The position numbers were made by a program, and so were the translations under genes. Under the pieces are notes generated by a model, which was not told where the DNA came from, did not search any database, and saw only the letters and a program-made list of their open reading frames with translations. Positions 1 through 64,000 of a stretch of 64,000 nt of DNA are shown here, one piece after another (position 1 is the first letter of the stretch; each line of letters opens with the position of its first letter). Source of the stretch: Neptuniibacter caesariensis (GTDB taxonomy: Bacteria > Pseudomonadota > Gammaproteobacteria > Pseudomonadales > Balneatricaceae); the NCBI RefSeq assembly GCF_000153345.1, contig NZ_CH724127.1, positions 411,528 to 475,527 of the forward strand, written 5' to 3'.

Positions 1-156
1 CTTTTATACTTCCTTAGTCTAATTAAACATATGTTTTACAGCGTATGTGCTCAGGCTCGTCTAGAATAAAACAATGTTTTGTGACTTTAACTGGGATATC
101 TTTATCGCTGGTGGGTCATACTCGTTTGTTTCACAGGATGTGGTTGGCTGCATTAT

Positions 157-567
157 ATGATCAGAGTTCTGGTTCTATTGCTGTTGTTGTTGCCAAGGAC
201 TGCTTTGTCTGAGGTGATCGTCAATTCTGACGTTTCTATAGACAAGGTGAGTCGTCATTACTTGCTCTCTGTCTTTTCTATGCGGGCCCGGACTTGGCCG
301 GATGGTCAGGCTGTTCGTGTTTTTATACTCCCCCCGTATCAACCTCCTCATAAGAAATTTGTGAAGCAGGAGCTGGGGTTATTTCCGTACCAATTAATCA
401 AAATCTGGGACCGGGCGGTGTTTTCAGGCGCCGGGCAATCCCCTATTGTCGTGGCAAATCATCGTGAGATGCTTGAAAGAGTAAAATCGACAGCGGGAGC
501 AATTGGCTATATTCAGGATCCGAAATTCCAGGGAGGGGATGATGTTAAAGTCTTACAAGTGGACTAG
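157..567 (+). CDS. Small periplasmic phosphate-binding-protein-like protein
   Basis: A 136-residue protein with a clear signal peptide (a hydrophobic leucine run at residues 4-12, cleavage near Ala-Leu-Ser-Glu). The mature part resembles the truncated PstS-like family (PBP-like domain) often found beside cyclic-di-GMP genes: a region on hampering motifs such as RTWPDGQ, and a C-terminal AIGYI segment typical of phosphate-binding folds. It is much shorter than a true PstS (about 320 residues), so a complete two-lobed ligand site is unlikely. Its 3' end overlaps the start of the barrel gene by about 26 nt, so the two are probably translationally coupled. Inferred role: periplasmic sensing partner of the downstream GGDEF-EAL protein. 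No ligand can be assigned from sequence. Confidence 0.75.
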   Translation: MIRVLVLLLLLLPRTALSEVIVNSDVSIDKVSRHYLLSVFSMRARTWPDGQAVRVFILPPYQPPHKKFVKQELGLFPYQLIKIWDRAVFSGAGQSPIVVANHREMLERVKSTAGAIGYIQDPKFQGGDDVKVLQVD

Positions 568-1738
568 GCGCACTGCCTCGATCATCTTTTTGCTTTATCT
601 CTCGAACCCCGTTGTTGCGGGTGATAATTATGAAGTGAATGGCTTTGTCACCCAGGGCTACTTTTATACAGATAACAATAACTTTTACGGGGATAGTCAG
701 AACGGTAGTTTTGATTTTCGGGAATTGGGGATCAATGGTGCCTGGAATCTTAAAGACGATCTTCTGTTAAGTGGGCAGGCGGTTTCGCGTCTTGCGGGTG
801 GTGTTGATGATGGCGATCCCGTGATTGACTACCTTCTTTTGGATTACCGCTTTTTTGAGGATCAAAACGGGAGTGCAGGTATCAGCTTTGGGCGAAACAA
901 AAATCCCTTCGGTTTGTACAATAAAACCCGTGATGTCTCATTTACCCGGCCATCTATTGTCCTTCCGCAATCGTTGTATTTTGATAAAGCGCGTAATTTA
1001 GAGCTTTCATCAGATGGTATACGCCTATATGGCAGAAAGTTCTTTGATAGTGGGGTTTGGGATAGCGAACTGGTTGCTGGTATTCCCCGCAAAGATAAGA
1101 ATATTGAGTTTGCTTATCTCAATCGAGACTGGGATGGGGAGTTTAGTTCCAGTAAGGGCTATCTTTTCCGTACAGAATACCGACCTCATGACTATAGTTG
1201 GGTTGCAGGGCTGAACTACGGGAATTTCTATTTCGATTTTGATGGGCCGGATTCACCTGCACCAGGGGCACCAGGGGATGGTGATGTTGATATAGGTATC
1301 CTCGCATTTTCTCTGCAGTACAACCTTCAGCACTGGAGTTTCACGAGTGAATATATGCGTCAGTCCATTAGCTGGGGAAGCCTGGGTGGTTTGTATGCTT
1401 TACAGCCAAAAAATGTGAGTGAATCTTATTACGTGCAGGCGGAACGCAGAATTAATGATCAGCTCAGTCTCTTTATACGCCGAGATATACTATACATAGA
1501 TAAGAATGATCGTGACGGAAAGAGAGCGGAAGCACTGTCAGGTCGGCCGGCGCATAGCCAGTATGCCTTTGACTGGACTCTGGGTGTGGGGTGGCGCCCG
1601 GCCAAGAACTGGTTGGTCAGAGCTGAGTGGCACAGGATTGAAGGAACAGGCTGGTTAGCTGTTCAGGACAATCCGGTGGCTTCCGATACAGAAGAAGACT
1701 GGGATATGCTGTCACTGCAGGCCACTTACAGGTTCTGA
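542..1738 (+). CDS. Outer-membrane beta-barrel (porin-like) protein
   Basis: About 398 residues. The reading frame is open from 503, but ATG at 542 (or the adjacent ATG at 539) has the only good ribosome site, GGGAGGGG at 531-538, and gives a proper signal peptide (basic start, then a hydrophobic stretch to VVAGD). The mature protein has alternating aromatic/polar strands and ends in TYRF, a C-terminal Phe typical of BAM-inserted barrels. It looks like the uncharacterised porin-like family found between a mini phosphate-binding protein and a GGDEF-EAL protein. It overlaps the upstream gene and lies 4 nt before the next one, so the three probably form one operon. The substrate is unknown. Confidence 0.75.
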   Translation: MLKSYKWTRRTASIIFLLYLSNPVVAGDNYEVNGFVTQGYFYTDNNNFYGDSQNGSFDFRELGINGAWNLKDDLLLSGQAVSRLAGGVDDGDPVIDYLLLDYRFFEDQNGSAGISFGRNKNPFGLYNKTRDVSFTRPSIVLPQSLYFDKARNLELSSDGIRLYGRKFFDSGVWDSELVAGIPRKDKNIEFAYLNRDWDGEFSSSKGYLFRTEYRPHDYSWVAGLNYGNFYFDFDGPDSPAPGAPGDGDVDIGILAFSLQYNLQHWSFTSEYMRQSISWGSLGGLYALQPKNVSESYYVQAERRINDQLSLFIRRDILYIDKNDRDGKRAEALSGRPAHSQYAFDWTLGVGWRPAKNWLVRAEWHRIEGTGWLAVQDNPVASDTEEDWDMLSLQATYRF

Positions 1739-1742
1739 ACGA

Positions 1743-4589
1743 ATGCAGACATCTAAGGAAAGATCTTTTTTTAGTTTACGTTGGAAGGTTTTTATAAACC
1801 TGATGCTTGTGTTGGCTGTAGTTCATTTGGGCTATGGCTTTTACTCCTATTACCAGCTAACTAAGCGGGTTGAGCAGGAAAGGGGGCAGGCAGCAGAGAG
1901 AGATCTGGCTATCCTGGAGGGGCTGGTTGATTCCTCTTACGATCGTTTAGTCGAAGTCGCTGAGATCATTCCTAAGTTTGTAGAGGAGATGAAAGGAAAA
2001 TCTGTCACCGCTGAAGATTATGTCGCGGCATTAGATGATTTCTTTCCGGGCTTTCTGCTGAATGGTTCTCTTGATGCGGTGTATCTTTATGACAGTTTTG
2101 GCGGTGCCTACAACAAGTTAGGCATCAAGATACAACTGCCGGTCAATGTTATTTCAGGTGTTCTCGATGCTGAAGAGCCTGTTCGCTACTTTCATTGCCG
2201 TGAGGACTGCCTGCGTTTCGTCGCCGTACCTGTAAGACTAGGTGAAGAGAGTATCGGTGTATTGGTAGTAGGCCGCGCACTGCATGACATTATTCTCGAT
2301 TTTAAGAGTCAGAGTGGTCGTGACATTGGATTGGCAGTTCAACCACGTGGCACCCCCAATTCTGCGCGATTGTGGAAGTTGGACCTAAAATACCTTACCC
2401 AGAAGACCGAAAATATTACCCTGCTTAATAAGTTAGTGAACCAGTTCAATATTCCGGCTGAGGGCGGGATTTTTGAGCTGGATAATAATGGACGGAGCTA
2501 TCAGATCGTTTTAGAACCGCCCCAGGGCGCTGAGGCTGAACGGGCTTATTGGATACTGATTGATGAAAATACCAAGCGTTATGAAGAAGCGCGCCAGGAT
2601 CTATTACATGAGTTGTTTATTTCCGGCGTCGGCTTATTGATTGCAGCTATCGCTCAGCTTGCGTTTTTACGGGCTCCATTCCGGACGATTTCAGATGTCT
2701 CTGAAGCACTGCCATTGCTTGCCAATAGCGCGTTTGAAGAGATAAGAAAGCGCCTGGGTATTAACAACCGTTCGGGCTTTTTTGAAGATGAACTGGATCT
2801 TTTAAAAAGTAGTACGGTTGATCTCTCTTATAAGCTGGAAAGGCTTGAAACCTCTTTGCTGGAAAGGGCACAAAACCTAACGGAGCGTTCGGTTCAGTTA
2901 GAAGCAGAAAGGGATCTGGTGACCAGTTTGCTGGATACTGCTGAGGCTATCATTATCACCCAGGATGATAACGGTCGTGTTGAAACACTCAATCGCTTCG
3001 GTCAGCAGGTTCTGGGGATTAGTGAATCTGAAGCCAAGATGATGGGATTTCTGGAGCTGAACCATGAAACTGGATCGCTACCTCAGCATAGGCAGTTGCT
3101 GGCTCATCTGATTGAGCGCAAAGAGCATAAAGTTCAGATGGAGGCATCGATACGTTCCAGTAACGGGCAGATGTTGCAGATTTCCTGGTTGCATTCCGTT
3201 TTGAGCGTCCCCGGTGGCGATATCAGGGTTCTGACAATCGGTCTGGATCTGACCGAGCGAATGCATGCTGAAAAACGCCTGGTCTGGATGGCTAATCATG
3301 ATCCGTTAACCGCTTTACCCAACCGTTTACTGTTTACTGAAAAGGTTGATGAGGCGATCAAACGCTATCAGGAAAAGAACGGTATTCTGGCTATCTTGTT
3401 CTGCGACCTGGATTCATTTAAAGACGTGAATGACTCTTTAGGTCACCCGGTAGGGGATGAGCTATTGCAGCAAGCGGCAGAACGTATCCAAAACATCATC
3501 TGCAATGATGGGGTATTAGCTCGCTTAGGGGGAGATGAATTTACGGTTCTGCTGGAGGGGCGGGCGAATATTCGAGAAATTGAGAATGTTGCGCAGCATA
3601 TTATCAGGGCCTTCAGGCAGTCGTTCTTTATTGATGGTTACGAGATTTTCAGTACGATCAGTATCGGGATCTCACTGCATCCGGACCATGGCGATAATGT
3701 CACGAGTCTGATCCAGCATGCTGATGTAGCGATGTTTGACGCTAAAGAGAGCGGTAAAAATCAACTACGCTTTTACCATGATGAACAGGGCAGCCAGCGC
3801 TATGAACGCTTTTCTTTGGTGAATGACCTGCGGCGGGCATTGGAAAAAGATGAATTCCGAATATTCTACCAACCGCAGATCGATACCCGAACGGGTAATG
3901 TCATGGGGGTTGAGGCGCTGCTGCGCTGGCAACACTCTGAGGCGGGGATGATCTCTCCGGCAAAATTTATCCCGCTTGCCGAGGAGCAGGGGTTGATTGT
4001 GCCTATAGGGGAGTGGGTGCTACGTGAGTCATGCCGGATGGGTAAAATCTGGCATGATCAGGGTATGGATTTCCGCATCGGGGTGAACATCGCCGGACAG
4101 CAGATTATGCACGAGAGTCTAATGGGGACGGTTCAGACAGCATTGGATGAATCAGGAATCAGGCCGCACTTATTGGATCTTGAGGTAACAGAGAACTTCC
4201 TGTTAAAGCAGCCGGAGATCACCATTCCTAAACTGCATAAGTTCAGGGAGATGGGGCTTTCGTTGTCGATGGATGATTTTGGTACCGGGTTCTCTTCACT
4301 CAGTTACTTAAAAAAACTGCCCATCAATACGCTAAAAATTGATCAAAGCTTTGTGCGAGATATTGGATCTGATCCGGAAGGCGAAGCGATTGTTAAGGCT
4401 ATCATTGTGTTGGCGAAAAGTTTGGGCCTTGAGGCATTGGCCGAAGGTGTTGAGACAAGTGAGCAGCTCTCGTATCTAAGAACCCATGGGTGCCATTTGA
4501 TACAAGGCTATTACTTTAGCCGCCCATTGCCAGCAGAAGAGCTGCCCGATTTTGTTATGAATCAGGCAGTTGAGATCTCATTCGAGTGA
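1743..4589 (+). CDS. Membrane PAS-GGDEF-EAL cyclic-di-GMP signalling protein
   Basis: 948 residues. A membrane helix at about residues 14-35, a periplasmic sensor region to about 287, a second helix at about 288-310, a coiled region, a PAS domain at about 390-510, then GGDEF (motif GGDEF at 596-600) and EAL (motif EALLRW from 724). The cyclase signature is canonical, but the RxxD inhibitory site expected five residues before GGDEF is absent. The EAL domain keeps DDFGTGFSSLSYLKKLPI, the NIAGQQ stretch and a C-terminal EGVE, so phosphodiesterase activity is likely too. It follows the barrel gene by 4 nt, which suggests that a periplasmic or outer-membrane signal feeds this enzyme. The net direction (synthesis or breakdown) cannot be read from sequence. 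Confidence 0.93.
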   Translation: MQTSKERSFFSLRWKVFINLMLVLAVVHLGYGFYSYYQLTKRVEQERGQAAERDLAILEGLVDSSYDRLVEVAEIIPKFVEEMKGKSVTAEDYVAALDDFFPGFLLNGSLDAVYLYDSFGGAYNKLGIKIQLPVNVISGVLDAEEPVRYFHCREDCLRFVAVPVRLGEESIGVLVVGRALHDIILDFKSQSGRDIGLAVQPRGTPNSARLWKLDLKYLTQKTENITLLNKLVNQFNIPAEGGIFELDNNGRSYQIVLEPPQGAEAERAYWILIDENTKRYEEARQDLLHELFISGVGLLIAAIAQLAFLRAPFRTISDVSEALPLLANSAFEEIRKRLGINNRSGFFEDELDLLKSSTVDLSYKLERLETSLLERAQNLTERSVQLEAERDLVTSLLDTAEAIIITQDDNGRVETLNRFGQQVLGISESEAKMMGFLELNHETGSLPQHRQLLAHLIERKEHKVQMEASIRSSNGQMLQISWLHSVLSVPGGDIRVLTIGLDLTERMHAEKRLVWMANHDPLTALPNRLLFTEKVDEAIKRYQEKNGILAILFCDLDSFKDVNDSLGHPVGDELLQQAAERIQNIICNDGVLARLGGDEFTVLLEGRANIREIENVAQHIIRAFRQSFFIDGYEIFSTISIGISLHPDHGDNVTSLIQHADVAMFDAKESGKNQLRFYHDEQGSQRYERFSLVNDLRRALEKDEFRIFYQPQIDTRTGNVMGVEALLRWQHSEAGMISPAKFIPLAEEQGLIVPIGEWVLRESCRMGKIWHDQGMDFRIGVNIAGQQIMHESLMGTVQTALDESGIRPHLLDLEVTENFLLKQPEITIPKLHKFREMGLSLSMDDFGTGFSSLSYLKKLPINTLKIDQSFVRDIGSDPEGEAIVKAIIVLAKSLGLEALAEGVETSEQLSYLRTHGCHLIQGYYFSRPLPAEELPDFVMNQAVEISFE

Positions 4590-4608
4590 TGACTTCGTAA
4601 AGGGCGGT

Positions 4609-5004
4609 TTAATTCTGGCCGAACAGGCCTGCTCTTTTATTGATGTAATCGAACTCTTCGCCTTTGTCTTCGGCTTCAAAACGCATTTCGTCGAGACGCT
4701 GAAATTTGGCAATCTCATCATCAGTCATGTTATGCAGGTTATTACCGCCAAAGTACCAAAGCAGATCGCGGGCGATCAAATGGGCGAGCTCCGGGTAACG
4801 GCGAAAGGCCTTGTCGATAAAGTCCTGGCCATGATCGTGGACACCGGGTTTGGATTCTGTAAATGCTTCAATCAACTCCTTAAATTCCTCAATGAAGTCG
4901 AGATCATCCTGAACCAGTTCTTCAGACTTGAACGGTTCACGATTAATGAAATTGTTGTAAGCAATTTTTAAGAAATTCAGGTGGTGAATTTGGTAAGATG
5001 TCAT
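4609..5004 (-). CDS. PA2817-family conserved protein
   Basis: 131 residues, acidic and probably cytoplasmic, with no signal peptide or membrane segment. The start is set at 5004, because GGAGACAGGA lies just upstream; an in-frame extension to 5031 would place the ribosome site inside the coding region. It resembles the PA2817 family of short conserved gammaproteobacterial proteins of unknown function (segments DLLWYFGG and GEEFDYINKRAGLFG). It converges on the GGDEF-EAL gene with 19 nt between stops. The function is unknown. Confidence 0.7.
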   Translation of the reverse strand: MTSYQIHHLNFLKIAYNNFINREPFKSEELVQDDLDFIEEFKELIEAFTESKPGVHDHGQDFIDKAFRRYPELAHLIARDLLWYFGGNNLHNMTDDEIAKFQRLDEMRFEAEDKGEEFDYINKRAGLFGQN

Positions 5005-5201
5005 TCCTGTCTCCCGGTTAACTGGAGGCACATTTTATAAGCTGAATCCAAAAGCAGCCAGTAGTATTAAAACTATCTGTATCTTCATAAAGATAGCTTG
5101 AAAAAATCACATTTGTCCGCAAGTTAGATCTGCTGAAAAACTCTTTTCGGCGGGATGAGTTGCAGCCCAGTGTTTTCTTTGTAAATACCCAGGATAAAGG
5201 C

Positions 5202-6122
5202 ATGACCTTAGCGTTATCAGTTAAAAACTTGCGGAAAACTTACGGTAATGGATTTGAGGCATTAAAAGATATCTCTTTTGATGTTGAGGAAGGCGATTTT
5301 TTTGCCCTACTGGGTCCAAATGGGGCCGGCAAGTCAACCACCCTCGGCATTGTCTCTTCTCTAGTCAATAAAAGTGCGGGTGAAGTATCGGTTTTTAATC
5401 ATGACCTTGATACCGAGAAAACCAAGGCAAAAATGCACCTTGGGGTGGTGCCTCAAGAGTTTAATTTCAACATGTTTGAGAATGTAAAAGACATTCTGGT
5501 CACTCAGGCGGGTTATTACGGGATCAGTAAAGGGGTGGCAAATGAACGTGCGGATTATTACTTGAAACAACTGGGTTTATGGGAAAAAAGAAACGGAGCC
5601 GCGCGAATGCTTTCGGGTGGAATGAAGCGCCGTTTAATGATCGCTCGTGCACTGATGCATGATCCCAAACTGCTGATTCTTGATGAGCCGACAGCCGGTG
5701 TTGATATTGAACTGAGACGATCCATGTGGGATTTCCTACAGGAGATCAATCGCGCCGGGACCACGATCATTCTGACCACCCATTATCTGGAAGAGGCAGA
5801 AAGCCTGTGCAGAAATATTGCCATTATTGATCATGGCAAGATTGTTCAGAATACCAGTATGCGTGCGCTACTGGAGCAATTGAATATAGAAACGGTTGTA
5901 TTAGATCTTGATAGTGAATTAGAAGCTGCGCCCAAGCTGGAAGGATACGTGACCCGTTTAGTTGGGGGCGGATCTGTTGAGGTTGATGTCGCAAGAGAGC
6001 AGGGTTTGAATTCGGTCTTTAGCCAGTTAGAGGGGCTGGGACTTGAGGTTAAGAGTATGCGGAACAAATCAAACCGCCTGGAAGAGCTGTTTGTTTCCCT
6101 TGTAGAAAAAAATCTGGATTAG
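5202..6122 (+). CDS. ABC-2 type exporter ATP-binding protein (YadG-like)
   Basis: 306 residues from ATG 5202, preceded by AGGATAAAGG; an in-frame ATG at 5160 would add 14 residues not typical of the family. It has Walker A GPNGAGKST, signature LSGGM, Walker B LLILDEP followed by the D-loop region, and H-switch TTHYLEEAE. The C-terminal ~80 residues form the extension typical of drug/lipid-type ABC-2 ATPases. The permease gene starts 8 nt downstream, so this is a two-gene exporter of the YadG/YadH type. The substrate is not known. Confidence 0.9.
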   Translation: MTLALSVKNLRKTYGNGFEALKDISFDVEEGDFFALLGPNGAGKSTTLGIVSSLVNKSAGEVSVFNHDLDTEKTKAKMHLGVVPQEFNFNMFENVKDILVTQAGYYGISKGVANERADYYLKQLGLWEKRNGAARMLSGGMKRRLMIARALMHDPKLLILDEPTAGVDIELRRSMWDFLQEINRAGTTIILTTHYLEEAESLCRNIAIIDHGKIVQNTSMRALLEQLNIETVVLDLDSELEAAPKLEGYVTRLVGGGSVEVDVAREQGLNSVFSQLEGLGLEVKSMRNKSNRLEELFVSLVEKNLD

Positions 6123-6130
6123 GAACGATC

Positions 6131-6904
6131 ATGACCGTTAATAGTATTCTTGTTGCTTTCTGGACTATTGTTCGTCGGGAAATACGCCGCTTTACGCGAA
6201 TTTGGGCTCAGACGCTGCTGCCGCCGGCCATTACAATGACCTTGTATTTCATCATTTTTGGCAACCTGATTGGCAGTCGAATTGGTGAGATGGGTGGCTT
6301 TGACTACATGGAGTATATCGTTCCCGGACTGATTATGATGTCAGTGATCACTAACTCCTATAGTAATGTTGTTTCTTCGTTTTATAGCACCAAGTTTCAG
6401 CGCAACATTGAGGAGTTGTTGGTATCGCCTACACCGAACTGGGTCATACTCAGCGGTTTTGTTATCGGTGGAGTTGCTCGTGGTTTAGGGGTTGGCTTGA
6501 TCGTGACGATGCTGTCGCTGTTCTTTACTGATCTGCAGGTGCAAAACCCTCTGGTGACCATTGCGGTGGTTTTTCTGACTTCAGTGCTGTTCGCGCTTGG
6601 CGGTTTTATTAATGCAGTGTTTGCTAATTCGTTTGATGACATCAGCATTATTCCAACCTTTGTACTGACACCGCTGACTTACCTGGGTGGTGTGTTCTAC
6701 TCTATCCAGTTGTTACCTGAGTTCTGGCAGGGCGTGTCGCAGCTGAACCCGATTCTCTATATGGTGAATACCTTCCGATACGGTATTCTGGGGGTGAGTG
6801 ATATTAATGTGGGCTTTGCCTTTGCTATCATAGTCCTGTTTATTACGGTGTTGTTTTCTTACGCACTCTATCTGCTACAAAACGGTAAAGGTATCCGCAG
6901 CTAA
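6131..6904 (+). CDS. ABC-2 type exporter permease (YadH-like)
   Basis: 257 residues with six predicted membrane segments and the ABC-2 membrane family pattern (N-terminal RREIRRFTRIWAQTLLPP, a central FQRNIEELLVSPTP stretch, then PLTYLGGVFYSI). It is the partner of the ATPase just upstream. The stop codon overlaps the ATG of queF by one base, so the exporter and queF are probably co-transcribed, although no functional link between them is obvious. Confidence 0.9.
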   Translation: MTVNSILVAFWTIVRREIRRFTRIWAQTLLPPAITMTLYFIIFGNLIGSRIGEMGGFDYMEYIVPGLIMMSVITNSYSNVVSSFYSTKFQRNIEELLVSPTPNWVILSGFVIGGVARGLGVGLIVTMLSLFFTDLQVQNPLVTIAVVFLTSVLFALGGFINAVFANSFDDISIIPTFVLTPLTYLGGVFYSIQLLPEFWQGVSQLNPILYMVNTFRYGILGVSDINVGFAFAIIVLFITVLFSYALYLLQNGKGIRS

Positions 6905-7728
6905 TGAAAGAGCATGAAGTAATTACTAACTCCCCGTTAGGTCAGGGTACTGAATACGTTAATAGCTATGATCCAGGCCTTCTGTATCCTATTGCCAGAG
7001 ATATTAACTGGGCTGAACAGGGTGTTCTGCGTAAGGAACTGCCTTTTCAGGGTGTGGATATCTGGAATGCGTACGAGCTTTCCTGGCTGAACCTGCGCGG
7101 TAAGCCTGAAGTACGCCTAGCTGAGTTTAGAATCTTTGCTGATTCAGAAAATATCATCGAATCCAAGTCTTTTAAGCTGTACCTGAACTCTTTCAACCTG
7201 AGCAAGTTTGACAGTGAGGAAGAGGTTAAGGAGCGCCTGATTAGCGATCTGTCCAAGGCGGCTAATGGGCGGGTCGATGTACGAATTTATCATCCGGATC
7301 AGGCGCCGGAGTTTGGTCAGTTTACCGGTTTCTGTATAGATAATCAGGATGTAGAGATTACTCAGTATTCGCCGGAACCTGCGTTGCTGACAACAGGCGA
7401 AGATCAGGTTGAAGAGGTGCTATACAGCCATCTGCTTAAATCTAACTGTCCGGTGACCGGGCAGCCAGATTGGGCAACGCTCGGCATTAGTTATCGTGGT
7501 AAAGAGATTGACCGTGAAGGGCTGTTGAAATATATCATTTCATACCGTGAGCATGGAGATTTCCATGAGCAGTGTGTAGAAAATATTTTTATGCATATTT
7601 GGGAGTGCTGCCAGCCTGAGTCTCTTAATGTGTACGCACGTTATGTGCGTCGTGGAGGGTTAGACATCAATCCTTTCCGCAGTAGTGATTGTGATGATAT
7701 CGATAATCTTCGCCTGAGCAGACAGTAA
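6904..7728 (+). CDS. queF: NADPH-dependent 7-cyano-7-deazaguanine reductase QueF
   Basis: 274 residues, the length of the bimodular (type II) QueF of gammaproteobacteria (E. coli protein 282). It reduces preQ0 to preQ1 with NADPH in queuosine biosynthesis, in the cytoplasm. The family motif ESKSFKLYLNSFN is present around residues 85-100. The catalytic pair is visible as C182 in SNCPVTGQPDW, with Asp seven residues later (D189). The start overlaps the upstream permease stop (TAATG). No other queuosine genes are in the window. Confidence 0.95.
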   Translation: MKEHEVITNSPLGQGTEYVNSYDPGLLYPIARDINWAEQGVLRKELPFQGVDIWNAYELSWLNLRGKPEVRLAEFRIFADSENIIESKSFKLYLNSFNLSKFDSEEEVKERLISDLSKAANGRVDVRIYHPDQAPEFGQFTGFCIDNQDVEITQYSPEPALLTTGEDQVEEVLYSHLLKSNCPVTGQPDWATLGISYRGKEIDREGLLKYIISYREHGDFHEQCVENIFMHIWECCQPESLNVYARYVRRGGLDINPFRSSDCDDIDNLRLSRQ

Positions 7729-7736
7729 GGATCCCC

Positions 7737-8309
7737 ATGCAAGCAATAGAACTGTTACATAATCGTGTTTCCTGCCCAGTGCTTGTAGAGCCAGGCCCAA
7801 CCGATACCCAATTGGAGAGTATTTTTCAGGCCGCTATGCGTGCACCTGATCATGGTGCGATCAGACCGTGGCGCTTTCTAACGGTGTCAGGGGAGGCTCG
7901 TAATAACCTGGGTGAGCTATTTTTAAAGGCTTCTCTTCAGGATAACCCTGATCTGCCTGAGGATCGTCAGGATAAAGTTCGTAATATGCCTATGCGCTCG
8001 CCTACTTTAATTGTGGTGATCGCTTCTACTCAGGAACACCCTAAAGTACCTGTGCTTGAGCAAGAGGTTGCCGCAGGTTGTGCGGCTCAGAATATCCTTC
8101 ATGCGGCACATGCGATGGGTTTGGGAGCGATGTGGAGAACGGGGGATATGGCGTATCATTCCGTTGTACGAGAGGGGTTAGGTTTAGCTGCTAATGAGAC
8201 CCTGATCGGTTACATCTACTTGGGAACGCCTAAGAAGCTTAAGAAAGTTCCACTTCATAATACGGAAGATTATGTTCAGACATGGACAGGAGAGAAGCGT
8301 GACGGATAA
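7737..8309 (+). CDS. Nitroreductase-family protein (YdjA-like)
   Basis: 190 residues of the compact FMN-dependent nitroreductase fold typified by E. coli YdjA: N-terminal HNRVSC segment, APDHGAIRPWRFL, and a central GCAAQNILHAAHAMGLGAMWRTG motif forming the flavin and dimer interface. Probably a cytosolic NAD(P)H oxidoreductase; the physiological substrate is unknown. It starts 8 nt after queF and overlaps the next gene by 11 nt, so it probably belongs to the same transcript. Confidence 0.88.
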   Translation: MQAIELLHNRVSCPVLVEPGPTDTQLESIFQAAMRAPDHGAIRPWRFLTVSGEARNNLGELFLKASLQDNPDLPEDRQDKVRNMPMRSPTLIVVIASTQEHPKVPVLEQEVAAGCAAQNILHAAHAMGLGAMWRTGDMAYHSVVREGLGLAANETLIGYIYLGTPKKLKKVPLHNTEDYVQTWTGEKRDG

Positions 8310-8766
8310 GCAAAAGACCGCAGATGAATTTCTGGAATGGCTTAAAGGTCAGATCCCACTCATTAACCATATGGGCTTTCTGCCATTGGAGTGGGATGGC
8401 CAACAGCTTAAGATGTCGGCTGAGCTGGAACCTAATGTAAATGATAAAGGCACAGGTTTTGGCGGTTCTTTGGCAACAGTGGCGACACTCTGCGGTTGGA
8501 GTATTGTGACGCTCTATCTGAGGGAGCAGGGCCGTAATGATGATGTTGTCATCAGAGATAGCCATCTAGAGTATTTTCTACCGGTGACTTCTGATTTCAC
8601 CGCAGCCACTTCACTGCCAGAACGCAATGTTTTGCAGCAGTTTGATGAAAAAATGGATGCAAAAGGGCGTGCCCGGATGGATCTGGTCATCGAAATCCTT
8701 CAACAGGATAAAGTTGCGCTACGTCTTACCGGCAGCTACGTTGCGCTGGAAAAAAAGCCTCGCTAA
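8299..8766 (+). CDS. Thioesterase-like hotdog protein (YiiD C-terminal family)
   Basis: 155 residues from GTG 8299, chosen because AGGAGAG precedes it; the ATG at 8272 lies deeper inside the nitroreductase gene and has no ribosome site. It resembles the stand-alone thioesterase domain found at the C-terminus of YiiD, a hotdog fold: PLINHMGF near the start, GTGFGGSLATVATLCGW in the central helix, DSHLEYFLPV in a later strand. It probably hydrolyses acyl-CoA or acyl-ACP thioesters, but no substrate can be named. It is the last gene before the copA promoter. Confidence 0.75.
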   Translation: MTDKQKTADEFLEWLKGQIPLINHMGFLPLEWDGQQLKMSAELEPNVNDKGTGFGGSLATVATLCGWSIVTLYLREQGRNDDVVIRDSHLEYFLPVTSDFTAATSLPERNVLQQFDEKMDAKGRARMDLVIEILQQDKVALRLTGSYVALEKKPR

Positions 8767-8784
8767 TTCCTTTCTGATTTCCGC

Positions 8785-8816
8785 TTGACCCTGAAGTTTA
8801 CTTCAGGGTTTATTCT
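8785..8816 (+). promoter_or_regulatory. MerR/CueR-type promoter-operator of copA
   Basis: TTGACC (8785-8790) and TATTCT (8811-8816) are separated by 20 nt. The spacer holds a perfect 9-bp inverted repeat, ACCCTGAAG/CTTCAGGGT (8788-8796 and 8801-8809). An overlong spacer filled by a dyad is the hallmark of promoters activated by MerR-family metal sensors such as CueR. The adjacent copper ATPase makes copper control the best inference. No merR-family gene is visible in the window. Confidence 0.8.
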
Positions 8817-8847
8817 ATAGATAAATCCCATCATTTTAGGTGCAAAA

Positions 8848-11064
8848 ATGGTCTATCGTTTATCTCTGCAGGGTGTTAAATGCGCAGGTTGTGTCCGGTC
8901 TCTGGAGAAAGGTTTAAAACAATCTGATTGCATCGACGATTATTCGGTAAATTTTGCCGACCGCAGTCTGACGGTATCTTCCGAAACCGATGTGTCTGAT
9001 GTTATTAGCGCGGTTGAGGCAGCTGGATATGGAGCGGTTCCGCTGGATGATAATGATGGTTTAGAGCAGGCCGAAGCCGCGGAATTGGCCCATTATCATC
9101 TGACGATTAAGCGTAGCCTTATAGCGCTGGGCTTTGGTTTCCTTTTGATGGTGCAGGGCTGGCTGGGATTTATGCCTGATCTGACCTTAGGGACTGGTTT
9201 ACTTCAAGGTGCTGTCATTGGCCTGCTTACCCTTGCCATCATGTGGTTTTGTGCGGGTCACATCTACAAAGGTGCTTTGCAGTCTATTCAGCGTAGAAGT
9301 TTCAACATGGATACGCTGATAGGATTGGGTACTGGGGCTGCATGGGTTTACTCAACAGGTCTTATTATCTATGTCTTGGCGGGTGGACAACTGATCGAAC
9401 AAGCCAGTCATCTATATTACGAAGCTTCAGTGATGATTCTCGGTTTTATTCTTCTTGGTCAGGCGCTGGAGGCGCGCGCGAGAAAGAACACGGGCGAGGC
9501 GATTCGCAGTCTGATGAATCTTCAGCCTGCTACAGCAATTCGCTTAAGAGAGGGTGAAGAGAAGGAAGTCCCGGTAGCACTATTGGCTCCGGGTGATCAG
9601 GTAAGAATTCGACCTGGTGAGAGTGTCCCAGTCGATGGGGTCGTGTTAACTGGGGAAAGCCATGTTGATGAATCGATGCTCACCGGAGAGTCTCTGCCTA
9701 TTCATAAGCAGGCAGATGATCAATTGGTCGGGGGCACGATTAATGGCTCTGGTAGTTTGGTCATGCAGGTCGAACAGATCGGTGCTCAAACGGTTTTGGC
9801 TAAAATTATTGAATCGGTTCGGGATGCGCAGAACTGCAAACCGGAATTGGGCAAGTTGGCTGACAGAATTGCCGCGGTATTTGTCCCTGTGGTAATGGTT
9901 ATTGCTCTGGTGACGGCATTAGTTTGGTGGGCGTTCGGGCCAGAGCCTCAGCTTACCTATTCCGTCATTACAATGATGACAGTGCTTATCATCGCTTGCC
10001 CTTGTGCGCTGGGTTTAGCTACACCGATGTCGGTTATGGTTTCAGTAGGAAGAGCGGCGAAGCAAGGCATTCTTATCCGTAATGCAGATGCTTTGCAGCA
10101 GGCAGAGAAAGTCACTACCGTATTGCTCGATAAAACGGGAACGGTGACGCAGGGTAAGCCTACTGTTGAAAAAGTCGAATTCTTTATTAGCGAAGATGAG
10201 CAGGAGCACATTATTCAGGAGCTGCTCTCGGTCGAGAGTCTTTCACAGCATCCACTGGCCAGGGCTATCTGTGATTCGTATGTGATGAAACAGCAATTTG
10301 AAGTCGAGCAGTTTCAAGAGTTGCCCGGTTTAGGTGTTATCGCTGTTCTTCAGGGAAATGACTGGTTCGTAGGTAATCAGCAACTAATGCTAGAGCAGAA
10401 CGTGGATATATCTCCATTTGTTTCAGCGGCCGATGATTTGAGCCAGCAGGCGATGACGCCTGTGTATGTGAGCCGTAATGGTTCTGTTTGTGCGTTGGTA
10501 GGTATTGCAGACCCTGTGAAAGAGGATTCGCTTATCGCAATTAATGAAATGAAGGAAGCAGGTCTGCGTGTCATTTTATTATCAGGCGATAACCAGAAAA
10601 CAGCTCAGATTATTGGTGACAGGGTCAACGTTGATCGTGTCATAGCAGAGGTGAAGCCTGAGGATAAGCGTCAGGTTGTCGCCGATCTGCAGAGTGAAGG
10701 TCATGTCGTTGCAATGGTCGGTGATGGTATCAATGATGCGCCTGCACTGGCTCAGGCCGATTTGGGGTATGCCATTGGTACGGGCGCTGATGTGGCTATC
10801 GCTAGTGCAGATGTAACCCTTATTTCAGGCTCTTTGCGGGGGGTTAATAAAGCAATGAGCCTTTCCAAGCATACGGTGAGAAATATTCGCCAGAATCTGT
10901 TTGGCGCATTTATCTATAACAGCCTTGCTATTCCTGTCGCGGCGGGGCTGTTGTTCCCAGTGTTTGGTGTGCTGCTAAACCCAGCCATAGCCGGGGCGGC
11001 TATGGCTATGTCTTCGGTTACCGTGGTAAGTAATGCTAACCGATTGAGAAATGTGAAACTGTAG
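8848..11064 (+). CDS. copA: Copper-translocating P1B-type ATPase CopA
   Basis: 738 residues. One N-terminal heavy-metal domain with C12-A-G-C15, then eight membrane helices. The transport motif is CPC at 384-386 (ACPCALGLATP), the phosphorylation motif DKTGT starts at D428, and the actuator motif TGES, the SQHPLA nucleotide-binding motif and GDGINDAPAL hinge are present. A CPC site with a single CxxC metal-binding domain indicates Cu(I) export across the inner membrane. It is the only gene behind the MerR-type promoter at 8785-8816 and converges on ppiA with 2 nt between the ends. Confidence 0.95.
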   Translation: MVYRLSLQGVKCAGCVRSLEKGLKQSDCIDDYSVNFADRSLTVSSETDVSDVISAVEAAGYGAVPLDDNDGLEQAEAAELAHYHLTIKRSLIALGFGFLLMVQGWLGFMPDLTLGTGLLQGAVIGLLTLAIMWFCAGHIYKGALQSIQRRSFNMDTLIGLGTGAAWVYSTGLIIYVLAGGQLIEQASHLYYEASVMILGFILLGQALEARARKNTGEAIRSLMNLQPATAIRLREGEEKEVPVALLAPGDQVRIRPGESVPVDGVVLTGESHVDESMLTGESLPIHKQADDQLVGGTINGSGSLVMQVEQIGAQTVLAKIIESVRDAQNCKPELGKLADRIAAVFVPVVMVIALVTALVWWAFGPEPQLTYSVITMMTVLIIACPCALGLATPMSVMVSVGRAAKQGILIRNADALQQAEKVTTVLLDKTGTVTQGKPTVEKVEFFISEDEQEHIIQELLSVESLSQHPLARAICDSYVMKQQFEVEQFQELPGLGVIAVLQGNDWFVGNQQLMLEQNVDISPFVSAADDLSQQAMTPVYVSRNGSVCALVGIADPVKEDSLIAINEMKEAGLRVILLSGDNQKTAQIIGDRVNVDRVIAEVKPEDKRQVVADLQSEGHVVAMVGDGINDAPALAQADLGYAIGTGADVAIASADVTLISGSLRGVNKAMSLSKHTVRNIRQNLFGAFIYNSLAIPVAAGLLFPVFGVLLNPAIAGAAMAMSSVTVVSNANRLRNVKL

Positions 11065-11066
11065 TC

Positions 11067-11633
11067 TTATTCAGCTTCGATTCTCTCAATTGACTCGATG
11101 ATAATGGGGCTTTTAGGTACATCCCTATGTCCTGCTTTTGATCCTGTTGGGGTGCGACTGATCTGAATGACCAGGTCCATCCCGTCAGTTACCTGACCGA
11201 ATACTGCGTAACCAAAACGATTTCCGCGAGCATCCAGGTTCCGGTTGTTTACCGCATTGATGAAAAACTGCGATGTTGCACTGTGCGGATAATTAGTCCG
11301 CGCCATAGCAATCGTTCCCTGTTTGTTGCTTAGCCCATTTCCTGATTCATTTTTTATCGGATCGTGAACATCTTTCTGATTCATATCTTCTGTAAACCCG
11401 CCACCCTGAATCATAAATGCCGCGATGGTGCGGTGGAAAATAGTGCCGTCATAAAAATCACTATCCACATATTCTAAAAAGTTTTTTACGGTTTCAGGGG
11501 CCTGCTCAGGAAAAAGTTCCAGGGTGATATCACCTTTATTGGTTTTCATCAGAACTTTTGGGTTGCTTTCAGCGAAAGCGTTTCCTGCAAATAATGCCAG
11601 ACAGAGTGCCAGGCTGGTGAGTGACTTCAACAT
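11067..11633 (-). CDS. Periplasmic cyclophilin-type peptidyl-prolyl isomerase
   Basis: 188 residues with a signal peptide (hydrophobic core, cleavage after GNAFA near residue 21). The rest is a compact bacterial cyclophilin: FHRTIAAFMIQGGGF contains the catalytic Arg and the PPIase signature, and TSQFFINAVNNRNLD follows. It catalyses cis-trans isomerisation of X-Pro bonds in the periplasm, like PpiA. It stands alone, divergent from the VOC gene. Confidence 0.92.
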   Translation of the reverse strand: MLKSLTSLALCLALFAGNAFAESNPKVLMKTNKGDITLELFPEQAPETVKNFLEYVDSDFYDGTIFHRTIAAFMIQGGGFTEDMNQKDVHDPIKNESGNGLSNKQGTIAMARTNYPHSATSQFFINAVNNRNLDARGNRFGYAVFGQVTDGMDLVIQISRTPTGSKAGHRDVPKSPIIIESIERIEAE

Positions 11634-11866
11634 AATTGTTCCATTAGATCATTAAAGATAATGAATCCAGTTTATTGGAATTGGATAAATGAGGAAATAA
11701 CTACATCGCGAAAAGTCATTAGACAAAGCAATTGCCTGATATACAATGACTTTTGCTTATTACGAGATACGTTCTATAGTAGTAATTGCAGGGCTCTTTA
11801 GTGTCGTTTTGGTTCGGGGTTAGCCAATGCGCAGGCGCTGTTGCTATCTGAACCGATTGGTGGGGT

Positions 11867-12238
11867 ATGTGTTTTTCGATCGAGAAACTTGACCATATCG
11901 TAGTGAATACGGCCGATGTAGATAAAAGCCTTCGCTTTTACATTGATGTTTTGGGCTGTGAACTTGTTCGCAAGCTGGACAAGCCCGAATTGTATCAATT
12001 AAAGGCGGGCTCATCGCTTATCGACCTAAAGCCTGTCGATCTGCTTGAAAAGTGCAGTAATGTAGATCATTTCTGTCTGCAGATTTCGCCTTTCGAACCA
12101 GAAGTGTTGTTGCCCTATTTAGGAAGGAACTCTGTGCCTTATGGCTCAGTAGAAAGGCGAAATGGCGCTTCTGGGTTTGGAAGTTCTGTTTATATAGAAG
12201 ATCCTGACGGGAATCGTATCGAGTTAAAAGCTGCTTGA
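11867..12238 (+). CDS. VOC-superfamily (glyoxalase-like) protein
   Basis: 123 residues forming one vicinal-oxygen-chelate domain: LDHIVVNTADVDKSLRFY with the first metal-ligand His, VDHFCLQI with a second, and IEDPDGNRIEL with the terminal Glu. Such proteins are small metal-dependent lyases, dioxygenases or antibiotic-binding proteins; the substrate cannot be told from sequence. ATG 11867 is preceded by GGTGGGG. It is monocistronic. Confidence 0.82.
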   Translation: MCFSIEKLDHIVVNTADVDKSLRFYIDVLGCELVRKLDKPELYQLKAGSSLIDLKPVDLLEKCSNVDHFCLQISPFEPEVLLPYLGRNSVPYGSVERRNGASGFGSSVYIEDPDGNRIELKAA

Positions 12239-12380
12239 CCTTTGTCATAGTAAAAGTACAAGGGTCATCGTTTATACTAGAAAAAAGAGTAGTTCAAACT
12301 ACCAACCATAACTACAAAGCCAGTAAGTCAATAACGTTACATTTCGTGATGTTATGACCAGAGTGGGAGTGCACTTAATA

Positions 12381-14069
12381 ATGGGCAATATGAAGCTGAA
12401 GCAGAAGATGCTTCTGTTAACAATCATTCCTTTAGTGGCGGTTCTTGGTGTCGTCATGTTTGTTGCAAATACTCAGTTAAGGGTATTGGGTGAACATCAG
12501 ATCGAAAAGCTGCGCAGCGAGTTGATGGCAAGTAAGCAGGATTCACTGAAAAGCTATATTGATCTTGCCGTTTCGTCTGTGCAGCATATTTACGACAATG
12601 CCGCACCTGGAGATACCGTCGCAGAAGACAAAGCTTTAGAGATAATGACCAATCTGACTTACGGAGAGAAAGGGGATGGTTATATCTTTGTTTATAAATA
12701 CGATGGTACCAATCTGGCAACGCGCCCTAAACCTCAGTTAAAAGGTAAGAACCTGATGGGGTTGAAGGACACTAACGGTACCTTGATCGTGAAAGAGTTG
12801 ATTGATTCTGCGAAGAAAGGCGGTGGGTACCTCACTTATGTTTGGACCAAGCCATCTAAAAATGCTGATGTTGATAAGCTGAGTTATGCCGTTGGCATGG
12901 ATAAGTGGCAATGGATGGTAGGGACTGGTTTCTATATTGATGACATCGATGATCAGGTCGCTGCAGCGACAGAGGTACTGGAAGACGAAATTTCCAATAC
13001 GATGATGTTCATCCTGATGATTGGCGGTGGCTTTGTTATCGTGTTTGGTTTCCTTGCGGTCATCTTCTCTAATGGTATTGCGAATCCACTGGCAGCTGCA
13101 GCTGCAGCCTTGAAAGATATTGGTGAAGGTGAAGGCGATCTGAGTAAACGCCTGGATACTAATGCTAAAGGTGAAGTGGGTGAGTTAGCACATGGCTTTA
13201 ATGCATTTGCTGAGAAAATCCAGACTCTGATTGTTGAAGTTAAGGGGTCTATTGAGGAGCTTTCGTCAGCGACTGCTCGTATGACAGGGGTAATGGATCA
13301 TACCCGTCAGGACGTTGATGAGCAGCGCCGAGAGACAGAACAAGTGGCAGCAGCGATTCATGAGATGGCTGCGGCTGTCCAGGAAGTGTCATCAAATGCA
13401 ACCAATGCGTCCCATTCAGCACAAGCAGCGGATGAATCTGCGATTGGCGGTCAGCGGGTTGTAAATGAAACGATCTCTTCTATTCAGTCGCTTCAGTCAG
13501 GAGTGAACAATGCAGCTGGCGTTATTGAGCAGCTGGATAAGGATTCCGAGCATATTGGTACCGTTATTAACGTTATTAAAGAGATTGCGGACCAAACCAA
13601 CCTTCTGGCACTAAATGCTGCGATTGAGGCTGCTCGTGCCGGCGAGCAAGGGCGTGGGTTCTCGGTCGTTGCTGATGAGGTAAGAACACTGGCTAATCGT
13701 ACTCAGCAAAGTACGGATGAGATCCAGTCGATGATTGAGAAGCTTCAGAGTGGAGCACGTCAGGCTGTACAGGAGATGGAGCGTAGCCGGGTACAAACAG
13801 ATGAGACTGTTGAAAAAGCAGGTCATACCGGTGAGCAGCTGAATAATATTACTACGGCTGTGAGTGATATCAGTGGCATGAGTACTCAGATTGCTACAGC
13901 GGCTGAGCAGCAGACTTCGGTTGCTGATGAGCTAAGCAGAAGTATTCAACACATTGCTGATATCTCTGAAAGAGCCTCCAGTAATGCTGATCAGCTGTCG
14001 AATACGACGTCTGAAATGACCCAGTTAGAGCAGAGGCTGACATCCCTTGTGAACCAATTTAAAGCTTAA
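12381..14069 (+). CDS. Methyl-accepting chemotaxis protein with single-Cache sensor
   Basis: 562 residues from ATG 12381 (GGGAG upstream); the ATG at 12354 lacks a ribosome site. N-terminal membrane helix, periplasmic single-Cache domain (GDGYIFVYKYDG and a MDKWQWMVGTGFYIDD stretch), second helix near residue 215, HAMP, then the cytoplasmic signalling domain with its conserved hairpin tip (ADQTNLLALNAAIEAARAGE). Cache_2 receptors usually sense small organic acids, but the ligand is unknown. It is a single gene followed by a terminator. No che genes are nearby, so it must signal to an array encoded elsewhere. Confidence 0.93.
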   Translation: MGNMKLKQKMLLLTIIPLVAVLGVVMFVANTQLRVLGEHQIEKLRSELMASKQDSLKSYIDLAVSSVQHIYDNAAPGDTVAEDKALEIMTNLTYGEKGDGYIFVYKYDGTNLATRPKPQLKGKNLMGLKDTNGTLIVKELIDSAKKGGGYLTYVWTKPSKNADVDKLSYAVGMDKWQWMVGTGFYIDDIDDQVAAATEVLEDEISNTMMFILMIGGGFVIVFGFLAVIFSNGIANPLAAAAAALKDIGEGEGDLSKRLDTNAKGEVGELAHGFNAFAEKIQTLIVEVKGSIEELSSATARMTGVMDHTRQDVDEQRRETEQVAAAIHEMAAAVQEVSSNATNASHSAQAADESAIGGQRVVNETISSIQSLQSGVNNAAGVIEQLDKDSEHIGTVINVIKEIADQTNLLALNAAIEAARAGEQGRGFSVVADEVRTLANRTQQSTDEIQSMIEKLQSGARQAVQEMERSRVQTDETVEKAGHTGEQLNNITTAVSDISGMSTQIATAAEQQTSVADELSRSIQHIADISERASSNADQLSNTTSEMTQLEQRLTSLVNQFKA

Positions 14070-14101
14070 TGATTTCAGCTTGAATTGCGGTTAGATCTTT
14101 T

Positions 14102-14127
14102 AAAGCGGGCATAAGCCCGCTTTTTAT
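14102..14127 (+). terminator. Intrinsic terminator after chemoreceptor gene
   Basis: Stem AAAGCGGGC/GCCCGCTTT with an ATAA loop, followed by TTTT. The opposite strand also has a short U-rich end (CTTTAAAAG), so it may serve both convergent genes. Confidence 0.85.
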
Positions 14128-14133
14128 TTGGCT

Positions 14134-16422
14134 TTATTCCGCCAGGCGGGGGGAAAAGTAGAGTGTTTCCGGGGCAAGGCAAACATTGTTGCCGCATGCT
14201 TGAAGCTCTACCTGGATGGGATCAAGTAGGACTGTTGTATTGGTTTGATTAGGTTCAAGGTTAATTTCAGTCTGCCGCTGGTAAACCCACATAGGGGCGC
14301 TGGATAGCTGTTGTGTGCTTTTCTTGGGTTTGGGCAGATCAATCTTCTTAGCCCATGATGCCTTAATTTTTAAGCCTTTGAGCTTTTGATCGGCAGATGT
14401 CGCTGTCAGATGCCAACCTGGTTCTATATTGAGGGCCAGCTTAAACCCTGTTTCACTTTTTTCCAGTGAAGCGAGTCCAGAGCCTTTGGCAAAACTTTGT
14501 ATGGAGCCTATAGGGTATTGGGCGGCCAGATGTGCCTTAAGCAAGTGGCTAAATTGCTCGGGGCTTTGTTTCAGTTGGGTAGAAAGAGAGTTAAGTAATT
14601 CTTTTGCTAGTTCGGGGTAGCGCAGGTCTTCGCTCACTGTGCTCATGCGTAGGAAGAGTCCATAAGCAAGTGAATGGCCCCCTGGTTTGGCGGAGTCTGT
14701 CTGGCTACTTAGATTGAAAGGAGTGAGGTGTTGTTTTTCAGTAAGGAAAAGACGCTTTTTGCTTTGGTCCCAGAACTTATCTACCAGTTCCTGCGTTAGT
14801 ATTTCTGCACGTTTAAGCCATCTCTTTTCCTGAGTAAGGTCGTACAGATCAAGATTGCTCAGGGCAAACTGAGCGTAATCTTCAAGTGTTCCCCATGCGC
14901 CTGTTCGGTTTTTTACACTATCTCTAAGCAAGCCGTGGCTGACTTTATGCTTGCTCCATAGAGCATCCGCCGTTTGCTTAGCGGTAATTAGATGGTCAGG
15001 ATCATCAAGACATTTGGCTGCAGCACCGAGCATGCTGATGGTGATTGCATTCCATGATGTAATAATTTTTTTGTCGATATGCGGGTGTGGTCGAAGCTTT
15101 CTTTGTGTAGCAAGTTTCGCTTTGATGGATTTTAGCAGTTTGATAAAGCGGTGCGTATTGATGCCGTTTTCTAAGATGTATTCCCGGGGCGAGATAGCTG
15201 GAGTAAGCGTATAAGGCCCCTCGAATTCACTTTGGTTGTTTAACCCAAAGTATTCGGTGGTCAGGTCGAACTCCTCTTCTGTCAGAGCAGATGCGAGTTC
15301 TGATCGGTACCATTGATAATAGGCACCCTCATTTTCTTTATCTCCGGCATCTATGGCCGAATAAAAAAGCATGTTCGGTGCTTGAAGGCTTTGTTCAATA
15401 AACTGTAGTGTCGACCTCAGCGTCCTGGAGTATTCAGGGTCCCCGGTGATGGCGTACGCAGAACAATACAGTCGAGCCAGCTGCGCCTGATCATAGAGCA
15501 TTTTTTCAAAGTGAGGTGTTTGCCATTCAGGATCGATCGTGTAGCGGTGAAATCCTCCATCTAGTTGGTCGTGAATTGCGCCATTCATCATCGCGTTTAG
15601 TGTATGGAGGATGGCGTCATATAGGTTGGAATCGGAGTTGAGCAGGGATTGGTAGAGGAGAAATTCAAGAACGGGAGCGTTCGGGAATTTGGAGACGTTT
15701 CCAAAGCCACCGTTAAACTCATCGTATTGGCTCATCCAGAAAACTGTTGCTTCCGTTTGGTATTGATTAACAGCTTGTACCTCTGCTTCAGTCTCCCTGT
15801 TCATATCAGCAATCTGCTGCTGTACTTCGTTTGCTTTGGCCTGTAGTTTTTGCGGTGTTTTCTGCCATTGCTCTGAGAAATTATTAAGTGTTTCAGCAAG
15901 TTGATCAGTGGTTAGGTAGGAGCTGATAAAGAATGGCATACCATCCGGGGTGGCCAGAATTGTTAGGGGCCAGCCCCTCTGGCTTTTTAGAATAGTCGCA
16001 GCTTGCATATAGAAACTATCGATCGCAGGATGTTGCTCTCTGTCTATCTTAATGCTAATAAACCTTTCATTTAAAAGGGTTGCGATCGTTTCATTATCGA
16101 AGCTCTCTTCTGCCATCACGTGGCACCAATGGCAGGTTGAATAGCCAATTGAAATAAAGACAGGCCGATTTGTTTCTTTAGCTTTCTTTAACGGTTTTGC
16201 GGACCAGCTATTCCATTCAATAGGGTTATGGGCGTGTTGGCGAAGGTAAGGTGAAATTTCATTTACCAGCGAATTTGTATAGATAGGTAAGCCGTTGGGA
16301 TGTTGATACTGAGTTTTTACCGATAGTTCGGGTTGAGCCTCAATGGGGGCTGCGTGGCTTTGAAGGCTCGTGAGGGAAAGCCAAAACAATGTAAGAATAA
16401 GTGGCTTACTGAAGTATCCCAT
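14134..16422 (-). CDS. Exported DUF255 thioredoxin-like protein with DsbD-alpha-like C-terminus
   Basis: 762 residues. A hydrophobic N-terminus ending near SHAAP looks like a signal peptide. The DUF255/YyaL-SSP411 family follows: a thioredoxin-like domain with C97-HW-C100 and the [10 protein letters not shown] motif, then a six-hairpin glycosidase-like region ([17 protein letters not shown]). The last ~120 residues resemble the immunoglobulin-like alpha domain of DsbD: GWHLTA, then C743-GNNV-C748 and LAPET. Family members are usually cytosolic and lack this tail. Inferred role: a periplasmic thiol-redox protein. Substrate and partner are unknown. It could also be lipid-anchored or retained at the membrane by an uncleaved N-terminus. 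Confidence 0.82.
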
Positions 16423-16512
16423 CGTGCTTATTCCTTGCGGAGAAGTTCCATGACAATTCGAGAATAGATCGCTATCCTGCCGATGACTTAATCTTGGAAT
16501 AGAAACACTTGA

Positions 16513-16764
16513 ATGGCAAAACCTAATAAAAAGGGGCCGGTGACTACTGTCGATGTTTACTGCGCTAAGTGCAGAGCTTTGCTTTATAAATATCGTAAGG
16601 GGGGGAAGGGGTCTCTAGTCAAATGCTTCAAAGAGAGAATCAGAGAAGATTTTACTCAGACCCCATGTGTATGCCCGCAATGCGGAAGCTTGTTTGCCCG
16701 TGAGCAATTAGTCAGAGGAACCCCTGCGTTTAAGTTCATTGGTGGCAAAGTTTTTGCCAAATAA
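16513..16764 (+). CDS. Small zinc-ribbon protein of unknown function
   Basis: 83 residues with two cysteine pairs, C17-x2-C20 and C52-x-C54-x2-C57, consistent with a zinc ribbon. The protein is basic (many Lys), so nucleic-acid binding is possible, but no family was recognised with confidence. Its 3' end overlaps the convergent lipoprotein gene by 57 nt. Confidence 0.7.
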
Positions 16765-17130
16765 GAAAGAGTTCTGCATGTGTAAGGCGTAGTTTGGTGC
16801 CAGGCACTGTAGCTCACCTTCGACTTTATGGACTGATTCATCGCTTCCCGCCGCGGTTAATTGGGTAGAGGCGCGTTCTACCATAGACCTCTTCTCAGAG
16901 AGGTTATACGCACCGCCGCGGCAGAGTTCTCGTGCCGTGTGATGCAACATAGTTTCCACATCAATTAATCTGTCTTTTGGCGAGCCTGTATAGCTCAGCT
17001 GATAAGTATGCGGTTTTATTTCTTCATAAGAAAAGCCTGAAACGCCGTTAAAAGTGTGATAGCTGCTATCGCACCCGCTTATCAGTGTTGCTCCAAGCAA
17101 ATAAACGCTGTATTTCCTTAATCTCTTCAT
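16708..17130 (-). CDS. Putative lipoprotein of unknown function
   Basis: 140 residues. A basic start, hydrophobic core and lipobox LISG-C20 indicate a lipoprotein. Asp follows the Cys, which could signal retention at the inner membrane. The mature part contains TARELCRGGAYNLSEKR and a C-terminal hydrophobic stretch. Upstream AAGGAGAAAGAAAG supplies the ribosome site. It is divergent from the MocR gene. No function is apparent. Confidence 0.72.
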   Translation of the reverse strand: MKRLRKYSVYLLGATLISGCDSSYHTFNGVSGFSYEEIKPHTYQLSYTGSPKDRLIDVETMLHHTARELCRGGAYNLSEKRSMVERASTQLTAAGSDESVHKVEGELQCLAPNYALHMQNSFLFGKNFATNELKRRGSSD

Positions 17131-17224
17131 CTTTCTTCTCCTTACAGTTTTACTTTGTAATTGATTGATGATTACAGAACTGTTTGTTTAGTGTTCAAAT
17201 ATTCTAAAATACTGTAGAATTGCA

Positions 17225-17308
17225 TTACAGATTTACATTTTTGTTTTGTTTTAATGTACAGATTTAGCAATTAACAGACTGTGATGTGAAAATTGTCTTA
17301 ATCTGTAC
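17225..17308. promoter_or_regulatory. Candidate MocR operator: repeated TTACAGATT / GTACAGATT motifs
   Basis: Upstream of the MocR gene are TTACAGATTTA (17225-17235), GTACAGATT (17256-17264) and its exact inverse AATCTGTAC (17300-17308). MocR-type regulators commonly bind repeated half-sites at their own promoter, so these are candidate operator elements. Binding is inferred, not shown. Confidence 0.5.
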
Positions 17309-17337
17309 TGTTTTTGTCTCTGTGGTGTTTTTTGCAT

Positions 17338-18756
17338 ATGAAACTGTACGAGAAAGTTCTCGAAGGCTTGGTTCATCGAATAGATCAGGGTTACTACCAG
17401 GTAGGCAGCAAGCTGCCCTCTATTCGGGTATTAAGCCAGGAAAGTCAGGTGAGTATCTCAACGGTTCAGGAAGCTTATCAGCGACTTGAAGAGCAAGGTT
17501 ATGCGGAAGTTAGGCCTAAATCGGGATATTACGTTAAGCCTAGAGGTGATCTGCCGGATCTGCCTGAAGTGAGCAGGCCCGCGCAGCGTCCGTTAGAGGT
17601 TTCCCATTGGGAGCAGGTCTATCACCTGTTGAACAATGCTAAAGGTAATGGCTATGTGGCGTTGGGTACAGCAATGCCAGAGATTGATACACCGACATTA
17701 AAACCTTTAATGAAATCGATGACACAGGCCGCGGCTAATGCTTCGGATAGCTTCCTTAACTACAGCGATATTCATGGATCGGAGTTTCTAAGACAGCAGA
17801 TTGCACGGTTGGCCTTAGCTTCAGGCTGTAAGCTACATCCTGATGAAATTATTATCACAAGTGGATGTCAGGAAGCGTTAGTTTGTAGCTTGAGAGCCGT
17901 GACCAAACCGGGTGACATTGTTGCCACGGATTCCCCCAGTTTTTATGGTTCTACCCAAGCGATAAAGGCATTAGGGCTTAAAGCCTTAGAGATCCCCACC
18001 CATCCTGAAACAGGTATTAGTATTGAAGCTTTAGAGATGGCTTTAGATCAATGGCCGATCGCTGCAATCCAAGTGACCCCTACTTGTAATAACCCGCTGG
18101 GTTATACCATGCCAGAACCACGTAGAAAGGAGCTGCTAAGGTTAGCTCAGCAGTACGACCTCCCTATCATCGAAGATGATATCTATGGTGACCTTTACTA
18201 CAAATCCCCGAGGCCTCGCACGATTAAGTCATTTGATGAGGAAGGGCGGGTTCTGCTTTGCTCTTCATTTTCAAAAACAATTGCATACGGTTTAAGACTC
18301 GGTTGGGTGGCGCCAGGGCAATGTACTGAACGAGTATTGCATAAAAAATTTGTATCGACGGTGAGTAGCCCCCCGGTCCAGCAGCAGGCTGTAGCTGAAT
18401 TTATTGCTAATGGCTATTACGAGCGTCACCTGAGAAAGATGCGTGCCCAGTATAAAGTCGCAAGGGATATGACTATCGATTTGATTAAGCGCTATTTTCC
18501 AGAAGGAACCCGTATCAGCTATCCCGAAGGTGGATATCTACTCTGGGTAGAATTGCCGATCGAAGTTGATACGGTAAAACTGAATAAGTGCCTTGAAGAT
18601 AGGAAAATCAGCATAGCACCGGGAGTTATTTTTTCAGCTTCAGGAAAGTACCGTAATTTCCTGCGTTTGAATTTTGCGAAAAAACCTGATGAAGAGATTA
18701 GGGCAGCGCTGCAGGAGCTTGCGAAACAAGCACTGCTGCTTATGGAGCAAGCCTAG
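17338..18756 (+). CDS. MocR-family regulator (GntR HTH plus aminotransferase-like domain)
   Basis: 472 residues from ATG 17338 (an earlier in-frame ATG at 17314 would add a hydrophobic stretch out of place here). Residues 1-70 are a GntR winged helix (SKLPSIRVLSQESQVSISTV); the rest is a fold-type I PLP aminotransferase domain with TPTCNNPLG, EDDIYGDL and the Schiff-base lysine in SSFSKTIAYGLRLGW. MocR proteins are PLP-sensing transcription factors. It is divergent from the lipoprotein gene, and the target is not evident. Confidence 0.92.
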   Translation: MKLYEKVLEGLVHRIDQGYYQVGSKLPSIRVLSQESQVSISTVQEAYQRLEEQGYAEVRPKSGYYVKPRGDLPDLPEVSRPAQRPLEVSHWEQVYHLLNNAKGNGYVALGTAMPEIDTPTLKPLMKSMTQAAANASDSFLNYSDIHGSEFLRQQIARLALASGCKLHPDEIIITSGCQEALVCSLRAVTKPGDIVATDSPSFYGSTQAIKALGLKALEIPTHPETGISIEALEMALDQWPIAAIQVTPTCNNPLGYTMPEPRRKELLRLAQQYDLPIIEDDIYGDLYYKSPRPRTIKSFDEEGRVLLCSSFSKTIAYGLRLGWVAPGQCTERVLHKKFVSTVSSPPVQQQAVAEFIANGYYERHLRKMRAQYKVARDMTIDLIKRYFPEGTRISYPEGGYLLWVELPIEVDTVKLNKCLEDRKISIAPGVIFSASGKYRNFLRLNFAKKPDEEIRAALQELAKQALLLMEQA

Positions 18757-18799
18757 GGAACCTGAGAATAGGTCTCGGACTTGCTCGCAGGCTCCCTAG
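18753..18799 (+). other. Strong hairpin after MocR gene (no U-tract)
   Basis: The arms CTAGGGAACCTG (18753-18764) and CAGGCTCCCTAG (18788-18799) pair with one mismatch and include the MocR stop codon. The sequence after the hairpin is CTAAAATATG, so it is not a canonical intrinsic terminator. It could stabilise the 3' end or assist Rho-dependent termination. Confidence 0.55.
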
Positions 18800-18904
18800 C
18801 TAAAATATGCTTCGGGTTATCTATAGCTGGGCATCATATGGCCGATAGCTTAAGGGGTGCCTATTCATTGGCTTCCCAGCCCTATCTGTTCAGGAGAGTA
18901 TTAG

Positions 18905-20224
18905 ATGGAGATGCAGTGGCAACGGTTATTATCGACTAAGCGTTATGGACATGCTGAGTTAACCGATGAGGAGATTGGCAGAAGTCATTTCCACAAAGAC
19001 CAGGACCGTATTATTTTTTCCAGTGCCTTTCGGCGGTTAGGAAGGAAGACTCAGGTTCACCCCATGTCATTGAACGATCATATTCACACTCGCCTGACCC
19101 ACTCGATTGAAGTGGGTAGTTTAGGGCGTAGTCTGGGCATTCGCGTTGGTGAACAGATACGGGAACAACTTCCTGATTGGGCAACTGCTTATGACATTGG
19201 CATGATTGTTCAGTCTGCTTGCCTTGCCCATGATATCGGTAATCCGCCATTTGGCCATGCGGGTGAATATGCGATCCGCGATTGGTTCAAGCGTCAGTCA
19301 GATAGCGTGCTTTTAAAAAGCCTGAGTGAAGCAGAGAAGTTGGACTTGATGACTTTTGAGGGTAATGCGCAGGGGTTTCGTGTTGTCACCCGTATAGAAA
19401 ACCATCTGTTCGATGGTGGTTTACGCTTATCTTATCCAACCCTGGGGGCACTGCTTAAGTACCCATGGAGCGCTGAACATTCCGGTGATAAAGGTAAATT
19501 CAGTGCTTATCAGACCGAGCTGGAAATTCTTAATAAGCTGGGTCGGGAGTTAGGATTGATCTCACTGGGCGAAAACCGCTGGTGCCGTCATCCGCTAACC
19601 TATCTGATGGAAGCAGCGGATGATATCTGTTATGCCATTCTCGACCTTGAGGATGCGATCGAATTGAATATCCTCAGTTTCGATGAAATAAAACCGATTC
19701 TGTTACAACTCTGCGGTGATGTTTCTTTTGAAGATGACATATTTAGTACTCAGGCTTCCTCTCGTCGTAAAATTTCAGCGCTACGGGGTAAAGCGATGGA
19801 GTTCATGGTGGGCTCTGCTGTTCAGGCGTATATGGATAACCAGCATTTGATTATGCGCGGCGAATATCAAGGTGAACTTCTGGCTGATGGTGATGCAGAT
19901 GTCAGGGATGGGTTACAGCTAGCTAAGAGCTTGGCAAAAGAGAAGGTGTTCCCTGATACACGGAAGACTGAGCTAGAAGTTGGGGCTTATACGACATTAG
20001 GTGTCTTGCTGGAGGCATTTTGTCATGCAGTTCATGATAATCATAGGCTGCAAGGTGAGGGGCTTAGCTATCGCAGTGAAAGGATTATTAGTCTGATGGG
20101 TATTCATGCTCCAAGACCCCAGATACCGCTCTATAAAGCTTATATGCGAGCTCTGGATTTTATTAGTGGAATGACGGACAACTATGCAACCTACCTCGCA
20201 AGGCAAATTGGCGGGTTAAGTTAG
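18905..20224 (+). CDS. dgt: Deoxyguanosinetriphosphate triphosphohydrolase (Dgt-like)
   Basis: 439 residues. An HD-domain enzyme that cleaves dGTP (or other dNTPs) to the nucleoside plus tripolyphosphate, in the cytoplasm. N-terminal YGHAELTDEE followed by RDRIIFSSAFRRLGRKTQVHP-type sequence, the first metal-ligand His in THSIEVGSLGRSLG, and HD in CLAHDIGNPPFGHAGE. This is the Dgt type 2 length class; the enzyme may accept several dNTPs. The start is supported by AGGAGAG 10 nt upstream. yciH follows after 52 nt. Confidence 0.93.
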   Translation: MEMQWQRLLSTKRYGHAELTDEEIGRSHFHKDQDRIIFSSAFRRLGRKTQVHPMSLNDHIHTRLTHSIEVGSLGRSLGIRVGEQIREQLPDWATAYDIGMIVQSACLAHDIGNPPFGHAGEYAIRDWFKRQSDSVLLKSLSEAEKLDLMTFEGNAQGFRVVTRIENHLFDGGLRLSYPTLGALLKYPWSAEHSGDKGKFSAYQTELEILNKLGRELGLISLGENRWCRHPLTYLMEAADDICYAILDLEDAIELNILSFDEIKPILLQLCGDVSFEDDIFSTQASSRRKISALRGKAMEFMVGSAVQAYMDNQHLIMRGEYQGELLADGDADVRDGLQLAKSLAKEKVFPDTRKTELEVGAYTTLGVLLEAFCHAVHDNHRLQGEGLSYRSERIISLMGIHAPRPQIPLYKAYMRALDFISGMTDNYATYLARQIGGLS

Positions 20225-20276
20225 GGAAAAACCTTGTTGCCGCTTATAATGAGATTTTACCTACGAGGAATTATCA

Positions 20277-20651
20277 GTGGCGTCACTGAAAGATCAATTG
20301 AGTGGCTTGGTTTACTCAACCGAAAAAGGGCAATTATGCCCAGGGTGTAATGAAGCGATCGATACTTGCATCTGTTCTGAGCTTGATGAGCAGAATCGTC
20401 TCGCGGGCCTTGATGGTGTGGTACGCATCCGCAGGGAAACATCGGGCCGAAAAGGCAAAGGCGTAACAACGGTTTCGGGTATCCCTTTACCGGAAGCTGA
20501 GCTGAAAACCCTGGCTAAAAAACTCAAGAAGAGTTGTGGAACAGGTGGCGCATTAAAAAATGGAATTGTTGAAATACAGGGCGACCACCGGGAAAAGTTG
20601 AAAGTTATGCTGGAAAAAGAAGGCTTTACTGTGAAGTTAGCAGGAGGCTGA
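20277..20651 (+). CDS. yciH: SUI1/YciH-family translation factor
   Basis: 124 residues from GTG 20277, preceded by GAGG. The C-terminal two thirds match the SUI1 (eIF1-like) fold of E. coli YciH: TSGRKGKGVTTVSGIP and KKSCGTGGALKNGIVEIQGD. The N-terminal part has a Cys cluster (CPGCNEAIDTCIC) common in bacterial YciH and possibly zinc-binding. Thought to affect start-site fidelity. A small ORF starts one base after its stop. Confidence 0.93.
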   Translation: MASLKDQLSGLVYSTEKGQLCPGCNEAIDTCICSELDEQNRLAGLDGVVRIRRETSGRKGKGVTTVSGIPLPEAELKTLAKKLKKSCGTGGALKNGIVEIQGDHREKLKVMLEKEGFTVKLAGG

Positions 20652-20652
20652 T

Positions 20653-20763
20653 GTGTCAGGTAAGAAGAGATGTACACGTTGCCTGGTTATGCGTTTCGGT
20701 TTGGTTTTTTTAGCGATTGTGGCGTTGTTTGTTTTTAATGGATTAAGCGGTTTTATTTCTTAA
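20653..20763 (+). CDS. Putative 36-residue single-span membrane protein
   Basis: GTG 20653 with a perfect AGGAGG (20642-20647, spacing 5) opens a 36-codon frame ending at TAA 20761-20763. The product starts MSGKKRCTRC (a CxxC and a basic N-terminus) and continues as one hydrophobic helix (LVFLAIVALFVFNGL). It follows yciH without a gap. The ribosome site, start position and membrane-helix composition support translation, but no homologue is known to me. The overlapping ATG at 20651 gives only a 20-residue frame. Confidence 0.5.
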   Translation: MSGKKRCTRCLVMRFGLVFLAIVALFVFNGLSGFIS

Positions 20764-20805
20764 CTCGACAAGTGATTTTCGAAGCTATAGCTAAAAGGTT
20801 GCTTT

Positions 20806-21558
20806 ATGTTTCGTAGATGTTTTGTAGTAACTGCGCTTTGCGTAATGTTTTCTAATCTTTCTGAAGCTCAAATCTACGAATATGTTGATGAAACGGGCAA
20901 GAAAGTGTTTGTTGATCGTCTTTCAAAGGTACCGGCAAAATATCGCTCGCAATTGGAAAGCCGAGAAGAAAGCAATGAGAAGCTTTCACAAGCTGAGATT
21001 GATCAGCTTCAGCTTGAAAGAGATCGCCAGTTAGCTATTTCTAAAATTTCTACAGAGAGAAGAAGAATCCAAGAGGCAATGCGCAAATGGATTACGCCTT
21101 TTCAGTTTCAATCAAACAGGGTTTTGCTACCTGTGAGAATCTCTTATGGTGGAAGGCAGAAAACCCTTAGCCTCGTCATGGATACAGGAGCTTCGGTCAC
21201 CGTTCTGCACAAAGACGCACTACAGTCTTTATCTCCGCAATTTCTTTCAGGAGGAGCTGCGAGAGTTGCTGATGGCAGGGTCGTTTTGACCGAGAAGGTC
21301 AGTCTAAATAGCGTAGAAATTGGCCCTTATAAGGCAGAGAATATCCAGGCTTCGGTCATAGATTTCAAAGGTGGAAGTGGATCAAATCAAGGCCTGTTGG
21401 GAATGGATTTTTTATATAATGCTCGTTTTGAACTCGATCGGGAAAAACAGCATATAAGGTGGTATCCCGAGAAGTATCAGGCATTACAAGATAAGTTAGA
21501 TGAATTGAATATTCTGGAACAGCAATTGAAATCCGCAACGGCTGTTCCAGAAGAGTAG
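20806..21558 (+). CDS. DUF4124 plus retropepsin-like aspartic protease
   Basis: 250 residues. A signal peptide at 1-22, a DUF4124-like segment (IYEYVDETGKKVFVDRLSKVP), a charged coiled-coil linker, then a single retropepsin-type domain with D126-T-G-A-S and a second hydrophobic glycine motif (LLGMDFLYNARF) near the end. Such single-domain clan AA proteases act as dimers. The protein is exported, so the target is periplasmic or outer-membrane. The last ~25 residues form another short coiled coil. It converges with the barrel gene (5 nt between stops). Confidence 0.85.
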   Translation: MFRRCFVVTALCVMFSNLSEAQIYEYVDETGKKVFVDRLSKVPAKYRSQLESREESNEKLSQAEIDQLQLERDRQLAISKISTERRRIQEAMRKWITPFQFQSNRVLLPVRISYGGRQKTLSLVMDTGASVTVLHKDALQSLSPQFLSGGAARVADGRVVLTEKVSLNSVEIGPYKAENIQASVIDFKGGSGSNQGLLGMDFLYNARFELDREKQHIRWYPEKYQALQDKLDELNILEQQLKSATAVPEE

Positions 21559-21563
21559 TCAGC

Positions 21564-22769
21564 TTAGAAGTAACGTTCCACAGTAAACTGCAAATGGTCA
21601 TCTTGCCTAAAGTTGTAACTTAGATCCGCCTGATCATCAGCGCTGAAGAAGCGCCCATCTACGCTAACTTTCCATGAATCACCAATCCGTCTACTGGCTT
21701 CAACAATCAAGCTTTGACTGTCGTAGTCCAGATCATGGCTGATACCGCCAAGAATCTCTGTGCTTTCAGCGTCGTTCAGGGTAATTCTTGCTCCCATAAA
21801 CAGATCGTTCTGAACCGCTGCGTCAGCTTCTTCACCACGTTCGTCCCAGCCATATTCGAGTAGAACGCCTAGATCAGCTGCTGAGTCCTGAATACCGTAG
21901 AAGGTGTATTCAAAGCCCGCTTGTGCAGCCCAGTAATTTTCAGAGCTTGTATCCCGGTGTATGGTCTCGAGCTTCCATAGCCAGCTATCGATAGTTGCCT
22001 GCGCATCAAAACCGATCTGATCCATCTGCTCGTAGTATGGAACTAGCACGGTTTTACCATTGATATTACGAGCAACCAATTTCGGATCACGGTTAGTACC
22101 GTGGAACCAGTATGCACCCAGATCAAAATCACCGATGGTATGGCTCCAGCGTATAGCTGTATCCAGATGATTTTCACCCGCTCCTGATTCATATTCAGCC
22201 TGGTCGGTATCCACAACCAGCCCAGCCCTTAGACGGCCGTCTTCACCTGCGAAGGTTCGTTCGCGAAAGCCGGGAAGGAGAAACAGATCAACGATCCCCC
22301 AGTCTTTTACCAGAGAAAGGTTAATCATCTGTTGGCCGAGCTTATCTTCACCATCGAAGTCTTCGACACCGTCGGTCTGGTTAATCACATCGGCAAGGTG
22401 TTGGAATTCGGTGACACCCCAGAAAACTTTGCGCAAACCGGTGCGTAGTTCCCAGTCATCACCAATATGAACCCAGCTTAGTTCGCGGATATCGGCATGA
22501 GTACGCTCATTGTCGTTCTCATCTACACGAAGGAAAGGGGTAAACGTCAGCGTGTCTGCACCATCATTCCATTCCCAATAGAATTCAGGCTCTACGGTAA
22601 ATGAAAGGTTGGTATCGTAATCCTGATTGGCAAACTGGCCATCCTGAGTAAAGTAACGCAGGTCAGCGGTCACTTTACCGGACATCTCATAGTAGGTTTC
22701 GGCCTGAGATGGCAGGGCTGTTGTCAGCCCTGCCGCCAGAAGCCAGGGGAGTAGTTTCTGGCTATTCAT
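21564..22769 (-). CDS. Outer-membrane beta-barrel protein of the RND/LolA-like operon
   Basis: 401 residues with a signal peptide (cleavage near PSQAE). The mature part is made of alternating strands with Trp/Tyr/Phe and acidic turns and ends ...FTVERYF, a C-terminal Phe typical of BAM-inserted barrels. It resembles DUF1302-like or alginate-export-like barrels, but I am not certain of the family. It starts 1 nt after the LolA-like gene, so it is the last gene of a three-gene operon. Inferred role: outer-membrane end of a lipid or hydrophobic-compound export path. Confidence 0.8.
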   Translation of the reverse strand: MNSQKLLPWLLAAGLTTALPSQAETYYEMSGKVTADLRYFTQDGQFANQDYDTNLSFTVEPEFYWEWNDGADTLTFTPFLRVDENDNERTHADIRELSWVHIGDDWELRTGLRKVFWGVTEFQHLADVINQTDGVEDFDGEDKLGQQMINLSLVKDWGIVDLFLLPGFRERTFAGEDGRLRAGLVVDTDQAEYESGAGENHLDTAIRWSHTIGDFDLGAYWFHGTNRDPKLVARNINGKTVLVPYYEQMDQIGFDAQATIDSWLWKLETIHRDTSSENYWAAQAGFEYTFYGIQDSAADLGVLLEYGWDERGEEADAAVQNDLFMGARITLNDAESTEILGGISHDLDYDSQSLIVEASRRIGDSWKVSVDGRFFSADDQADLSYNFRQDDHLQFTVERYF

Positions 22770-22770
22770 A

Positions 22771-23571
22771 TTAACGTGCCCGTTTCAGGGTGTTTTTGTT
22801 GAAGTCAGAGTCAGAAAGCCCGGTTTTGAACTGATAACCCTGGTAGGTCAGATCGGTACTTTTACCCGTCTGGTGGTTTACCATTTTCATCAGGTCAGGA
22901 CGCCAGTGCTTACCTTCATACTCTTTGTACTCATGGTAGGTCAGCGTTTTAAGTGGTGAATCCTTACGGTCATAGAATTCGATTTTCCATGGACGGTATT
23001 CTGCCTGATCAAGCCAGACTACACGGCGGGTGTAACCTGAGTTTTTATCTACAGGGTATTGTTCAACTACAAAACAGTTACCGCCTTCACAAGCCTCGTC
23101 ACGGATAAATTTATAGGTATATTTTTCTACCTCAAATGAAGACAGATCTTCATAGGCAAACTCAGAACCCATAAATGGGCCAGACTTATTACGTGAAGCA
23201 ATACGCTTTACTCGCTTAAGCGCTGGCAGGTATAGCCACTGGTCATCCGCACCAACTGGGTGAGAGAAGCTCAGGAATGCTGTGCCTTTAACATCGCGTG
23301 GTTTGTCGAAAACTGACAGGCTTTTATCGCCATCGTCTTCGATCTCGAGTGATTTCATACGAATTTCACGAACACTTTCCTGGCCCTGCTTGTTACGCAG
23401 GATCATGTTCATTTGAGCTTGCATGTCTTTCCAACCAAGGTCGCTTGCTTTAGCTTCTTCGGCAATGCGCAGACCTTTCTCTTCAGCAGTTTCAGCCATT
23501 ACGACTGCAGGCGCTGCAGCCAGGCTCGAAATCAACACGGCTTTAAGCGAGTTGGTTAACAGAGTCATCAT
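22771..23571 (-). CDS. LolA-like outer-membrane lipoprotein-sorting protein
   Basis: 266 residues with a signal peptide (cleavage near VVMAE). It matches the LolA-like family annotated as outer membrane lipoprotein-sorting protein: WKDMQAQMNMILRN, LSFSHPVGADDQWLYLPALKRVKRI, GSEFAYEDLSSFEVEKYTYK. Two ATGs stand together; the second, 23568, is better spaced from AGGAG. The frame overlaps the stop of the RND gene by 29 nt, suggesting coupled translation. Family knowledge: a periplasmic carrier fold that shields a lipid. Probably ferries a hydrophobic cargo between the pump and the outer membrane. Confidence 0.85.
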   Translation of the reverse strand: MMTLLTNSLKAVLISSLAAAPAVVMAETAEEKGLRIAEEAKASDLGWKDMQAQMNMILRNKQGQESVREIRMKSLEIEDDGDKSLSVFDKPRDVKGTAFLSFSHPVGADDQWLYLPALKRVKRIASRNKSGPFMGSEFAYEDLSSFEVEKYTYKFIRDEACEGGNCFVVEQYPVDKNSGYTRRVVWLDQAEYRPWKIEFYDRKDSPLKTLTYHEYKEYEGKHWRPDLMKMVNHQTGKSTDLTYQGYQFKTGLSDSDFNKNTLKRAR

Positions 23572-25930
23572 TCTCTCCTTCAGAATCTTTAGCTACAGCT
23601 TCGTTTTTCATATTTGAGCTGTCAGGTGTATTGTCTTCTTTCTCTTCTTCAACTGTTCTGTCCAGCATCATGAGTAGTGGTGGCAGGAACAGGAAGTCTA
23701 CAATCAGTGCAATCAGGATCGTTAGACCGGTTAATAGCCCCATATCAGCGTTCAGTTTGAAGCTGGATTGGGCGAGTACCATGAAACCGGCTACCAATAC
23801 GATGGTGGTAATCCATAAAGCACGCCCTACGCTACCAAAAGCGTAACGAACGGCTTCTTTACTGTTTTTACCCCGATCTCTTCTGGCGTGTAGGTACTTA
23901 CTCAGGAAGTGAACGGTGTCATCTACAATAATACCCAGTGTCATACCGGCTACGACTGACAGAGCTAGACCGATCTGGCCATCAATCAGGAACCAGACAC
24001 CAAAGCCCATTGCAGCAGGCGCCAGGTTAGGAATCAGACTGATAAAGCCAAATTTCACAGAGCGTAGCGCAAAGCCTAGCAGCACAGAGATCAGAACAAG
24101 AGCGATCGAAGTGCCTAGTAGCATGCTGTAAATATTACGTTGACCGATATGGGCAAACATCAGACTTGGGCTGGCGATCGCAACTTTGTACTGAGGTGCA
24201 TTTTCAGCGAACCAGTCGTAGATACGGCTTTCCATCTCGATCTGCTGGGTGCTGGTCATGTTCATAAAGGTCGCTACAACACGTGTTGAGGACTTATCAA
24301 CATTCAACTGATTATTAAGATCCAGACCATATGGCAGGGACATCTCATAAAGCAGCAGGTACTGAGCTGAAAGCTCTCGATCTGAAGGCAGTTTGTAATA
24401 AGAAGGATCATCACTGTGCATATTCTTATTCAAACGCTTGATCGTATCGCTTAGCGTATTGACGTGATCAGTCTCAGGCTGAGCACGTAACCATTCGCTG
24501 AGATCACCTACAGTTTTAAGGAAAGCTGGTGCATTGATACCGCTGGCTTCCTTACTATCGATAGAGATCTCCATCGAGGTCATACCGGATAGGTTATCCT
24601 GCATGTAGTCGGTAGCCTGTCGGAATGGCACCGTTTCGTCAAAATACTTAACGAAATCATCATTCAGTTGGTTCATAGGTACCAACACAGCAATCGCTGT
24701 CATGATCAATGCCATGCCAGGCAGAAGGATGCGGCGTTTTTCGATTACCACACCGGCAATCTTATACATAGTGTCGCTTTCGCCTTCTTCGATCTGTTTT
24801 ACACGCAGCGGCAGTAAGCGCAGAAGTGCAGGGAAAACAGTAATCGAGAAGATAAATGCCAGCATGACGCCCACTGCAACCATGTTACCCAGATCGCGGA
24901 ACGGAGGAGAGTCAGAGAAGTTAAGACTCATAAAGCCGATCGCAGTGGTTGCGCTGGTTAGGAAGATAGGCTGGAAATTAATACGCAGACTGTCCTGAAT
25001 CGCTTTCTCTTTCTTAACGCCCTGGCGCATCTCGTAGAACATGGTCGTTAATATATGCACGCAATCCGCAACAGCCAGGGTTAGGACCATGATAGGCGTA
25101 CTGGATGAGGGCCCCGTAAGGAACATGCCATTCCATCCGGCTAAGCCCATAGTGGCAGCGATAGAGAAGAGAATGACAACGACCGTTGCGATGGTGCCGC
25201 TGATGGTTTTTAGCAGAAAAACCATACCCAGAATCACTACACCAAACATAATGGGAACCAGGGTAGCGTTATCGCTCAGGGAAGCTTCGGCAAAGCTGTT
25301 ATTCATCATCACCATGCCGGAAAGGTGCACTTTCAGGTCAGGGTTGGCAGCGATGAAGTTGTCGCGCATTTCCCGGACTTTGGATACAACCTGCGGTACT
25401 TCTTCTACTGGGTTAACCCCGGGCAGTTGAACGGTAATATTTACGACACTAACATGGCCTTCTTCTGAAATAAGTTTGTGCAGCATCAAAGGCTCATTAA
25501 CTGCAATCTCTTTCAGGCGAGACATATCAGAGTCAGCAAGTGTATCAGGATCCAACACCAGATCTTCGACGATCATGTCGTCTTCTTCTGACCAGGTGTG
25601 CTGGAAGTTCGTAATCGAGTCTACTCGCGTCGAGAACGGTACCTGCCAGGATTCTTCGGTTAACTGATGAATCGCAGCCAGAGTACTGGGTTTAAATACC
25701 TCTCCGTCATCCGGGGAGATGATAAAAGCAACATTGTCACTTTTACTGTAAATCTTTTGCATCGACTCGAATGAGGTCAGCTGAGGGTTCTCCTCACTGA
25801 AAAACACACGATAATCGCTTTTAAAGACCAGATTTTTGGCGCCAGATGCGGCACCAAAGGCAAACAGCACAGATAATAGAATCACCCAGACCGGATGGTC
25901 TATCACGAATCGGAAAAGACGATCTCTCAT
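23543..25930 (-). CDS. RND/MMPL-superfamily transporter
   Basis: 795 residues. Twelve predicted membrane helices in two halves, each with a large periplasmic domain: helix 1 at about 13-30, then a loop to about 215, and repeat two from about residue 400. Motifs include the paired GIIVDDTVHFLSKYLHARR and VADCVHILTTMFYEMRQG (charged residues in helix 4 and 10, proton relay) and a sterol-sensing-like core. This is the MMPL/HpnN type, which moves lipids or lipid-like compounds across the inner membrane. It is transcribed from a promoter at about 25996-26020 that contains a palindrome. Confidence 0.9.
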   Translation of the reverse strand: MRDRLFRFVIDHPVWVILLSVLFAFGAASGAKNLVFKSDYRVFFSEENPQLTSFESMQKIYSKSDNVAFIISPDDGEVFKPSTLAAIHQLTEESWQVPFSTRVDSITNFQHTWSEEDDMIVEDLVLDPDTLADSDMSRLKEIAVNEPLMLHKLISEEGHVSVVNITVQLPGVNPVEEVPQVVSKVREMRDNFIAANPDLKVHLSGMVMMNNSFAEASLSDNATLVPIMFGVVILGMVFLLKTISGTIATVVVILFSIAATMGLAGWNGMFLTGPSSSTPIMVLTLAVADCVHILTTMFYEMRQGVKKEKAIQDSLRINFQPIFLTSATTAIGFMSLNFSDSPPFRDLGNMVAVGVMLAFIFSITVFPALLRLLPLRVKQIEEGESDTMYKIAGVVIEKRRILLPGMALIMTAIAVLVPMNQLNDDFVKYFDETVPFRQATDYMQDNLSGMTSMEISIDSKEASGINAPAFLKTVGDLSEWLRAQPETDHVNTLSDTIKRLNKNMHSDDPSYYKLPSDRELSAQYLLLYEMSLPYGLDLNNQLNVDKSSTRVVATFMNMTSTQQIEMESRIYDWFAENAPQYKVAIASPSLMFAHIGQRNIYSMLLGTSIALVLISVLLGFALRSVKFGFISLIPNLAPAAMGFGVWFLIDGQIGLALSVVAGMTLGIIVDDTVHFLSKYLHARRDRGKNSKEAVRYAFGSVGRALWITTIVLVAGFMVLAQSSFKLNADMGLLTGLTILIALIVDFLFLPPLLMMLDRTVEEEKEDNTPDSSNMKNEAVAKDSEGENDDSVNQLA

Positions 25931-25994
25931 TTTCCTGCTCCAGGGTCCCTTTGGGATGTTAGATTGCTCTTAAGGCAATTTTGGTTAATTTATA

Positions 25995-26022
25995 AACAAC
26001 CAATATTGACGAAGTGTCAATA
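25995..26022 (-). promoter_or_regulatory. Promoter of the RND operon with candidate TetR operator
   Basis: On the minus strand a -35 TTGACA (26020-26015) lies within the perfect palindrome TATTGAC-GAAGT-GTCAATA (26004-26022), with an AT-rich -10 region (TTTATA) about 18 nt further on. An inverted repeat over the -35 fits repression by the adjacent TetR protein. The -10 match is imperfect. Confidence 0.6.
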
Positions 26023-26032
26023 AAAACCATTG

Positions 26033-26053
26033 AAAAAACGGTGTCTGGCACCG
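26033..26053 (-). terminator. Intrinsic terminator after tetR-type gene
   Basis: On the minus strand CGGTG-CCAGA-CACCG is followed by TTTTTT. It lies 22 nt after the regulator stop and before the RND promoter, so the regulator and pump operon are separate units. Confidence 0.8.
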
Positions 26054-26074
26054 CTCTCTCGAAAACTTATCGGG

Positions 26075-26818
26075 TTATCCGTTTAATCTTTCTCTCAGTT
26101 GCTCGACTTCAGGAGCGAACAGTTCATTCTTAAAGTGGTCAATCGTGTCCATCCAATTGTGTTCCTGTGTATAAGGTTGCCAGTTAAGGCCATCCAGCAG
26201 GATGTTGCAGTGATTGACCAGCTCTCTTTCCAGCTGCATTTCGATACGGACGCTACAGCGGTCAAGTGTTTCATGGAGTAACGCGATGGTTCCGAAACTC
26301 ATAGACCACAGTGAGAAGGCGACCTGAGCAGGGCTAAGATGAGGAAGTAGTTGTAGCTCACCCGATGCAAGGCCGTTGGAAATAACCTGTAGAAGACCGC
26401 CAAGCAGTCTGTTCTCTAGTGCAACATGCTCTTCCTGGCGTCGCTCTGTTGATTTCTCTCGTACGGAAGGGGTTTTCGCAGAGATAACCAGCATGAACTC
26501 GGTAGGATTTAGCATAGAGTGCAGCATGTACGCATAACCCACTGCGAGCATTTTCTCCCGACTACTGCCATCAAAGGTTATGGCTCTTTCAAAGAGTGCC
26601 GCAACGCTTTTTACACTACGATTACATAGCCCGGTTAATAGGTCTTCCTTACAGGTAAAGTGGTTGTATACGGTACCTTTAGAATAGGGCAGCTGAGAAA
26701 CCACCTTGTCTATTGTTAGCCCGGCAACACCCAGTTCGGAGATTATTTCCAGTGCGGTCCGCATGATCTCTTCTTCGCGGGCTTCAAGGGTTGCTTCATC
26801 TATAATTTTCGGGCTCAT
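26075..26818 (-). CDS. TetR/AcrR-family regulator
   Basis: 247 residues. An N-terminal TetR helix-turn-helix (IISELGVAGLTIDKVVSQ and YSKGTVYNHFTCKEDLL), followed by an all-helical ligand domain of about 180 residues. It is a separate unit from the pump operon but points in the same direction, and its natural target is the palindrome in the promoter at 26004-26022. A TGAC/GTCA palindrome in its own upstream region (27084-27097) hints at autoregulation. The ligand is unknown. Confidence 0.9.
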   Translation of the reverse strand: MSPKIIDEATLEAREEEIMRTALEIISELGVAGLTIDKVVSQLPYSKGTVYNHFTCKEDLLTGLCNRSVKSVAALFERAITFDGSSREKMLAVGYAYMLHSMLNPTEFMLVISAKTPSVREKSTERRQEEHVALENRLLGGLLQVISNGLASGELQLLPHLSPAQVAFSLWSMSFGTIALLHETLDRCSVRIEMQLERELVNHCNILLDGLNWQPYTQEHNWMDTIDHFKNELFAPEVEQLRERLNG

Positions 26819-27238
26819 AAAAGGGAAACTGTTTTTTAATGACGGTTCGTCAAAAATAGCGATTTATCAAAAAATATTCAATAGCGTTTTCTACAACAAA
26901 CTGTTCACTATTTTAGGAATTGTTGCATTTTGGTAATCTTGAAAATTGATTGATCATTAATAAATTTCAATTACTTCCCCAAAACTCGGGGCACACATTT
27001 AAATTAGGGATTTCTAAAGTTTTCCGGAATATCCGGTGGAGGGGGCTGTTTCTTAACTTTCAGGCATTGAAAAATCTTAATAATGACAGAATTGTCACCA
27101 CAGAATCTTGTAGATTGTCTACACTTCTGACTGTCTTAAATTGTAGTGATTCTAAATCTGCAGTTCCCTCAAAAAGGAAACCGAGGGCGTTGATTCATAG
27201 AAGATGACACTGTTGTTATCACAGGGAAGGAGTTAGGG
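26819..27238. other. AT-rich 420-bp divergent intergenic region
   Basis: No convincing gene. Visible: short palindromes TGACA-GAAT-TGTCA (27084-27097) and TGTAGA-TTG-TCTACA (27109-27123), and a CCCC/GGGG hairpin near 26978-26992. An 85-codon frame (26950-27207) lacks codon bias and a ribosome site and is not called. GGAAGGAG at 27222-27229 serves the next gene. Confidence 0.6.
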
Positions 27239-27634
27239 ATGAAAGTAGCTACGTATGTACTTGCAGTTAAGCATGGAGAAGAAGGGCAGATGGAACTGGC
27301 CAGCAAGGGAAAGCGCAACTTTGATATGCCTGTTTGTTTTACCCCGGAATACGCATCGCACCTGTTTCATTTCAGTGAATCCAGGGTGTGTTGTGATGAA
27401 GGGGATTCTGTCTATTTATTGAAGGGGGAAGTAGATATCTCCAAAATCTCAACGGAGGAAGATTTTCCCGAAGCGTTCAAAATGCTTTTAAAAGAGGAAG
27501 AGAACCTTCAGGAATGGACTGTGTTAAGGCAGAAATCTGCTGAATGTGTTAATTCTAAAGCTTATAAACAGCGGGTTCGGGAAGATCTGGAGCGGACGCA
27601 CAGGCTGTTACAGATTAATCGGGTGCTGATGTGA
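27239..27634 (+). CDS. Conserved-looking hypothetical cytoplasmic protein
   Basis: 131 residues, starting MKVATYVLAVKHGEEGQ, without signal peptide or membrane segment. It contains two adjacent Cys (RVCCDEGD) near residue 59, an acidic middle and a basic helical C-terminus (KQRVREDLERTHRLLQ). The ribosome site GGAAGGAG is good. A strong terminator follows, so it is a monocistronic gene. No family was recognised. Confidence 0.6.
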   Translation: MKVATYVLAVKHGEEGQMELASKGKRNFDMPVCFTPEYASHLFHFSESRVCCDEGDSVYLLKGEVDISKISTEEDFPEAFKMLLKEEENLQEWTVLRQKSAECVNSKAYKQRVREDLERTHRLLQINRVLM

Positions 27635-27640
27635 AAGAAA

Positions 27641-27674
27641 AAGGCCGCTTATTATTAAGCGGCCTTGTTTTTTT
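27641..27674. terminator. Intrinsic terminator between convergent genes
   Basis: Stem AAGGCCGCTT/AAGCGGCCTT with an ATTATT loop, then GTTTTTTT on the plus strand. The T-run touches the stop of the convergent MTHFR-like gene, whose own transcript would end in the same hairpin (TTTCTTTC on the minus side). Confidence 0.9.
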
Positions 27675-28638
27675 ATAGCGCAGCTTCGGCCAGTTTCAAA
27701 TCTACAACTGATTTGAGAAGTTTGAACAGTCGAATCGAAGCATCGATCTCTTCTTTTCGGTTTGTCAGACTTTCAATATTCAGGCCGATAGGGATATCCA
27801 GCGGCATCACGGCTTCCAGTATCTGCTCAAGGTTATTCCGGCAGATACGGATAGATTCCTGCAGTGGGTTATGTGCATCCATGATTCTAAAGCGTGTTGC
27901 TTCAGGAACAGAGATACCCAGCCACTCCATAAATTCAAGTGTTTTGGTGCTTCCACACGGAGTAAAGGTCAGGATGACGCGTTTGGGTGTAATTCCTTCT
28001 TCTCTACATTTACGGGCATAGCTACTCAGCATGTCGATGGTTGCCTGAGCATCATAAACCGCCTGGGATACAAAGAAATCACAACCCTGATCGATCTTGC
28101 TGATCAGACGCTCATGCTCGTTCCGTTTCGACGCATGACGTTCAGCGATGGTTACACCACCTAGTTGGTATTGTGCGGGGTGTTTCTCAATAACTTTATA
28201 AGCATCATTCAGGCTAAGCTGGATTTCGCCTTCCGATGAAGGGCTTCCAACCAGAACGGTGTCGCGGACACCATACTTATTCCACGCCTCGTCAAGCCAT
28301 TCTGTGAAAGCCGCTTCGTCTCTCTGCGATACACTTTTATAAGTAATCACCGGCTTTTCTGACTTCTCTCTTAACAGTTTAGAGTAAGCACGTGGATCCA
28401 GAGTCCGCATAAAAGGAAACGGACGTGGTTTGTCGATGCGGCTACTTTCATCCTGAATGTCATAGACAATCAGACCGTCGAACTCTACATGAGCCAAACG
28501 CTCAAGTAGTTTGTCGGCAATAGAGGATACAGTCGCATCTTCAATACCATCTTTTGGAGGTGTAGTTCCAAACAGATAGACACCGCGGCTGCTATCACTA
28601 AACTTTGTTTTAAGATCCTGTTTCATTTTGGTGTGCAT
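27673..28638 (-). CDS. Methylenetetrahydrofolate reductase-family protein
   Basis: 321 residues, or 317 if the ATG at 28626 is used; neither start has a clear ribosome site. It resembles the MetF/MTHFR (beta-alpha)8 barrel fold: VYLFGTTPPKDG near the N-terminus, KPRPFPFMRTLDPR, then AERHASKRNEHERL and the QGCDFFVSQAVYD segment that matches the conserved DFFxTQ region. Classical MetF is about 295 residues and differs in the first motif, so this could be a divergent reductase with a different partner or folate form rather than the methionine enzyme. No methionine genes are nearby. Expected role: FAD-dependent reduction of a folate C1 unit. Confidence 0.7.
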   Translation of the reverse strand: MHTKMKQDLKTKFSDSSRGVYLFGTTPPKDGIEDATVSSIADKLLERLAHVEFDGLIVYDIQDESSRIDKPRPFPFMRTLDPRAYSKLLREKSEKPVITYKSVSQRDEAAFTEWLDEAWNKYGVRDTVLVGSPSSEGEIQLSLNDAYKVIEKHPAQYQLGGVTIAERHASKRNEHERLISKIDQGCDFFVSQAVYDAQATIDMLSSYARKCREEGITPKRVILTFTPCGSTKTLEFMEWLGISVPEATRFRIMDAHNPLQESIRICRNNLEQILEAVMPLDIPIGLNIESLTNRKEEIDASIRLFKLLKSVVDLKLAEAAL

Positions 28639-28764
28639 TTTTGTCTAAGCTTTAATTGCTGACTATTCTAACAATTAATATTATTCATGTGATTAGGTTA
28701 TAAGATGAAAGTTTTGCGAGCTAAGTTGAAGTTTATTAATAAGCTCTGCACGAGTGAGGTTTAA

Positions 28765-29331
28765 GTGAGCGAGAATACCTTTGATCTGGGGCGCGTGTCC
28801 CAGACGATAAAAGAGAGTGGCAGTGGAATTCCTCCAGTAGAAAAGTGGAATCCAGATTTCTGTGGTGATATCGATATGCGTATCGCTAAAGACGGAAAAT
28901 GGTTTTACATGGGGACGCCTATTGGTAGACCTGCCATGGTGAAACTCTTTTCAACTGTACTATGGTTTGAAGAGGGTAAACATTACCTTAAGACCCCTGT
29001 AGAAAAGATCGGAATTCGGGTTGATGATGCCCCCTTTCTATTTACTGAGCTTGAGGTAGAGAGTCGCGAAGGAAAGCAGGTCTTGTTATTTACCAGCACC
29101 ACTGGAGATGTGGTAGAAGCGGGTCCGGAACACGCGTTATGGGTTGATGAATTCGAAGACTCAGGGGAGCCGTCACCTTACATCAATGTTCGGTTTGGTA
29201 TGAAAGGGCTGATTCATCGCAATGTTTTCTATCAGTTAGTCGAACTTGCAGAAGAGCTTGATGATAATGGGGCTGTGAAATTAGTTGTTTCAAGTCATGG
29301 TGAGCGTTTTTCTCTGGGGGAAATAGCCTAA
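28765..29331 (+). CDS. DUF1285-family protein
   Basis: 188 residues from GTG 28765 (GAGG 5 nt upstream). Matches the DUF1285 family by PPVEKWNPDFCGDIDMRI, GRPAMVKLFSTVLW and a PVEKIGIRVDDAPFLF block. Family structures have a two-domain beta-rich fold; the function is unknown. No signal peptide is seen. It stands upstream of the response-regulator gene (107 nt gap). Confidence 0.87.
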   Translation: MSENTFDLGRVSQTIKESGSGIPPVEKWNPDFCGDIDMRIAKDGKWFYMGTPIGRPAMVKLFSTVLWFEEGKHYLKTPVEKIGIRVDDAPFLFTELEVESREGKQVLLFTSTTGDVVEAGPEHALWVDEFEDSGEPSPYINVRFGMKGLIHRNVFYQLVELAEELDDNGAVKLVVSSHGERFSLGEIA

Positions 29332-29438
29332 GGTTCTACGCTTAGGTAGTGAAAAAAGTGCATTTTCAGGCCATTATTAGCAGAACGGAAATATTAATAG
29401 CAGGGATCGCGAGTTTAAGTGTGAGCAGGTGATGGTTT

Positions 29439-30584
29439 ATGGGAATTGAGAACCGTTTTTCAGTGTTGTTAGTTGTCAAGCATAAGGATGATCTGGAATC
29501 TTTATGCAACATGGTAAAGCGTCACTTCCCTCACTTCTTTATTGCTTTTTCTGAAGAAGAAGCCCTCTCTGTAATTACTGAACAAAAAATCGATGTACTT
29601 TTGATGGGGCTAAATACGATTCAGGAGAATGAAATTTTCTACCTGCATCTGCTCAGTGCTAAGAAGTCCGTTGATAAAATCCTGTTCCGCAAAATTGTAT
29701 TTTGCAGTCGAGAAGACCTGAAAGAAGCTTTCAGTATCTGCAATAAAGATGTCTTTGATGACTATTTTATTGTCCGCCCTCTATATGATCCCTATCATCT
29801 GCTTCTAAGACTACGTTTTATTCGCCGTACTCAGCAGATGACGAATACACTGCCTGCTGATGCTTTTTCGGTTGAGAGCCTGTGCGAGTACCTGGATCAA
29901 ATTGTCAGCTGTGATGGAGATATTAAGGACCTCAACGCTGAGAATTATGAAAAGCTGATGAGCCTGATGTCTTTCTCAATGGAACAGATGCGGGAGAAAG
30001 TCATTAAGGATAGTGGGGTGGCCGAATCCCACCATTCAGGTTTGCGAAGCGCTTTTGATAATCATGCCCAAGGGCATATCCAGCAGGTTGGGGAGCACCA
30101 GCGAGCAGCGAATCAGCAAGTAGAGGAGCGTTCACAGGCGATAGCTGATGTAGCCTCGGTTAAAAAAGAGCGGATCCTTGAAGATAGTGACGTCGTCTTT
30201 GATGATAGCAATATTTTGTTGTTGGAAGATGAAGCGACAGAAAGGGATAAGATTAAAGCAATCCTCGATTCTGGTGGGTACAAAGCGCAGGTATCCGGAT
30301 GTGCTACACATACAATGAAGCTGCTTAATAGCTGGAAACCGGATGTAGTGTTAATGGACCTGACGCTACCTGATATGAGTGCGCTTTTTGTTATCGATCA
30401 GATTCGCCAGGATCCTGATATGGAAAAGACCCGTATCATGGTTTTAGCGAAGCCGGGAGATAATGCAAATGTTCAGGAGGCGATGCGGATGGGGGTTCAT
30501 GAGGTGATGCTCAAACCTGTCGATCGTGACATGCTACTCTATAAAATGGGTCACAACCTCCAGGCTTTAAAAGCTAATCAGTAA
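29439..30584 (+). CDS. Response regulator with degenerate and intact receiver domains
   Basis: 381 residues. The N-terminal ~130 residues have a receiver-like pattern, but the phospho-acceptor position reads DVLLMGLNTI, with Gly instead of Asp. A helical linker of ~120 residues rich in Gln/Glu follows. The C-terminal ~120 residues are an intact receiver (LLLEDEA acidic pair, DVVLMDLTLPDMSA phospho-Asp, LKPVD lysine). There is no output domain, so it probably acts by protein-protein contact, like CheY- or PilG-type single-domain regulators. The cognate kinase is not in the window. Confidence 0.85.
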   Translation: MGIENRFSVLLVVKHKDDLESLCNMVKRHFPHFFIAFSEEEALSVITEQKIDVLLMGLNTIQENEIFYLHLLSAKKSVDKILFRKIVFCSREDLKEAFSICNKDVFDDYFIVRPLYDPYHLLLRLRFIRRTQQMTNTLPADAFSVESLCEYLDQIVSCDGDIKDLNAENYEKLMSLMSFSMEQMREKVIKDSGVAESHHSGLRSAFDNHAQGHIQQVGEHQRAANQQVEERSQAIADVASVKKERILEDSDVVFDDSNILLLEDEATERDKIKAILDSGGYKAQVSGCATHTMKLLNSWKPDVVLMDLTLPDMSALFVIDQIRQDPDMEKTRIMVLAKPGDNANVQEAMRMGVHEVMLKPVDRDMLLYKMGHNLQALKANQ

Positions 30585-30666
30585 TACCCCTCTTAAATTC
30601 ACCGTCAGATAACCTAATCCTGGTTGGTCAATAATTGTTACATTTTTTACAAATGTAAATTTTATT

Positions 30667-30685
30667 GATTATGAGAATTATTCCC
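30667..30685 (+). promoter_or_regulatory. Fur box upstream of TonB receptor
   Basis: GATTATGAGAATTATTCCC matches the 19-bp Fur consensus at 14 of 19 positions. It lies 42 nt before the receptor start, the usual place for an iron-repressed gene. Confidence 0.7.
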
Positions 30686-30726
30686 AAGTATATTCCCGCC
30701 CTGATAAGACTAGGGTGGAATTTATA

Positions 30727-32778
30727 ATGACTCACAAGAAGTACTTAGCTGTTTGCATTGCAGCAGCTTCGATGGGAATCACTTCTCTACAGGTTGTAGC
30801 AGAAGAAACTGTACAAAACGATAAAGTCACAGTGGTAGGTCAGGAGTCCAAAGGACTTGCTCAACCATTAGAGGTAGAAGCTCAGGTCAGTAAGGTCGGA
30901 GCGCCTATCGAAGAGTTGCCATACTCTGTTGCTGTGATTGATCAAGACTTTATTCAAAGCACCGGAGCAAAAAATATTCAGGATGCTCTGCTTTATACCT
31001 CAGGTGTCAATGCTGGCAACTTTGGTATTGATACACGTATCGATTCGGCAATGGTACGTGGTGCTGACCCACTGAAATATCTTGACGGACTTCGTTCCCA
31101 TTACTCTCATTATAATAATGTCCGCCCGAGTATCTTTGCGCTCGAACAGGTGGAGGTATTAAAGGGGCCAAGTTCGGTTCTTTACGGACAAAGTACGGTT
31201 GGTGGACTGGTCAATGCGGTTTCTAAGCGACCTAAGGAAGAGCAGCAGGGTGAATTCTGGGCGCAAGTTGGCTCTTTTGATCGTAAGCAGTTAGCGGCCG
31301 ACTGGACTGGCGCTGTGGATGATGAAGGCAAAGTACTCGTCAGGTTCGTCGGTTTAGCCCGCGATAGCGGTACGCAGGTCGATTATGCGGATGATGACGA
31401 GCTGCTGTTCATGCCATCGGTAACTTGGCGGATCACCGATAAAACGCAGATTACTGCCATAGCTAACTACCAAAAGCGTGAAGGCGCAGTCAATGCGATG
31501 TTCCTGCCTCAGCAAGGTACGCTCGATGCTCACCCGCTTGGTTTTATTGACCCTTCCAGGTTTGTGGGTGAGCCGGATTGGGACAAGTATGATCGTGAAC
31601 AAAAAGCGCTAACGCTCGAGTTTGAACATGCATTCAACGAATCCTGGCGCTTAAAATCGGTAGCACGTTATGTTGATGCGAACACTGAAACGCGTGAGAT
31701 CTTTACCGCAGCTCCTTGGGGAGCAACAGCAAATGCATCAGGAGATATTGTTCGAAGAGCGACGATGTCAGATCGCAGTACTGAAGGTTTTAGTATCGAC
31801 ACCCGCGTTAATGGCAATTTCAAAATTGCTGATACAGAGCACAAGCTCACGCTGGGTATAGATCATCAGGACATCACTACAGATGAGTGGAATAAGTACA
31901 GCCAGTTCACAAGTTCCATCAATCTGTTCAATCCTGTTTATGGTTCTTTGCCTGTCATTGATCCTTCGGATATTACTGATCCGGATGCAGTGACTACCAA
32001 ACAGTTAGGTGTTTACGTTGCTGATCATATCAAAATTGGTAACAACATCATTTCGACGGCATTAAGGCATGACCGTGCCGATACAAATGGCAGTGTTAAA
32101 AGCGCGTTATCCAAGCATCTGGGATACATGTACCAGTTCGATTCCGGAATCTCTCCTTATGTGAGCTATTCCGAGTCTTTTGAACCTAATACCGATTCTG
32201 ATGGTGCAGGCGGTATTCTTGAACCTACTGAAGGCGAGCAGATGGAGTATGGTGTGAAATACCTGTCTCCGGATAGCAGCACCAGTGTGACTCTCGCTTA
32301 CTTCGAAATTGAAGAAACTGGGCGAGTTTCGTCTGGGTCCACACCTGGCGGCCTGGCACAAAGCAATGCCGAGATTGACGGCTGGGAGCTGGAAGCGAGG
32401 AAAAACTGGGATCGTTTTAGTGTGCTGTTCAATTACTCTGATCTGAATACTAAAGATGAAAATGGTCCGCGTATTCCATATCTGTCTGAGCGTCAGGCCT
32501 CACTGTGGTCTCATTATCAATTCCCATCTAATTGGAAAGCCGGCTTTGGTGTTCGCTACACAGGGGACACGGTTGGCTGGGGCGGAACGGGCCCTGCAGT
32601 TCCAGGCGTTACGCTGCTTGATGCCATGGTTGGCTATGAAACCGGTGATTGGGAATTCACGGCTGACGTGAAAAACCTGACTAACAAAACTTATGTTGCC
32701 TGGTGCCGTAGTGCCGGTACTGACTGTGGTTATGGAGAAAAGCTAAACGCAACACTGAATGCACGTTACAAATTTTAA
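30727..32778 (+). CDS. TonB-dependent siderophore receptor
   Basis: 683 residues. ATG 30727 is preceded by AGGGTGG; an in-frame GTG at 30715 is too close to that site. Signal peptide ending near VVAEE, TonB-box-like region DKVTVVG, plug domain (GAKNIQDALLYTSGVN, VEVLKGPSSVLYGQ, GGLVNAVSKRP), then a 22-strand barrel ending in ATLNARYKF with the terminal Phe. It is of the FhuA/FoxA ferrisiderophore type (TIGR01783-like); the exact siderophore cannot be assigned. The Fur box and downstream PepSY gene support an iron-uptake operon. Confidence 0.93.
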   Translation: MTHKKYLAVCIAAASMGITSLQVVAEETVQNDKVTVVGQESKGLAQPLEVEAQVSKVGAPIEELPYSVAVIDQDFIQSTGAKNIQDALLYTSGVNAGNFGIDTRIDSAMVRGADPLKYLDGLRSHYSHYNNVRPSIFALEQVEVLKGPSSVLYGQSTVGGLVNAVSKRPKEEQQGEFWAQVGSFDRKQLAADWTGAVDDEGKVLVRFVGLARDSGTQVDYADDDELLFMPSVTWRITDKTQITAIANYQKREGAVNAMFLPQQGTLDAHPLGFIDPSRFVGEPDWDKYDREQKALTLEFEHAFNESWRLKSVARYVDANTETREIFTAAPWGATANASGDIVRRATMSDRSTEGFSIDTRVNGNFKIADTEHKLTLGIDHQDITTDEWNKYSQFTSSINLFNPVYGSLPVIDPSDITDPDAVTTKQLGVYVADHIKIGNNIISTALRHDRADTNGSVKSALSKHLGYMYQFDSGISPYVSYSESFEPNTDSDGAGGILEPTEGEQMEYGVKYLSPDSSTSVTLAYFEIEETGRVSSGSTPGGLAQSNAEIDGWELEARKNWDRFSVLFNYSDLNTKDENGPRIPYLSERQASLWSHYQFPSNWKAGFGVRYTGDTVGWGGTGPAVPGVTLLDAMVGYETGDWEFTADVKNLTNKTYVAWCRSAGTDCGYGEKLNATLNARYKF

Positions 32779-32794
32779 ACGCTGAATTCAGAGC

Positions 32795-32825
32795 GCCCTG
32801 CCTGCCCCTTCAGGCAGGGCTTTTT
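32795..32825 (+). terminator. Intrinsic terminator-like hairpin after TonB receptor
   Basis: Stem GCCCTGCCTG/CAGGCAGGGC with a CCCCTT loop, followed by TTTTT. It separates the receptor from the PepSY gene 27 nt further on, so it probably attenuates expression within the operon. Confidence 0.85.
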
Positions 32826-32851
32826 GCGTTTATTAGTTTAGGAAAGAAATC

Positions 32852-34570
32852 ATGACAATAGCCACTATAGAAGAGCAGGCCCAGCAACGCAGGGCAAAGA
32901 AAAAAAGTAAGCTCTCAAAGCAATATATCGCTTATCTCATTCATAGCTTTGTTGGACTCAAACTAACGCTATTGATGACGGTCGTACTGTTTACCGGAAC
33001 CATCGCAGTCTTTCAGCAAGAATTGGACTGGTTGATCTATTCAGAGATGCGAGCAGACGTTCAGGATGAAAGGCAGAACCCCGGTGCAATGTTGGATAAG
33101 CTTCAAGCGGCTTACCCTGAGAATGGATTGTTTTTTTATCGTACCAGCGAAAATTACCCAAGCCTGAATTCATATGCTCGCTTTATCGATGATAACGGGG
33201 GCTATCGCCATGCCTGGATAGACCCTTATACCGGCGAAGTGAAAGATGACACCGTTTTACTTTCGATTGGTCAGTTTATCGGTTTTATGCATGCGACGTT
33301 GTTTCTTCCTGCGATAGGAAACAGTCTGGTAAATGCCTTGGGCTTGTTGGTATTGCTGTCACTCATTACGGGGTTAATCGCTTTCCCTAAATTCTGGCGC
33401 TACTTTTTACGTAAACCACGTACAGGTAACACCCGTGTATTTCTGGCGGATCTGCATAAACTGATTGGTTTATGGAGTTTGTGGATTGTCCTGGTTATCG
33501 GAGTGACTGGGAGCTGGTGGTTTTATTTTGATCCTTTCGTAAAACATTTTGGCGTACCGAGTATTGTTGAAGCCCATCCTCGAAAGCCACTGCTTTCCTA
33601 TGCTGATCTGGATCATTTAGGCACCGATCAAGCCCCCAAGATGTTGTCCGCTGAGGAGGTGGTCAATCGGGTGTTGAAGGAGCGTCCTAATCTGCAGATA
33701 AACATTATCAACACACCGGAGCATAATTCTGATCCTTTTGAAATTATAGGTAGCGAAGGCGAGTGGCTGATCAGTGAATGGAAGGGAACCCGAATTATGG
33801 TTCACCCGTTTACAGGAGAGATTATCGACGTATTTCCAGCGGATAAACTCTCTTTAATGCAGCGTACCGATCTGGCGATGACGCCTATTCATTATGGCAC
33901 CTGGGCGGTAGGTGGAGCACCTGATCTTATCGTGAAAACCTTCTATTTCATCGGCGGTTTGGGAATGACCTTCCTGTCGGTGAGTGGTCTGATCATCAGC
34001 TATAAGCGCACACGTCGTGCGGCGAAACGTGCAGCCCGGTTCACGGGTGTCAGGCAGAAACTTATTAAGATATTTGATGTTATTAAACCCTGGGGAGGCC
34101 CGATGGGGGCTTTTAAATATCTCAATGCGTTGCTGATCGCGGGAGTTGTGATGGGTACCGGTTTAGCATTGACCCTTAGCAGCCAGGGTACCAAAGGTAG
34201 TGGTTTTATTTATCAGGAACAGCCACTGGGGCCCTGGAGTGTATCGATGAATGCGGTGGCCGGTCTGCTGGAAAAAGATCTACCACCTATCAGAGCAGGG
34301 GCAAAAACTAATCTCAATGTTCAGATCGATAAAGCCGCATTGGAATCGATTAAGTTTATCTATGCCAAGGTAGGTAAACCCAGGAATCTGCGTGCACCAG
34401 GAACACTGATTCATGGCCCTGTCGGAGCAAAGCATGTACATATGCAGCTGCCAAAAAAGATAAAGGACAATGCGGAACTCTGGGTGACAGCGGTCACCTG
34501 GAAAGGCGATGTATATCAGGCATCCTGGAGCTTAATGCCTAACGGAGAGGAGACGGTAGATGCGCGTTAA
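32852..34570 (+). CDS. PepSY-associated membrane protein (iron-uptake accessory)
   Basis: 572 residues. Cytoplasmic basic start (RRAKKKSKLSK), then a membrane helix (LTLLMTVVLFTGTIAVFQQE) typical of PepSY_TM proteins. A periplasmic PepSY-type domain, two or three more helices (around residues 150-175, 205-225, 365-390), and a last helix near 425-445 with a periplasmic tail. Family members next to TonB receptors are thought to act in ferric-siderophore reduction or iron release at the inner membrane, often with His pairs on the helices (for example LHKLIGLWSLW). The start at 32852 follows AGGAAAGAAATC. It overlaps the next gene by 11 nt. Confidence 0.85.
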   Translation: MTIATIEEQAQQRRAKKKSKLSKQYIAYLIHSFVGLKLTLLMTVVLFTGTIAVFQQELDWLIYSEMRADVQDERQNPGAMLDKLQAAYPENGLFFYRTSENYPSLNSYARFIDDNGGYRHAWIDPYTGEVKDDTVLLSIGQFIGFMHATLFLPAIGNSLVNALGLLVLLSLITGLIAFPKFWRYFLRKPRTGNTRVFLADLHKLIGLWSLWIVLVIGVTGSWWFYFDPFVKHFGVPSIVEAHPRKPLLSYADLDHLGTDQAPKMLSAEEVVNRVLKERPNLQINIINTPEHNSDPFEIIGSEGEWLISEWKGTRIMVHPFTGEIIDVFPADKLSLMQRTDLAMTPIHYGTWAVGGAPDLIVKTFYFIGGLGMTFLSVSGLIISYKRTRRAAKRAARFTGVRQKLIKIFDVIKPWGGPMGAFKYLNALLIAGVVMGTGLALTLSSQGTKGSGFIYQEQPLGPWSVSMNAVAGLLEKDLPPIRAGAKTNLNVQIDKAALESIKFIYAKVGKPRNLRAPGTLIHGPVGAKHVHMQLPKKIKDNAELWVTAVTWKGDVYQASWSLMPNGEETVDAR

Positions 34571-34868
34571 TTTTTGGCTTATTGGTTTGTGTATGGTAGC
34601 AGGGAACCTGTCTGCGCACAGTATTTTTGTAGACTGCAAAGATAGCGCTGAAGGGGTAGCATGTCAGGCAAGTTTTTCTGATGGCTCCAGCGCGGAAAAC
34701 CTCCCTTTTGAGGTGATCTCTTACGAAGATGAGCCTCTTTTAGCAGGTAATACTGACAGTGCGTCAGCGTTTGTTTTTGCCAGACCTCAATCTGAATTTT
34801 ATATCCTGTTGGATGCGGGGCCTGGGCATGTCGTTGAAGTCGATATGGAAGAGATCGAAGCGGAGTAA
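34560..34868 (+). CDS. Small exported protein of the PepSY operon
   Basis: 102 residues with a signal peptide (hydrophobic core, cleavage at NLSAH-S). The mature part is about 82 residues, acidic, with two Cys (VDCKDSAEGVACQASF), likely disulfide-bonded in the periplasm. It overlaps the PepSY gene by 11 nt with its ribosome site (GGAGAGGAG) in that gene. No family was recognised. Inferred role: a soluble periplasmic partner of the PepSY protein or receptor. Confidence 0.68.
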   Translation: MRVNFWLIGLCMVAGNLSAHSIFVDCKDSAEGVACQASFSDGSSAENLPFEVISYEDEPLLAGNTDSASAFVFARPQSEFYILLDAGPGHVVEVDMEEIEAE

Positions 34869-34894
34869 AAAAATGCGCAGGCATGTGCCTGCGC
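34867..34894 (-). terminator. Intrinsic terminator of the nirBD operon
   Basis: Read on the minus strand, GCGCAGGCA and TGCCTGCGC form the stem and ATTTTTTTAC follows. On the plus strand there is no U-tract, so it primarily ends nirBD, about 100 nt after nirD. Confidence 0.85.
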
Positions 34895-34996
34895 TAAACC
34901 TATGGATAGTCATAGGAGACATGCTTCAAAAATATGGGTATGAGTCATTATTGAAGCACCAGGCTCTTCCGTGAGCAGGTTGAGTTTGCATCTTTC

Positions 34997-35344
34997 TTAA
35001 GCGATAAGAATCTCCACATCATCGCCTTCTAATCGGACTGGCCATACCGGTACAGCGACTTCTTCATCTTCAAAACAAACACCGGAGTTGAGAGAAAAGT
35101 GTTGTTTGTAGATAGGGGAGGCAACCATCGGTTCACCTTTAAGGTCACCGATCAGGCCTCGGGCCAGAACATTAGCACCACTGAAAGGATCATGATTGCC
35201 GATAGCAAAGACTTCATCGGCAAATTCGGGGATGTAAAACAGAGCGACCTGTTGTTCTTCAACTTTTGCTGCTACACCTGAGTGAGGCACAAGATCATCC
35301 TTAGAACAAAGCTTGGTCCAGTTTGCTTTTGGATTAGTAGTCAT
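34997..35344 (-). CDS. nirD: Nitrite reductase small subunit NirD
   Basis: 115 residues, cytoplasmic. Rieske-like fold without the iron-sulfur ligands, as in NirD proteins of NADH-dependent nitrite reductase: WTKLCSKDDLVPHSG at the start, FAIGNHDPFSGANVLARG, then GEPMVASPIYKQHFSLNSG. AGGAG at 8 nt upstream supports the start. It lies 26 nt after nirB in the same transcript. Confidence 0.93.
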   Translation of the reverse strand: MTTNPKANWTKLCSKDDLVPHSGVAAKVEEQQVALFYIPEFADEVFAIGNHDPFSGANVLARGLIGDLKGEPMVASPIYKQHFSLNSGVCFEDEEVAVPVWPVRLEGDDVEILIA

Positions 35345-35370
35345 CTTCGCTTCTCCTAATTATCTGTGAC

Positions 35371-38300
35371 TTAAACCGGGCGAACCTGGTCGCGTTCTAA
35401 AATATGTACAATCTGAGGGTCAACCTGGTCTTCGGTATTTACAAAGGTACGGAAACGTTTCAGCTTCTCTTCATCTTCCAGGGTGGCTTTCCACTCACAC
35501 TCGTAGGTAGATACGATGTGGGCCATCTGAGCTTCCAGCTCTTCACCAATCTCAAGTTTGTCATCGATAACCACCTCTTTCAGGTAGTCCAGACCACCTT
35601 CAAGATTCTCCATCCATACTGAAGTACGCTGCAGACGGTCGGCCGTTTTGATGTAGAACATCAGTACACGGTCGATGTATTTGACCAGCGTTTCATCGTC
35701 CAGATCGGTTGCAAACAGGTCAGCATGGCGAGGTTTCATACCGCCGTTACCGCATACATAAAGGTTCCAGCCATTTTCTGTAGCAATCACGCCGATGTCT
35801 TTGCACTGAGCTTCTGCGCACTCACGTGTACAGCCGGAAACGGCAAATTTGATTTTGTGTGGTGCGCGCAGGCCTTTGTAGCGGTTCTCAAGGTTGATCG
35901 CCATACCGACACTGTCGTTGACACCGAAACGGCACCAGGTGCTACCCACACAAGATTTAACGGTACGCAGGGATTTACCGTAAGCGTGGCCGGTTTCGAA
36001 ACCTGCGTTGACTAACTCTTCCCAGATCAATGGCAGTTCATGCAATTGCGCACCAAACAGGTCAACACGCTGACCGCCGGTGATTTTGGTATACAGGTTA
36101 TATTTCTTGGCAACCTGACCAATCACGATCAGCTTATCGGGAGTGATTTCACCACCCGGCACACGTGGAACGATAGAGTAGGTACCGTTCTTCTGCATGT
36201 TTGCCATAAAGGTATCATTGGTATCCTGAAGGCTTACCAGAGGTTTTTCCTGAATATGCTCGTTCCAGCAAGATGCCAGGATAGATCCGGCGGCTGGCTT
36301 ACAGATCTCGCAACCTAAGCCTTTTCCGTGTTTTTCCAGAAGCTCAGAGAAGCTACGGATACCTTCCACGCGGATGATGTGATAAAGCTCTTCACGGGTA
36401 TAAGCGAAGTGTTCGCAGAGATCAGTATTAACTTCTACACCGCGCTTGGATAATTCATTATCCACAACACTTTTCAGCATGGCGGCACAACCACCGCAGC
36501 CTGAAGCTGCTTTAGTTGCATCTTTTACATCGGCTACGCTGGTGGCACCTTCATCAATGGAGCAGCAGATCTGACCTTTAGTTACGTTCAGGCAGGAACA
36601 GATAGTGGCTTCGTCTGGTAATGCATCCGGACCTAGCGCAGGCGCGGCAGAACCATCCATCGATGGCAGAATAAGCCCTTGTGGCTTTTCAGGAAGATCG
36701 ATGCCGTTCAGAGCGTATTGCAGTAGGGTGTCGTATTTGCTGTTGTCACCCACCAGTACTGCACCTAATAGCTTTTTCTTATCTTCTGAAACAATGATCC
36801 GGTAGTACGTCTGTTCATCTTCATCCAGATAACGGTAGCTGATGCTGCCTGGGGTTTTACCGTGGGCGTCCCCGATAGAGCCAACATCAACACCCAGTAG
36901 TTTCAGTTTGGTACTCATATCCGCACCGGTAAAGGCAGCTTCATCACCCGCAATAGCGGCTACAGCCGTTTTCGCCATGGTGTATCCTGGCGCAACCAGA
37001 CCGAAGATCTGGTTATTCCATAAAGCACATTCTCCAATCGCGTAGATGTTTTCGTCGGATGTCAGGCACTGATCGTTAACCAGGATACCGCCACGTTCGC
37101 CGATCTCCAGCTCACTGCTTCGTGCCAGAGTATCTTGTGGGCGAATACCTGCTGAGAAGAGAATCAGATCAGTTTCAAGGAATGAACCATCGCTGAAGTT
37201 CATGCGATAGGTATGTTCTTCACCGGCAACAATTTCAGTGGTTGCTTTCTCACAGTGAACATCCACGTCCAGTGCTTCGATCTTTTTCTTTAGTAGCTCA
37301 CCGCCGTCTTCATCTAACTGAACAGGCATCAGGCGTGGGGCAAATTCTACAACATGTGATTTGAGACCCAGTGATTTCAGAGCGTTTGCAGCTTCTAAAC
37401 CTAACAAACCGCCACCCACAACAACGCCAACTTTCGCATCTTCAGCACATGCCTGAATCTTATCCAGATCTTCCAGTGTGCGATAAACAAAGCAGGCCTC
37501 ACCATCATTGCCCGGAATGGGGGGGACAAATGGGTATGATCCGGTGGCCATTACAAGCGTATCATAGGAGTATACAGCCTGCTCAGTGATGACCTGCTTT
37601 GCATCGCGATCGATCTGCGTTGCACCTTCACTTAAATGCAGGTGAACGCCGTGTTTCTCATATAGGTTCTCTTCTACCAGACACAGATCTTCATAGCTGG
37701 ATCCGCTGAAATACTCTGAGAGATGTACCCGGTCGTAAGCAGCGCGGGATTCCTCAGCTAAAATATGGATCTCGTAGTCACCGGCAACATTGCTGTTCAC
37801 AAAATTTTCTACAAAGTGGTGACCCACCATGCCATTACCGATAACAACCAACTGGCGTTTATTGGATTCTGTAGTCATAGAAGTTATACCCATGTTTTCT
37901 GTCTGTGTGTCCTGAGCACATAACGGACTGCCAAACAGCAGTTGCTGTCTACAGGCACTCAGATCGTTGTTTTCTTTTAACTGTTCGAAATACCACTGGC
38001 CCTCACGTACATCGCCATACAGCACTGCACCTACCAGTCGGTTTTCTTTTAACCACAATTTGCGGTATTCATTTTTCTTGAAGTCTTGATAGATCAGAGT
38101 GTCACGATCATCAGCGTCGATAAGTTCGCCGCATGAGAACAGTTCGACACCACTGATTTTGAGTTGGGTGGCTACCGGCTCTTCGCGGTAGTTTGATGTC
38201 TCACCAATCAGGCTGGATAAGACGACCTCCGCCTGTTGCCAGATAGGCGCGACTAATCCATATGTGTACTCTTCAAACTGGCAGCACTCACCGAAAGCGT

Positions 38301-39114
38301 AAATATTTAAGTCGCTGGTACGCATCTGTTTGTCGACCAGAATGCCGCGCTTAACTGTTAATCCGGAAGCCTCTGCAAGTTGCGAATTAGGACTTACACC
38401 GATCGCCGTGATAACCAGATCAGCTGGAATAACTTCACCACTGTCCAGTTCAACCGCTTCAACCTGTGTGTCACCCAGAAACGCCTGAGTGTTAGCGTTT
38501 AATCTGAAATCGATGCCACGTTTTTGCAGATTGTTTAGCAGCATCTGTGCGGCGGGTTTATCCAATTGTTTGTTGAGGAGGTAATCGCTTCTGTGTAGCA
38601 GCGTTACATTCATACCCTGAAGCCGAAGACCTTCAGCCGCTTCTAGTCCGAGAAAACCTCCACCAATCACCACTGCATTCTTCTTAGTGGCTGCTACTTG
38701 CTGCATGGTTTCAACATCTTGCAGGGTACGGAAGTTCATGACACCGGGCAGGCTCGAACCTTCAACAGGGACTGCACTCGGATTAGAACCTGTAGCAATG
38801 ATGAGTGAATCGTAGGAAACCCGTAGGTTCTTATGGCTGATGACCTGTTTGAGGCTGGCATCAATATGAACAACAGGGTCTCCGCTATAGAGGGTAACGT
38901 TGTTATTTTTGTACCAGTCGAGGTCCAGAGTCATGACCTGTTCTAATGAGATCTCTTCACCGAGAAGTGGAGAAAGCAGTACTCGGTTATAACTACCGCC
39001 GGGCTCTTCCCCAAACACTGAAATATCAAAACGATCGGCTGCACTGTCAGCGATCAGCTGCAAAAGGCGGCCAGTTGCCATTCCGTTTCCGATGATTACC
39101 AGGCGATGTTTCAT
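35371..39114 (-). CDS. nirB: Nitrite reductase large subunit NirB with additional N-terminal FAD/NAD(P)H reductase module
   Basis: 1247 residues; ordinary NirB is about 850. Residues 1-400 form a complete FAD/NAD(P)H oxidoreductase (LVIIGNGMATGRLL, IATGSNPSAVP, AVVIGGGFLGLEAAEGL). A normal NirB then starts at residue 413 (MTTESNKRQLVVIGNGM) with its own copy of the same motifs (LVMATGSYPFVPP, GVVVGGGLLGLEAANAL). A BFD-type [2Fe-2S] domain follows near residue 838 (ICSCLNVTKGQICC, GCGGC), a second Cys cluster, and finally the sulfite/nitrite reductase core with siroheme-[4Fe-4S] ligands near 1095 (CTRECAEAQC, VCGNGG). The internal ATG at 37878 has no convincing ribosome site, so a continuous fusion is preferred. 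The additional module resembles NasC-type electron-transfer subunits. Nitrite to ammonium, cytoplasmic. Confidence 0.88.
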   Translation of the reverse strand: MKHRLVIIGNGMATGRLLQLIADSAADRFDISVFGEEPGGSYNRVLLSPLLGEEISLEQVMTLDLDWYKNNNVTLYSGDPVVHIDASLKQVISHKNLRVSYDSLIIATGSNPSAVPVEGSSLPGVMNFRTLQDVETMQQVAATKKNAVVIGGGFLGLEAAEGLRLQGMNVTLLHRSDYLLNKQLDKPAAQMLLNNLQKRGIDFRLNANTQAFLGDTQVEAVELDSGEVIPADLVITAIGVSPNSQLAEASGLTVKRGILVDKQMRTSDLNIYAFGECCQFEEYTYGLVAPIWQQAEVVLSSLIGETSNYREEPVATQLKISGVELFSCGELIDADDRDTLIYQDFKKNEYRKLWLKENRLVGAVLYGDVREGQWYFEQLKENNDLSACRQQLLFGSPLCAQDTQTENMGITSMTTESNKRQLVVIGNGMVGHHFVENFVNSNVAGDYEIHILAEESRAAYDRVHLSEYFSGSSYEDLCLVEENLYEKHGVHLHLSEGATQIDRDAKQVITEQAVYSYDTLVMATGSYPFVPPIPGNDGEACFVYRTLEDLDKIQACAEDAKVGVVVGGGLLGLEAANALKSLGLKSHVVEFAPRLMPVQLDEDGGELLKKKIEALDVDVHCEKATTEIVAGEEHTYRMNFSDGSFLETDLILFSAGIRPQDTLARSSELEIGERGGILVNDQCLTSDENIYAIGECALWNNQIFGLVAPGYTMAKTAVAAIAGDEAAFTGADMSTKLKLLGVDVGSIGDAHGKTPGSISYRYLDEDEQTYYRIIVSEDKKKLLGAVLVGDNSKYDTLLQYALNGIDLPEKPQGLILPSMDGSAAPALGPDALPDEATICSCLNVTKGQICCSIDEGATSVADVKDATKAASGCGGCAAMLKSVVDNELSKRGVEVNTDLCEHFAYTREELYHIIRVEGIRSFSELLEKHGKGLGCEICKPAAGSILASCWNEHIQEKPLVSLQDTNDTFMANMQKNGTYSIVPRVPGGEITPDKLIVIGQVAKKYNLYTKITGGQRVDLFGAQLHELPLIWEELVNAGFETGHAYGKSLRTVKSCVGSTWCRFGVNDSVGMAINLENRYKGLRAPHKIKFAVSGCTRECAEAQCKDIGVIATENGWNLYVCGNGGMKPRHADLFATDLDDETLVKYIDRVLMFYIKTADRLQRTSVWMENLEGGLDYLKEVVIDDKLEIGEELEAQMAHIVSTYECEWKATLEDEEKLKRFRTFVNTEDQVDPQIVHILERDQVRPV

Positions 39115-39130
39115 AGTTCAGTGTTCTTCC

Positions 39131-39189
39131 AAAAAATAAAAAAGGCGTTCGCAGCTAACACTTTTCAGTGCTATTTGCAGAACGCCTTT
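39131..39189 (-). terminator. Leader terminator upstream of nirB (candidate NasT target)
   Basis: On the minus strand AAAGGCGTTC (39189-39180) pairs with GAACGCCTTT (39150-39141), followed by a U-rich tract. An inner hairpin CACT-GAAA-AGTG lies between. It sits between the sigma-54 promoter and the nirB start, as expected for a leader terminator that NasT can prevent. CCACAA-CGAT-TTGTGG upstream of it (39214-39229) is a further small hairpin. Confidence 0.78.
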
Positions 39190-39248
39190 GTTCTCAGAGC
39201 TTGTTGTGAACCTGACCACAAATCGTTGTGGATAGGTGTCTTATCTAA

Positions 39249-39264
39249 AGCACATGTTATGCCA
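39249..39264 (-). promoter_or_regulatory. Sigma-54 promoter of nirB
   Basis: Minus strand TGGCATAACATGTGCT: the GG and GC pairs are 10 nt apart and flanking bases match the -24/-12 consensus. It lies about 60 nt upstream of the leader terminator and drives the nirBD unit. Sigma-54 suggests NtrC-type nitrogen control. Confidence 0.72.
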
Positions 39265-39402
39265 TGTTTTAAAATACCAATAAAATCAATTGGTTATTTT
39301 TATAGGGGGCTTTAGTGGGCAAAATCTTAGTATTAATATGGTTTTTTTTAATGCAGTGCAGTATTTGCGTGCACTTTTATGGTGCTTGTTTGCTACGGTC
39401 TG

Positions 39403-41124
39403 TTATTGGTCCAGATAAAATTGCACTAAGTTGATCATCAACAGAATCAAGGCAATCACTTTCCAGACAAGTAGCGGGTTTCTTTCCAGGTACGGCTGAT
39501 GCTGAACCATTGATTCCAGGCTTTGATTTGGATGGGTGATATCCTGAAGAAACTCAGAGAATGCGTCGTAGCGAAACCGCGGGTTTGGTTGCAATGCTTT
39601 TTTTAGCGCACCTTCAACCCAAAGCGGAAGATCCCTGCGATGGTGGAGGGCAGGGGTATAGTCCATTTCCGCATAGCTTTTTAAGCTGATCTGATTGGCT
39701 GACATCTCTTTGTAAGGTAGCTTGCCGCAGATCATCTCATAGACAATTGTGGCCAGAGAGAACAGATCGGATTTGAAATTCCCTTTTTCTCCCAGCAGAT
39801 ATTCAGGCGCCACATAGTTTACTGAACCCTGTGGGATCGACTTATCCAATGGCGAGTTCATCTCTTCGATTCCGGCTATTTTTACAGTACCGAAATCGAG
39901 AATCTTTACCCGTCCATCCTGATTGATCATGATATTTTCGGGTTTCAGATCCTGATGAACCATATCAGCTCGCTGGAATGCCCTTAGGCCCCTAATAATT
40001 TGTTTTGTCAGGTCTCTGACCTCGTCGAGAGGCGGGTTGGGATTATCATTCATCCACTCTCTGAGGTTCATCCCCTGAACATGCTCCCCAAGGTAGTAGA
40101 GAAAACGTTTATCAGGTTTACCTGGGTAAGTTTTCATTACGTTAGGGTGATCGATACGTTGCCCTACCCATTCTTCACGAATAAAACCATCCAGGTAGAG
40201 TGTGTCATCTGAGAAGTTAGTAGAAGGGGCTTTCAGTACGTATTTGTCTGCATTTTCCTGATCTTTTACCAGATACATATGGCTACGGGTGCCACTGAAA
40301 ATCACGTCTAGGACTTCATAACCATCAATTTTGTTCCCGGCTTTCATTACCGGAGGGATCGGTAGCTGTATGAGTCGAGTATGACTCTCATCCAGGGTTT
40401 CTTTTGGCAACTGGTCTACGCAAGTAATCAGTGCAGTGAGGTTGTCATCACTACCGTTTTTTAGGGCCAGATCGATCAGCTTTTTGGCCGTTGATTCCGC
40501 ATCTTCAAAGCCGGTGGAAATGATGCTTTTCAGATCCTTAGGACTGATGAAGTCATGTACACCGTCCGTTGTCATAATGACAAGGTCACCTTCACTTAAT
40601 GCGCGTGTGCTGTAATCAACTTCAAGGTGACGATCGCCGCCGAGTGCACGAGCAAGGTAATTCTTACCCCCGGACTTACGTACATGGTCACTGGTAAGTT
40701 GTTCAAGCTCGCCATCCTGAAACAAGTAAACTCGGGAATCACCTACATGGAACAGATGCAGTGTGTTGGACTTGATAATAGTGGCGGAGAAGGTGCATAG
40801 CATACTGTCCTTTTCCCGGCTGCTCTGGCTGTTTTCTTTATGCAGCCAGCTGTTCAGGGCGGTCATAACCCGGGAAACTGAATTGCGAACGCTCCAGCTG
40901 TGTGGTGTGCTGAAGTAATCTTGCATAAAACTTGTGACGCTGGTTTGGCTTGCGATATGCGAATCTTCACAGCTACTCACACCGTCTGCGATAACAGCAG
41001 CGCCGCCTTTAAATTCAAGATCGGTTGTGGTCGGTAAATGAGCTGCAAATGCGTCCTGATTCAGATCCTTTATGCCAGCGCTGGAAAGACCGCCAAAGCG
41101 TAAAGACAGGTTTTTTGAGCTCAT
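39403..41124 (-). CDS. Bifunctional PP2C phosphatase / Ser-Thr kinase with C-terminal anchor
   Basis: 573 residues. The N-terminal ~240 residues are a PP2C-type phosphatase (VIADGVSSCED, FHVGDSRVYL, MTTDGVHDF, GSDDNLTALI). Residues ~265-525 are a Hanks-type kinase with the catalytic loop HQDLKPENIM, DFGTV and APEYLLG. The end is a single membrane helix (near 553-570), so the enzyme faces the cytoplasm. The gene lies between the nitrate transporter and nirB; the same kinase-in-nitrate-cluster arrangement is known from Pseudomonas. Substrates are unknown. Expression is probably from upstream readthrough, with the hairpin at 41155-41181 in between. Confidence 0.9.
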   Translation of the reverse strand: MSSKNLSLRFGGLSSAGIKDLNQDAFAAHLPTTTDLEFKGGAAVIADGVSSCEDSHIASQTSVTSFMQDYFSTPHSWSVRNSVSRVMTALNSWLHKENSQSSREKDSMLCTFSATIIKSNTLHLFHVGDSRVYLFQDGELEQLTSDHVRKSGGKNYLARALGGDRHLEVDYSTRALSEGDLVIMTTDGVHDFISPKDLKSIISTGFEDAESTAKKLIDLALKNGSDDNLTALITCVDQLPKETLDESHTRLIQLPIPPVMKAGNKIDGYEVLDVIFSGTRSHMYLVKDQENADKYVLKAPSTNFSDDTLYLDGFIREEWVGQRIDHPNVMKTYPGKPDKRFLYYLGEHVQGMNLREWMNDNPNPPLDEVRDLTKQIIRGLRAFQRADMVHQDLKPENIMINQDGRVKILDFGTVKIAGIEEMNSPLDKSIPQGSVNYVAPEYLLGEKGNFKSDLFSLATIVYEMICGKLPYKEMSANQISLKSYAEMDYTPALHHRRDLPLWVEGALKKALQPNPRFRYDAFSEFLQDITHPNQSLESMVQHQPYLERNPLLVWKVIALILLMINLVQFYLDQ

Positions 41125-41154
41125 GTTTGTTACCCGTTTTTATTGTTGTAATGA

Positions 41155-41181
41155 GCATCAGAGAGATTAACTCTCTGATGC
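41155..41181 (-). other. Perfect 11-bp hairpin between transporter and kinase genes
   Basis: GCATCAGAGAG (41155-41165) and CTCTCTGATGC (41171-41181) pair perfectly around ATTAA. The minus-strand sequence after the hairpin (TCATTACAAC) lacks a U-tract, so it may act as a stabilising or attenuating element rather than a terminator. Confidence 0.6.
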
Positions 41182-41227
41182 TGTAGTTCCACTCAGTGCG
41201 AATGGGATTGCTTAAATACTGTCAGTA

Positions 41228-42697
41228 TTAGTTAACTTTGATAAGTTCAACAGTACCATCTTCATTCACTTCAGCCATATGACCTTTTGGCTCTTCAAGC
41301 ATAAGCAATGCAACAAAACCTAGTACCGCTGTTGCAGCAATAACGGTAAAGAAAGTTGAATAGTCGACCATAGAGAGAACCGTCAAATAGAATACAGCTC
41401 CAACATTACCGTAGGCGCCTGTCATACCAGCGATCTGACCTGTTAGGCGACGTTTGATCAGTGGCACTACCGCAAAAACTGCACCTTCACCTGCCTGGAC
41501 AAAGAAAGAGCATGCCATCGCAGCAGCCACCGCGAGGAATAGAGGCCATGAACTATCAATCATTGACATAGTCGCATAACCCGCCGCTAAACCAGCTGTA
41601 AGGATCAGTAGCGTTTTCTTACGGCCAAAACGGTCACTGATCCAACCACCCCCAGGTCGGGACATCAGGTTCATAAATGCATAGGCTGATGCGAGTAACC
41701 CTGCGTAGACCATATCCAGCTCGAATACTTCAGAGAAGAACAAGGGCAACATAGAGACAACTGCGAGTTCCGAACCGAATGTAGCGAAATAAAGTACGTT
41801 TAATACCGCAACCTGCTTAAATTTATACTGCTCCACTTCGGGTACGGGTTTAACGAAAATCTCCTTGTTAACGTTATATGCGCTGTAGCAATCGTAGATC
41901 AGGATGAAGGCCAGGCTGACATAGATCGCAATGGCCGCAGACTCTGAAAGAATAGAAACGCCCGCTGGTGACAGCTTCCAGGTAAGCAGGGAAAGTGCTG
42001 CGTACATCGGAATCTTCATGACCAGCATGAAATAGAAATCGCCTTTGCTGGTTACTTCCATCCCGCCGATCTTCTTAGGCTTAAAGTAGGTTGAACCCTT
42101 TGGTGTATCAGAAACATTTTTGTACCAGATGTAACTGAAGATCAGGCTCATTAAACCGGTCAGGCCAACCGCATAGCGCCAGCCATCTTCGCCACCGAAG
42201 ATCAGTGCCAGCGTCGGAAGTGACATAGCTGCCGCTGCCGAACCAAAGTTGCCCCAGCCGCCATAGATGCCTTCAGCAGTCCCTAGTTCATTAGCAGGAA
42301 ACCACTCACTCACCATACGGATACCCACGACAAAGCCGGCGCCAATGAAACCAAGTAAGAAGCGAGAGATAGCGGCCTGGGCGAAATCTGTGGAAAGCGC
42401 GAAAGCAAAGCAAGGGATGCTGGCGATAAATAGCAGTGATGCGTAAGTGATCCTTGGTCCATATTTATCGGTCAGCATGCCGATGATGATACGGGCTGGA
42501 ATGGTCAGAGCGACGTTCAGGATCAAAAGTGTTTTTACTTCAGCCTTAGTTAGCCCCAGTGACTCTGCAATTGCACCAAGCAGTGGAGCATGGTTGAACC
42601 AAACAAAAAAGGTGATAAAGAAAGCGATCCAGCTCATATGCAGGATCTTCATCTTCCCGGTGAACGAGAAAATGTTAAGTTTGTCGCTTCCGCTCAT
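41228..42697 (-). CDS. NarK/NasA-type nitrate transporter (MFS)
   Basis: 489 residues, twelve predicted membrane helices. Nitrate/nitrite porter family by the N-terminal [17 protein letters not shown], then [37 protein letters not shown] and [16 protein letters not shown]. The loop between helices 6 and 7 is longer than in E. coli NarK. It catalyses nitrate uptake (or nitrate/nitrite exchange) at the inner membrane. The gene follows a leader terminator like those of nirB and nrtA, so NasT-type control is likely. Confidence 0.92.
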
Positions 42698-42804
42698 GTC
42701 ATTGGCCTCTAATAGTTATAAATTGTGAGGAGCCAGAGAGAACCTCTGTTCTGGCTCCTTTAAATCAACAGCAATCAAGGTGCTATAAAGTCGGTCCCAA
42801 AACG

Positions 42805-42868
42805 AAAAAAGGCGTTCAAATCTCCCAATTCACACATCTCCTGAGTGAAGGGGAGTTCGAACGCCTTT
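42805..42868 (-). terminator. Leader terminator upstream of NarK-type transporter gene
   Basis: Minus strand: AAAGGCGTTC (42868-42859) pairs with GAACGCCTTT (42817-42808) and six T follow. Inner stems CTCCC/GGGAG and TTCAC/GTGAA extend the structure. The outer stem is identical in sequence to that upstream of nirB, and both are preceded by GAAC. Confidence 0.8.
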
Positions 42869-43008
42869 GTTCAATGGGCGCGAGTACCAGAGTTATTAAT
42901 TCACACCGTTGCTAAAACGCGCGCCTTCTTGGTGCGTTTTTAGAGCAGTGCACTGCTTTGGCTTGTGTTAGTGCCCCTTATTCGGCTTTGAATGGGGGCG
43001 TTGAGCAC

Positions 43009-43890
43009 TTATGCAGCTTGATCCTCGCTATCTGCTTTATCTTCTTGCAGGTCTTGTGCCACATTTTTTTCTTCAGTTTTTGCAGTGCTGTTTTCATCGG
43101 GTTTACGCTGCTTCTCATAGAGGAAGGTCAGCACTTCATGGCGGTAGTGGTTGTACTTTGGATCATCAGCCAGCGCGATACGGTCACGGGGCCGTGGCAG
43201 GTCGATATCCAGAATTTCACCTACGGTTGCTGCCGGACCATTCGTCATCATCACGATACGGTCAGATAGCAGGACGGCTTCATCCACGTCATGGGTAATC
43301 ATGATGACAGTGTTGTTCAGGTCTTTTTGGATCTCCATCAGGGAATCCTGCAAGTGGGCACGGGTCAATGCGTCCAGTGCACCAAAAGGTTCGTCCATCA
43401 GTAATACTGTAGGTTCCATCGCAAGTGCTCGGGCGATACCGACACGTTGCTTCATACCACCGGAAATTTCATCAGGGCGTTTATGCATAGCATGGTCCAT
43501 ATGCACCAAGGAGAGATTGTGCTCGATCCACTCTTTTACTTCGGCCTTGCTCTTTTGCTTGCCAAAAACCTGTTTTACGGCGAGTTCCACATTTTCATAA
43601 GCGGTTAACCAGGGAAGCAATGAGTGGTTCTGAAAGACAACAGCACGTTCAGGTCCGGGCTCGTTGACCTCTTTCCCATCCAGCAAGCAACCACCTTTTG
43701 TTGCCTGGTAAAGGCCGGCCACAATGTTTAGTACTGTTGATTTACCGCAACCGGAATGACCAATCAGAGAAACGAATTCGCCTTTATTAATGGTCAGGTT
43801 TACATTTTTCAGTGCTTTAAATGGGCCCGTTGGTGTCGGGAAATCGATATCGACTTTTGTCAGTTCTAAGTGCTTTGGAGGCTGAGTCAT
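43009..43890 (-). CDS. nrtC: Nitrate ABC transporter ATP-binding protein NrtC/NrtD-like
   Basis: 293 residues. Walker A GHSGCGKST, Q-loop FQNHSLLPWL, signature SGGMKQRVGIARAL, Walker B VLLMDEPFGALD, H-loop MITHDVDEAV. It is a NrtD/TauB-type ATPase of the nitrate/sulfonate family, without the substrate-binding tail of cyanobacterial NrtC. The last ~30 residues form an acidic Glu/Asp-rich tail. Third gene of nrtABC; start supported by AGGAG. Energises nitrate import at the inner membrane. Confidence 0.9.
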   Translation of the reverse strand: MTQPPKHLELTKVDIDFPTPTGPFKALKNVNLTINKGEFVSLIGHSGCGKSTVLNIVAGLYQATKGGCLLDGKEVNEPGPERAVVFQNHSLLPWLTAYENVELAVKQVFGKQKSKAEVKEWIEHNLSLVHMDHAMHKRPDEISGGMKQRVGIARALAMEPTVLLMDEPFGALDALTRAHLQDSLMEIQKDLNNTVIMITHDVDEAVLLSDRIVMMTNGPAATVGEILDIDLPRPRDRIALADDPKYNHYRHEVLTFLYEKQRKPDENSTAKTEEKNVAQDLQEDKADSEDQAA

Positions 43891-43940
43891 GATTTTCTCC
43901 TGCTGGGGGAATCCCCCCAGGCTTATAATTCTGTTCTCAA

Positions 43941-44927
43941 TTAACGCAGTACCGCAGTTTTATCCCAGGAAACTTTTTTCTGGATAAGTAGCATCACGCG
44001 GTCAAGAAGGAAGCCGATAAGACCGATAACAAGTACGGCAACCATAATGCGTCCTAAAGAGCTGGAACTACCATTCTGGAATTCATCCCAGACGAATTTG
44101 CCCAGGCCAGGGTTTTGCGCAAGCATCTCTGCTGCGATCAATACCATCCATGCGATACCTAGTGACAAGCGCAGACCGGTAAAGATCATCGGAATAGAAG
44201 AAGGCAGTACAATCTTTGTCACATGGGCAAGCCAGCTTAGACGCAGCACTTGAGAAACGTTCTGTAGATCTTTGCTGATACCGGATACACCTACAGCGGT
44301 ATTCAGCAGTGTTGGCCACAAGCAGCACAGAGATACGGTAATCAGGGACGTGATGAATGACTTAGCAAACATCGGATCTTTACTCACGTACACCGCACTT
44401 ACCACCATTGTCACCAGTGGTAGCCAGGCTAAAGGTGAAACGGGTTTAAACAACTGGATTAAGGGGTTGAATGCTGAATACAGGGTCTGGTTCAGACCGA
44501 TCATAATACCCGCTGGGATTGCGATCAGGGACGCCAACACAAAGCCCGCTAATACCGTAATCAGGCTGGTACCAATCTGATCGAAGAAGGTTGGTTTGCC
44601 GGTGTAGGGGCGAACTTTTATCTTTGCATCGGGACTTTTCGCAAGCTTTTTCGCATTACGCTCTTCCTGGCGTTTGTAAAATGCTACTTCTTTTTCCCGC
44701 TCACGATTATGATCTTTAATCAGGTTTACACTTTGCTCGTACACTGCCATTGGGCCTGGGAAGGCACCTAGGGATGTATGGATGCTTTTAGCTCCAATCT
44801 CCCAGATGAACAGGAATGCAAGCAGACCAATCAAAGGTACAAGCAGTGATTTGCTTAATTTACCTAAATTAGCTTTAGGGTTTTCTAAAAAGGCACTAAC
44901 GCCTGACAACGCGGTTGTATTACTCAT
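43941..44927 (-). CDS. nrtB: Nitrate ABC transporter permease NrtB
   Basis: 328 residues with an N-terminal membrane helix, a charged loop of about 50 residues (REREKEVAFYKRQEERNAKKL) and then the usual binding-protein-dependent permease core of five more helices with the EAA-like motif LRLSLGIAWMVLIAAEM. It belongs to the NrtB/SsuC type. It lies between nrtA and nrtC. Forms the pore for nitrate with the NrtC ATPase. Confidence 0.92.
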   Translation of the reverse strand: MSNTTALSGVSAFLENPKANLGKLSKSLLVPLIGLLAFLFIWEIGAKSIHTSLGAFPGPMAVYEQSVNLIKDHNREREKEVAFYKRQEERNAKKLAKSPDAKIKVRPYTGKPTFFDQIGTSLITVLAGFVLASLIAIPAGIMIGLNQTLYSAFNPLIQLFKPVSPLAWLPLVTMVVSAVYVSKDPMFAKSFITSLITVSLCCLWPTLLNTAVGVSGISKDLQNVSQVLRLSWLAHVTKIVLPSSIPMIFTGLRLSLGIAWMVLIAAEMLAQNPGLGKFVWDEFQNGSSSSLGRIMVAVLVIGLIGFLLDRVMLLIQKKVSWDKTAVLR

Positions 44928-44986
44928 GGCTCTTTCTCCCTCAGTTTGCCCCTTGCTAAAGCAAGGGGCATTTCAAGCAGTTGAGG

Positions 44987-46366
44987 TTAAATCTTATCTT
45001 CAGGTTTTAGACCGATTTCGAACTTCTTCAGGTATTCATTTGGCTTGCTGCCGTCGTAAGTAATACCATCGATAAAGTGAGTCTGTGGTGATTTGAAACC
45101 GTCTTCAGTTGCAAAGTCAGGGAACATGTCTGCTGTCATCTTGCCTTCTTCAATCAGCTCTTTAGCTGCTTCAGCATAGATGTCAGGGCGATATACTTTT
45201 TTCGCAATATCCATGAACCACCGGTCAGATTTAGGTTCTGCAATCTGGCCCCAACGGCGCATCTGAGTCAGGTACCAGATCGCATCAGAGTAGTATGGGT
45301 AAGTTGCGTTGTAGCGGAAGAATACGTTGAAATCAGGTACTTCACGCTTGTCGCCTTTCTCGTACTCGAATGTACCTGTCATTGAGTTAGCGATAACATC
45401 GTAATCAGCACCTACGTATTCTGAGCGAGACAGAATTTCTACTGCTTCAGGGCGGTTACCGTTGTTGTTATCGTCTAACCATTTCGCGGCACGAATCATC
45501 GCTTTCACAACGCGTAAATGGGTATTCGGATTCTCGTCTGCCCAGGTTTTTGATACACCAAATACTTTCTCAGGGTTGTCTTTCCAGATCTCGTAGTCAG
45601 TTACAACCGGAACACCAATGCCCTTGAATACGGCTTGCTGGTTCCAAGGTTCACCTACGCAGTAGCCGTAGATAGTGCCTGCTTCCATAGTTGCTGGCAT
45701 CTGTGGTGGAGGGGTAACCGATAACAGTGCGTCTGCGTCGATGGTGCCAGAAGTATCACCTTTATGTGGTGCATAGTAGCCTGGATGGATACCGCCTGCT
45801 GCCAGCCAGTAACGCAGTTCATAGTTATGCGTAGAAACCGGGAATACCATACCCATGTTGAATGGCTTGCCTTCGTCCTGATACTTCTCAACAACAGGCT
45901 TTAGCGCATCTGCTTTGATAGGGTGTACAGGTTTGCCGTCAGCGCCCATAGGTACATGCTGCTTCATCTGGCTCCAGATATCGTTGGAAACCGTGATCGC
46001 ATTACCGTTCAGGTCCATTGAGAAAGCGGTAATAATATGTGATTGGGTACCAAAGCCGATCGTCGCACCTAATGGCTGGCCTGCCAGCATGTGGGCACCA
46101 TCTAGCTGACCGTCAATCACTCGGTCCAGAAGAACTTTCCAGTTTGCCTGTGCTTCAAGGGTTACATACAGGCCTTCGTCTTCAAAGAAGCCCTTTTCGT
46201 ATGCAATTGCTAAAGGAGCCATATCGGTCAGCTTAATGAAACCGAACTTCAGATCTTCCTTCTCTGGCTCACCAATAGCAGCCCACGCGGGTACCGTCAC
46301 CAATGAAGCAGCAAGCACGGCACTGCTGATAACTTTGCTTAGTAGAGCCTTTTTCTTCTTAAGCAT
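44987..46366 (-). CDS. nrtA: Nitrate-binding protein NrtA
   Basis: 459 residues from ATG 46366 (TTGGAGGAAC just upstream). Signal peptide of about 30 residues ([20 protein letters not shown]), then the NrtA/CmpA/NasS fold: [43 protein letters not shown] and GYCVGEPWN. It lacks a visible lipobox and is probably soluble in the periplasm. It is the first gene of nrtABC, behind a sigma-54 promoter and a leader terminator. Confidence 0.94.
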
Positions 46367-46384
46367 GGATTGTTCCTCCAAATC

Positions 46385-46443
46385 TCAAAAAACAAAAAGG
46401 CGCCGTCATGACCATAAAATAAATGATCAATACGGGCGCCTTT
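46385..46443 (-). terminator. Leader terminator upstream of nrtA
   Basis: Minus strand: AAAGGCGCC (46443-46435) pairs with GGCGCCTTT (46404-46396) and a T-rich tract follows. The inner stem TGATCAT/ATGGTCA adds stability. A further hairpin GATAC...GTATC (46473-46496) stands upstream in the leader. Confidence 0.8.
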
Positions 46444-46513
46444 GCCTGAAAATAAATGTTTAAATTTTTTCTGATACGGTTTTTTAAAACTGTATCGAAT
46501 TTAATTGCTCTAT

Positions 46514-46529
46514 TGCATTAGCTGTGCCA
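46514..46529 (-). promoter_or_regulatory. Sigma-54 promoter of nrtABC
   Basis: Minus strand TGGCACAGCTAATGCA fits the -24/-12 consensus with GG and GC 10 nt apart. It is 148 nt upstream of nrtA, leaving room for the leader hairpins. Confidence 0.78.
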
Positions 46530-46728
46530 ACCATTAAAAAATCATTTATATCATATAGTTATGTTTTTCTGGGGAGTGTTTGATGAGAGGGCTTAGATAT
46601 TGCGCTGCACAAAATAGAAGCAGTGAACCTAGGTGAGTGCGTTTTTTCAGTGCGCAGAAAATGATCGGTTTCTTAGCTATATTTAGTTAGATGCATTGAT
46701 AGCTTTGCCTGATCTGTACGGGGCGCTG

Positions 46729-47730
46729 ATGATTAATAAAATATTACGAACGTTGTCTGCCATTGGAATAGTGGCTTATTGTATGGCTGTGAATGCTGAT
46801 AACAGGATTATGTTAATCCATAGTTACCATCAGGAGTTGCAGTGGGTTGAGGATGTGACGCGCGGGATACGTGAAGAGTTGCTCGAGGGGCATGCGCTTA
46901 GTATCCATTATATGGACACCAAACGAATTCCTGTTGATATGTTTCAGCAAGCGGCTGATGAAGCCTTTCAGGAATTCAAAAAGCAAAAGCCTGATCTGGT
47001 CATTATCTGTGATGACAACGCGTTGAAATTATTGGGTCTAAAGATTTCGGCCACTACTCCGCTGGTTTTCTGTGGCATTAATGGAGATATCAGGGCTGAC
47101 TATCCCTGGGTAGTAAAAGAGGCGCGTGTGACTGGCGTGATGGAGCGTCCACTCATAAAACGTACGATTGCTGAGTTTATTAAACAAACGGGCCATCATT
47201 ACAAAAAAGCGTTAATTCTGTTGGGGGACAGTCCGACCGCCCGGGCATTTCATCTCTATGATCTGGGCAATCAAGCTCGGTTGAGTGTTAATCGCACGAT
47301 AAGCGCTGATGTGCTTAGAATATCTGACATGGAATCCTGGAAGAACGCTATTCGCGACAGCGGTGCCAATGGTTACGATCTGTTATTAGTGGCAGGCTTC
47401 GGTGCTATGAAAGATAGCGAGGGGCGATATGTCAGTCTGGATGAGTTGAGTAATTGGGTAGGTAAGCATAGCCCTGTTCCTGCTTTGACGGTTCATAAAC
47501 AAGCCATTGCAAAGGATAAAATAATGGCGGGTATGATTGTCAGCGGTACCATCATGGGGCATGACGTTGCCAGACTTGCAAACCTTATGCTGAACACCCC
47601 GGTGAATTCGGGGAAAATATCTATAGTGACCCAGAATCTTGGGCGGTATATTTTTAGTCGGTCTGCCTTGAGGGCCAAAGGTATTGAACCCCCGGTTGCG
47701 GGCAGCGATCAGGTACAAATTATTCCCTAA
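46729..47730 (+). CDS. ABC-type substrate-binding protein of the ABC_sub_bind family
   Basis: 333 residues from ATG 46729 (the in-frame ATG at 46696 would place a polar stretch before the signal peptide). Signal peptide to about VNADN. The mature protein has the two-domain pattern seen in TrpX-like or YtfQ-unrelated ABC_sub_bind proteins: IMLIHSYHQELQWVEDV, KPDLVIICDDNALKLL, TTPLVFCGINGD. No permease or ATPase is adjacent. It converges with nasS with a 4-nt overlap. Such proteins are often sensor inputs rather than transporters. The ligand is unknown. Confidence 0.78.
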   Translation: MINKILRTLSAIGIVAYCMAVNADNRIMLIHSYHQELQWVEDVTRGIREELLEGHALSIHYMDTKRIPVDMFQQAADEAFQEFKKQKPDLVIICDDNALKLLGLKISATTPLVFCGINGDIRADYPWVVKEARVTGVMERPLIKRTIAEFIKQTGHHYKKALILLGDSPTARAFHLYDLGNQARLSVNRTISADVLRISDMESWKNAIRDSGANGYDLLLVAGFGAMKDSEGRYVSLDELSNWVGKHSPVPALTVHKQAIAKDKIMAGMIVSGTIMGHDVARLANLMLNTPVNSGKISIVTQNLGRYIFSRSALRAKGIEPPVAGSDQVQIIP

Positions 47731-48752
47731 TTTGTACACCATTCCCTATACAGATCTTCACGGAACACTTGTTTACTGATCGAGAAGAGATCGATCTGTT
47801 CGTCAGAAAGTTGCCCGCACGCTTGCATTTGCTCTAATAAAAACTGACCTTGTTGCTGACCTGGCAGATTGACCTCATTCCCAAAGAAGCGCTGCTCCAT
47901 TGAGTAGGGTGGTGTGAACCCTTTTATAAGGTTGGCAGACCTGTCCAGGTAAGGAGGGAGAGATAATAACTCGATAAGCTCGTCTTTATTTTCGCTCTGA
48001 GATAACCATTCACATGCTTCGTATATAGCGCGAACCAGGGCCTGGTGAGTCAGCGGGTTTTCATCAGCCCATTGAGCCGTTACACCCAGCACTTTTTCAA
48101 TCTGTGTTCCCCATATTCTATAGCCAGTGGTCAGCAAGCCACCACTTTGGTTGATCAGAGCAAGACTGTTCCAAGGCTCGCCAACGCAATACCCATCAAT
48201 CAGACCGTTCGACAGATTTTCGAGCATTTTTGTTGGAGGAATTGCGACAAGTTCCACATCATCTGCAAAGCTGATGTTATGTTTTTTGAGCCAGTAGCGG
48301 AGTTGATAGTGATGGTTTGAGTATGGATAGACGGTAGCGATCACCGGTTTACGCCCCATACTCTTAATGAGGGCTTTGAACTGAGAACCCACCGTCTCAT
48401 CGTTATCCCAGTCAGTGACATGTTGAGATAATGCTAAAAACAGCTCCTTGCCCAAAGTAATGGCCGTGCCGTTTTGGCTTAAAGCTAGGGCCGTTACCAT
48501 TGGGGTCTTATTTCCGTTCAGGCCTAATGTTGCAGCGAGTGGCATCGGTGCAAGCATTTGCGCACCATCCAGAATACCAAAGCTGACCTTATCGCGGATG
48601 GTTGCCCAGGAAGATTCTTTGCTGAGCACAACGCTCAACCCATATTTGTTAAAGAAGCCTTTTTCTCTGGCAACAACCAGTGGAGCGCAGTCGAGGAGGG
48701 CAACAAAGCCCAGAGTCAGCTTGGTTTTTTCTAGTTCGGTTGGCGCTGTCAT
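47727..48752 (-). CDS. nasS: Nitrate sensor NasS
   Basis: 341 residues, no signal peptide. Related to the NrtA fold ([48 protein letters not shown]), but soluble and cytoplasmic. In NasST systems the apo-form sequesters NasT, and nitrate or nitrite binding releases it. It lies downstream of nasT on the same strand (18 nt gap), reversing the common nasS-nasT order. Acts on the ANTAR protein encoded next to it. Confidence 0.9.
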   Translation of the reverse strand: MTAPTELEKTKLTLGFVALLDCAPLVVAREKGFFNKYGLSVVLSKESSWATIRDKVSFGILDGAQMLAPMPLAATLGLNGNKTPMVTALALSQNGTAITLGKELFLALSQHVTDWDNDETVGSQFKALIKSMGRKPVIATVYPYSNHHYQLRYWLKKHNISFADDVELVAIPPTKMLENLSNGLIDGYCVGEPWNSLALINQSGGLLTTGYRIWGTQIEKVLGVTAQWADENPLTHQALVRAIYEACEWLSQSENKDELIELLSLPPYLDRSANLIKGFTPPYSMEQRFFGNEVNLPGQQQGQFLLEQMQACGQLSDEQIDLFSISKQVFREDLYREWCTN

Positions 48753-48770
48753 AGCGACTCCTTCATATCT

Positions 48771-49370
48771 CTACTTCTTAAGCAGGCCATTGGTGGCATT
48801 AAGTACCTCAATGACGCTGGCCGCGACATCAGGTAGCTTTTGCCCCCTGTCCATCGCAATCTTTCTCAAGGTCTGATAGGCCTGGTTTTCATCGCAGCCT
48901 TGATGCTTCATTAACATCCCTTTGGCTTTTTCAATGACTTTACGGTCGGCGAGTTGGGTGCGGGCTTCTTCTAGTTCAGTTCTTATCAGGCTGTGCGCGT
49001 CGAAGTGCGCGATTGCCGTATCCATGATGGCTTTCACCCGATCTGCTTGTAAGCCGTCAGCGATATATGCACTGACACCTGCGTTGATAGCAGCAGCCAT
49101 GGTCCGGCGGTCATTCTGTTGTTCAGCAAAAAAGACGATGGGTCTGGGGTTGTTCTGGCTCATCGTTGCCATACTTTCCAGCGTATCCCTGTCTGGGGAA
49201 TCCATATCTATAATGACAATGTCCGGGTGGAAGCTCTCCACATGGTGATTAAGGTCGGAAGTATCTGATAGATGGCAGACAACATGGTGCCCAAGTTGAT
49301 GCAGGGCGTCTTTAAGCGCCTGAACGCGATCAGCTTCCTCATCTATTATCAGCACATTTAGGTGTTTCAT
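48771..49370 (-). CDS. nasT: ANTAR-domain antiterminator NasT
   Basis: 199 residues. The N-terminal ~120 residues are a receiver-like domain (VLIIDEEADR, IVIIDMDSPD); the last ~70 are an ANTAR domain (KVIEKAKGMLMKHQGCDENQAYQTLRK, an RNA-binding helical motif). The protein binds paired small hairpins in leader mRNA and prevents terminators forming. Its likely targets are the leaders of nirB, the MFS transporter, nrtA and perhaps nasA. It diverges from nasA and precedes nasS. Confidence 0.94.
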   Translation of the reverse strand: MKHLNVLIIDEEADRVQALKDALHQLGHHVVCHLSDTSDLNHHVESFHPDIVIIDMDSPDRDTLESMATMSQNNPRPIVFFAEQQNDRRTMAAAINAGVSAYIADGLQADRVKAIMDTAIAHFDAHSLIRTELEEARTQLADRKVIEKAKGMLMKHQGCDENQAYQTLRKIAMDRGQKLPDVAASVIEVLNATNGLLKK

Positions 49371-49434
49371 CGAATGTGATTTCCGTTTCCGGTTATGGAC
49401 TTGGTTTTAACTAAGCAATAACTGTTCCACTATC

Positions 49435-49450
49435 TGGCACGGAGCTTGCT
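49435..49450 (+). promoter_or_regulatory. Sigma-54 promoter of nasA
   Basis: TGGCACGGAGCTTGCT matches the -24/-12 consensus TGGCACGN4TTGCW at every defined position. It is about 130 nt upstream of nasA, leaving a long leader. Confidence 0.85.
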
Positions 49451-49477
49451 GCCTCAAGGTTAATTACATTTCAGACA

Positions 49478-49541
49478 GCGCAACGGAGCGCACTTATCTG
49501 AGGCATCTCGGTAGTGTGTTCCTGTGAACCCGGATAAGTGC
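49478..49541 (+). promoter_or_regulatory. nasA leader with ANTAR-type hexaloop hairpin
   Basis: GCGC-AACGGA-GCGC (49478-49491) is a small hairpin whose six-base loop has A at position 1 and G at position 4, as described for ANTAR binding sites. A long hairpin, GCACTTATC (49490-49498) with GATAAGTGC (49533-49541), shares its first two bases with the small one, so the two overlap. No U-tract follows it, so it is not an intrinsic terminator. The second expected hexaloop is not obvious. Confidence 0.55.
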
Positions 49542-49581
49542 AATTCCAACGTTAGCTGTAAGGTTTTTAATGGAGGTTAGG

Positions 49582-52209
49582 ATGCACAAGTTGACAACCT
49601 GTCCGTACTGCGGTGTGGGCTGTGGCGTTGATGCTGAGCTGGGAGAGGGCGTTGTTGCAAAGGTTCAGGGAGATAAAGAACACCCGTCAAATTATGGACG
49701 TTTGTGTGTAAAAGGTTCCTCCCTACATGAGGTGCTTGGTACTAATGGCAGGTTGTTATCGCCTCTGGTCGATGGACAAAGGGTTAGTTGGGCTGATGCA
49801 CTGGATCGGGTCGCTGAAGAATTGCTGTGCACTATTAAAGAGCATGGTCCGGATTCGGTAGCATTCTATCTATCGGGTCAGCTACTGACCGAAGACTATT
49901 ATGTTGCTAACAAACTCATTAAAGGGTTTATTGGAACCGCCAATGTAGATACCAATTCCCGCCTGTGTATGTCATCTGCTGTTGCCGGGTATAAAAGAGC
50001 ATTTGGCAGCGATACTGTGCCTTGTTGCTATGATGATTTGGAGCAAACTGACCTGTTGGTTCTTGTGGGTAGTAATACTGCCTGGAACCATCCTATTCTG
50101 TTTCAGCGCATGCAGGCGGCGAAACGAAAGAATCCTGATTTGAAGGTTGTCGTTGTTGACCCACGTCGCACTGCTACTTGTGATCTGGCTGATCTTCATC
50201 TTGCGATAAAACCGGGCACGGATAGTGAGTTATTCTCCGGTTTGCTGAGCTATATATCGAGCGAAGATCTAGTTAACCGAGCATATGTCACGCAATTTAC
50301 AGAAGGTTTTAATGAGGCTATTAGCGCGGCTTCCGAGCAGTTCAATAGTCGGGCTGAACTTGCGGAGTACTGTGGAATTGATCTGGCGACATTGGAACAG
50401 TTTTATCAGTTGTTTAGTGCAACTGACAAAGTTATATCTTTCTATTCACAGGGGGTAAACCAATCCTCCAGTGGAACAGATAACTCCAATGCCATTATCA
50501 ACTGTCATCTTGCCACAGGGCGAATTGGGTACCCCGGCGCTGGACCTTTCTCCATTACTGGACAGCCAAATGCGATGGGCGGTCGTGAAGTCGGTGGGCT
50601 GGCAAACCAGTTAGCTGCACATATGGACTTTAGCTCTGCAGAAGCGATCGATCGTGTGGGCAGGTTTTGGGATGCTCCTAACATTGCCCAGGCGAATGGT
50701 CTGACTGCTGTGAATCTGTTCCAGGCGGTAGAAAAAGGAGAGATAAAAGCAGTTTGGGTAATGGGCACAAACCCTGCAGTTAGCTTACCTAATACCAACC
50801 AGGTCTCTAGGGCTTTGGAAGAGTGTCCGTTGGTTGTTGTTTCGGATTGCATGGCCAGTACAGAAACTATCCGCTACGCCGATATCTGCCTGCCTGCTAC
50901 CGGGTGGAGTGAAAAGAATGGCACGGTAACCAATGCGGAAAGGCGAATTTCCAGACAAAGAGGGTTATTGCCACCTAGCGGGGAGGCAAAGCATGACTGG
51001 TGGATCATATCTGAAGTGGCTAAACGCATGGGTTACGCTGAAGCTTTTGATTATCAGCACCCTTATCAGATTTTTGCAGAACATGCAGAACTATCAGGTT
51101 TCGAAAACGACGGTAAGCGCGATTTTGATATCAGTCTTTTCTCCGATATTACGGAAACAGCCTATGATGCGTTAAAACCTGTGCAGTGGCCGGTGACCAA
51201 TGATGCACCATACGGTACCGCGCGTATGTTTGCCGATGGTCGATTTTATACACCTTCCGGAAAGGCCCGATTTATTCCTGTTACAGCCAACAAACCGAAA
51301 CAGCTACCTACGCCAGAACTTCCTTATGTGATGAATACAGGCCGGTTGAGGGATCAGTGGCATACGATGGCGATGACCGGCCGAACCAGCCGCTTATTCT
51401 CCCATCGCGATGAGCCATTTGTTGAGTTGTGTCAGGCAGATGCGCAGAAAGAAGGCATTGTAGAAGGTGAATTGGTTAAACTAAGCCACCCTCAGGGCGA
51501 ATACATTGGCCGTGCGCGAATTACCGATGATCAACGACCAGGTGAGTTATTTGTGCCAATGCACTGGAATGGTGAATTCAGTGCAAAAGCAAGAATGGGC
51601 GTCCTGTTAGAGCCAGTGACAGACCCAATTTCAGGACAGCCTGAATCGAAACATGGGCGGGTTGCTATTGAAGCGCTCAACCCTAAATGGCAGGGATGGT
51701 TTATCTGCCAGGCTGAGATGAAACCAGATTTCCCCGTGACCTACTGGACGCGGGTTCCGAAAAAGGAAACCGAATTCTACTATCTGGCAGATACCGCTGA
51801 ACTGGATGATCCACTTCAGTGGTGCCGTGATAAGTTTGGTGAAGTGGATATCTGGTTAGAAGATAAAGCTGAACAGAGTTTTCGAGCCGCAGGCTTGCAG
51901 GGTGAGAAGCTACAATGGGCATTCTTTATTATGCCTTATGGGCAGATACCCAGTACCGGTTGGCTGGAAGAGATGTTTGCTGAAACGGAACTTTCGCTGG
52001 ATCAGCGACGTTTCCTACTGAGTGTTACAGGATGTGAGATAGAAGATCCGGGCAGTATTATTTGTAGCTGTTACCAGGTAGGTAGCAATGCAATTGAGGA
52101 TGCGATCAGCCAGGGGTGCTGCTCGGCTGAAGCATTAGGGGAGAAATTGAAATGCGGAACTAACTGCGGTTCCTGTATCCCGGAGCTAAATGCATTGATA
52201 GCAAAGTAA
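49582..52209 (+). CDS. nasA: Assimilatory nitrate reductase catalytic subunit NasA
   Basis: 875 residues from ATG 49582; GGAGGTTAGG lies immediately upstream and an in-frame ATG at 49570 would overlap this site. N-terminal [4Fe-4S] motif CPYCGVGCG...CVKG, then the molybdopterin oxidoreductase fold (LVLVGSNTAWNHPILFQRM, VVDPRRTATCDLADLHL, GQPNAMGGREVGGLA), and a C-terminal BFD-like [2Fe-2S] domain (ICSCYQVG, CGTNCGSC). Reduces nitrate to nitrite with two electrons from a reductase, here perhaps the additional module of the NirB fusion. Cytoplasmic. Confidence 0.95.
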   Translation: MHKLTTCPYCGVGCGVDAELGEGVVAKVQGDKEHPSNYGRLCVKGSSLHEVLGTNGRLLSPLVDGQRVSWADALDRVAEELLCTIKEHGPDSVAFYLSGQLLTEDYYVANKLIKGFIGTANVDTNSRLCMSSAVAGYKRAFGSDTVPCCYDDLEQTDLLVLVGSNTAWNHPILFQRMQAAKRKNPDLKVVVVDPRRTATCDLADLHLAIKPGTDSELFSGLLSYISSEDLVNRAYVTQFTEGFNEAISAASEQFNSRAELAEYCGIDLATLEQFYQLFSATDKVISFYSQGVNQSSSGTDNSNAIINCHLATGRIGYPGAGPFSITGQPNAMGGREVGGLANQLAAHMDFSSAEAIDRVGRFWDAPNIAQANGLTAVNLFQAVEKGEIKAVWVMGTNPAVSLPNTNQVSRALEECPLVVVSDCMASTETIRYADICLPATGWSEKNGTVTNAERRISRQRGLLPPSGEAKHDWWIISEVAKRMGYAEAFDYQHPYQIFAEHAELSGFENDGKRDFDISLFSDITETAYDALKPVQWPVTNDAPYGTARMFADGRFYTPSGKARFIPVTANKPKQLPTPELPYVMNTGRLRDQWHTMAMTGRTSRLFSHRDEPFVELCQADAQKEGIVEGELVKLSHPQGEYIGRARITDDQRPGELFVPMHWNGEFSAKARMGVLLEPVTDPISGQPESKHGRVAIEALNPKWQGWFICQAEMKPDFPVTYWTRVPKKETEFYYLADTAELDDPLQWCRDKFGEVDIWLEDKAEQSFRAAGLQGEKLQWAFFIMPYGQIPSTGWLEEMFAETELSLDQRRFLLSVTGCEIEDPGSIICSCYQVGSNAIEDAISQGCCSAEALGEKLKCGTNCGSCIPELNALIAK

Positions 52210-52269
52210 AACCAGAAAAAGGCCATTCATTAGCTAATGTAAAGCCTTTCCAGAGTAGAGAAAAACTAT

Positions 52270-52296
52270 AGGCATCGTAAGATGCCTTTTTTTTCC
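52270..52296 (+). terminator. Intrinsic terminator after nasA
   Basis: Stem AGGCATC/GATGCCT with a GTAA loop and eight T. An imperfect AAAGGC...GCCTTT hairpin lies before it at about 52216-52250. Confidence 0.85.
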
Positions 52297-52361
52297 TGCT
52301 ATCTTATAGGTATTATCTTCAAGATCCCGTCTGCCGGGTTGAAGTCTTATAAGGAGAGCCG

Positions 52362-52763
52362 GTGCGCAAAACAGTTGTTCGCTCGTTATATCTGGTTGCA
52401 GGTTTATTCTGTGTTTTGTTGGGATTGATAGGTGTTCTGTTACCTTTATTACCTACAACCCCATTTTTGCTTGTGGCTGCTTTTTGCTTTTCCCGTAGTT
52501 CTGAACGTTTGCATCAGTCCTTATTGAATAATCGCTACTTTGGGCGCTTGATAAGGGACTGGGAAGAGAACGGTATCATCCCGCTTAAAGCTAAGATCCT
52601 GTCAACGTCGATGATGTTGTTAATGGTTAGCTATCCCATGTTCTTCAAAACCTTCCATTATGGCCTTAAGGCGATGGTTGTCGTTACCATTTGCTTTGCG
52701 CTTTACTATATCTGGTCCCGCCCCTCTGAAGTCCCAAGCCGTCTTATCCAAAAAGATATTTAA
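52362..52763 (+). CDS. DUF454 (YbaN-type) membrane protein
   Basis: 133 residues from GTG 52362, preceded by AAGGAG. DUF454/YbaN family: GVLLPLLPTTPFLLVAAFCFSRSSER is the family signature, with two to four membrane helices and the RLIRDWEENGII loop. An inner-membrane protein of unknown role. Monocistronic. Confidence 0.88.
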   Translation: MRKTVVRSLYLVAGLFCVLLGLIGVLLPLLPTTPFLLVAAFCFSRSSERLHQSLLNNRYFGRLIRDWEENGIIPLKAKILSTSMMLLMVSYPMFFKTFHYGLKAMVVVTICFALYYIWSRPSEVPSRLIQKDI

Positions 52764-53046
52764 AAAAACTACCTTTTTTTAACGACAATTCACTTTTGAT
52801 AGTGAAATTTACTCATTAAAAAAAGCATAAAATTTTACTAAAAACAGTTTGGAACCTTTCGAGAGCTGCGAATTGTGGGGGCTGGGGGTATTTTCAAACA
52901 AAGATGATTTTTTTGCATAAAAACTACTTAAAATTTTAGTAAAACCTGGCTTTTAATCCAGCGGCTAAGCACTAGGATTTAATAAAACACGAACACTTTT
53001 TAACCAAGTGCTCGTTTGATTAATACTAAGTAAGCAGGAAAAGGTC
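52764..53046. other. AT-rich intergenic region
   Basis: No gene or clear regulatory site seen. A weak A-run/T-run pair at about 52765-52785 could end the DUF454 transcript. AGCAGGAAAAGG at 53031-53042 is the ribosome site for the next gene. Confidence 0.4.
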
Positions 53047-54294
53047 ATGGGTACCGTTGCTAAAAGTTCATCTCACAACTTCCGCGCAGCCATGTTGGAT
53101 GTAGAGGGTGGTTATGCAGGTTGGAGTAAAGATGTTACTGAATCCGATTTAAACTGGGATTTTGTTCGATTTGATTCCAAGGATAGTCTGATCACGCAGC
53201 TGGAACAGCAGGTATATGATGTTGTATTTATCCCTTGTTCAATGCGCGCTTTAGTTGATATTGAGTTAATGAATGATATCCAGAAAATTCAGCCCCATAC
53301 CGTTCGGGTATTTATCGGCGCTGAGTTCTGGAACGCCTCTTATAAGTCAAAAGCGGCAGACAGCGCACATCGTATTTTTCCGAGTCATATAAGTTTCCCG
53401 GAAATCAGTGATGAGCTGGATTACCTGGTGAAGTTGGTTAAGTTACTAAACCGCTCTTCGTTACAGTCATACATTGGCAGTATTGGTTGTTTACCAACAC
53501 CGCCGCGTATCTACCGCAAGCTAACTGATGCGGTAAGCTCTGAAATCGCAGATCTCGGCGATATCAGTCATATTGTTGAGCAGGACCCTGCGGTTACTGC
53601 TCAAGTCATGAAACAAGTAAACTCAGCTTTCTTTGGCTTGAACCGCCAAATATCCGACCTAAAAGAAGCGATCTCTTTGCTAGGGGTACGTAGCCTTCGC
53701 AGTATCGCGCTGAGCTGTCAGCTCAATGAGCAGTTCAAACAGAGTCGGGACTGGGATGCTTTCGATTTTGAAAAGATTAATCAGCGCTCTCTGCTGGTTG
53801 CCCGTCTGGCTCAGGCTATCTGTAGAAGGGTTGGTGCGAGTAAGGTGATGCAAGAGCAAGCGTTTCTTGCGGGATTACTGCACGACCTGGGCATCTTGAT
53901 TATGGCTTCCCATGATCCTGAACAATACAAAAAGCTACTTAACTACGCAGTGAAGAAGCAAAAGCCGATCTATCTGGTTGAGAAGGCCGCATTTGGTTTC
54001 TTTCATGGTGAGGTTGCCGGTGCTCTGCTTGCTCTTTGGAACATCCCGCCACAGGTTGTTGAAGCAGTAATGCTGCATCACGTTCCGCATTTGTCGAACA
54101 GTAAAGAGTTTACGCCTCTGACCGCAGTACATGTTGCAGACGCTATGTTGCCTTCAGTGCCGGTAGAGGGCGAGTGCGATCTGGCCAGTCATCTATCATT
54201 GCGTTATCTGGACCAAGTGGGAGTCATGGAAGAAGTCCCACAGTGGCGTATTGTCGCCAACGAGTACCGTGTTCGCATGGTCTCAAATATATAA
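53047..54294 (+). CDS. HDOD-domain protein with receiver-like N-terminus
   Basis: 415 residues. The first ~125 residues resemble a degenerate receiver domain (MLDVEGGYAGWSKDV... VVFIPCSMRALVDIELMND) with no phospho-Asp. The HDOD domain spans about 150-350 (GCLPTPPRIYRKL, DPAVTAQVMKQVNSAFFG, EAISLLGVRSLRSIALS, LLHDLGILIMASHDPEQY), and a C-terminal segment completes it. HDOD proteins usually serve in signalling, without nucleotide hydrolysis. The partner is unknown, and the gene stands alone. Confidence 0.88.
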   Translation: MGTVAKSSSHNFRAAMLDVEGGYAGWSKDVTESDLNWDFVRFDSKDSLITQLEQQVYDVVFIPCSMRALVDIELMNDIQKIQPHTVRVFIGAEFWNASYKSKAADSAHRIFPSHISFPEISDELDYLVKLVKLLNRSSLQSYIGSIGCLPTPPRIYRKLTDAVSSEIADLGDISHIVEQDPAVTAQVMKQVNSAFFGLNRQISDLKEAISLLGVRSLRSIALSCQLNEQFKQSRDWDAFDFEKINQRSLLVARLAQAICRRVGASKVMQEQAFLAGLLHDLGILIMASHDPEQYKKLLNYAVKKQKPIYLVEKAAFGFFHGEVAGALLALWNIPPQVVEAVMLHHVPHLSNSKEFTPLTAVHVADAMLPSVPVEGECDLASHLSLRYLDQVGVMEEVPQWRIVANEYRVRMVSNI

Positions 54295-54494
54295 AAAAGA
54301 GAGGATCTCTAAAATCGCTGGGAAAGTTTGCCAGGCCTTACAGGGAACATACGTTTGGGGTCTGTGATCGGTAGGGTCTGGCTTCCTTTTTCTCCATCTT
54401 GAGTAAGAAGATACAATTCAGTCTGGAATTGTTAGAATCTCCCGCCATACTGGCTACAGCCACCTTTCAAGCTTGATAATGTTGAGTGCCATAA

Positions 54495-55415
54495 ATGCAT
54501 CCCAATAACCCTCATTGTGGGGGATACAACTTTGACCTGCTTTGCGCAGCAGTGCCCGAACTGAAACCATGCGTTTACCAAGCGGCGAGTGGGCGAGAGT
54601 CTATCGATTTCTCAAATCCTCTGGCCGTTAAGCTACTAAACCAGGCGCTTTTGAAAACAGAATACGGAATTGAGCATTGGGATATCCCTGAAGGGTATCT
54701 TTGTCCTCCAATACCGGGTCGAGCTGACTATATTCATGCTTTGGCAGAGTTGCTTGCTAAAGACAATGGCGGGGAAGTACCGCAAGGTCGCTACGTTAAA
54801 GGGCTGGATATAGGTTCAGGGGCAAATTGTATCTATCCCATATTAGGTGTCTGTAGTTATGACTGGCGCTTTGTCGGATCGGATATTGATCCTGTTTCGG
54901 TCAACACCGCCAAACATCTGGTGAAGTTCAATCCCCAGCTAAAGGGTAAGGTGGATATTCGACAGCAATCCAACCCGAATCAGATCTTCAAAGGGATTAT
55001 TAAAGAGAATGAAAGCTTCGCATTTACCCTTTGTAACCCGCCGTTTCATGCTTCAGCAAAGGAAGCGAATCAAGCTAATCTGAGAAAGCTGCGTAACTTA
55101 ACCGGCAAAAGCCAGGTCAAAACGGAACTGAACTTCGCTGGGCAAAATAATGAACTCTGGTGTGAAGGCGGGGAGATCGCTTTTATCAAGCGAATGGTTA
55201 AAGAAAGCGCTACCTATGGGCAAAATTGCCAGTGGTTTAGCTGCTTGGTTTCGAAAAAGGAAAACCTGAAACCAATCTACCGCTCATTGCAAAATGCGCG
55301 TGCCAAAAAAGTAGCGACGATTGAAATGGCCCAGGGCCAGAAAGTCAGTCGTTTTATCGCCTGGACTTTTTTAACCGCCAAACAGCGCCAAGATTGGTTC
55401 AGGGAAAACAGTTAA
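54495..55415 (+). CDS. rlmF: 23S rRNA (adenine-1618-N6)-methyltransferase RlmF
   Basis: 306 residues; E. coli RlmF is 308. N-terminal [16 protein letters not shown]-adenosylmethionine site [15 protein letters not shown], and the catalytic NPPFHAS tetrapeptide-type motif of N6-adenine methyltransferases. Methylates A1618 of 23S rRNA. It converges with the cysteine synthase-like gene (4-nt overlap of ends). Confidence 0.94.
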
Positions 55416-56449
55416 TCCGTCAGGAACTGAGTCAATTGCGACTGATAGTGAGAATAATCTCCAATGTTCTCACTGACCCAATTCGAATCGTAGTAGGTGT
55501 TGGCATAGCGCTCGCCGCCATCACAAAGGACCGTCACGATCGAACCCGTTAAGCCTTTTTCCTTCATCTGTTGGGCGATCTTCAGTGTGCCCCATAAGTT
55601 TGTGCCGGTTGATGGGCCGGCTTTTCGGCCGGTAACTTTCTCCAGCCAGCGAATACTTGCGATACTTGCAGCATCAGGTACCTGAATCATCTGATCGATC
55701 ACATCGGGTTGAAAAGAGGCTTCTACTTGAGGCCTTCCTATCCCCTCAATTCGACTGGCTTTAGTCGCGAAGTTAGTTTGGCCGCAATAGCTGGGATAGA
55801 AAGCCGAGTTTTCCGGATCGACAACAACCAGTTTTGAGTCTAGCCCTTTATAACGTATATAGCGGCCAAGGGTTGCAGAGGTGCCTCCTGTTCCCGCTCC
55901 CATAACGAGAGCGTAGGGCACAGGGTGGGTTTCTGATGCCATCTGACTAAAGATACTTTCAGCGATATTATTATTTCCCCGCCAATCTGTAGCGCGCTCG
56001 GCATAGGTGAACTGGTCCATAAAATAGCCCTGGGTTGTTTTGGCCAGCTCGACTGCCGCCTGATGCATCTGGGTGGGGCAATCGACGAAATGGCACTGAC
56101 CTCCGTAGAAGGTTATTTGGTCGATCTTACTTTTAGCAGTTGAGCGAGGCATGACCGCAATAAAGGGTAACCCAAGCAGCCGTGAAAAATAGGCTTCAGA
56201 TACTGCCGTACTACCTGAAGAGGCTTCGATAATGGTTGTCCCCTCGTGAATCTTGCCGTTACAAAGCGCATACAGAAAGAGTGAACGTGCCAGGCGATGT
56301 TTAAGGCTGCCGGTTGGATGAGTGCTCTCATCTTTCAGATAGATATCGATATTGGTCAGCGTCGGAAGATCCAGCTTAATTAAGTGAGTATCAGCAGAAC
56401 GTTGTTGCTCAGCTTTAATTTTTGCGATTGCCTGGGATAGCCACTGCAT
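55412..56449 (-). CDS. PLP-dependent cysteine synthase-family protein
   Basis: 345 residues of fold-type II PLP enzyme: the active-site Lys lies in [14 protein letters not shown], the substrate-anion loop is [13 protein letters not shown], and the phosphate-binding glycines are [14 protein letters not shown]. It belongs to the cysteine synthase/cystathionine-synthase family but is longer than CysK. It is divergent from an Lrp/AsnC gene, an arrangement common for amino-acid catabolic enzymes. A cysteine or homocysteine desulfhydrase role is possible. The reaction cannot be fixed from sequence. Confidence 0.8.
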
Positions 56450-56499
56450 GGTCAGAACTCCTCTAATGAATAAGAAAATTCTATCTGTAATGGAGAAAA

Positions 56500-56566
56500 T
56501 TACTTTCCAAAGTAACCTTGTTTGGCTAGTCTTTTTAAAAATAAATTCTTTATTATTACTAATAAT
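56500..56566. promoter_or_regulatory. Candidate AsnC-type operators in divergent promoter
   Basis: Two palindromes lie in the divergent gap: TTACTTT-CC-AAAGTAA (56500-56515) and ATTATT-ACT-AATAAT (56552-56566). AT-rich palindromic half-sites are what Lrp/AsnC regulators bind. Their placement suggests regulation of both genes. Confidence 0.5.
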
Positions 56567-56580
56567 GGGAAATATTTTCT

Positions 56581-57033
56581 ATGGATAGGCTTGATCGTGA
56601 AATTCTGCGGATTTTGCAACGTGACGCATCCATCTCGGTTACGGATCTGGCAGAACAAGTTAACCTTTCGACTACGCCCTGCTGGAAAAGAGTTAAACGC
56701 CTGGAAGAAGAGGGAATTATCAAATCCAGAGTTGCCTTACTGGATGCGAAAAAAGCCCAACTGGGTGTATCTGTATTTGTGCATATCAAAACTCAGCAGC
56801 ATGATAACGACTGGTTAGATAATTTTTCCCAGCAAATGAGCCGCTTTGATGAAGTCATGGAATGTTATCGAATGGCAGGCGAGTGGGATTACCTGTTGAG
56901 GGTTGCTGTGAGTGATATTGACGCTTTTGATCGTTTCTATAAAAAAATGGTCAAGCAGATCGATGGTCTGTCAGATGTTACGTCCAGTTTTGCGATGGAG
57001 GAGATCAAATACAGTACCTCCTTGCCGATTTAA
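56581..57033 (+). CDS. Lrp/AsnC-family regulator
   Basis: 150 residues: N-terminal winged helix (LDREILRILQRDASISVTDLAEQVN, STTPCWKRVKRLEEEGII) and an RAM ligand-binding domain with the GEWDYLLRVAVSDIDAFDRFY block. It resembles E. coli DecR/YbaO, which regulates cysteine detoxification. The divergent PLP gene is the likely target, with an amino acid such as cysteine the likely effector. Confidence 0.92.
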   Translation: MDRLDREILRILQRDASISVTDLAEQVNLSTTPCWKRVKRLEEEGIIKSRVALLDAKKAQLGVSVFVHIKTQQHDNDWLDNFSQQMSRFDEVMECYRMAGEWDYLLRVAVSDIDAFDRFYKKMVKQIDGLSDVTSSFAMEEIKYSTSLPI

Positions 57034-57166
57034 ACTATTCTTTACTGCGGCATAGTTTCCCATATTGGCCATGCAACTAAAGATCTAAAGATCCGGCTGG
57101 TGGATCATTATCTATGCTGGGATAATGTTGTCATGATCAATACAGACTATCTCAGGGAGAATAGAT

Positions 57167-58072
57167 ATGTCTTTCGCAAAAACACTCAGTGTTTTGCTAC
57201 TTAGTTCAGCTTTTTGCCTATCAGCGAATGCAGAAAACCACCATAAGCAGGGACCTAGCTTTAAGCACGAAGCTTTGACCGACAATATTTCCCTTCTTAA
57301 GGGCCGAGGAGGAAATATTGGGATTCTGGTCGGCGATCAGGGCATCCTGATGATCGATGACGATTATCGGAATATGTCTGCTGGGTTGCAGGAAGCGCTT
57401 AAAAAGTATGGTGGGGAGAACAAGCTTACCTACATTATAAATACTCACTGGCATGGCGATCATACAGAGGGTAACCATCACTTTGGCCATCACGCACAGA
57501 TCATCGCTCACGATAAGGTTCGTGAGAGGTTGCTGACCTCTCAGGAAGTTAAGCTGTTTAATATGAAAACAGAACCTTATCCGGAGCATGCGCTGCCATC
57601 AATTACTTACCAGCAGGCACTCACGCTGCACATTAACGATGAAGAGGTTCAACTGGTGCATTTGCCCGGTGGACATACGGATGGTGATTCGGTTGTGTTC
57701 TTCAAAAAAGCCAACGTGGTGCATATGGGGGACCATTACTTCAATGGCTTTTTCCCTTTTGTAGATATCCAGAATGGTGGCAGTGTCTCGCAAATGGCCA
57801 GAAATATTGGCCGTGTGCTCAATATGATCGATGAAAACACGACGGTAATTCCGGGTCATGGTCCTGTGTCAAACAAGCAGGAATTGGCGGCTTATAAAGC
57901 GATGCTTGAGGGTACTTCTGCCGAAGTCGAGGCGATGCGGGAGCAGGGTATGAACCTAGGCCAGATGCAGCTAAAAGGGCTGTCCCCTAAATGGGATAGC
58001 TGGACAAAAGGTTTCCTCTCTTCAGGGGTATGGATCGGAATCGTCAACAGTAGCCTTGATGCTGACCGGTAA
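57167..58072 (+). CDS. Exported metallo-beta-lactamase-fold hydrolase
   Basis: 301 residues. Signal peptide to about ANAEN. Zinc motif HWHGDHTEGNHHFGHHA, later GGHTDGDS with His, HMGDHYFNG with Asp/His, and PGHGPVS. Typical of quorum-quenching-like or B3-type MBL fold proteins, but the substrate is unknown and beta-lactamase activity should not be assumed. AGGGAG precedes the start. Monocistronic and followed by a terminator. Confidence 0.88.
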   Translation: MSFAKTLSVLLLSSAFCLSANAENHHKQGPSFKHEALTDNISLLKGRGGNIGILVGDQGILMIDDDYRNMSAGLQEALKKYGGENKLTYIINTHWHGDHTEGNHHFGHHAQIIAHDKVRERLLTSQEVKLFNMKTEPYPEHALPSITYQQALTLHINDEEVQLVHLPGGHTDGDSVVFFKKANVVHMGDHYFNGFFPFVDIQNGGSVSQMARNIGRVLNMIDENTTVIPGHGPVSNKQELAAYKAMLEGTSAEVEAMREQGMNLGQMQLKGLSPKWDSWTKGFLSSGVWIGIVNSSLDADR

Positions 58073-58088
58073 GCGCAGATGAAAACTA

Positions 58089-58113
58089 AAAAGGGGGCTA
58101 AGCCCCCTTTTTA
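58089..58113. terminator. Bidirectional intrinsic terminator
   Basis: AAAAGGGGG and CCCCCTTTTT pair with a five-base loop. A runs on one side and T runs on the other, so it ends both the MBL gene and the converging iorAB transcript. Confidence 0.9.
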
Positions 58114-58125
58114 ATTGTCTGTCTT

Positions 58126-58719
58126 TTATGCAAAGGCGGTCCGGCCGATACTAAAAGCCTCTTTGTTCATATCCACCACGCTTTGCCCTTTTTGCGCAAA
58201 CCGGGCAAGCAGATGCTGCTCGAGCGTCTCTGCAGGGAAGGGTAGATGATCAGCTATAGCACCGAGCATAATGGAGTTGATCAACCTGCGGTCGCCCAGA
58301 TCAATGGCGGCATGCCCAGCATCAAACTGGTGAGCATCAAGGCCTTTCTCAAGTAGTTGTTCAAAGGGATTATCAGGATAATCAAACAATCCGATGGAGA
58401 CGACTGGAGGAAGCTGTGCATAGCTGTTAACCATGACCTTGCCACTCGGGCGAAGGTGTTCACTCCAGCGTAAGGCTTCTGCCGGCTCAAAAGCGAGAAT
58501 CAGATCGGCTTCACCTGGGGCAATTGATGGCGAAAGCACCCTGTTGCCAAAACGGACATGTGATGTGACCACGCCGCCACGTTGTGCCATCCCCGCGACT
58601 TCTGTTTTCTTAACGTCATATCCCATGTCTAAAGCGGTATTTGCCAGAATATCGGCGGCGGTCATGACGCCTTGTCCACCAATACCGCAGACCATTATGT
58701 TGGTTACTTCGTTTTTCAC
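58126..58719 (-). CDS. iorB: Indolepyruvate ferredoxin oxidoreductase beta subunit
   Basis: 197 residues, the gamma/beta-type subunit of 2-oxoacid:acceptor oxidoreductases: VCGIGGQGVMTAADILAN at the N-terminus, TEVAGMAQRGGVVTSHVRFG, then DLILAFEPAEALRW. Works with IorA to decarboxylate aryl 2-oxoacids (indolepyruvate and similar) to acyl-CoA with reduction of ferredoxin. Its start overlaps the iorA stop by 4 nt. Confidence 0.92.
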   Translation of the reverse strand: MKNEVTNIMVCGIGGQGVMTAADILANTALDMGYDVKKTEVAGMAQRGGVVTSHVRFGNRVLSPSIAPGEADLILAFEPAEALRWSEHLRPSGKVMVNSYAQLPPVVSIGLFDYPDNPFEQLLEKGLDAHQFDAGHAAIDLGDRRLINSIMLGAIADHLPFPAETLEQHLLARFAQKGQSVVDMNKEAFSIGRTAFA

Positions 58720-60590
58720 TGGACTTCCACCGTATTGATTTTATGGGCACAACTGAACTCAGTTGCAGGAACAATCGCATCAGGCGCACAGGGTTTTGTA
58801 CACAAGGTGCAACCGGTACAAGCGGCACTGTCTATCTGGACAAAGGCCAGTTCTTTCTCTTTGCCATTGGGTTTGACTACGGTCTCACGTCGGGTCACGG
58901 TGATAGCCGGGCAGCCAACGTCCAGACAGTTACCACAACCGGTGCACTTATCATCTTCAACTTTTAAAGGAGGAAGCTTGCTGTAGCGTTCAGTGAGTAC
59001 ACAAGGTTGATTGGTAATAATTACAGACGGCTCTTTGACTTTGACCTCTTCACGGAGCGCTTTAAACAGGATTGGCATTTCATAAGGGTTTACCTCACGA
59101 ATACGCTCGGATTTAACACCAAGGGCTTCACAGAGTTTGCGGAAATCTACCTGACTGGTTTGCTCGCCCTGAAGGTTGATACCTGAAGAGGGAGCATCCT
59201 GTCCTCCTGTCATTCCAACCGCGCGGTTATCAAGCAGCAGGATGGTTACATTCCCTTTGTTATAGGTGATGTCGAGTAAGCCCTGCATTCCCATATGCAG
59301 GAAGGTTGAGTCACCAATAACGGCAATCACATTTTTGTTTTGATCGCTTTCACCGCGGCCTTTATCAATACCCTGAGCAACACTCAGGCTGGCCCCCATA
59401 CTGATGCAGGTGTCCAATGCGTTCCAAGGGTGCCCTGCACCTAGCGTATAGCAGCCGATATCGCCGGAGATGATCGTATTCTTGATGTGAGATAGGCAGT
59501 AATAGATCCCCAGGTGTGGGCAAGCCACACACATAGTCGGTGGACGAGGGAAGATATCCTGAGCTGGAATAATATTCTTATACTGCTCGTTTTTACCCAG
59601 TAGGTTTTCCACAGCGGGCTTAATGACCGGAGGCGAAAGCTCACCGATACGAGGCACAATATCTTTACCGAACAGTTCAATATTTGCCGCTCTGAGTTCA
59701 GTTTCTAACAGGGGCTCGACCTCTTCGATGACGACGAGCTTTTCAACCTGTTCCTGAAAAGCACGAATCTTTTCGATAGGCGCCGGGTGGCTAAAACCCA
59801 GCTTTAACACCGGTGCTTCGGGGAAGGCTTCTTTTACATGGTAGTAAGCGGCCCCGGAGGTAACAAAACCTACTGCCGAGTCTTTACCTTCCTCGATAAA
59901 GTTCAAATCGCAGGTCTCGGCATATTGTTTAAGTGCCAGATCCCGGGCCATCATTTTAGGAATACGGCCTTTAGCATTGCCCGGTACCATCACTAAACGG
60001 GAAGGGTCTTTAACAAATCCAGCAGTGCTATGAAGCTCCGGCACACTATTAACGACTACACCTTTTACGTGGCAGATGCGTGTTGTGAGCCGCACAATGA
60101 CCGGAACCTCATAGGTTTCTGAAATTGAGAAGGCGGCGCGGGTGAAGTCATAAGCTTCCTGCGCATCGCTTGGTTCAAGCACGGGCAGGTGGGCAAAACG
60201 CCCCCAATAGCGGGAATCCTGTTCGTTTTGTGAAGAAGAAAGCCCAACGTCATCGGCGACGACAATCACTAGTCCACCGACTGCACCGATCAGTGTTTGG
60301 GTCATAAAGGCATCAGATGCGACATTCATCCCCACATGCTTCATAGCACACAGTGCACGGCTACCTGCCATTGAAGCCCCAATGGTTACTTCCAGAGAAA
60401 CCTTCTCGTTGATTGACCATTCCGAGTAGATCTCTGGAAACTCGGCTACATATTCCAGTATCTCAGTTGACGGTGTTCCTGGATAGGCCGCTGCGACCTT
60501 GACGTTGGCATCCCGTGCCGCCTGCGCGACAGCCATGTTGCCGGAAATAAACTGACGCTCGTACTGCGCCGTAGATTCTGCAGTGCTCAC
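58716..60590 (-). CDS. iorA: Indolepyruvate ferredoxin oxidoreductase alpha subunit
   Basis: 624 residues. N-terminal pyrimidine-binding domain (NMAVAQAARDANVKVAAAYPGTP, EKVSLEVTIGASMAGSRALC), a middle domain, a TPP domain (IGDSTFLHMGMQGLLDITYN, DNRAVGMTGGQDAPS), and a C-terminal ferredoxin domain with two CxxCxxC(x3)C clusters (CTGCGNCLDVGC, CTGCTLCTKPC). Together with IorB it forms the arylpyruvate-degrading enzyme. First found in anaerobic archaea but also carried by aerobic proteobacteria, where it serves aromatic amino acid breakdown. Confidence 0.94.
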   Translation of the reverse strand: MSTAESTAQYERQFISGNMAVAQAARDANVKVAAAYPGTPSTEILEYVAEFPEIYSEWSINEKVSLEVTIGASMAGSRALCAMKHVGMNVASDAFMTQTLIGAVGGLVIVVADDVGLSSSQNEQDSRYWGRFAHLPVLEPSDAQEAYDFTRAAFSISETYEVPVIVRLTTRICHVKGVVVNSVPELHSTAGFVKDPSRLVMVPGNAKGRIPKMMARDLALKQYAETCDLNFIEEGKDSAVGFVTSGAAYYHVKEAFPEAPVLKLGFSHPAPIEKIRAFQEQVEKLVVIEEVEPLLETELRAANIELFGKDIVPRIGELSPPVIKPAVENLLGKNEQYKNIIPAQDIFPRPPTMCVACPHLGIYYCLSHIKNTIISGDIGCYTLGAGHPWNALDTCISMGASLSVAQGIDKGRGESDQNKNVIAVIGDSTFLHMGMQGLLDITYNKGNVTILLLDNRAVGMTGGQDAPSSGINLQGEQTSQVDFRKLCEALGVKSERIREVNPYEMPILFKALREEVKVKEPSVIITNQPCVLTERYSKLPPLKVEDDKCTGCGNCLDVGCPAITVTRRETVVKPNGKEKELAFVQIDSAACTGCTLCTKPCAPDAIVPATEFSCAHKINTVEVQ

Positions 60591-60820
60591 TGGCTCTTCC
60601 TCACTTCGCGAAGTGATATATAAATCGCGATTATTTTTCTATTTATGAATCATTTTCTTCGATTGTAGCGAGGCTTTGCAGTGTGAAACCGGATGTAGGT
60701 CAATAATTATCCAAAATAACCATGTTTTTTAGATGGAAATAAGGTGTAGGTAACGCTAAAGCAGTGAAAAACAATTTTTTGCTTAAGACAGGTAGTGGAA
60801 TTAAAGGGGAGGGAGGGGTA

Positions 60821-60846
60821 AAAAAGAGGCCGCATAAAATGCGGCC
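60821..60846 (-). terminator. Intrinsic terminator after carbonic anhydrase gene
   Basis: Minus strand: GGCCGCAT-TTT-ATGCGGCC then TCTTTTTT. It ends the zinc-sparing operon about 35 nt after its last gene and isolates it from iorAB. Confidence 0.9.
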
Positions 60847-60882
60847 AAATATGCCTTAATGTGACATGTTAAGAGATCTTTA

Positions 60883-61443
60883 CTAAAGCTCGTTGCCAAG
60901 CTTTTTGTAGCCTTCTACCAGTGCGTGGTTAGCGGAGACGACCGATTCAGAGAACGACGAGTATTCGGGAGGCACCGGAGATATGGTACTCAGATCAAAT
61001 CCGGGACCTATATTGGTCATCGGTGGAACATGGAAAGCTTCGGGCAGATCCAGACCATCAATCACAGAGTTATGCCGCACTACAGAATTCATTCCAACAT
61101 GCGCTCTGAATATAACCGTATTGAAGCCGATAAAAACATCATCCCCCACGGTACATGGGCCATGGATAATTGCGCGGTGTGCGATAGAGGTGCGCTCACC
61201 AATGGTAACGGCAGCGCCGCCTTTAGAATGAATGACTACGCCATCCTGAATGTTGGAGTCTTTCTTGATGATGATGGGTAGTATTTCACCCTCTTCGTTG
61301 ACTTCATCCGCGCGGATTACCGCGTAAGGTCCTACAAATACATTCTCTTCAATAGTGACCTTTCCGCAAACGATAGCTGTCGGGTCAATAAATGAGCTGG
61401 ATGATACCTCAGGGTAATCACCACTAGGGTTTTTTCTTAGCAT
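60883..61443 (-). CDS. Gamma-class carbonic anhydrase-family protein (zinc-sparing paralogue)
   Basis: 186 residues from ATG 61443 (AAAGG upstream); the frame is open to 61542, but this ATG is the better start. A left-handed beta-helix of hexapeptide repeats. Metal-site His residues are visible in VVIHSKGG and IAHRAIIHGPC (spacing HxxxxH), plus an ADEVNEEG acidic loop as in Cam-type enzymes. Gamma-carbonic anhydrases can use metals other than zinc, and such a paralogue is Zur-regulated in several bacteria (PA5540-like in P. aeruginosa). It lies 19 nt after pyrC in the same operon. Expected activity: CO2 hydration. Confidence 0.85.
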   Translation of the reverse strand: MLRKNPSGDYPEVSSSSFIDPTAIVCGKVTIEENVFVGPYAVIRADEVNEEGEILPIIIKKDSNIQDGVVIHSKGGAAVTIGERTSIAHRAIIHGPCTVGDDVFIGFNTVIFRAHVGMNSVVRHNSVIDGLDLPEAFHVPPMTNIGPGFDLSTISPVPPEYSSFSESVVSANHALVEGYKKLGNEL

Positions 61444-61462
61444 GGTTTTAGAAACCTTTTTA

Positions 61463-62800
61463 TTATGAACGATCAAAACGTAAAGCGGCTGCAGTACCTG
61501 GCATTGGGTATGCATGGCTACCGTCAAAGACTTGTGAACCATTCACCCAGGTGCTTAAGATCTTGCTCTGGAATGTGTGCGAGTCGAATGGGCTCCAGCC
61601 ACACAGATAGCGGACATCTCCGTGAGATACCGCTGTGCTTCCTTTAGGATCGACCAGAACAAGATCAGCAAAATATCCCTCACGTAGGTAGCCTCGTTCT
61701 CTAATCCCGTAACGAATCGCCGGGTTATGGCAAACCTTTTCAACGACCTGCTCAATGCTCATGCGCCCGGCTTTAACGTGATCAATCAAACTTAGTAAAG
61801 CATGTTCAACCAGGGGCAATCCGGCGGGTGCTTGCGGGTATGGTTGCTGCTTTTCATCCCAGGTGTGAGGTGCATGGTCAGTCGCGATAATATCGATACG
61901 GCCATCATGAAGTGCGGCGATCAGGGCGTGTCTGTCGGTGGCGCTTTTATTCGCGGGATTACACCTAATCAGATTGCGTTTTTCAGGGTAATTCTGGTCG
62001 CTAAACCACAGGTGGTGAACGCAGGCTTCGGCGGTGATGTTTTTTCCTTGTACCGGTCCCGCTTCAAAAAGAGCAAGTTCTTTCTCCGTCGTAATATGCA
62101 AAACGTGTAACTGACTGGAATATTTACGCGCCAGCTGTACTGCACAGGATGAGGAACGGTAGCAGGCTTCAGCATCACGGATAATAGGATGATCTTGAAT
62201 AACCGGCTGAATACCTTTGTCATCGTAGCGTTTCTGGTTCTGACTAATAACAGGCCCGCTTTCACAGTGGGTCACGATCAGTACCGGCGAGTCGCGGAAG
62301 ATACCTTCCAGTGCAACCGGGTTTTCTACCAGCAGGTTACCGGTCGAAGCACCCATAAAGACTTTTACACCGCAGGCGGTTTGTGGGTCCAGGGCCTTTA
62401 TCTCTTCCAGATTATCTTCCGTTGCACCCAGATAGAAAGCATAGTTTGCGGCAGAGGAGACTCTGGCAATCTCATATTTCTTATGCAGCGCATCGATAGT
62501 GGTTGTAGAAGGGGAGACATTAGGCATCTCCATATAGCTGGTGATACCACCGGCTACAGCGGCTTTAGATTCTGATGCGATAGTTCCCTTATGGGTTAAG
62601 CCGGGTTCGCGGAAATGAACCTGATCATCGATCATACCCGGTAATAACCAGGCACCTTCTGCATCAACAATCTGGTCTTTTGTCTGAGCTGAAAGCTCAG
62701 AACCTATCTGTTCAATGCGGCCCTTCTGAATACGAAGGTCTGCTTCAATGATCTGGCCTTCGTTTACGAGCGTGCAGTTTTTTATCAGTGTGGAAGTCAT
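61463..62800 (-). CDS. pyrC: Dihydroorotase paralogue (PyrC/PyrQ-type)
   Basis: 445 residues. Amidohydrolase fold. The first motif reads DDQVHFREPG (Q60, H62, R64), so the first metal-ligand His of the usual DxHxH motif is Gln. The remaining ligands are present: the Lys of the KVFMGASTGN stretch, His in IVTHCES, His in VLHITTEKE and Asp in ATDHAPH. It forms dihydroorotate from carbamoyl aspartate in pyrimidine synthesis. Paralogues like this (PyrQ, PA5541 in P. aeruginosa) replace the zinc enzyme under zinc limitation, and the Zur-box-like site 29 nt upstream agrees. Start ATG 62800. Confidence 0.88.
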   Translation of the reverse strand: MTSTLIKNCTLVNEGQIIEADLRIQKGRIEQIGSELSAQTKDQIVDAEGAWLLPGMIDDQVHFREPGLTHKGTIASESKAAVAGGITSYMEMPNVSPSTTTIDALHKKYEIARVSSAANYAFYLGATEDNLEEIKALDPQTACGVKVFMGASTGNLLVENPVALEGIFRDSPVLIVTHCESGPVISQNQKRYDDKGIQPVIQDHPIIRDAEACYRSSSCAVQLARKYSSQLHVLHITTEKELALFEAGPVQGKNITAEACVHHLWFSDQNYPEKRNLIRCNPANKSATDRHALIAALHDGRIDIIATDHAPHTWDEKQQPYPQAPAGLPLVEHALLSLIDHVKAGRMSIEQVVEKVCHNPAIRYGIRERGYLREGYFADLVLVDPKGSTAVSHGDVRYLCGWSPFDSHTFQSKILSTWVNGSQVFDGSHAYPMPGTAAALRFDRS

Positions 62801-62828
62801 AGAACTGTATCAGTATAAGAATTTAAGC

Positions 62829-62848
62829 AATGTTATAATATAGCAATT
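62829..62848 (-). promoter_or_regulatory. Candidate Zur box for the pyrC operon
   Basis: AATGTTATAATATAGCAATT matches the gammaproteobacterial Zur palindrome (half-site ATGTTATA and its inverse) with a few mismatches on one side. It lies just upstream of pyrC. Zur would repress when zinc is plentiful. Confidence 0.72.
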
Positions 62849-62904
62849 AATAGTTGAACCACTTTAGACAGGAACAACGAGTGGACAGTAAATTGTAAAT
62901 CTAC

Positions 62905-62932
62905 TTGAAAATGATAATGAGTCTCATATATA
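62905..62932 (+). promoter_or_regulatory. Promoter with Fur-box-like site upstream of rpmE2
   Basis: A promoter-like TTGAAA (62905-62910) and TATATA (62927-62932) overlap a stretch (62907-62925) that matches the Fur 19-mer at 15 of 19 positions. It abuts the Zur box, so the gene pair may answer to both metals. Fur control here is inference only. Confidence 0.55.
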
Positions 62933-62950
62933 TTGTTATGGTATAACATT
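62931..62950 (+). promoter_or_regulatory. Zur box upstream of rpmE2-rpmJ2
   Basis: TATTGTTATGGTATAACATT: the palindromic core TGTTAT-GG-TATAACA fits the Zur consensus closely. It ends 14 nt before the L31 start, so bound Zur would block transcription or initiation. Confidence 0.82.
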
Positions 62951-62964
62951 TATTGGAGATGTAG

Positions 62965-63225
62965 ATGAAAAAGGGTATTCATCCGGATTATGACTATGTG
63001 ATTTTTCGGGACACAAGCTGTGGGCGTGATTTTCGAATTCGATCAACCTGCAAAAGTGATCAAACTGTTGTCTGGGAAGATGGGAAAACCTACCCACTGG
63101 TGACACTGGATGTCTCCAGTGCTTCGCATCCAACTTACACAGGTGAGAAACGCCAGGCGAAGGCGGAAGGGCGTATTGCACAGTTCAACAAGCGTTTCGG
63201 TAATCGCGCAAGCCGATCGCAGTAA
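62965..63225 (+). CDS. rpmE2: Ribosomal protein L31, zinc-free type B
   Basis: 86 residues, the length of type B L31 (YkgM-like). [16 protein letters not shown] matches the family start, and the zinc-binding CxxC of type A L31 is absent: only isolated cysteines (C19, C29) remain. It replaces the zinc-containing L31 in the ribosome under zinc limitation. Zur-box immediately upstream and L36 type B immediately downstream. Confidence 0.95.
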
Positions 63226-63235
63226 GGAGCCGATT

Positions 63236-63379
63236 ATGCAGGTATTAAGCTCATTAAAGACGGCGAAGGAACGGCATCCTGATTGCCAGGTGGTTAAACG
63301 TCGCGGCCGTTTATATGTTATTTGCAAAAGTAATCCGCGCTTTAAAGCTCGCCAGGGTGCGGCTAAAAAGAAACGATAG
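63236..63379 (+). CDS. rpmJ2: Ribosomal protein L36, zinc-free type B
   Basis: 47 residues from ATG 63236, preceded by AAGGAG. Starts [20 protein letters not shown], as in YkgO, with a basic C-terminus. It lacks the zinc-binding CxxC...C-x4-H arrangement of type A L36 (only C17 and C30 remain). Co-transcribed with rpmE2, 10 nt apart. A longer in-frame reading from 63110 is not used. Confidence 0.95.
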
Positions 63380-63420
63380 CTTCCTGTTTCATGAGCCAGG
63401 GAATTGGCGATGGGTTTGTA

Positions 63421-63461
63421 CTGGGCACTTCGTTCAGAAAAAATGTGAACGTAGTGCTCAG
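63421..63461 (+). other. Imperfect 17-bp hairpin after rpmJ2
   Basis: CTGGGCACTTCGTTCAG (63421-63437) and GTGAACGTAGTGCTCAG (63445-63461) pair at 15 of 17 positions, one of them G-U, around a seven-base loop. No U-tract directly follows, so it may be a processing or attenuating element between L36 and the next gene. Confidence 0.55.
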
Positions 63462-63519
63462 AAAATCTGTTTTTATCTTCAGAGCTTCCATAGATAGTAG
63501 TTAAAAAAGGAGGCTCAAC

Positions 63520-63864
63520 ATGAAAACTATACAGAAACACACCTTACTGACTGACGATAAAATCCAGACCATTACGCTGAAGCAGGGTTTCAGAATAGTC
63601 CGGGTTGAGTACCTGGTAACTGAGAAAGTTATTTCACTTTGGGTAGAGTCGCCTTTACGCGCAGATATCCCAGCAGTGCAAAAAAGCTTTGTGGTTAAGA
63701 AAACCAATCAAACCGTACCCGAAGATTACGCACACATACATACCGCGATTGATCTGCTCAAACCGGAAGCTTTCCATCTGTTTGAGGTATCCAGTGATCA
63801 AGAGCATACACTGGCATCTTTACCAGAATGGAAGGCAGATAACTTTGATCCCAGGGCTGCATAA
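63520..63864 (+). CDS. Hypothetical protein (possible DUF7352-like)
   Basis: 114 residues, with AAAAGGAGG 10 nt upstream. Soluble and without a signal peptide. N-terminal TIQKHTLLTDDKIQTITLKQGFRIVR is reminiscent of DUF7352-type small proteins (found mainly in phage or plasmid settings), but the similarity is only by eye. It stands about 140 nt after rpmJ2, so co-regulation by zinc is possible but not shown. No function known. Confidence 0.6.
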   Translation: MKTIQKHTLLTDDKIQTITLKQGFRIVRVEYLVTEKVISLWVESPLRADIPAVQKSFVVKKTNQTVPEDYAHIHTAIDLLKPEAFHLFEVSSDQEHTLASLPEWKADNFDPRAA

Positions 63865-63885
63865 TATCAAACACATTTCTAATAC

Positions 63886-63940
63886 TTGACAAAAATACTC
63901 AGAAATATAACCTAGTAAAACGCTAGGTTATATTTCTGAG
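63886..63940 (+). promoter_or_regulatory. Perfect 18-bp inverted repeat at the promoter of a LysR gene
   Basis: The arms CTCAGAAATATAACCTAG (63898-63915) and CTAGGTTATATTTCTGAG (63923-63940) match at all 18 positions around a seven-base loop. TTGACA (63886-63891) lies immediately upstream, and the GAGG ribosome site before the gene falls in the 3' arm. It can be a dimer operator or an mRNA hairpin occluding the start. Confidence 0.7.
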
Positions 63941-63949
63941 GTTTGTCGT

Positions 63950-64000
63950 ATGAAAATGCTCAACCTGAAACACCTGCACTATTTTTGGTTAACGGCCCGT
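63950..64000 (+). CDS. LysR-family regulator, NhaR-like (5' end only)
   Basis: The window ends after 17 codons. MKMLNLKHLHYFWLTAR matches the opening of LysR-type NhaR regulators, which usually begin with ...HLHYFW. The rest of the gene lies beyond the window. The inverted repeat just upstream suggests autoregulation. Confidence 0.6.
   Translation, partial: MKMLNLKHLHYFWLTAR

Follow-up and report, generated by a model that had tools for sequence, protein, structure and literature searches.

A NasC-type reductase module joined in frame to the nitrite reductase NirB in Neptuniibacter caesariensis

The window, a 64,000-nucleotide stretch of the Neptuniibacter caesariensis genome, contains on its minus strand a single uninterrupted open reading frame of 1247 codons (35371-39114, ATG start), in which two FAD/NAD(P)H reductase modules are followed by one NirB core. 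The ORF lies among nas genes, and the features of the locus are as follows (the roles of the three ABC transporter genes come from reading their sequences):

34997..35344, minus strand: NirD, Rieske-type small subunit (Rieske_2, E = 1.2e-37)
35374..36624, minus strand: NirB core, residues 831-1247, with BFD [2Fe-2S] (837-885), NIR_SIR_ferr (974-1035) and NIR_SIR (1046-1182)
36625..37878, minus strand: module 2, about residues 413-830, NirB's own FAD/NADH reductase, with Glu-Phe in the cofactor loop
37876..37878, minus strand: ATG of residue 413, a possible internal start of free NirB
37879..37929, minus strand: junction, residues 396-412, from the usual end of a stand-alone module 1 to the NirB start; coding constraint, in-frame indels only, low synonymous variation
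37915..39114, minus strand: module 1, residues 1-400, NasC-type FAD/NAD(P)H reductase with a Rubredoxin_C-type C-terminal domain and no BFD
39403..41124, minus strand: PP2C phosphatase/Ser-Thr kinase (Pfam and annotation), which occurs in other nas clusters too
41228-42697, minus strand: nitrate uptake, MFS transporter (Pfam)
43009-43890, minus strand: nitrate uptake, ABC ATPase
43941-44927, minus strand: nitrate uptake, ABC permease
44987-46381, minus strand: nitrate uptake, ABC substrate-binding protein
47727..48752, minus strand: NMT1_2-family protein (Pfam), probably NasS-like, a name suggested by its position next to the ANTAR gene
48771..49370, minus strand: response regulator with an ANTAR RNA-binding domain (Pfam), probably NasT-like
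49570..52209, plus strand: NasA, assimilatory nitrate reductase, 879 residues, with a C-terminal BFD [2Fe-2S] (830-878); named from its domains and neighbourhood; its scores with the NCBIfam nitrate-reductase models fall short of their cut-off

There were no Rfam matches at the gathering threshold between 34000 and 53000. The nasA gene is separate, on the opposite strand, 10 kb from the ORF and outside the nirB operon, which contradicts a preliminary description of this DNA in which both steps of nitrate assimilation were combined in one protein.

That description's account of two reductase modules ahead of a single nitrite-reductase core is, on the other hand, borne out. Pfam assigns two stretches each to Pyr_redox_2 and Rubredoxin_C, and one each to Fer2_BFD, NIR_SIR_ferr and NIR_SIR. 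Modules 1 and 2 align over 377 columns with 31.6% identity (E = 5e-51), far beyond chance; by this comparison they are homologous, and their separation is ancient. The best match of the NCBIfam NirB model NF011565 covers residues 419-1246, and the whole protein scores 1538.7 bits (cut-off 883) with this model and 1479.5 (cut-off 578.35) with TIGR02374, although the NCBIfam and Pfam models match both module types alike and do not tell them apart. The protein therefore has the domain set of NirB, a score above the NirB cut-off and an adjoining nirD partner; it departs from the usual, though not strictly defining, form, which has one flavin module in about 850 residues, so that its domain content marks it as NirB plus an extra domain rather than plain NirB. 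An annotation or assembly artefact was rejected, since the same frame occurs in nine other genomes of the genus and in other lineages: the fused arrangement is not unique to this locus.

Where does the added module come from? Internal tandem duplication of the NirB flavin module, leaving a redundant copy, would account for the homology of the two modules, but the tree rules it out and leaves it practically no credence: the modules lie on opposite sides of a long branch with full support (SH-aLRT 100), module 1 being placed among stand-alone genes. Specifically, module 1 belongs to a 14-row clade (SH-aLRT 97) comprising the genus and three stand-alone genes, and this clade is nested in a larger group that mixes stand-alone and fused copies. 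Module 1 thereby falls among stand-alone reductases that adjoin nasA or nirB, and it occurs together with a BFD-bearing NasA, both as expected of a NasC-type reductase; being fused to NirB, it is not the separate polypeptide that such a reductase would otherwise be. We use NasC in what we take to be the Klebsiella sense, the electron-transfer partner of the assimilatory nitrate reductase. The available part of PMC12021255 also uses the name for that partner. We found no curated NCBIfam model for the NasC-type family.

Stand-alone genes of the module 1 type lie directly upstream of nirB in many relatives (e.g., G012, G017, G018, G027, G031, G032, G035), between nirD and nasA in Burkholderiales-type loci, and directly before nasA with no nirB in the stretch covered (e.g., L067, L131). 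The same module type also occurs joined directly to a siroheme core, mostly as proteins of 810-850 residues (54 distinct modules), and this form makes up most of the module-1-type matches listed for the class sample. The ORF does not have this Paracoccus-type NasB layout, since module 2, of the other type, stands between module 1 and the core. The N. caesariensis assembly (98% complete) encodes only one protein of the fused kind and no separate nasC, the six further matches being weak (24-31% identity); the earlier remark that the window has no separate nasC thus holds genome-wide.

Module 1 conserves the glycine motifs for FAD and NAD(P), lacks the redox cysteine (a Val aligns with the Cys of 6ruz) and has, according to Pfam, no [2Fe-2S] domain of its own. 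Its AlphaFold2 model (mean pLDDT 93.7) finds putidaredoxin reductase, TodA and BphA4 among its nearest folds, and the predicted fold is of the ferredoxin reductase type. We consider it probable that a nasC-type gene, encoding the electron partner of NasA, has been fused in frame with the adjacent nirB to give the ORF, such that module 1 serves NasA and module 2 serves nitrite reduction. In the mechanism that we propose, the FAD of module 1 would accept a hydride from NAD(P)H, and module 1 would pass single electrons, through a docking face like that of ferredoxin reductases, to the [2Fe-2S] cluster in the C-terminal BFD domain of NasA, a separate protein and the proposed acceptor; from there the electrons would travel through the [4Fe-4S] cluster to the molybdenum site, where nitrate is reduced. 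Module 2 would pass electrons from NADH through the NirB BFD cluster to the siroheme which, with NirD, would convert nitrite to ammonium. The tether could hold NasA's donor close to the enzyme that clears toxic nitrite, and in constant proportion to it.

The route from module 1 to the BFD cluster of NasA had been put forward in the preliminary description; the company that module 1 keeps, its ferredoxin-reductase fold, and its want of a [2Fe-2S] centre where NasA has a C-terminal one all speak for it, and one set of relatives speaks against it. Among 41 relatives with a module-2-type NirB, a BFD-type NasA is present in 31/31 with module 1 versus 5/10 without (p = 3e-4; 21/21 versus 5/10, p = 0.0015, once G001-G010 are removed), and in the class sample (28 genomes with a module-2-type NirB) NasA is present in 15/16 versus 5/12 (p = 0.004), all of these p-values being optimistic because the genomes are related and NasA matches were sorted by hand. 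Module-2-type NirB is itself associated with NasA (25/28, p = 3e-7, likewise optimistic). Conversely, five relatives (G011, G020, G033, G034, G047) have NirB, NirD and NasA and gave no module-1-type match within the limits of the search (the C-terminus of NasA failed to score in G034), so NasA is not strictly dependent on module 1; judging from these gene contents, NirBD or another donor is apparently able to serve it. In the class sample, G094, G195, G199, G311 and G407 likewise combine NasA and NirB without module 1. G229 has a module-1-type match, among those listed, and no NasA at threshold. Class-wide, a NasA match is missing from 21 of the 160 genomes that have a module-1-type match and, as the core-fused form is also common, the module type alone is no proof of service to nitrate reductase.

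The five relatives with NasA and NirBD but no module 1 speak for a different role, in which module 1 gives nitrite reduction a second point of electron entry, feeding the BFD cluster of the NirB core directly or via module 2, perhaps adding NADPH, while NasA is supplied by NirBD or from elsewhere. The 54 modules fused straight to a siroheme core indicate that this type can feed such a core, and the available text of PMC5424462 has NasB/NasG of P. denitrificans serving both reductases. Nevertheless, we judge this role unlikely, given the 31/31 co-occurrence in relatives with this NirB type and the stand-alone copies that directly precede nasA with no nirB in the stretch covered. Furthermore, according to the part of PMC4724949 available, flp mutants of Bradyrhizobium japonicum do not grow on nitrate and grow normally on nitrite, though the nitrite reductase there is of the ferredoxin-dependent NirA type; as a possible functional analogue, Flp is also a precedent for module 1 serving NasA.

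The history of the fusion bears on the favoured reading, that of a NasA donor joined to NirB. Reading of other loci showed this fusion in G471, G496, G201, G206, Klebsiella and Pantoea; in the last two it is flanked by the genes for the nitrate ABC transporter and by that for nitrate reductase. The congeners of G471 (G468, G469, G470 and G472) keep the two genes separate. The trees require five changes between fused and separate states and reject a single origin; they come from quick searches with SH-aLRT support only, contain partial rows (L141, together with L033, L151 and L156, whose modules had been split by the domain search and were entered as one piece each), omit the near-copies L014 and L042, and the test for a single clade followed inspection of the first tree. 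The fusion is thus a recurrent joining of neighbouring nasC-type and nirB genes, not a new kind of enzyme, and the tethering, with or without a cofactor split, would have been assembled about five times. Such repetition is an independent genetic argument that the NasC-type reductase and the machinery of nitrite reduction work together. In G015, G463 and G428, the module-1 gene and nirB lie in one frame, parted by one in-frame stop codon. A stop-tolerant listing gave candidate fusions in G463 (1299 residues), G428 (1321) and G473 (1368), which proved on reading to be separate ORFs. A 1309-residue frame listed for G317 looks like the G206-type fusion.

The ATG at 37878, which had been noted as a candidate start of the second module, does correspond to residue 413. 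It raises the question of whether the fused frame carries little functional weight, with most NirB translated from an initiation codon inside the ORF (residue 408 or 413) and module 1 acting as if separate. We think this more improbable still than a second entry for nitrite reduction. Judged by eye, the sequence upstream of 37878 shows nothing resembling a Shine-Dalgarno sequence, unlike that of nirD; the junction is free of stops and frameshifts in the 10 genomes of the genus read in one piece; its pN of 0.15 against a pS of 0.40 points to constraint at the level of the protein; and the fusion arose more than once. An eleventh genome, G009, does have a TAG in the junction, but this assembly is 88% complete and 6% contaminated, and contig ends cut its ORF exactly at that site. 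Low synonymous variation could mark a nucleotide signal: the 17-codon windows starting at 396, 398, 400 and 402 rank 24, 17, 11 and 23 of 1230, a dip that is suggestive only, given the overlap of the windows and the presence of two deeper dips inside module 2 (starts around 495-501 and 524-534). Finally, exactly 957 residues remain from Met399 of the Klebsiella fusion, the length of the classical K. oxytoca NasB, which would also fit an internal start.

The cofactor loops of the two modules differ. Module 2 has Glu-Phe, whereas in module 1 the NADH-type Glu is missing and His-Arg is present, which makes the earlier term 'NADH-dependent' doubtful for module 1 and yields a direct prediction on NADH versus NADPH use; module 1 may prefer NADPH, as far as one loop can indicate. 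Arg follows His in 13/15 fused modules (near-copies included, G471 and G496 left out), in 21/44 stand-alone modules and in 0/54 of the core-fused form. Since the latter probably includes the NADH-using P. denitrificans NasB, loss of the Glu alone leaves NADH use possible. G201 (His-Gln) and G206 (His-Ala) are exceptions, so the His-Arg loop is not common to all fusions; the Klebsiella and Pantoea fusion keeps it. It is conceivable, if somewhat doubtful, that in the genus and in the Klebsiella/Pantoea form the protein is a dual-cofactor hub, in which NADPH would supply NasA through module 1 and NADH would supply nitrite reduction through module 2, so that the nitrate step is physically coupled to nitrite removal. 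Two separate redox pools would then supply nitrate assimilation.

The electron donor of NasA can be hard to find in genomes, and the fusion-bearing genomes show that it can hide in a gene annotated 'nirB'. This is shown for the fusions read here; for Alteromonas, a curation, in the part of PMC12021255 available, found no nasC homologue and proposed a ferredoxin route. A search of titles and abstract openings, whose results did not include the classical Klebsiella nas papers, found no paper describing the fusion of module 1 to NirB, and the terms 'fusion' and 'fused' are absent from the available text of a 2026 NirBD review (PMC12830290).

Among known systems, the closest in layout are the proteins annotated 'nirB' of Klebsiella pneumoniae (WP_004180385.1, 1355 residues) and Pantoea dispersa (1357 residues), which, like the ORF, have module 1, module 2 and a siroheme core in one frame, with nitrate ABC transporter and nitrate reductase genes nearby and no separate nasC in the stretch covered. 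Unlike the ORF, they add NirD at the C-terminus; they also occupy a separate place on the trees, their module 1 being just 41-43% identical to that of the ORF. Erwinia rhapontici has, among the matches listed, a similar single-piece, full-length match. The stand-alone reductases of eight relatives (G012, G015, G017, G018, G022, G032, G035, G054) are of the same family (42-48% identity to module 1) and lie upstream of nirB in the same direction, but as separate polypeptides. E. coli-type NirB (NF011565, model length 847) has no module 1 and corresponds to the remainder of the ORF. The NasB type of P. denitrificans has a related flavin module, but one instead of two; other Rhodobacterales loci lead us to infer that it is a module-1-type module fused to a siroheme core, and NasB/NasG passes electrons from NADH to nitrate reductase, according to the text available of PMC5424462, which also speaks for the proposed service of module 1 to NasA. 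Flp of B. japonicum (blr2808), as presented in the available part of PMC4724949, is an FAD/NAD(P)H reductase encoded by a separate gene beside nitrate reductase; likened to module 1 by function and gene place, and not by sequence comparison, it is a possible functional analogue.

Translation of the minus strand at 35371–39114 gives a stop-free open reading frame of 1247 residues. Pfam places in it a pair of pyridine-nucleotide reductase modules, both ending in a Rubredoxin_C-type domain, followed in order by single BFD, NIR_SIR_ferr and NIR_SIR domains; the NCBIfam NirB assignment covers residues 419–1246. Module 1 (residues 1–400, a NasC-type reductase) and module 2 (NirB's own flavin module, ~413–830) are homologous (31.6% identity, 377 columns, E = 5e-51). 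The domains and this alignment bear out the preliminary description of two reductase modules with one nitrite-reductase core. No second protein of this kind occurs in the genome, where a search returned six other matches, all weak (24–31% identity). The setting is as follows:

35371–39114, minus strand: fused ORF
Downstream of the fused ORF: NirD gene
Upstream of the fused ORF: nitrate uptake genes
49570–52209, strand opposite to the fused ORF: NasA, 879 aa, with C-terminal BFD domain
Before nasA, transcribed divergently: an ANTAR-regulator gene and a gene for an NMT1-type protein (NasT/NasS-like)

A PP2C phosphatase fused to a Ser-Thr kinase (39403–41124) recurs in nas clusters, also at gene loci L134 and L039. 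Translation of 30715–34868 reveals a TonB-type receptor, then a membrane protein, then a small exported-looking protein: probably iron-uptake genes.

Our main reading is that module 1 would deliver electrons to NasA, and module 2 would serve nitrite reduction. It follows from co-occurrence with NasA, structural likeness, [2Fe-2S] distribution and precedent. Module 1 was modelled with high confidence (mean pLDDT 93.7), and its closest structural likeness is to ferredoxin reductases, some of them solved in complex with redox partners (3lb8, 4emj); by Pfam, a [2Fe-2S] domain is absent from module 1 and present in NasA. The Flp reductase of B. japonicum adjoins nitrate reductase and is required for growth on nitrate but not on nitrite (PMC4724949); in P. 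denitrificans, NasB and NasG carry NADH electrons to nitrate reductase (PMC5424462).

As for co-occurrence, among 41 relatives with module-2-type NirB, the BFD-type NasA accompanies module 1 in 31/31 genomes vs 5/10 without it (p = 3e-4), or 21/21 vs 5/10 (p = 0.0015) when the congeneric genomes G001–G010 are left out; the genomes compared here and below are not independent, and NasA matches in all these sets were sorted by hand. In the class sample, BFD-type NasA is found in 15 of 16 genomes with module 1 vs 5 of 12 without (p = 0.004; 28 genomes with module-2-type NirB), and across all 369 class genomes NasA is found in 139/160 with a module-1-type match vs 22/209 without (E up to 1e-70; six weaker matches dropped as presumed NirB self-matches). 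Module-2-type NirB is likewise associated with NasA (25/28 class genomes). Counter-examples are G020, G033, G011, G034 and G047, which have NirB, NirD and NasA (its C-terminus scored in four of the five) and gave no module-1-type match; loci L132–L136 of these genomes are nas clusters without a NasC-type reductase.

The cofactor of module 1 may be NADPH, as suggested by its lack of a Glu and by loop comparison with BphA4 and 1xhc. In module 2 and NirB this Glu stands at the end of strand 2 of the NAD(P) domain (60 of 63 modules; Gln in three); members of the module-1 family carry His, Gln or Asn there. Arg comes next in 13/15 fused and 21/44 stand-alone module-1-type modules; G201 (His-Gln) and G206 (His-Ala) are the fused exceptions, so not every fusion shares the Arg. 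At this place BphA4, to which module 2 was matched through a shared E-x-x-P-R-L-M pattern, has E175-T176-Q177, with residue numbers confirmed, and PDB entry titles include E175/T176R/Q177G mutants of BphA4, reportedly designed to change its preference to NADPH. The negative charge of Glu175 was proposed to favour NAD over NADP (PMC7397466). Among PDB sequences the best match is 1xhc, which is reported to use NADPH and has LIHRG at the cofactor loop. We keep NADPH use conditional because the core-fused form (a module-1-type reductase joined straight to a siroheme core) has His then Leu, Ile or Val in 54/54, and NasB of P. denitrificans, which uses NADH, probably belongs to this form.

Regarding origin, a quick tree of 91 modules (every fused and separate module-1 row kept; core-fused and NirB rows thinned) separates module-1-type from module-2-type sequences by a long branch with full support. 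Module 1 of the window belongs to a clade of 14 rows (SH-aLRT 97), namely the genus plus three stand-alone genes, nested in a 30-row clade (SH-aLRT 95) in which 16 copies are separate and 14 fused. The stand-alone gene lies immediately upstream of nirB in relatives such as G012, G017, G018, G027, G031, G032 and G035; in G015, G463 and G428 both genes lie in one frame, with a single in-frame stop codon between them. The order is nirB, nirD, nasC-type, nasA in the Burkholderiaceae and Oxalobacteraceae loci examined. The core-fused form, mostly 810–850 residues, is common in the alphaproteobacterial loci examined and in the class sample, among the matches listed. Module-1-type reductases have three settings, stand-alone, siroheme-core-joined and whole-NirB-joined (L019–L036, L043–L131, L037, L038): a natural series for the study of electron delivery.

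The fusion or its pieces are present in 11/11 genus genomes, ten of which (the window's own, G001–G008 and G010) hold module 1 and NirB in one stop-free frame, the G008 contig ending at residue 1225. In G009 (assembly 88% complete, 6% contamination) two contig ends break the gene at the junction, where the module-1 contig carries a TAG (L041, L042): either a true re-split or an assembly fault. Over the 17 junction codons (residues 396–412; 37879–37929, minus strand), pN is 0.15 vs pS 0.40 and indels are in-frame only (ten genus genomes). By eye, no Shine-Dalgarno-like sequence precedes the internal ATG (residue 413, 37878); nirD has AGGAGA. Few stretches of the gene vary less at synonymous sites than the junction (windows from 396, 398, 400 and 402 rank 24, 17, 11 and 23 of 1230; nine genomes), a pattern compatible with an embedded signal; two further dips lie in windows starting at ~495–501 and 524–534. 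With pN 0.203 vs 0.071 and 0.067, module 1 evolves about three times as fast as the remainder of the protein.

Outside the genus, one-frame fusions of 1257 and 1364 aa occur in G471 and G496 of the same family, making 12 of 116 family genomes (G009 unclear), and fusions of 1285 and 1312 aa in G201 and G206 of the class, among the matches listed from 369 genomes. With G009 left out, five changes of state, whether gains or losses of fusion, are needed on each of two trees, one of NirB (63 rows, 15 of them fused) and one of module 1 (53 rows, likewise 15 fused). This count is open to effects of long branches, gene transfer and a one-clade test run after an earlier tree was seen. That test rejected a single clade of all fused rows, G009 included (p-AU 9e-12 and 6e-55, respectively). 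On the NirB tree, G471 falls in with the genus of the window and adds no separate origin.

The fusion is a real, recurrent variant of known parts: these parts, their neighbourhood and the fusion's probable function are already known, and public annotation holds it as nirB. A search by title and abstract opening, covering mainly open-access literature, gave no description of it. NasC, as a name for the electron-transfer reductase, is Klebsiella usage. PMC12021255 also uses it in this sense, and alphaproteobacterial usage gives the name to the catalytic nitrate reductase (PMC4724949). Klebsiella and Pantoea have fusion ORFs of 1355 and 1357 aa, annotated 'nirB', which differ in also carrying NirD. 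Met399 of the Klebsiella fusion leaves exactly 957 residues, which we take to be the length of classical K. oxytoca NasB; the definition of that protein may therefore start at an internal Met within the same fused frame.
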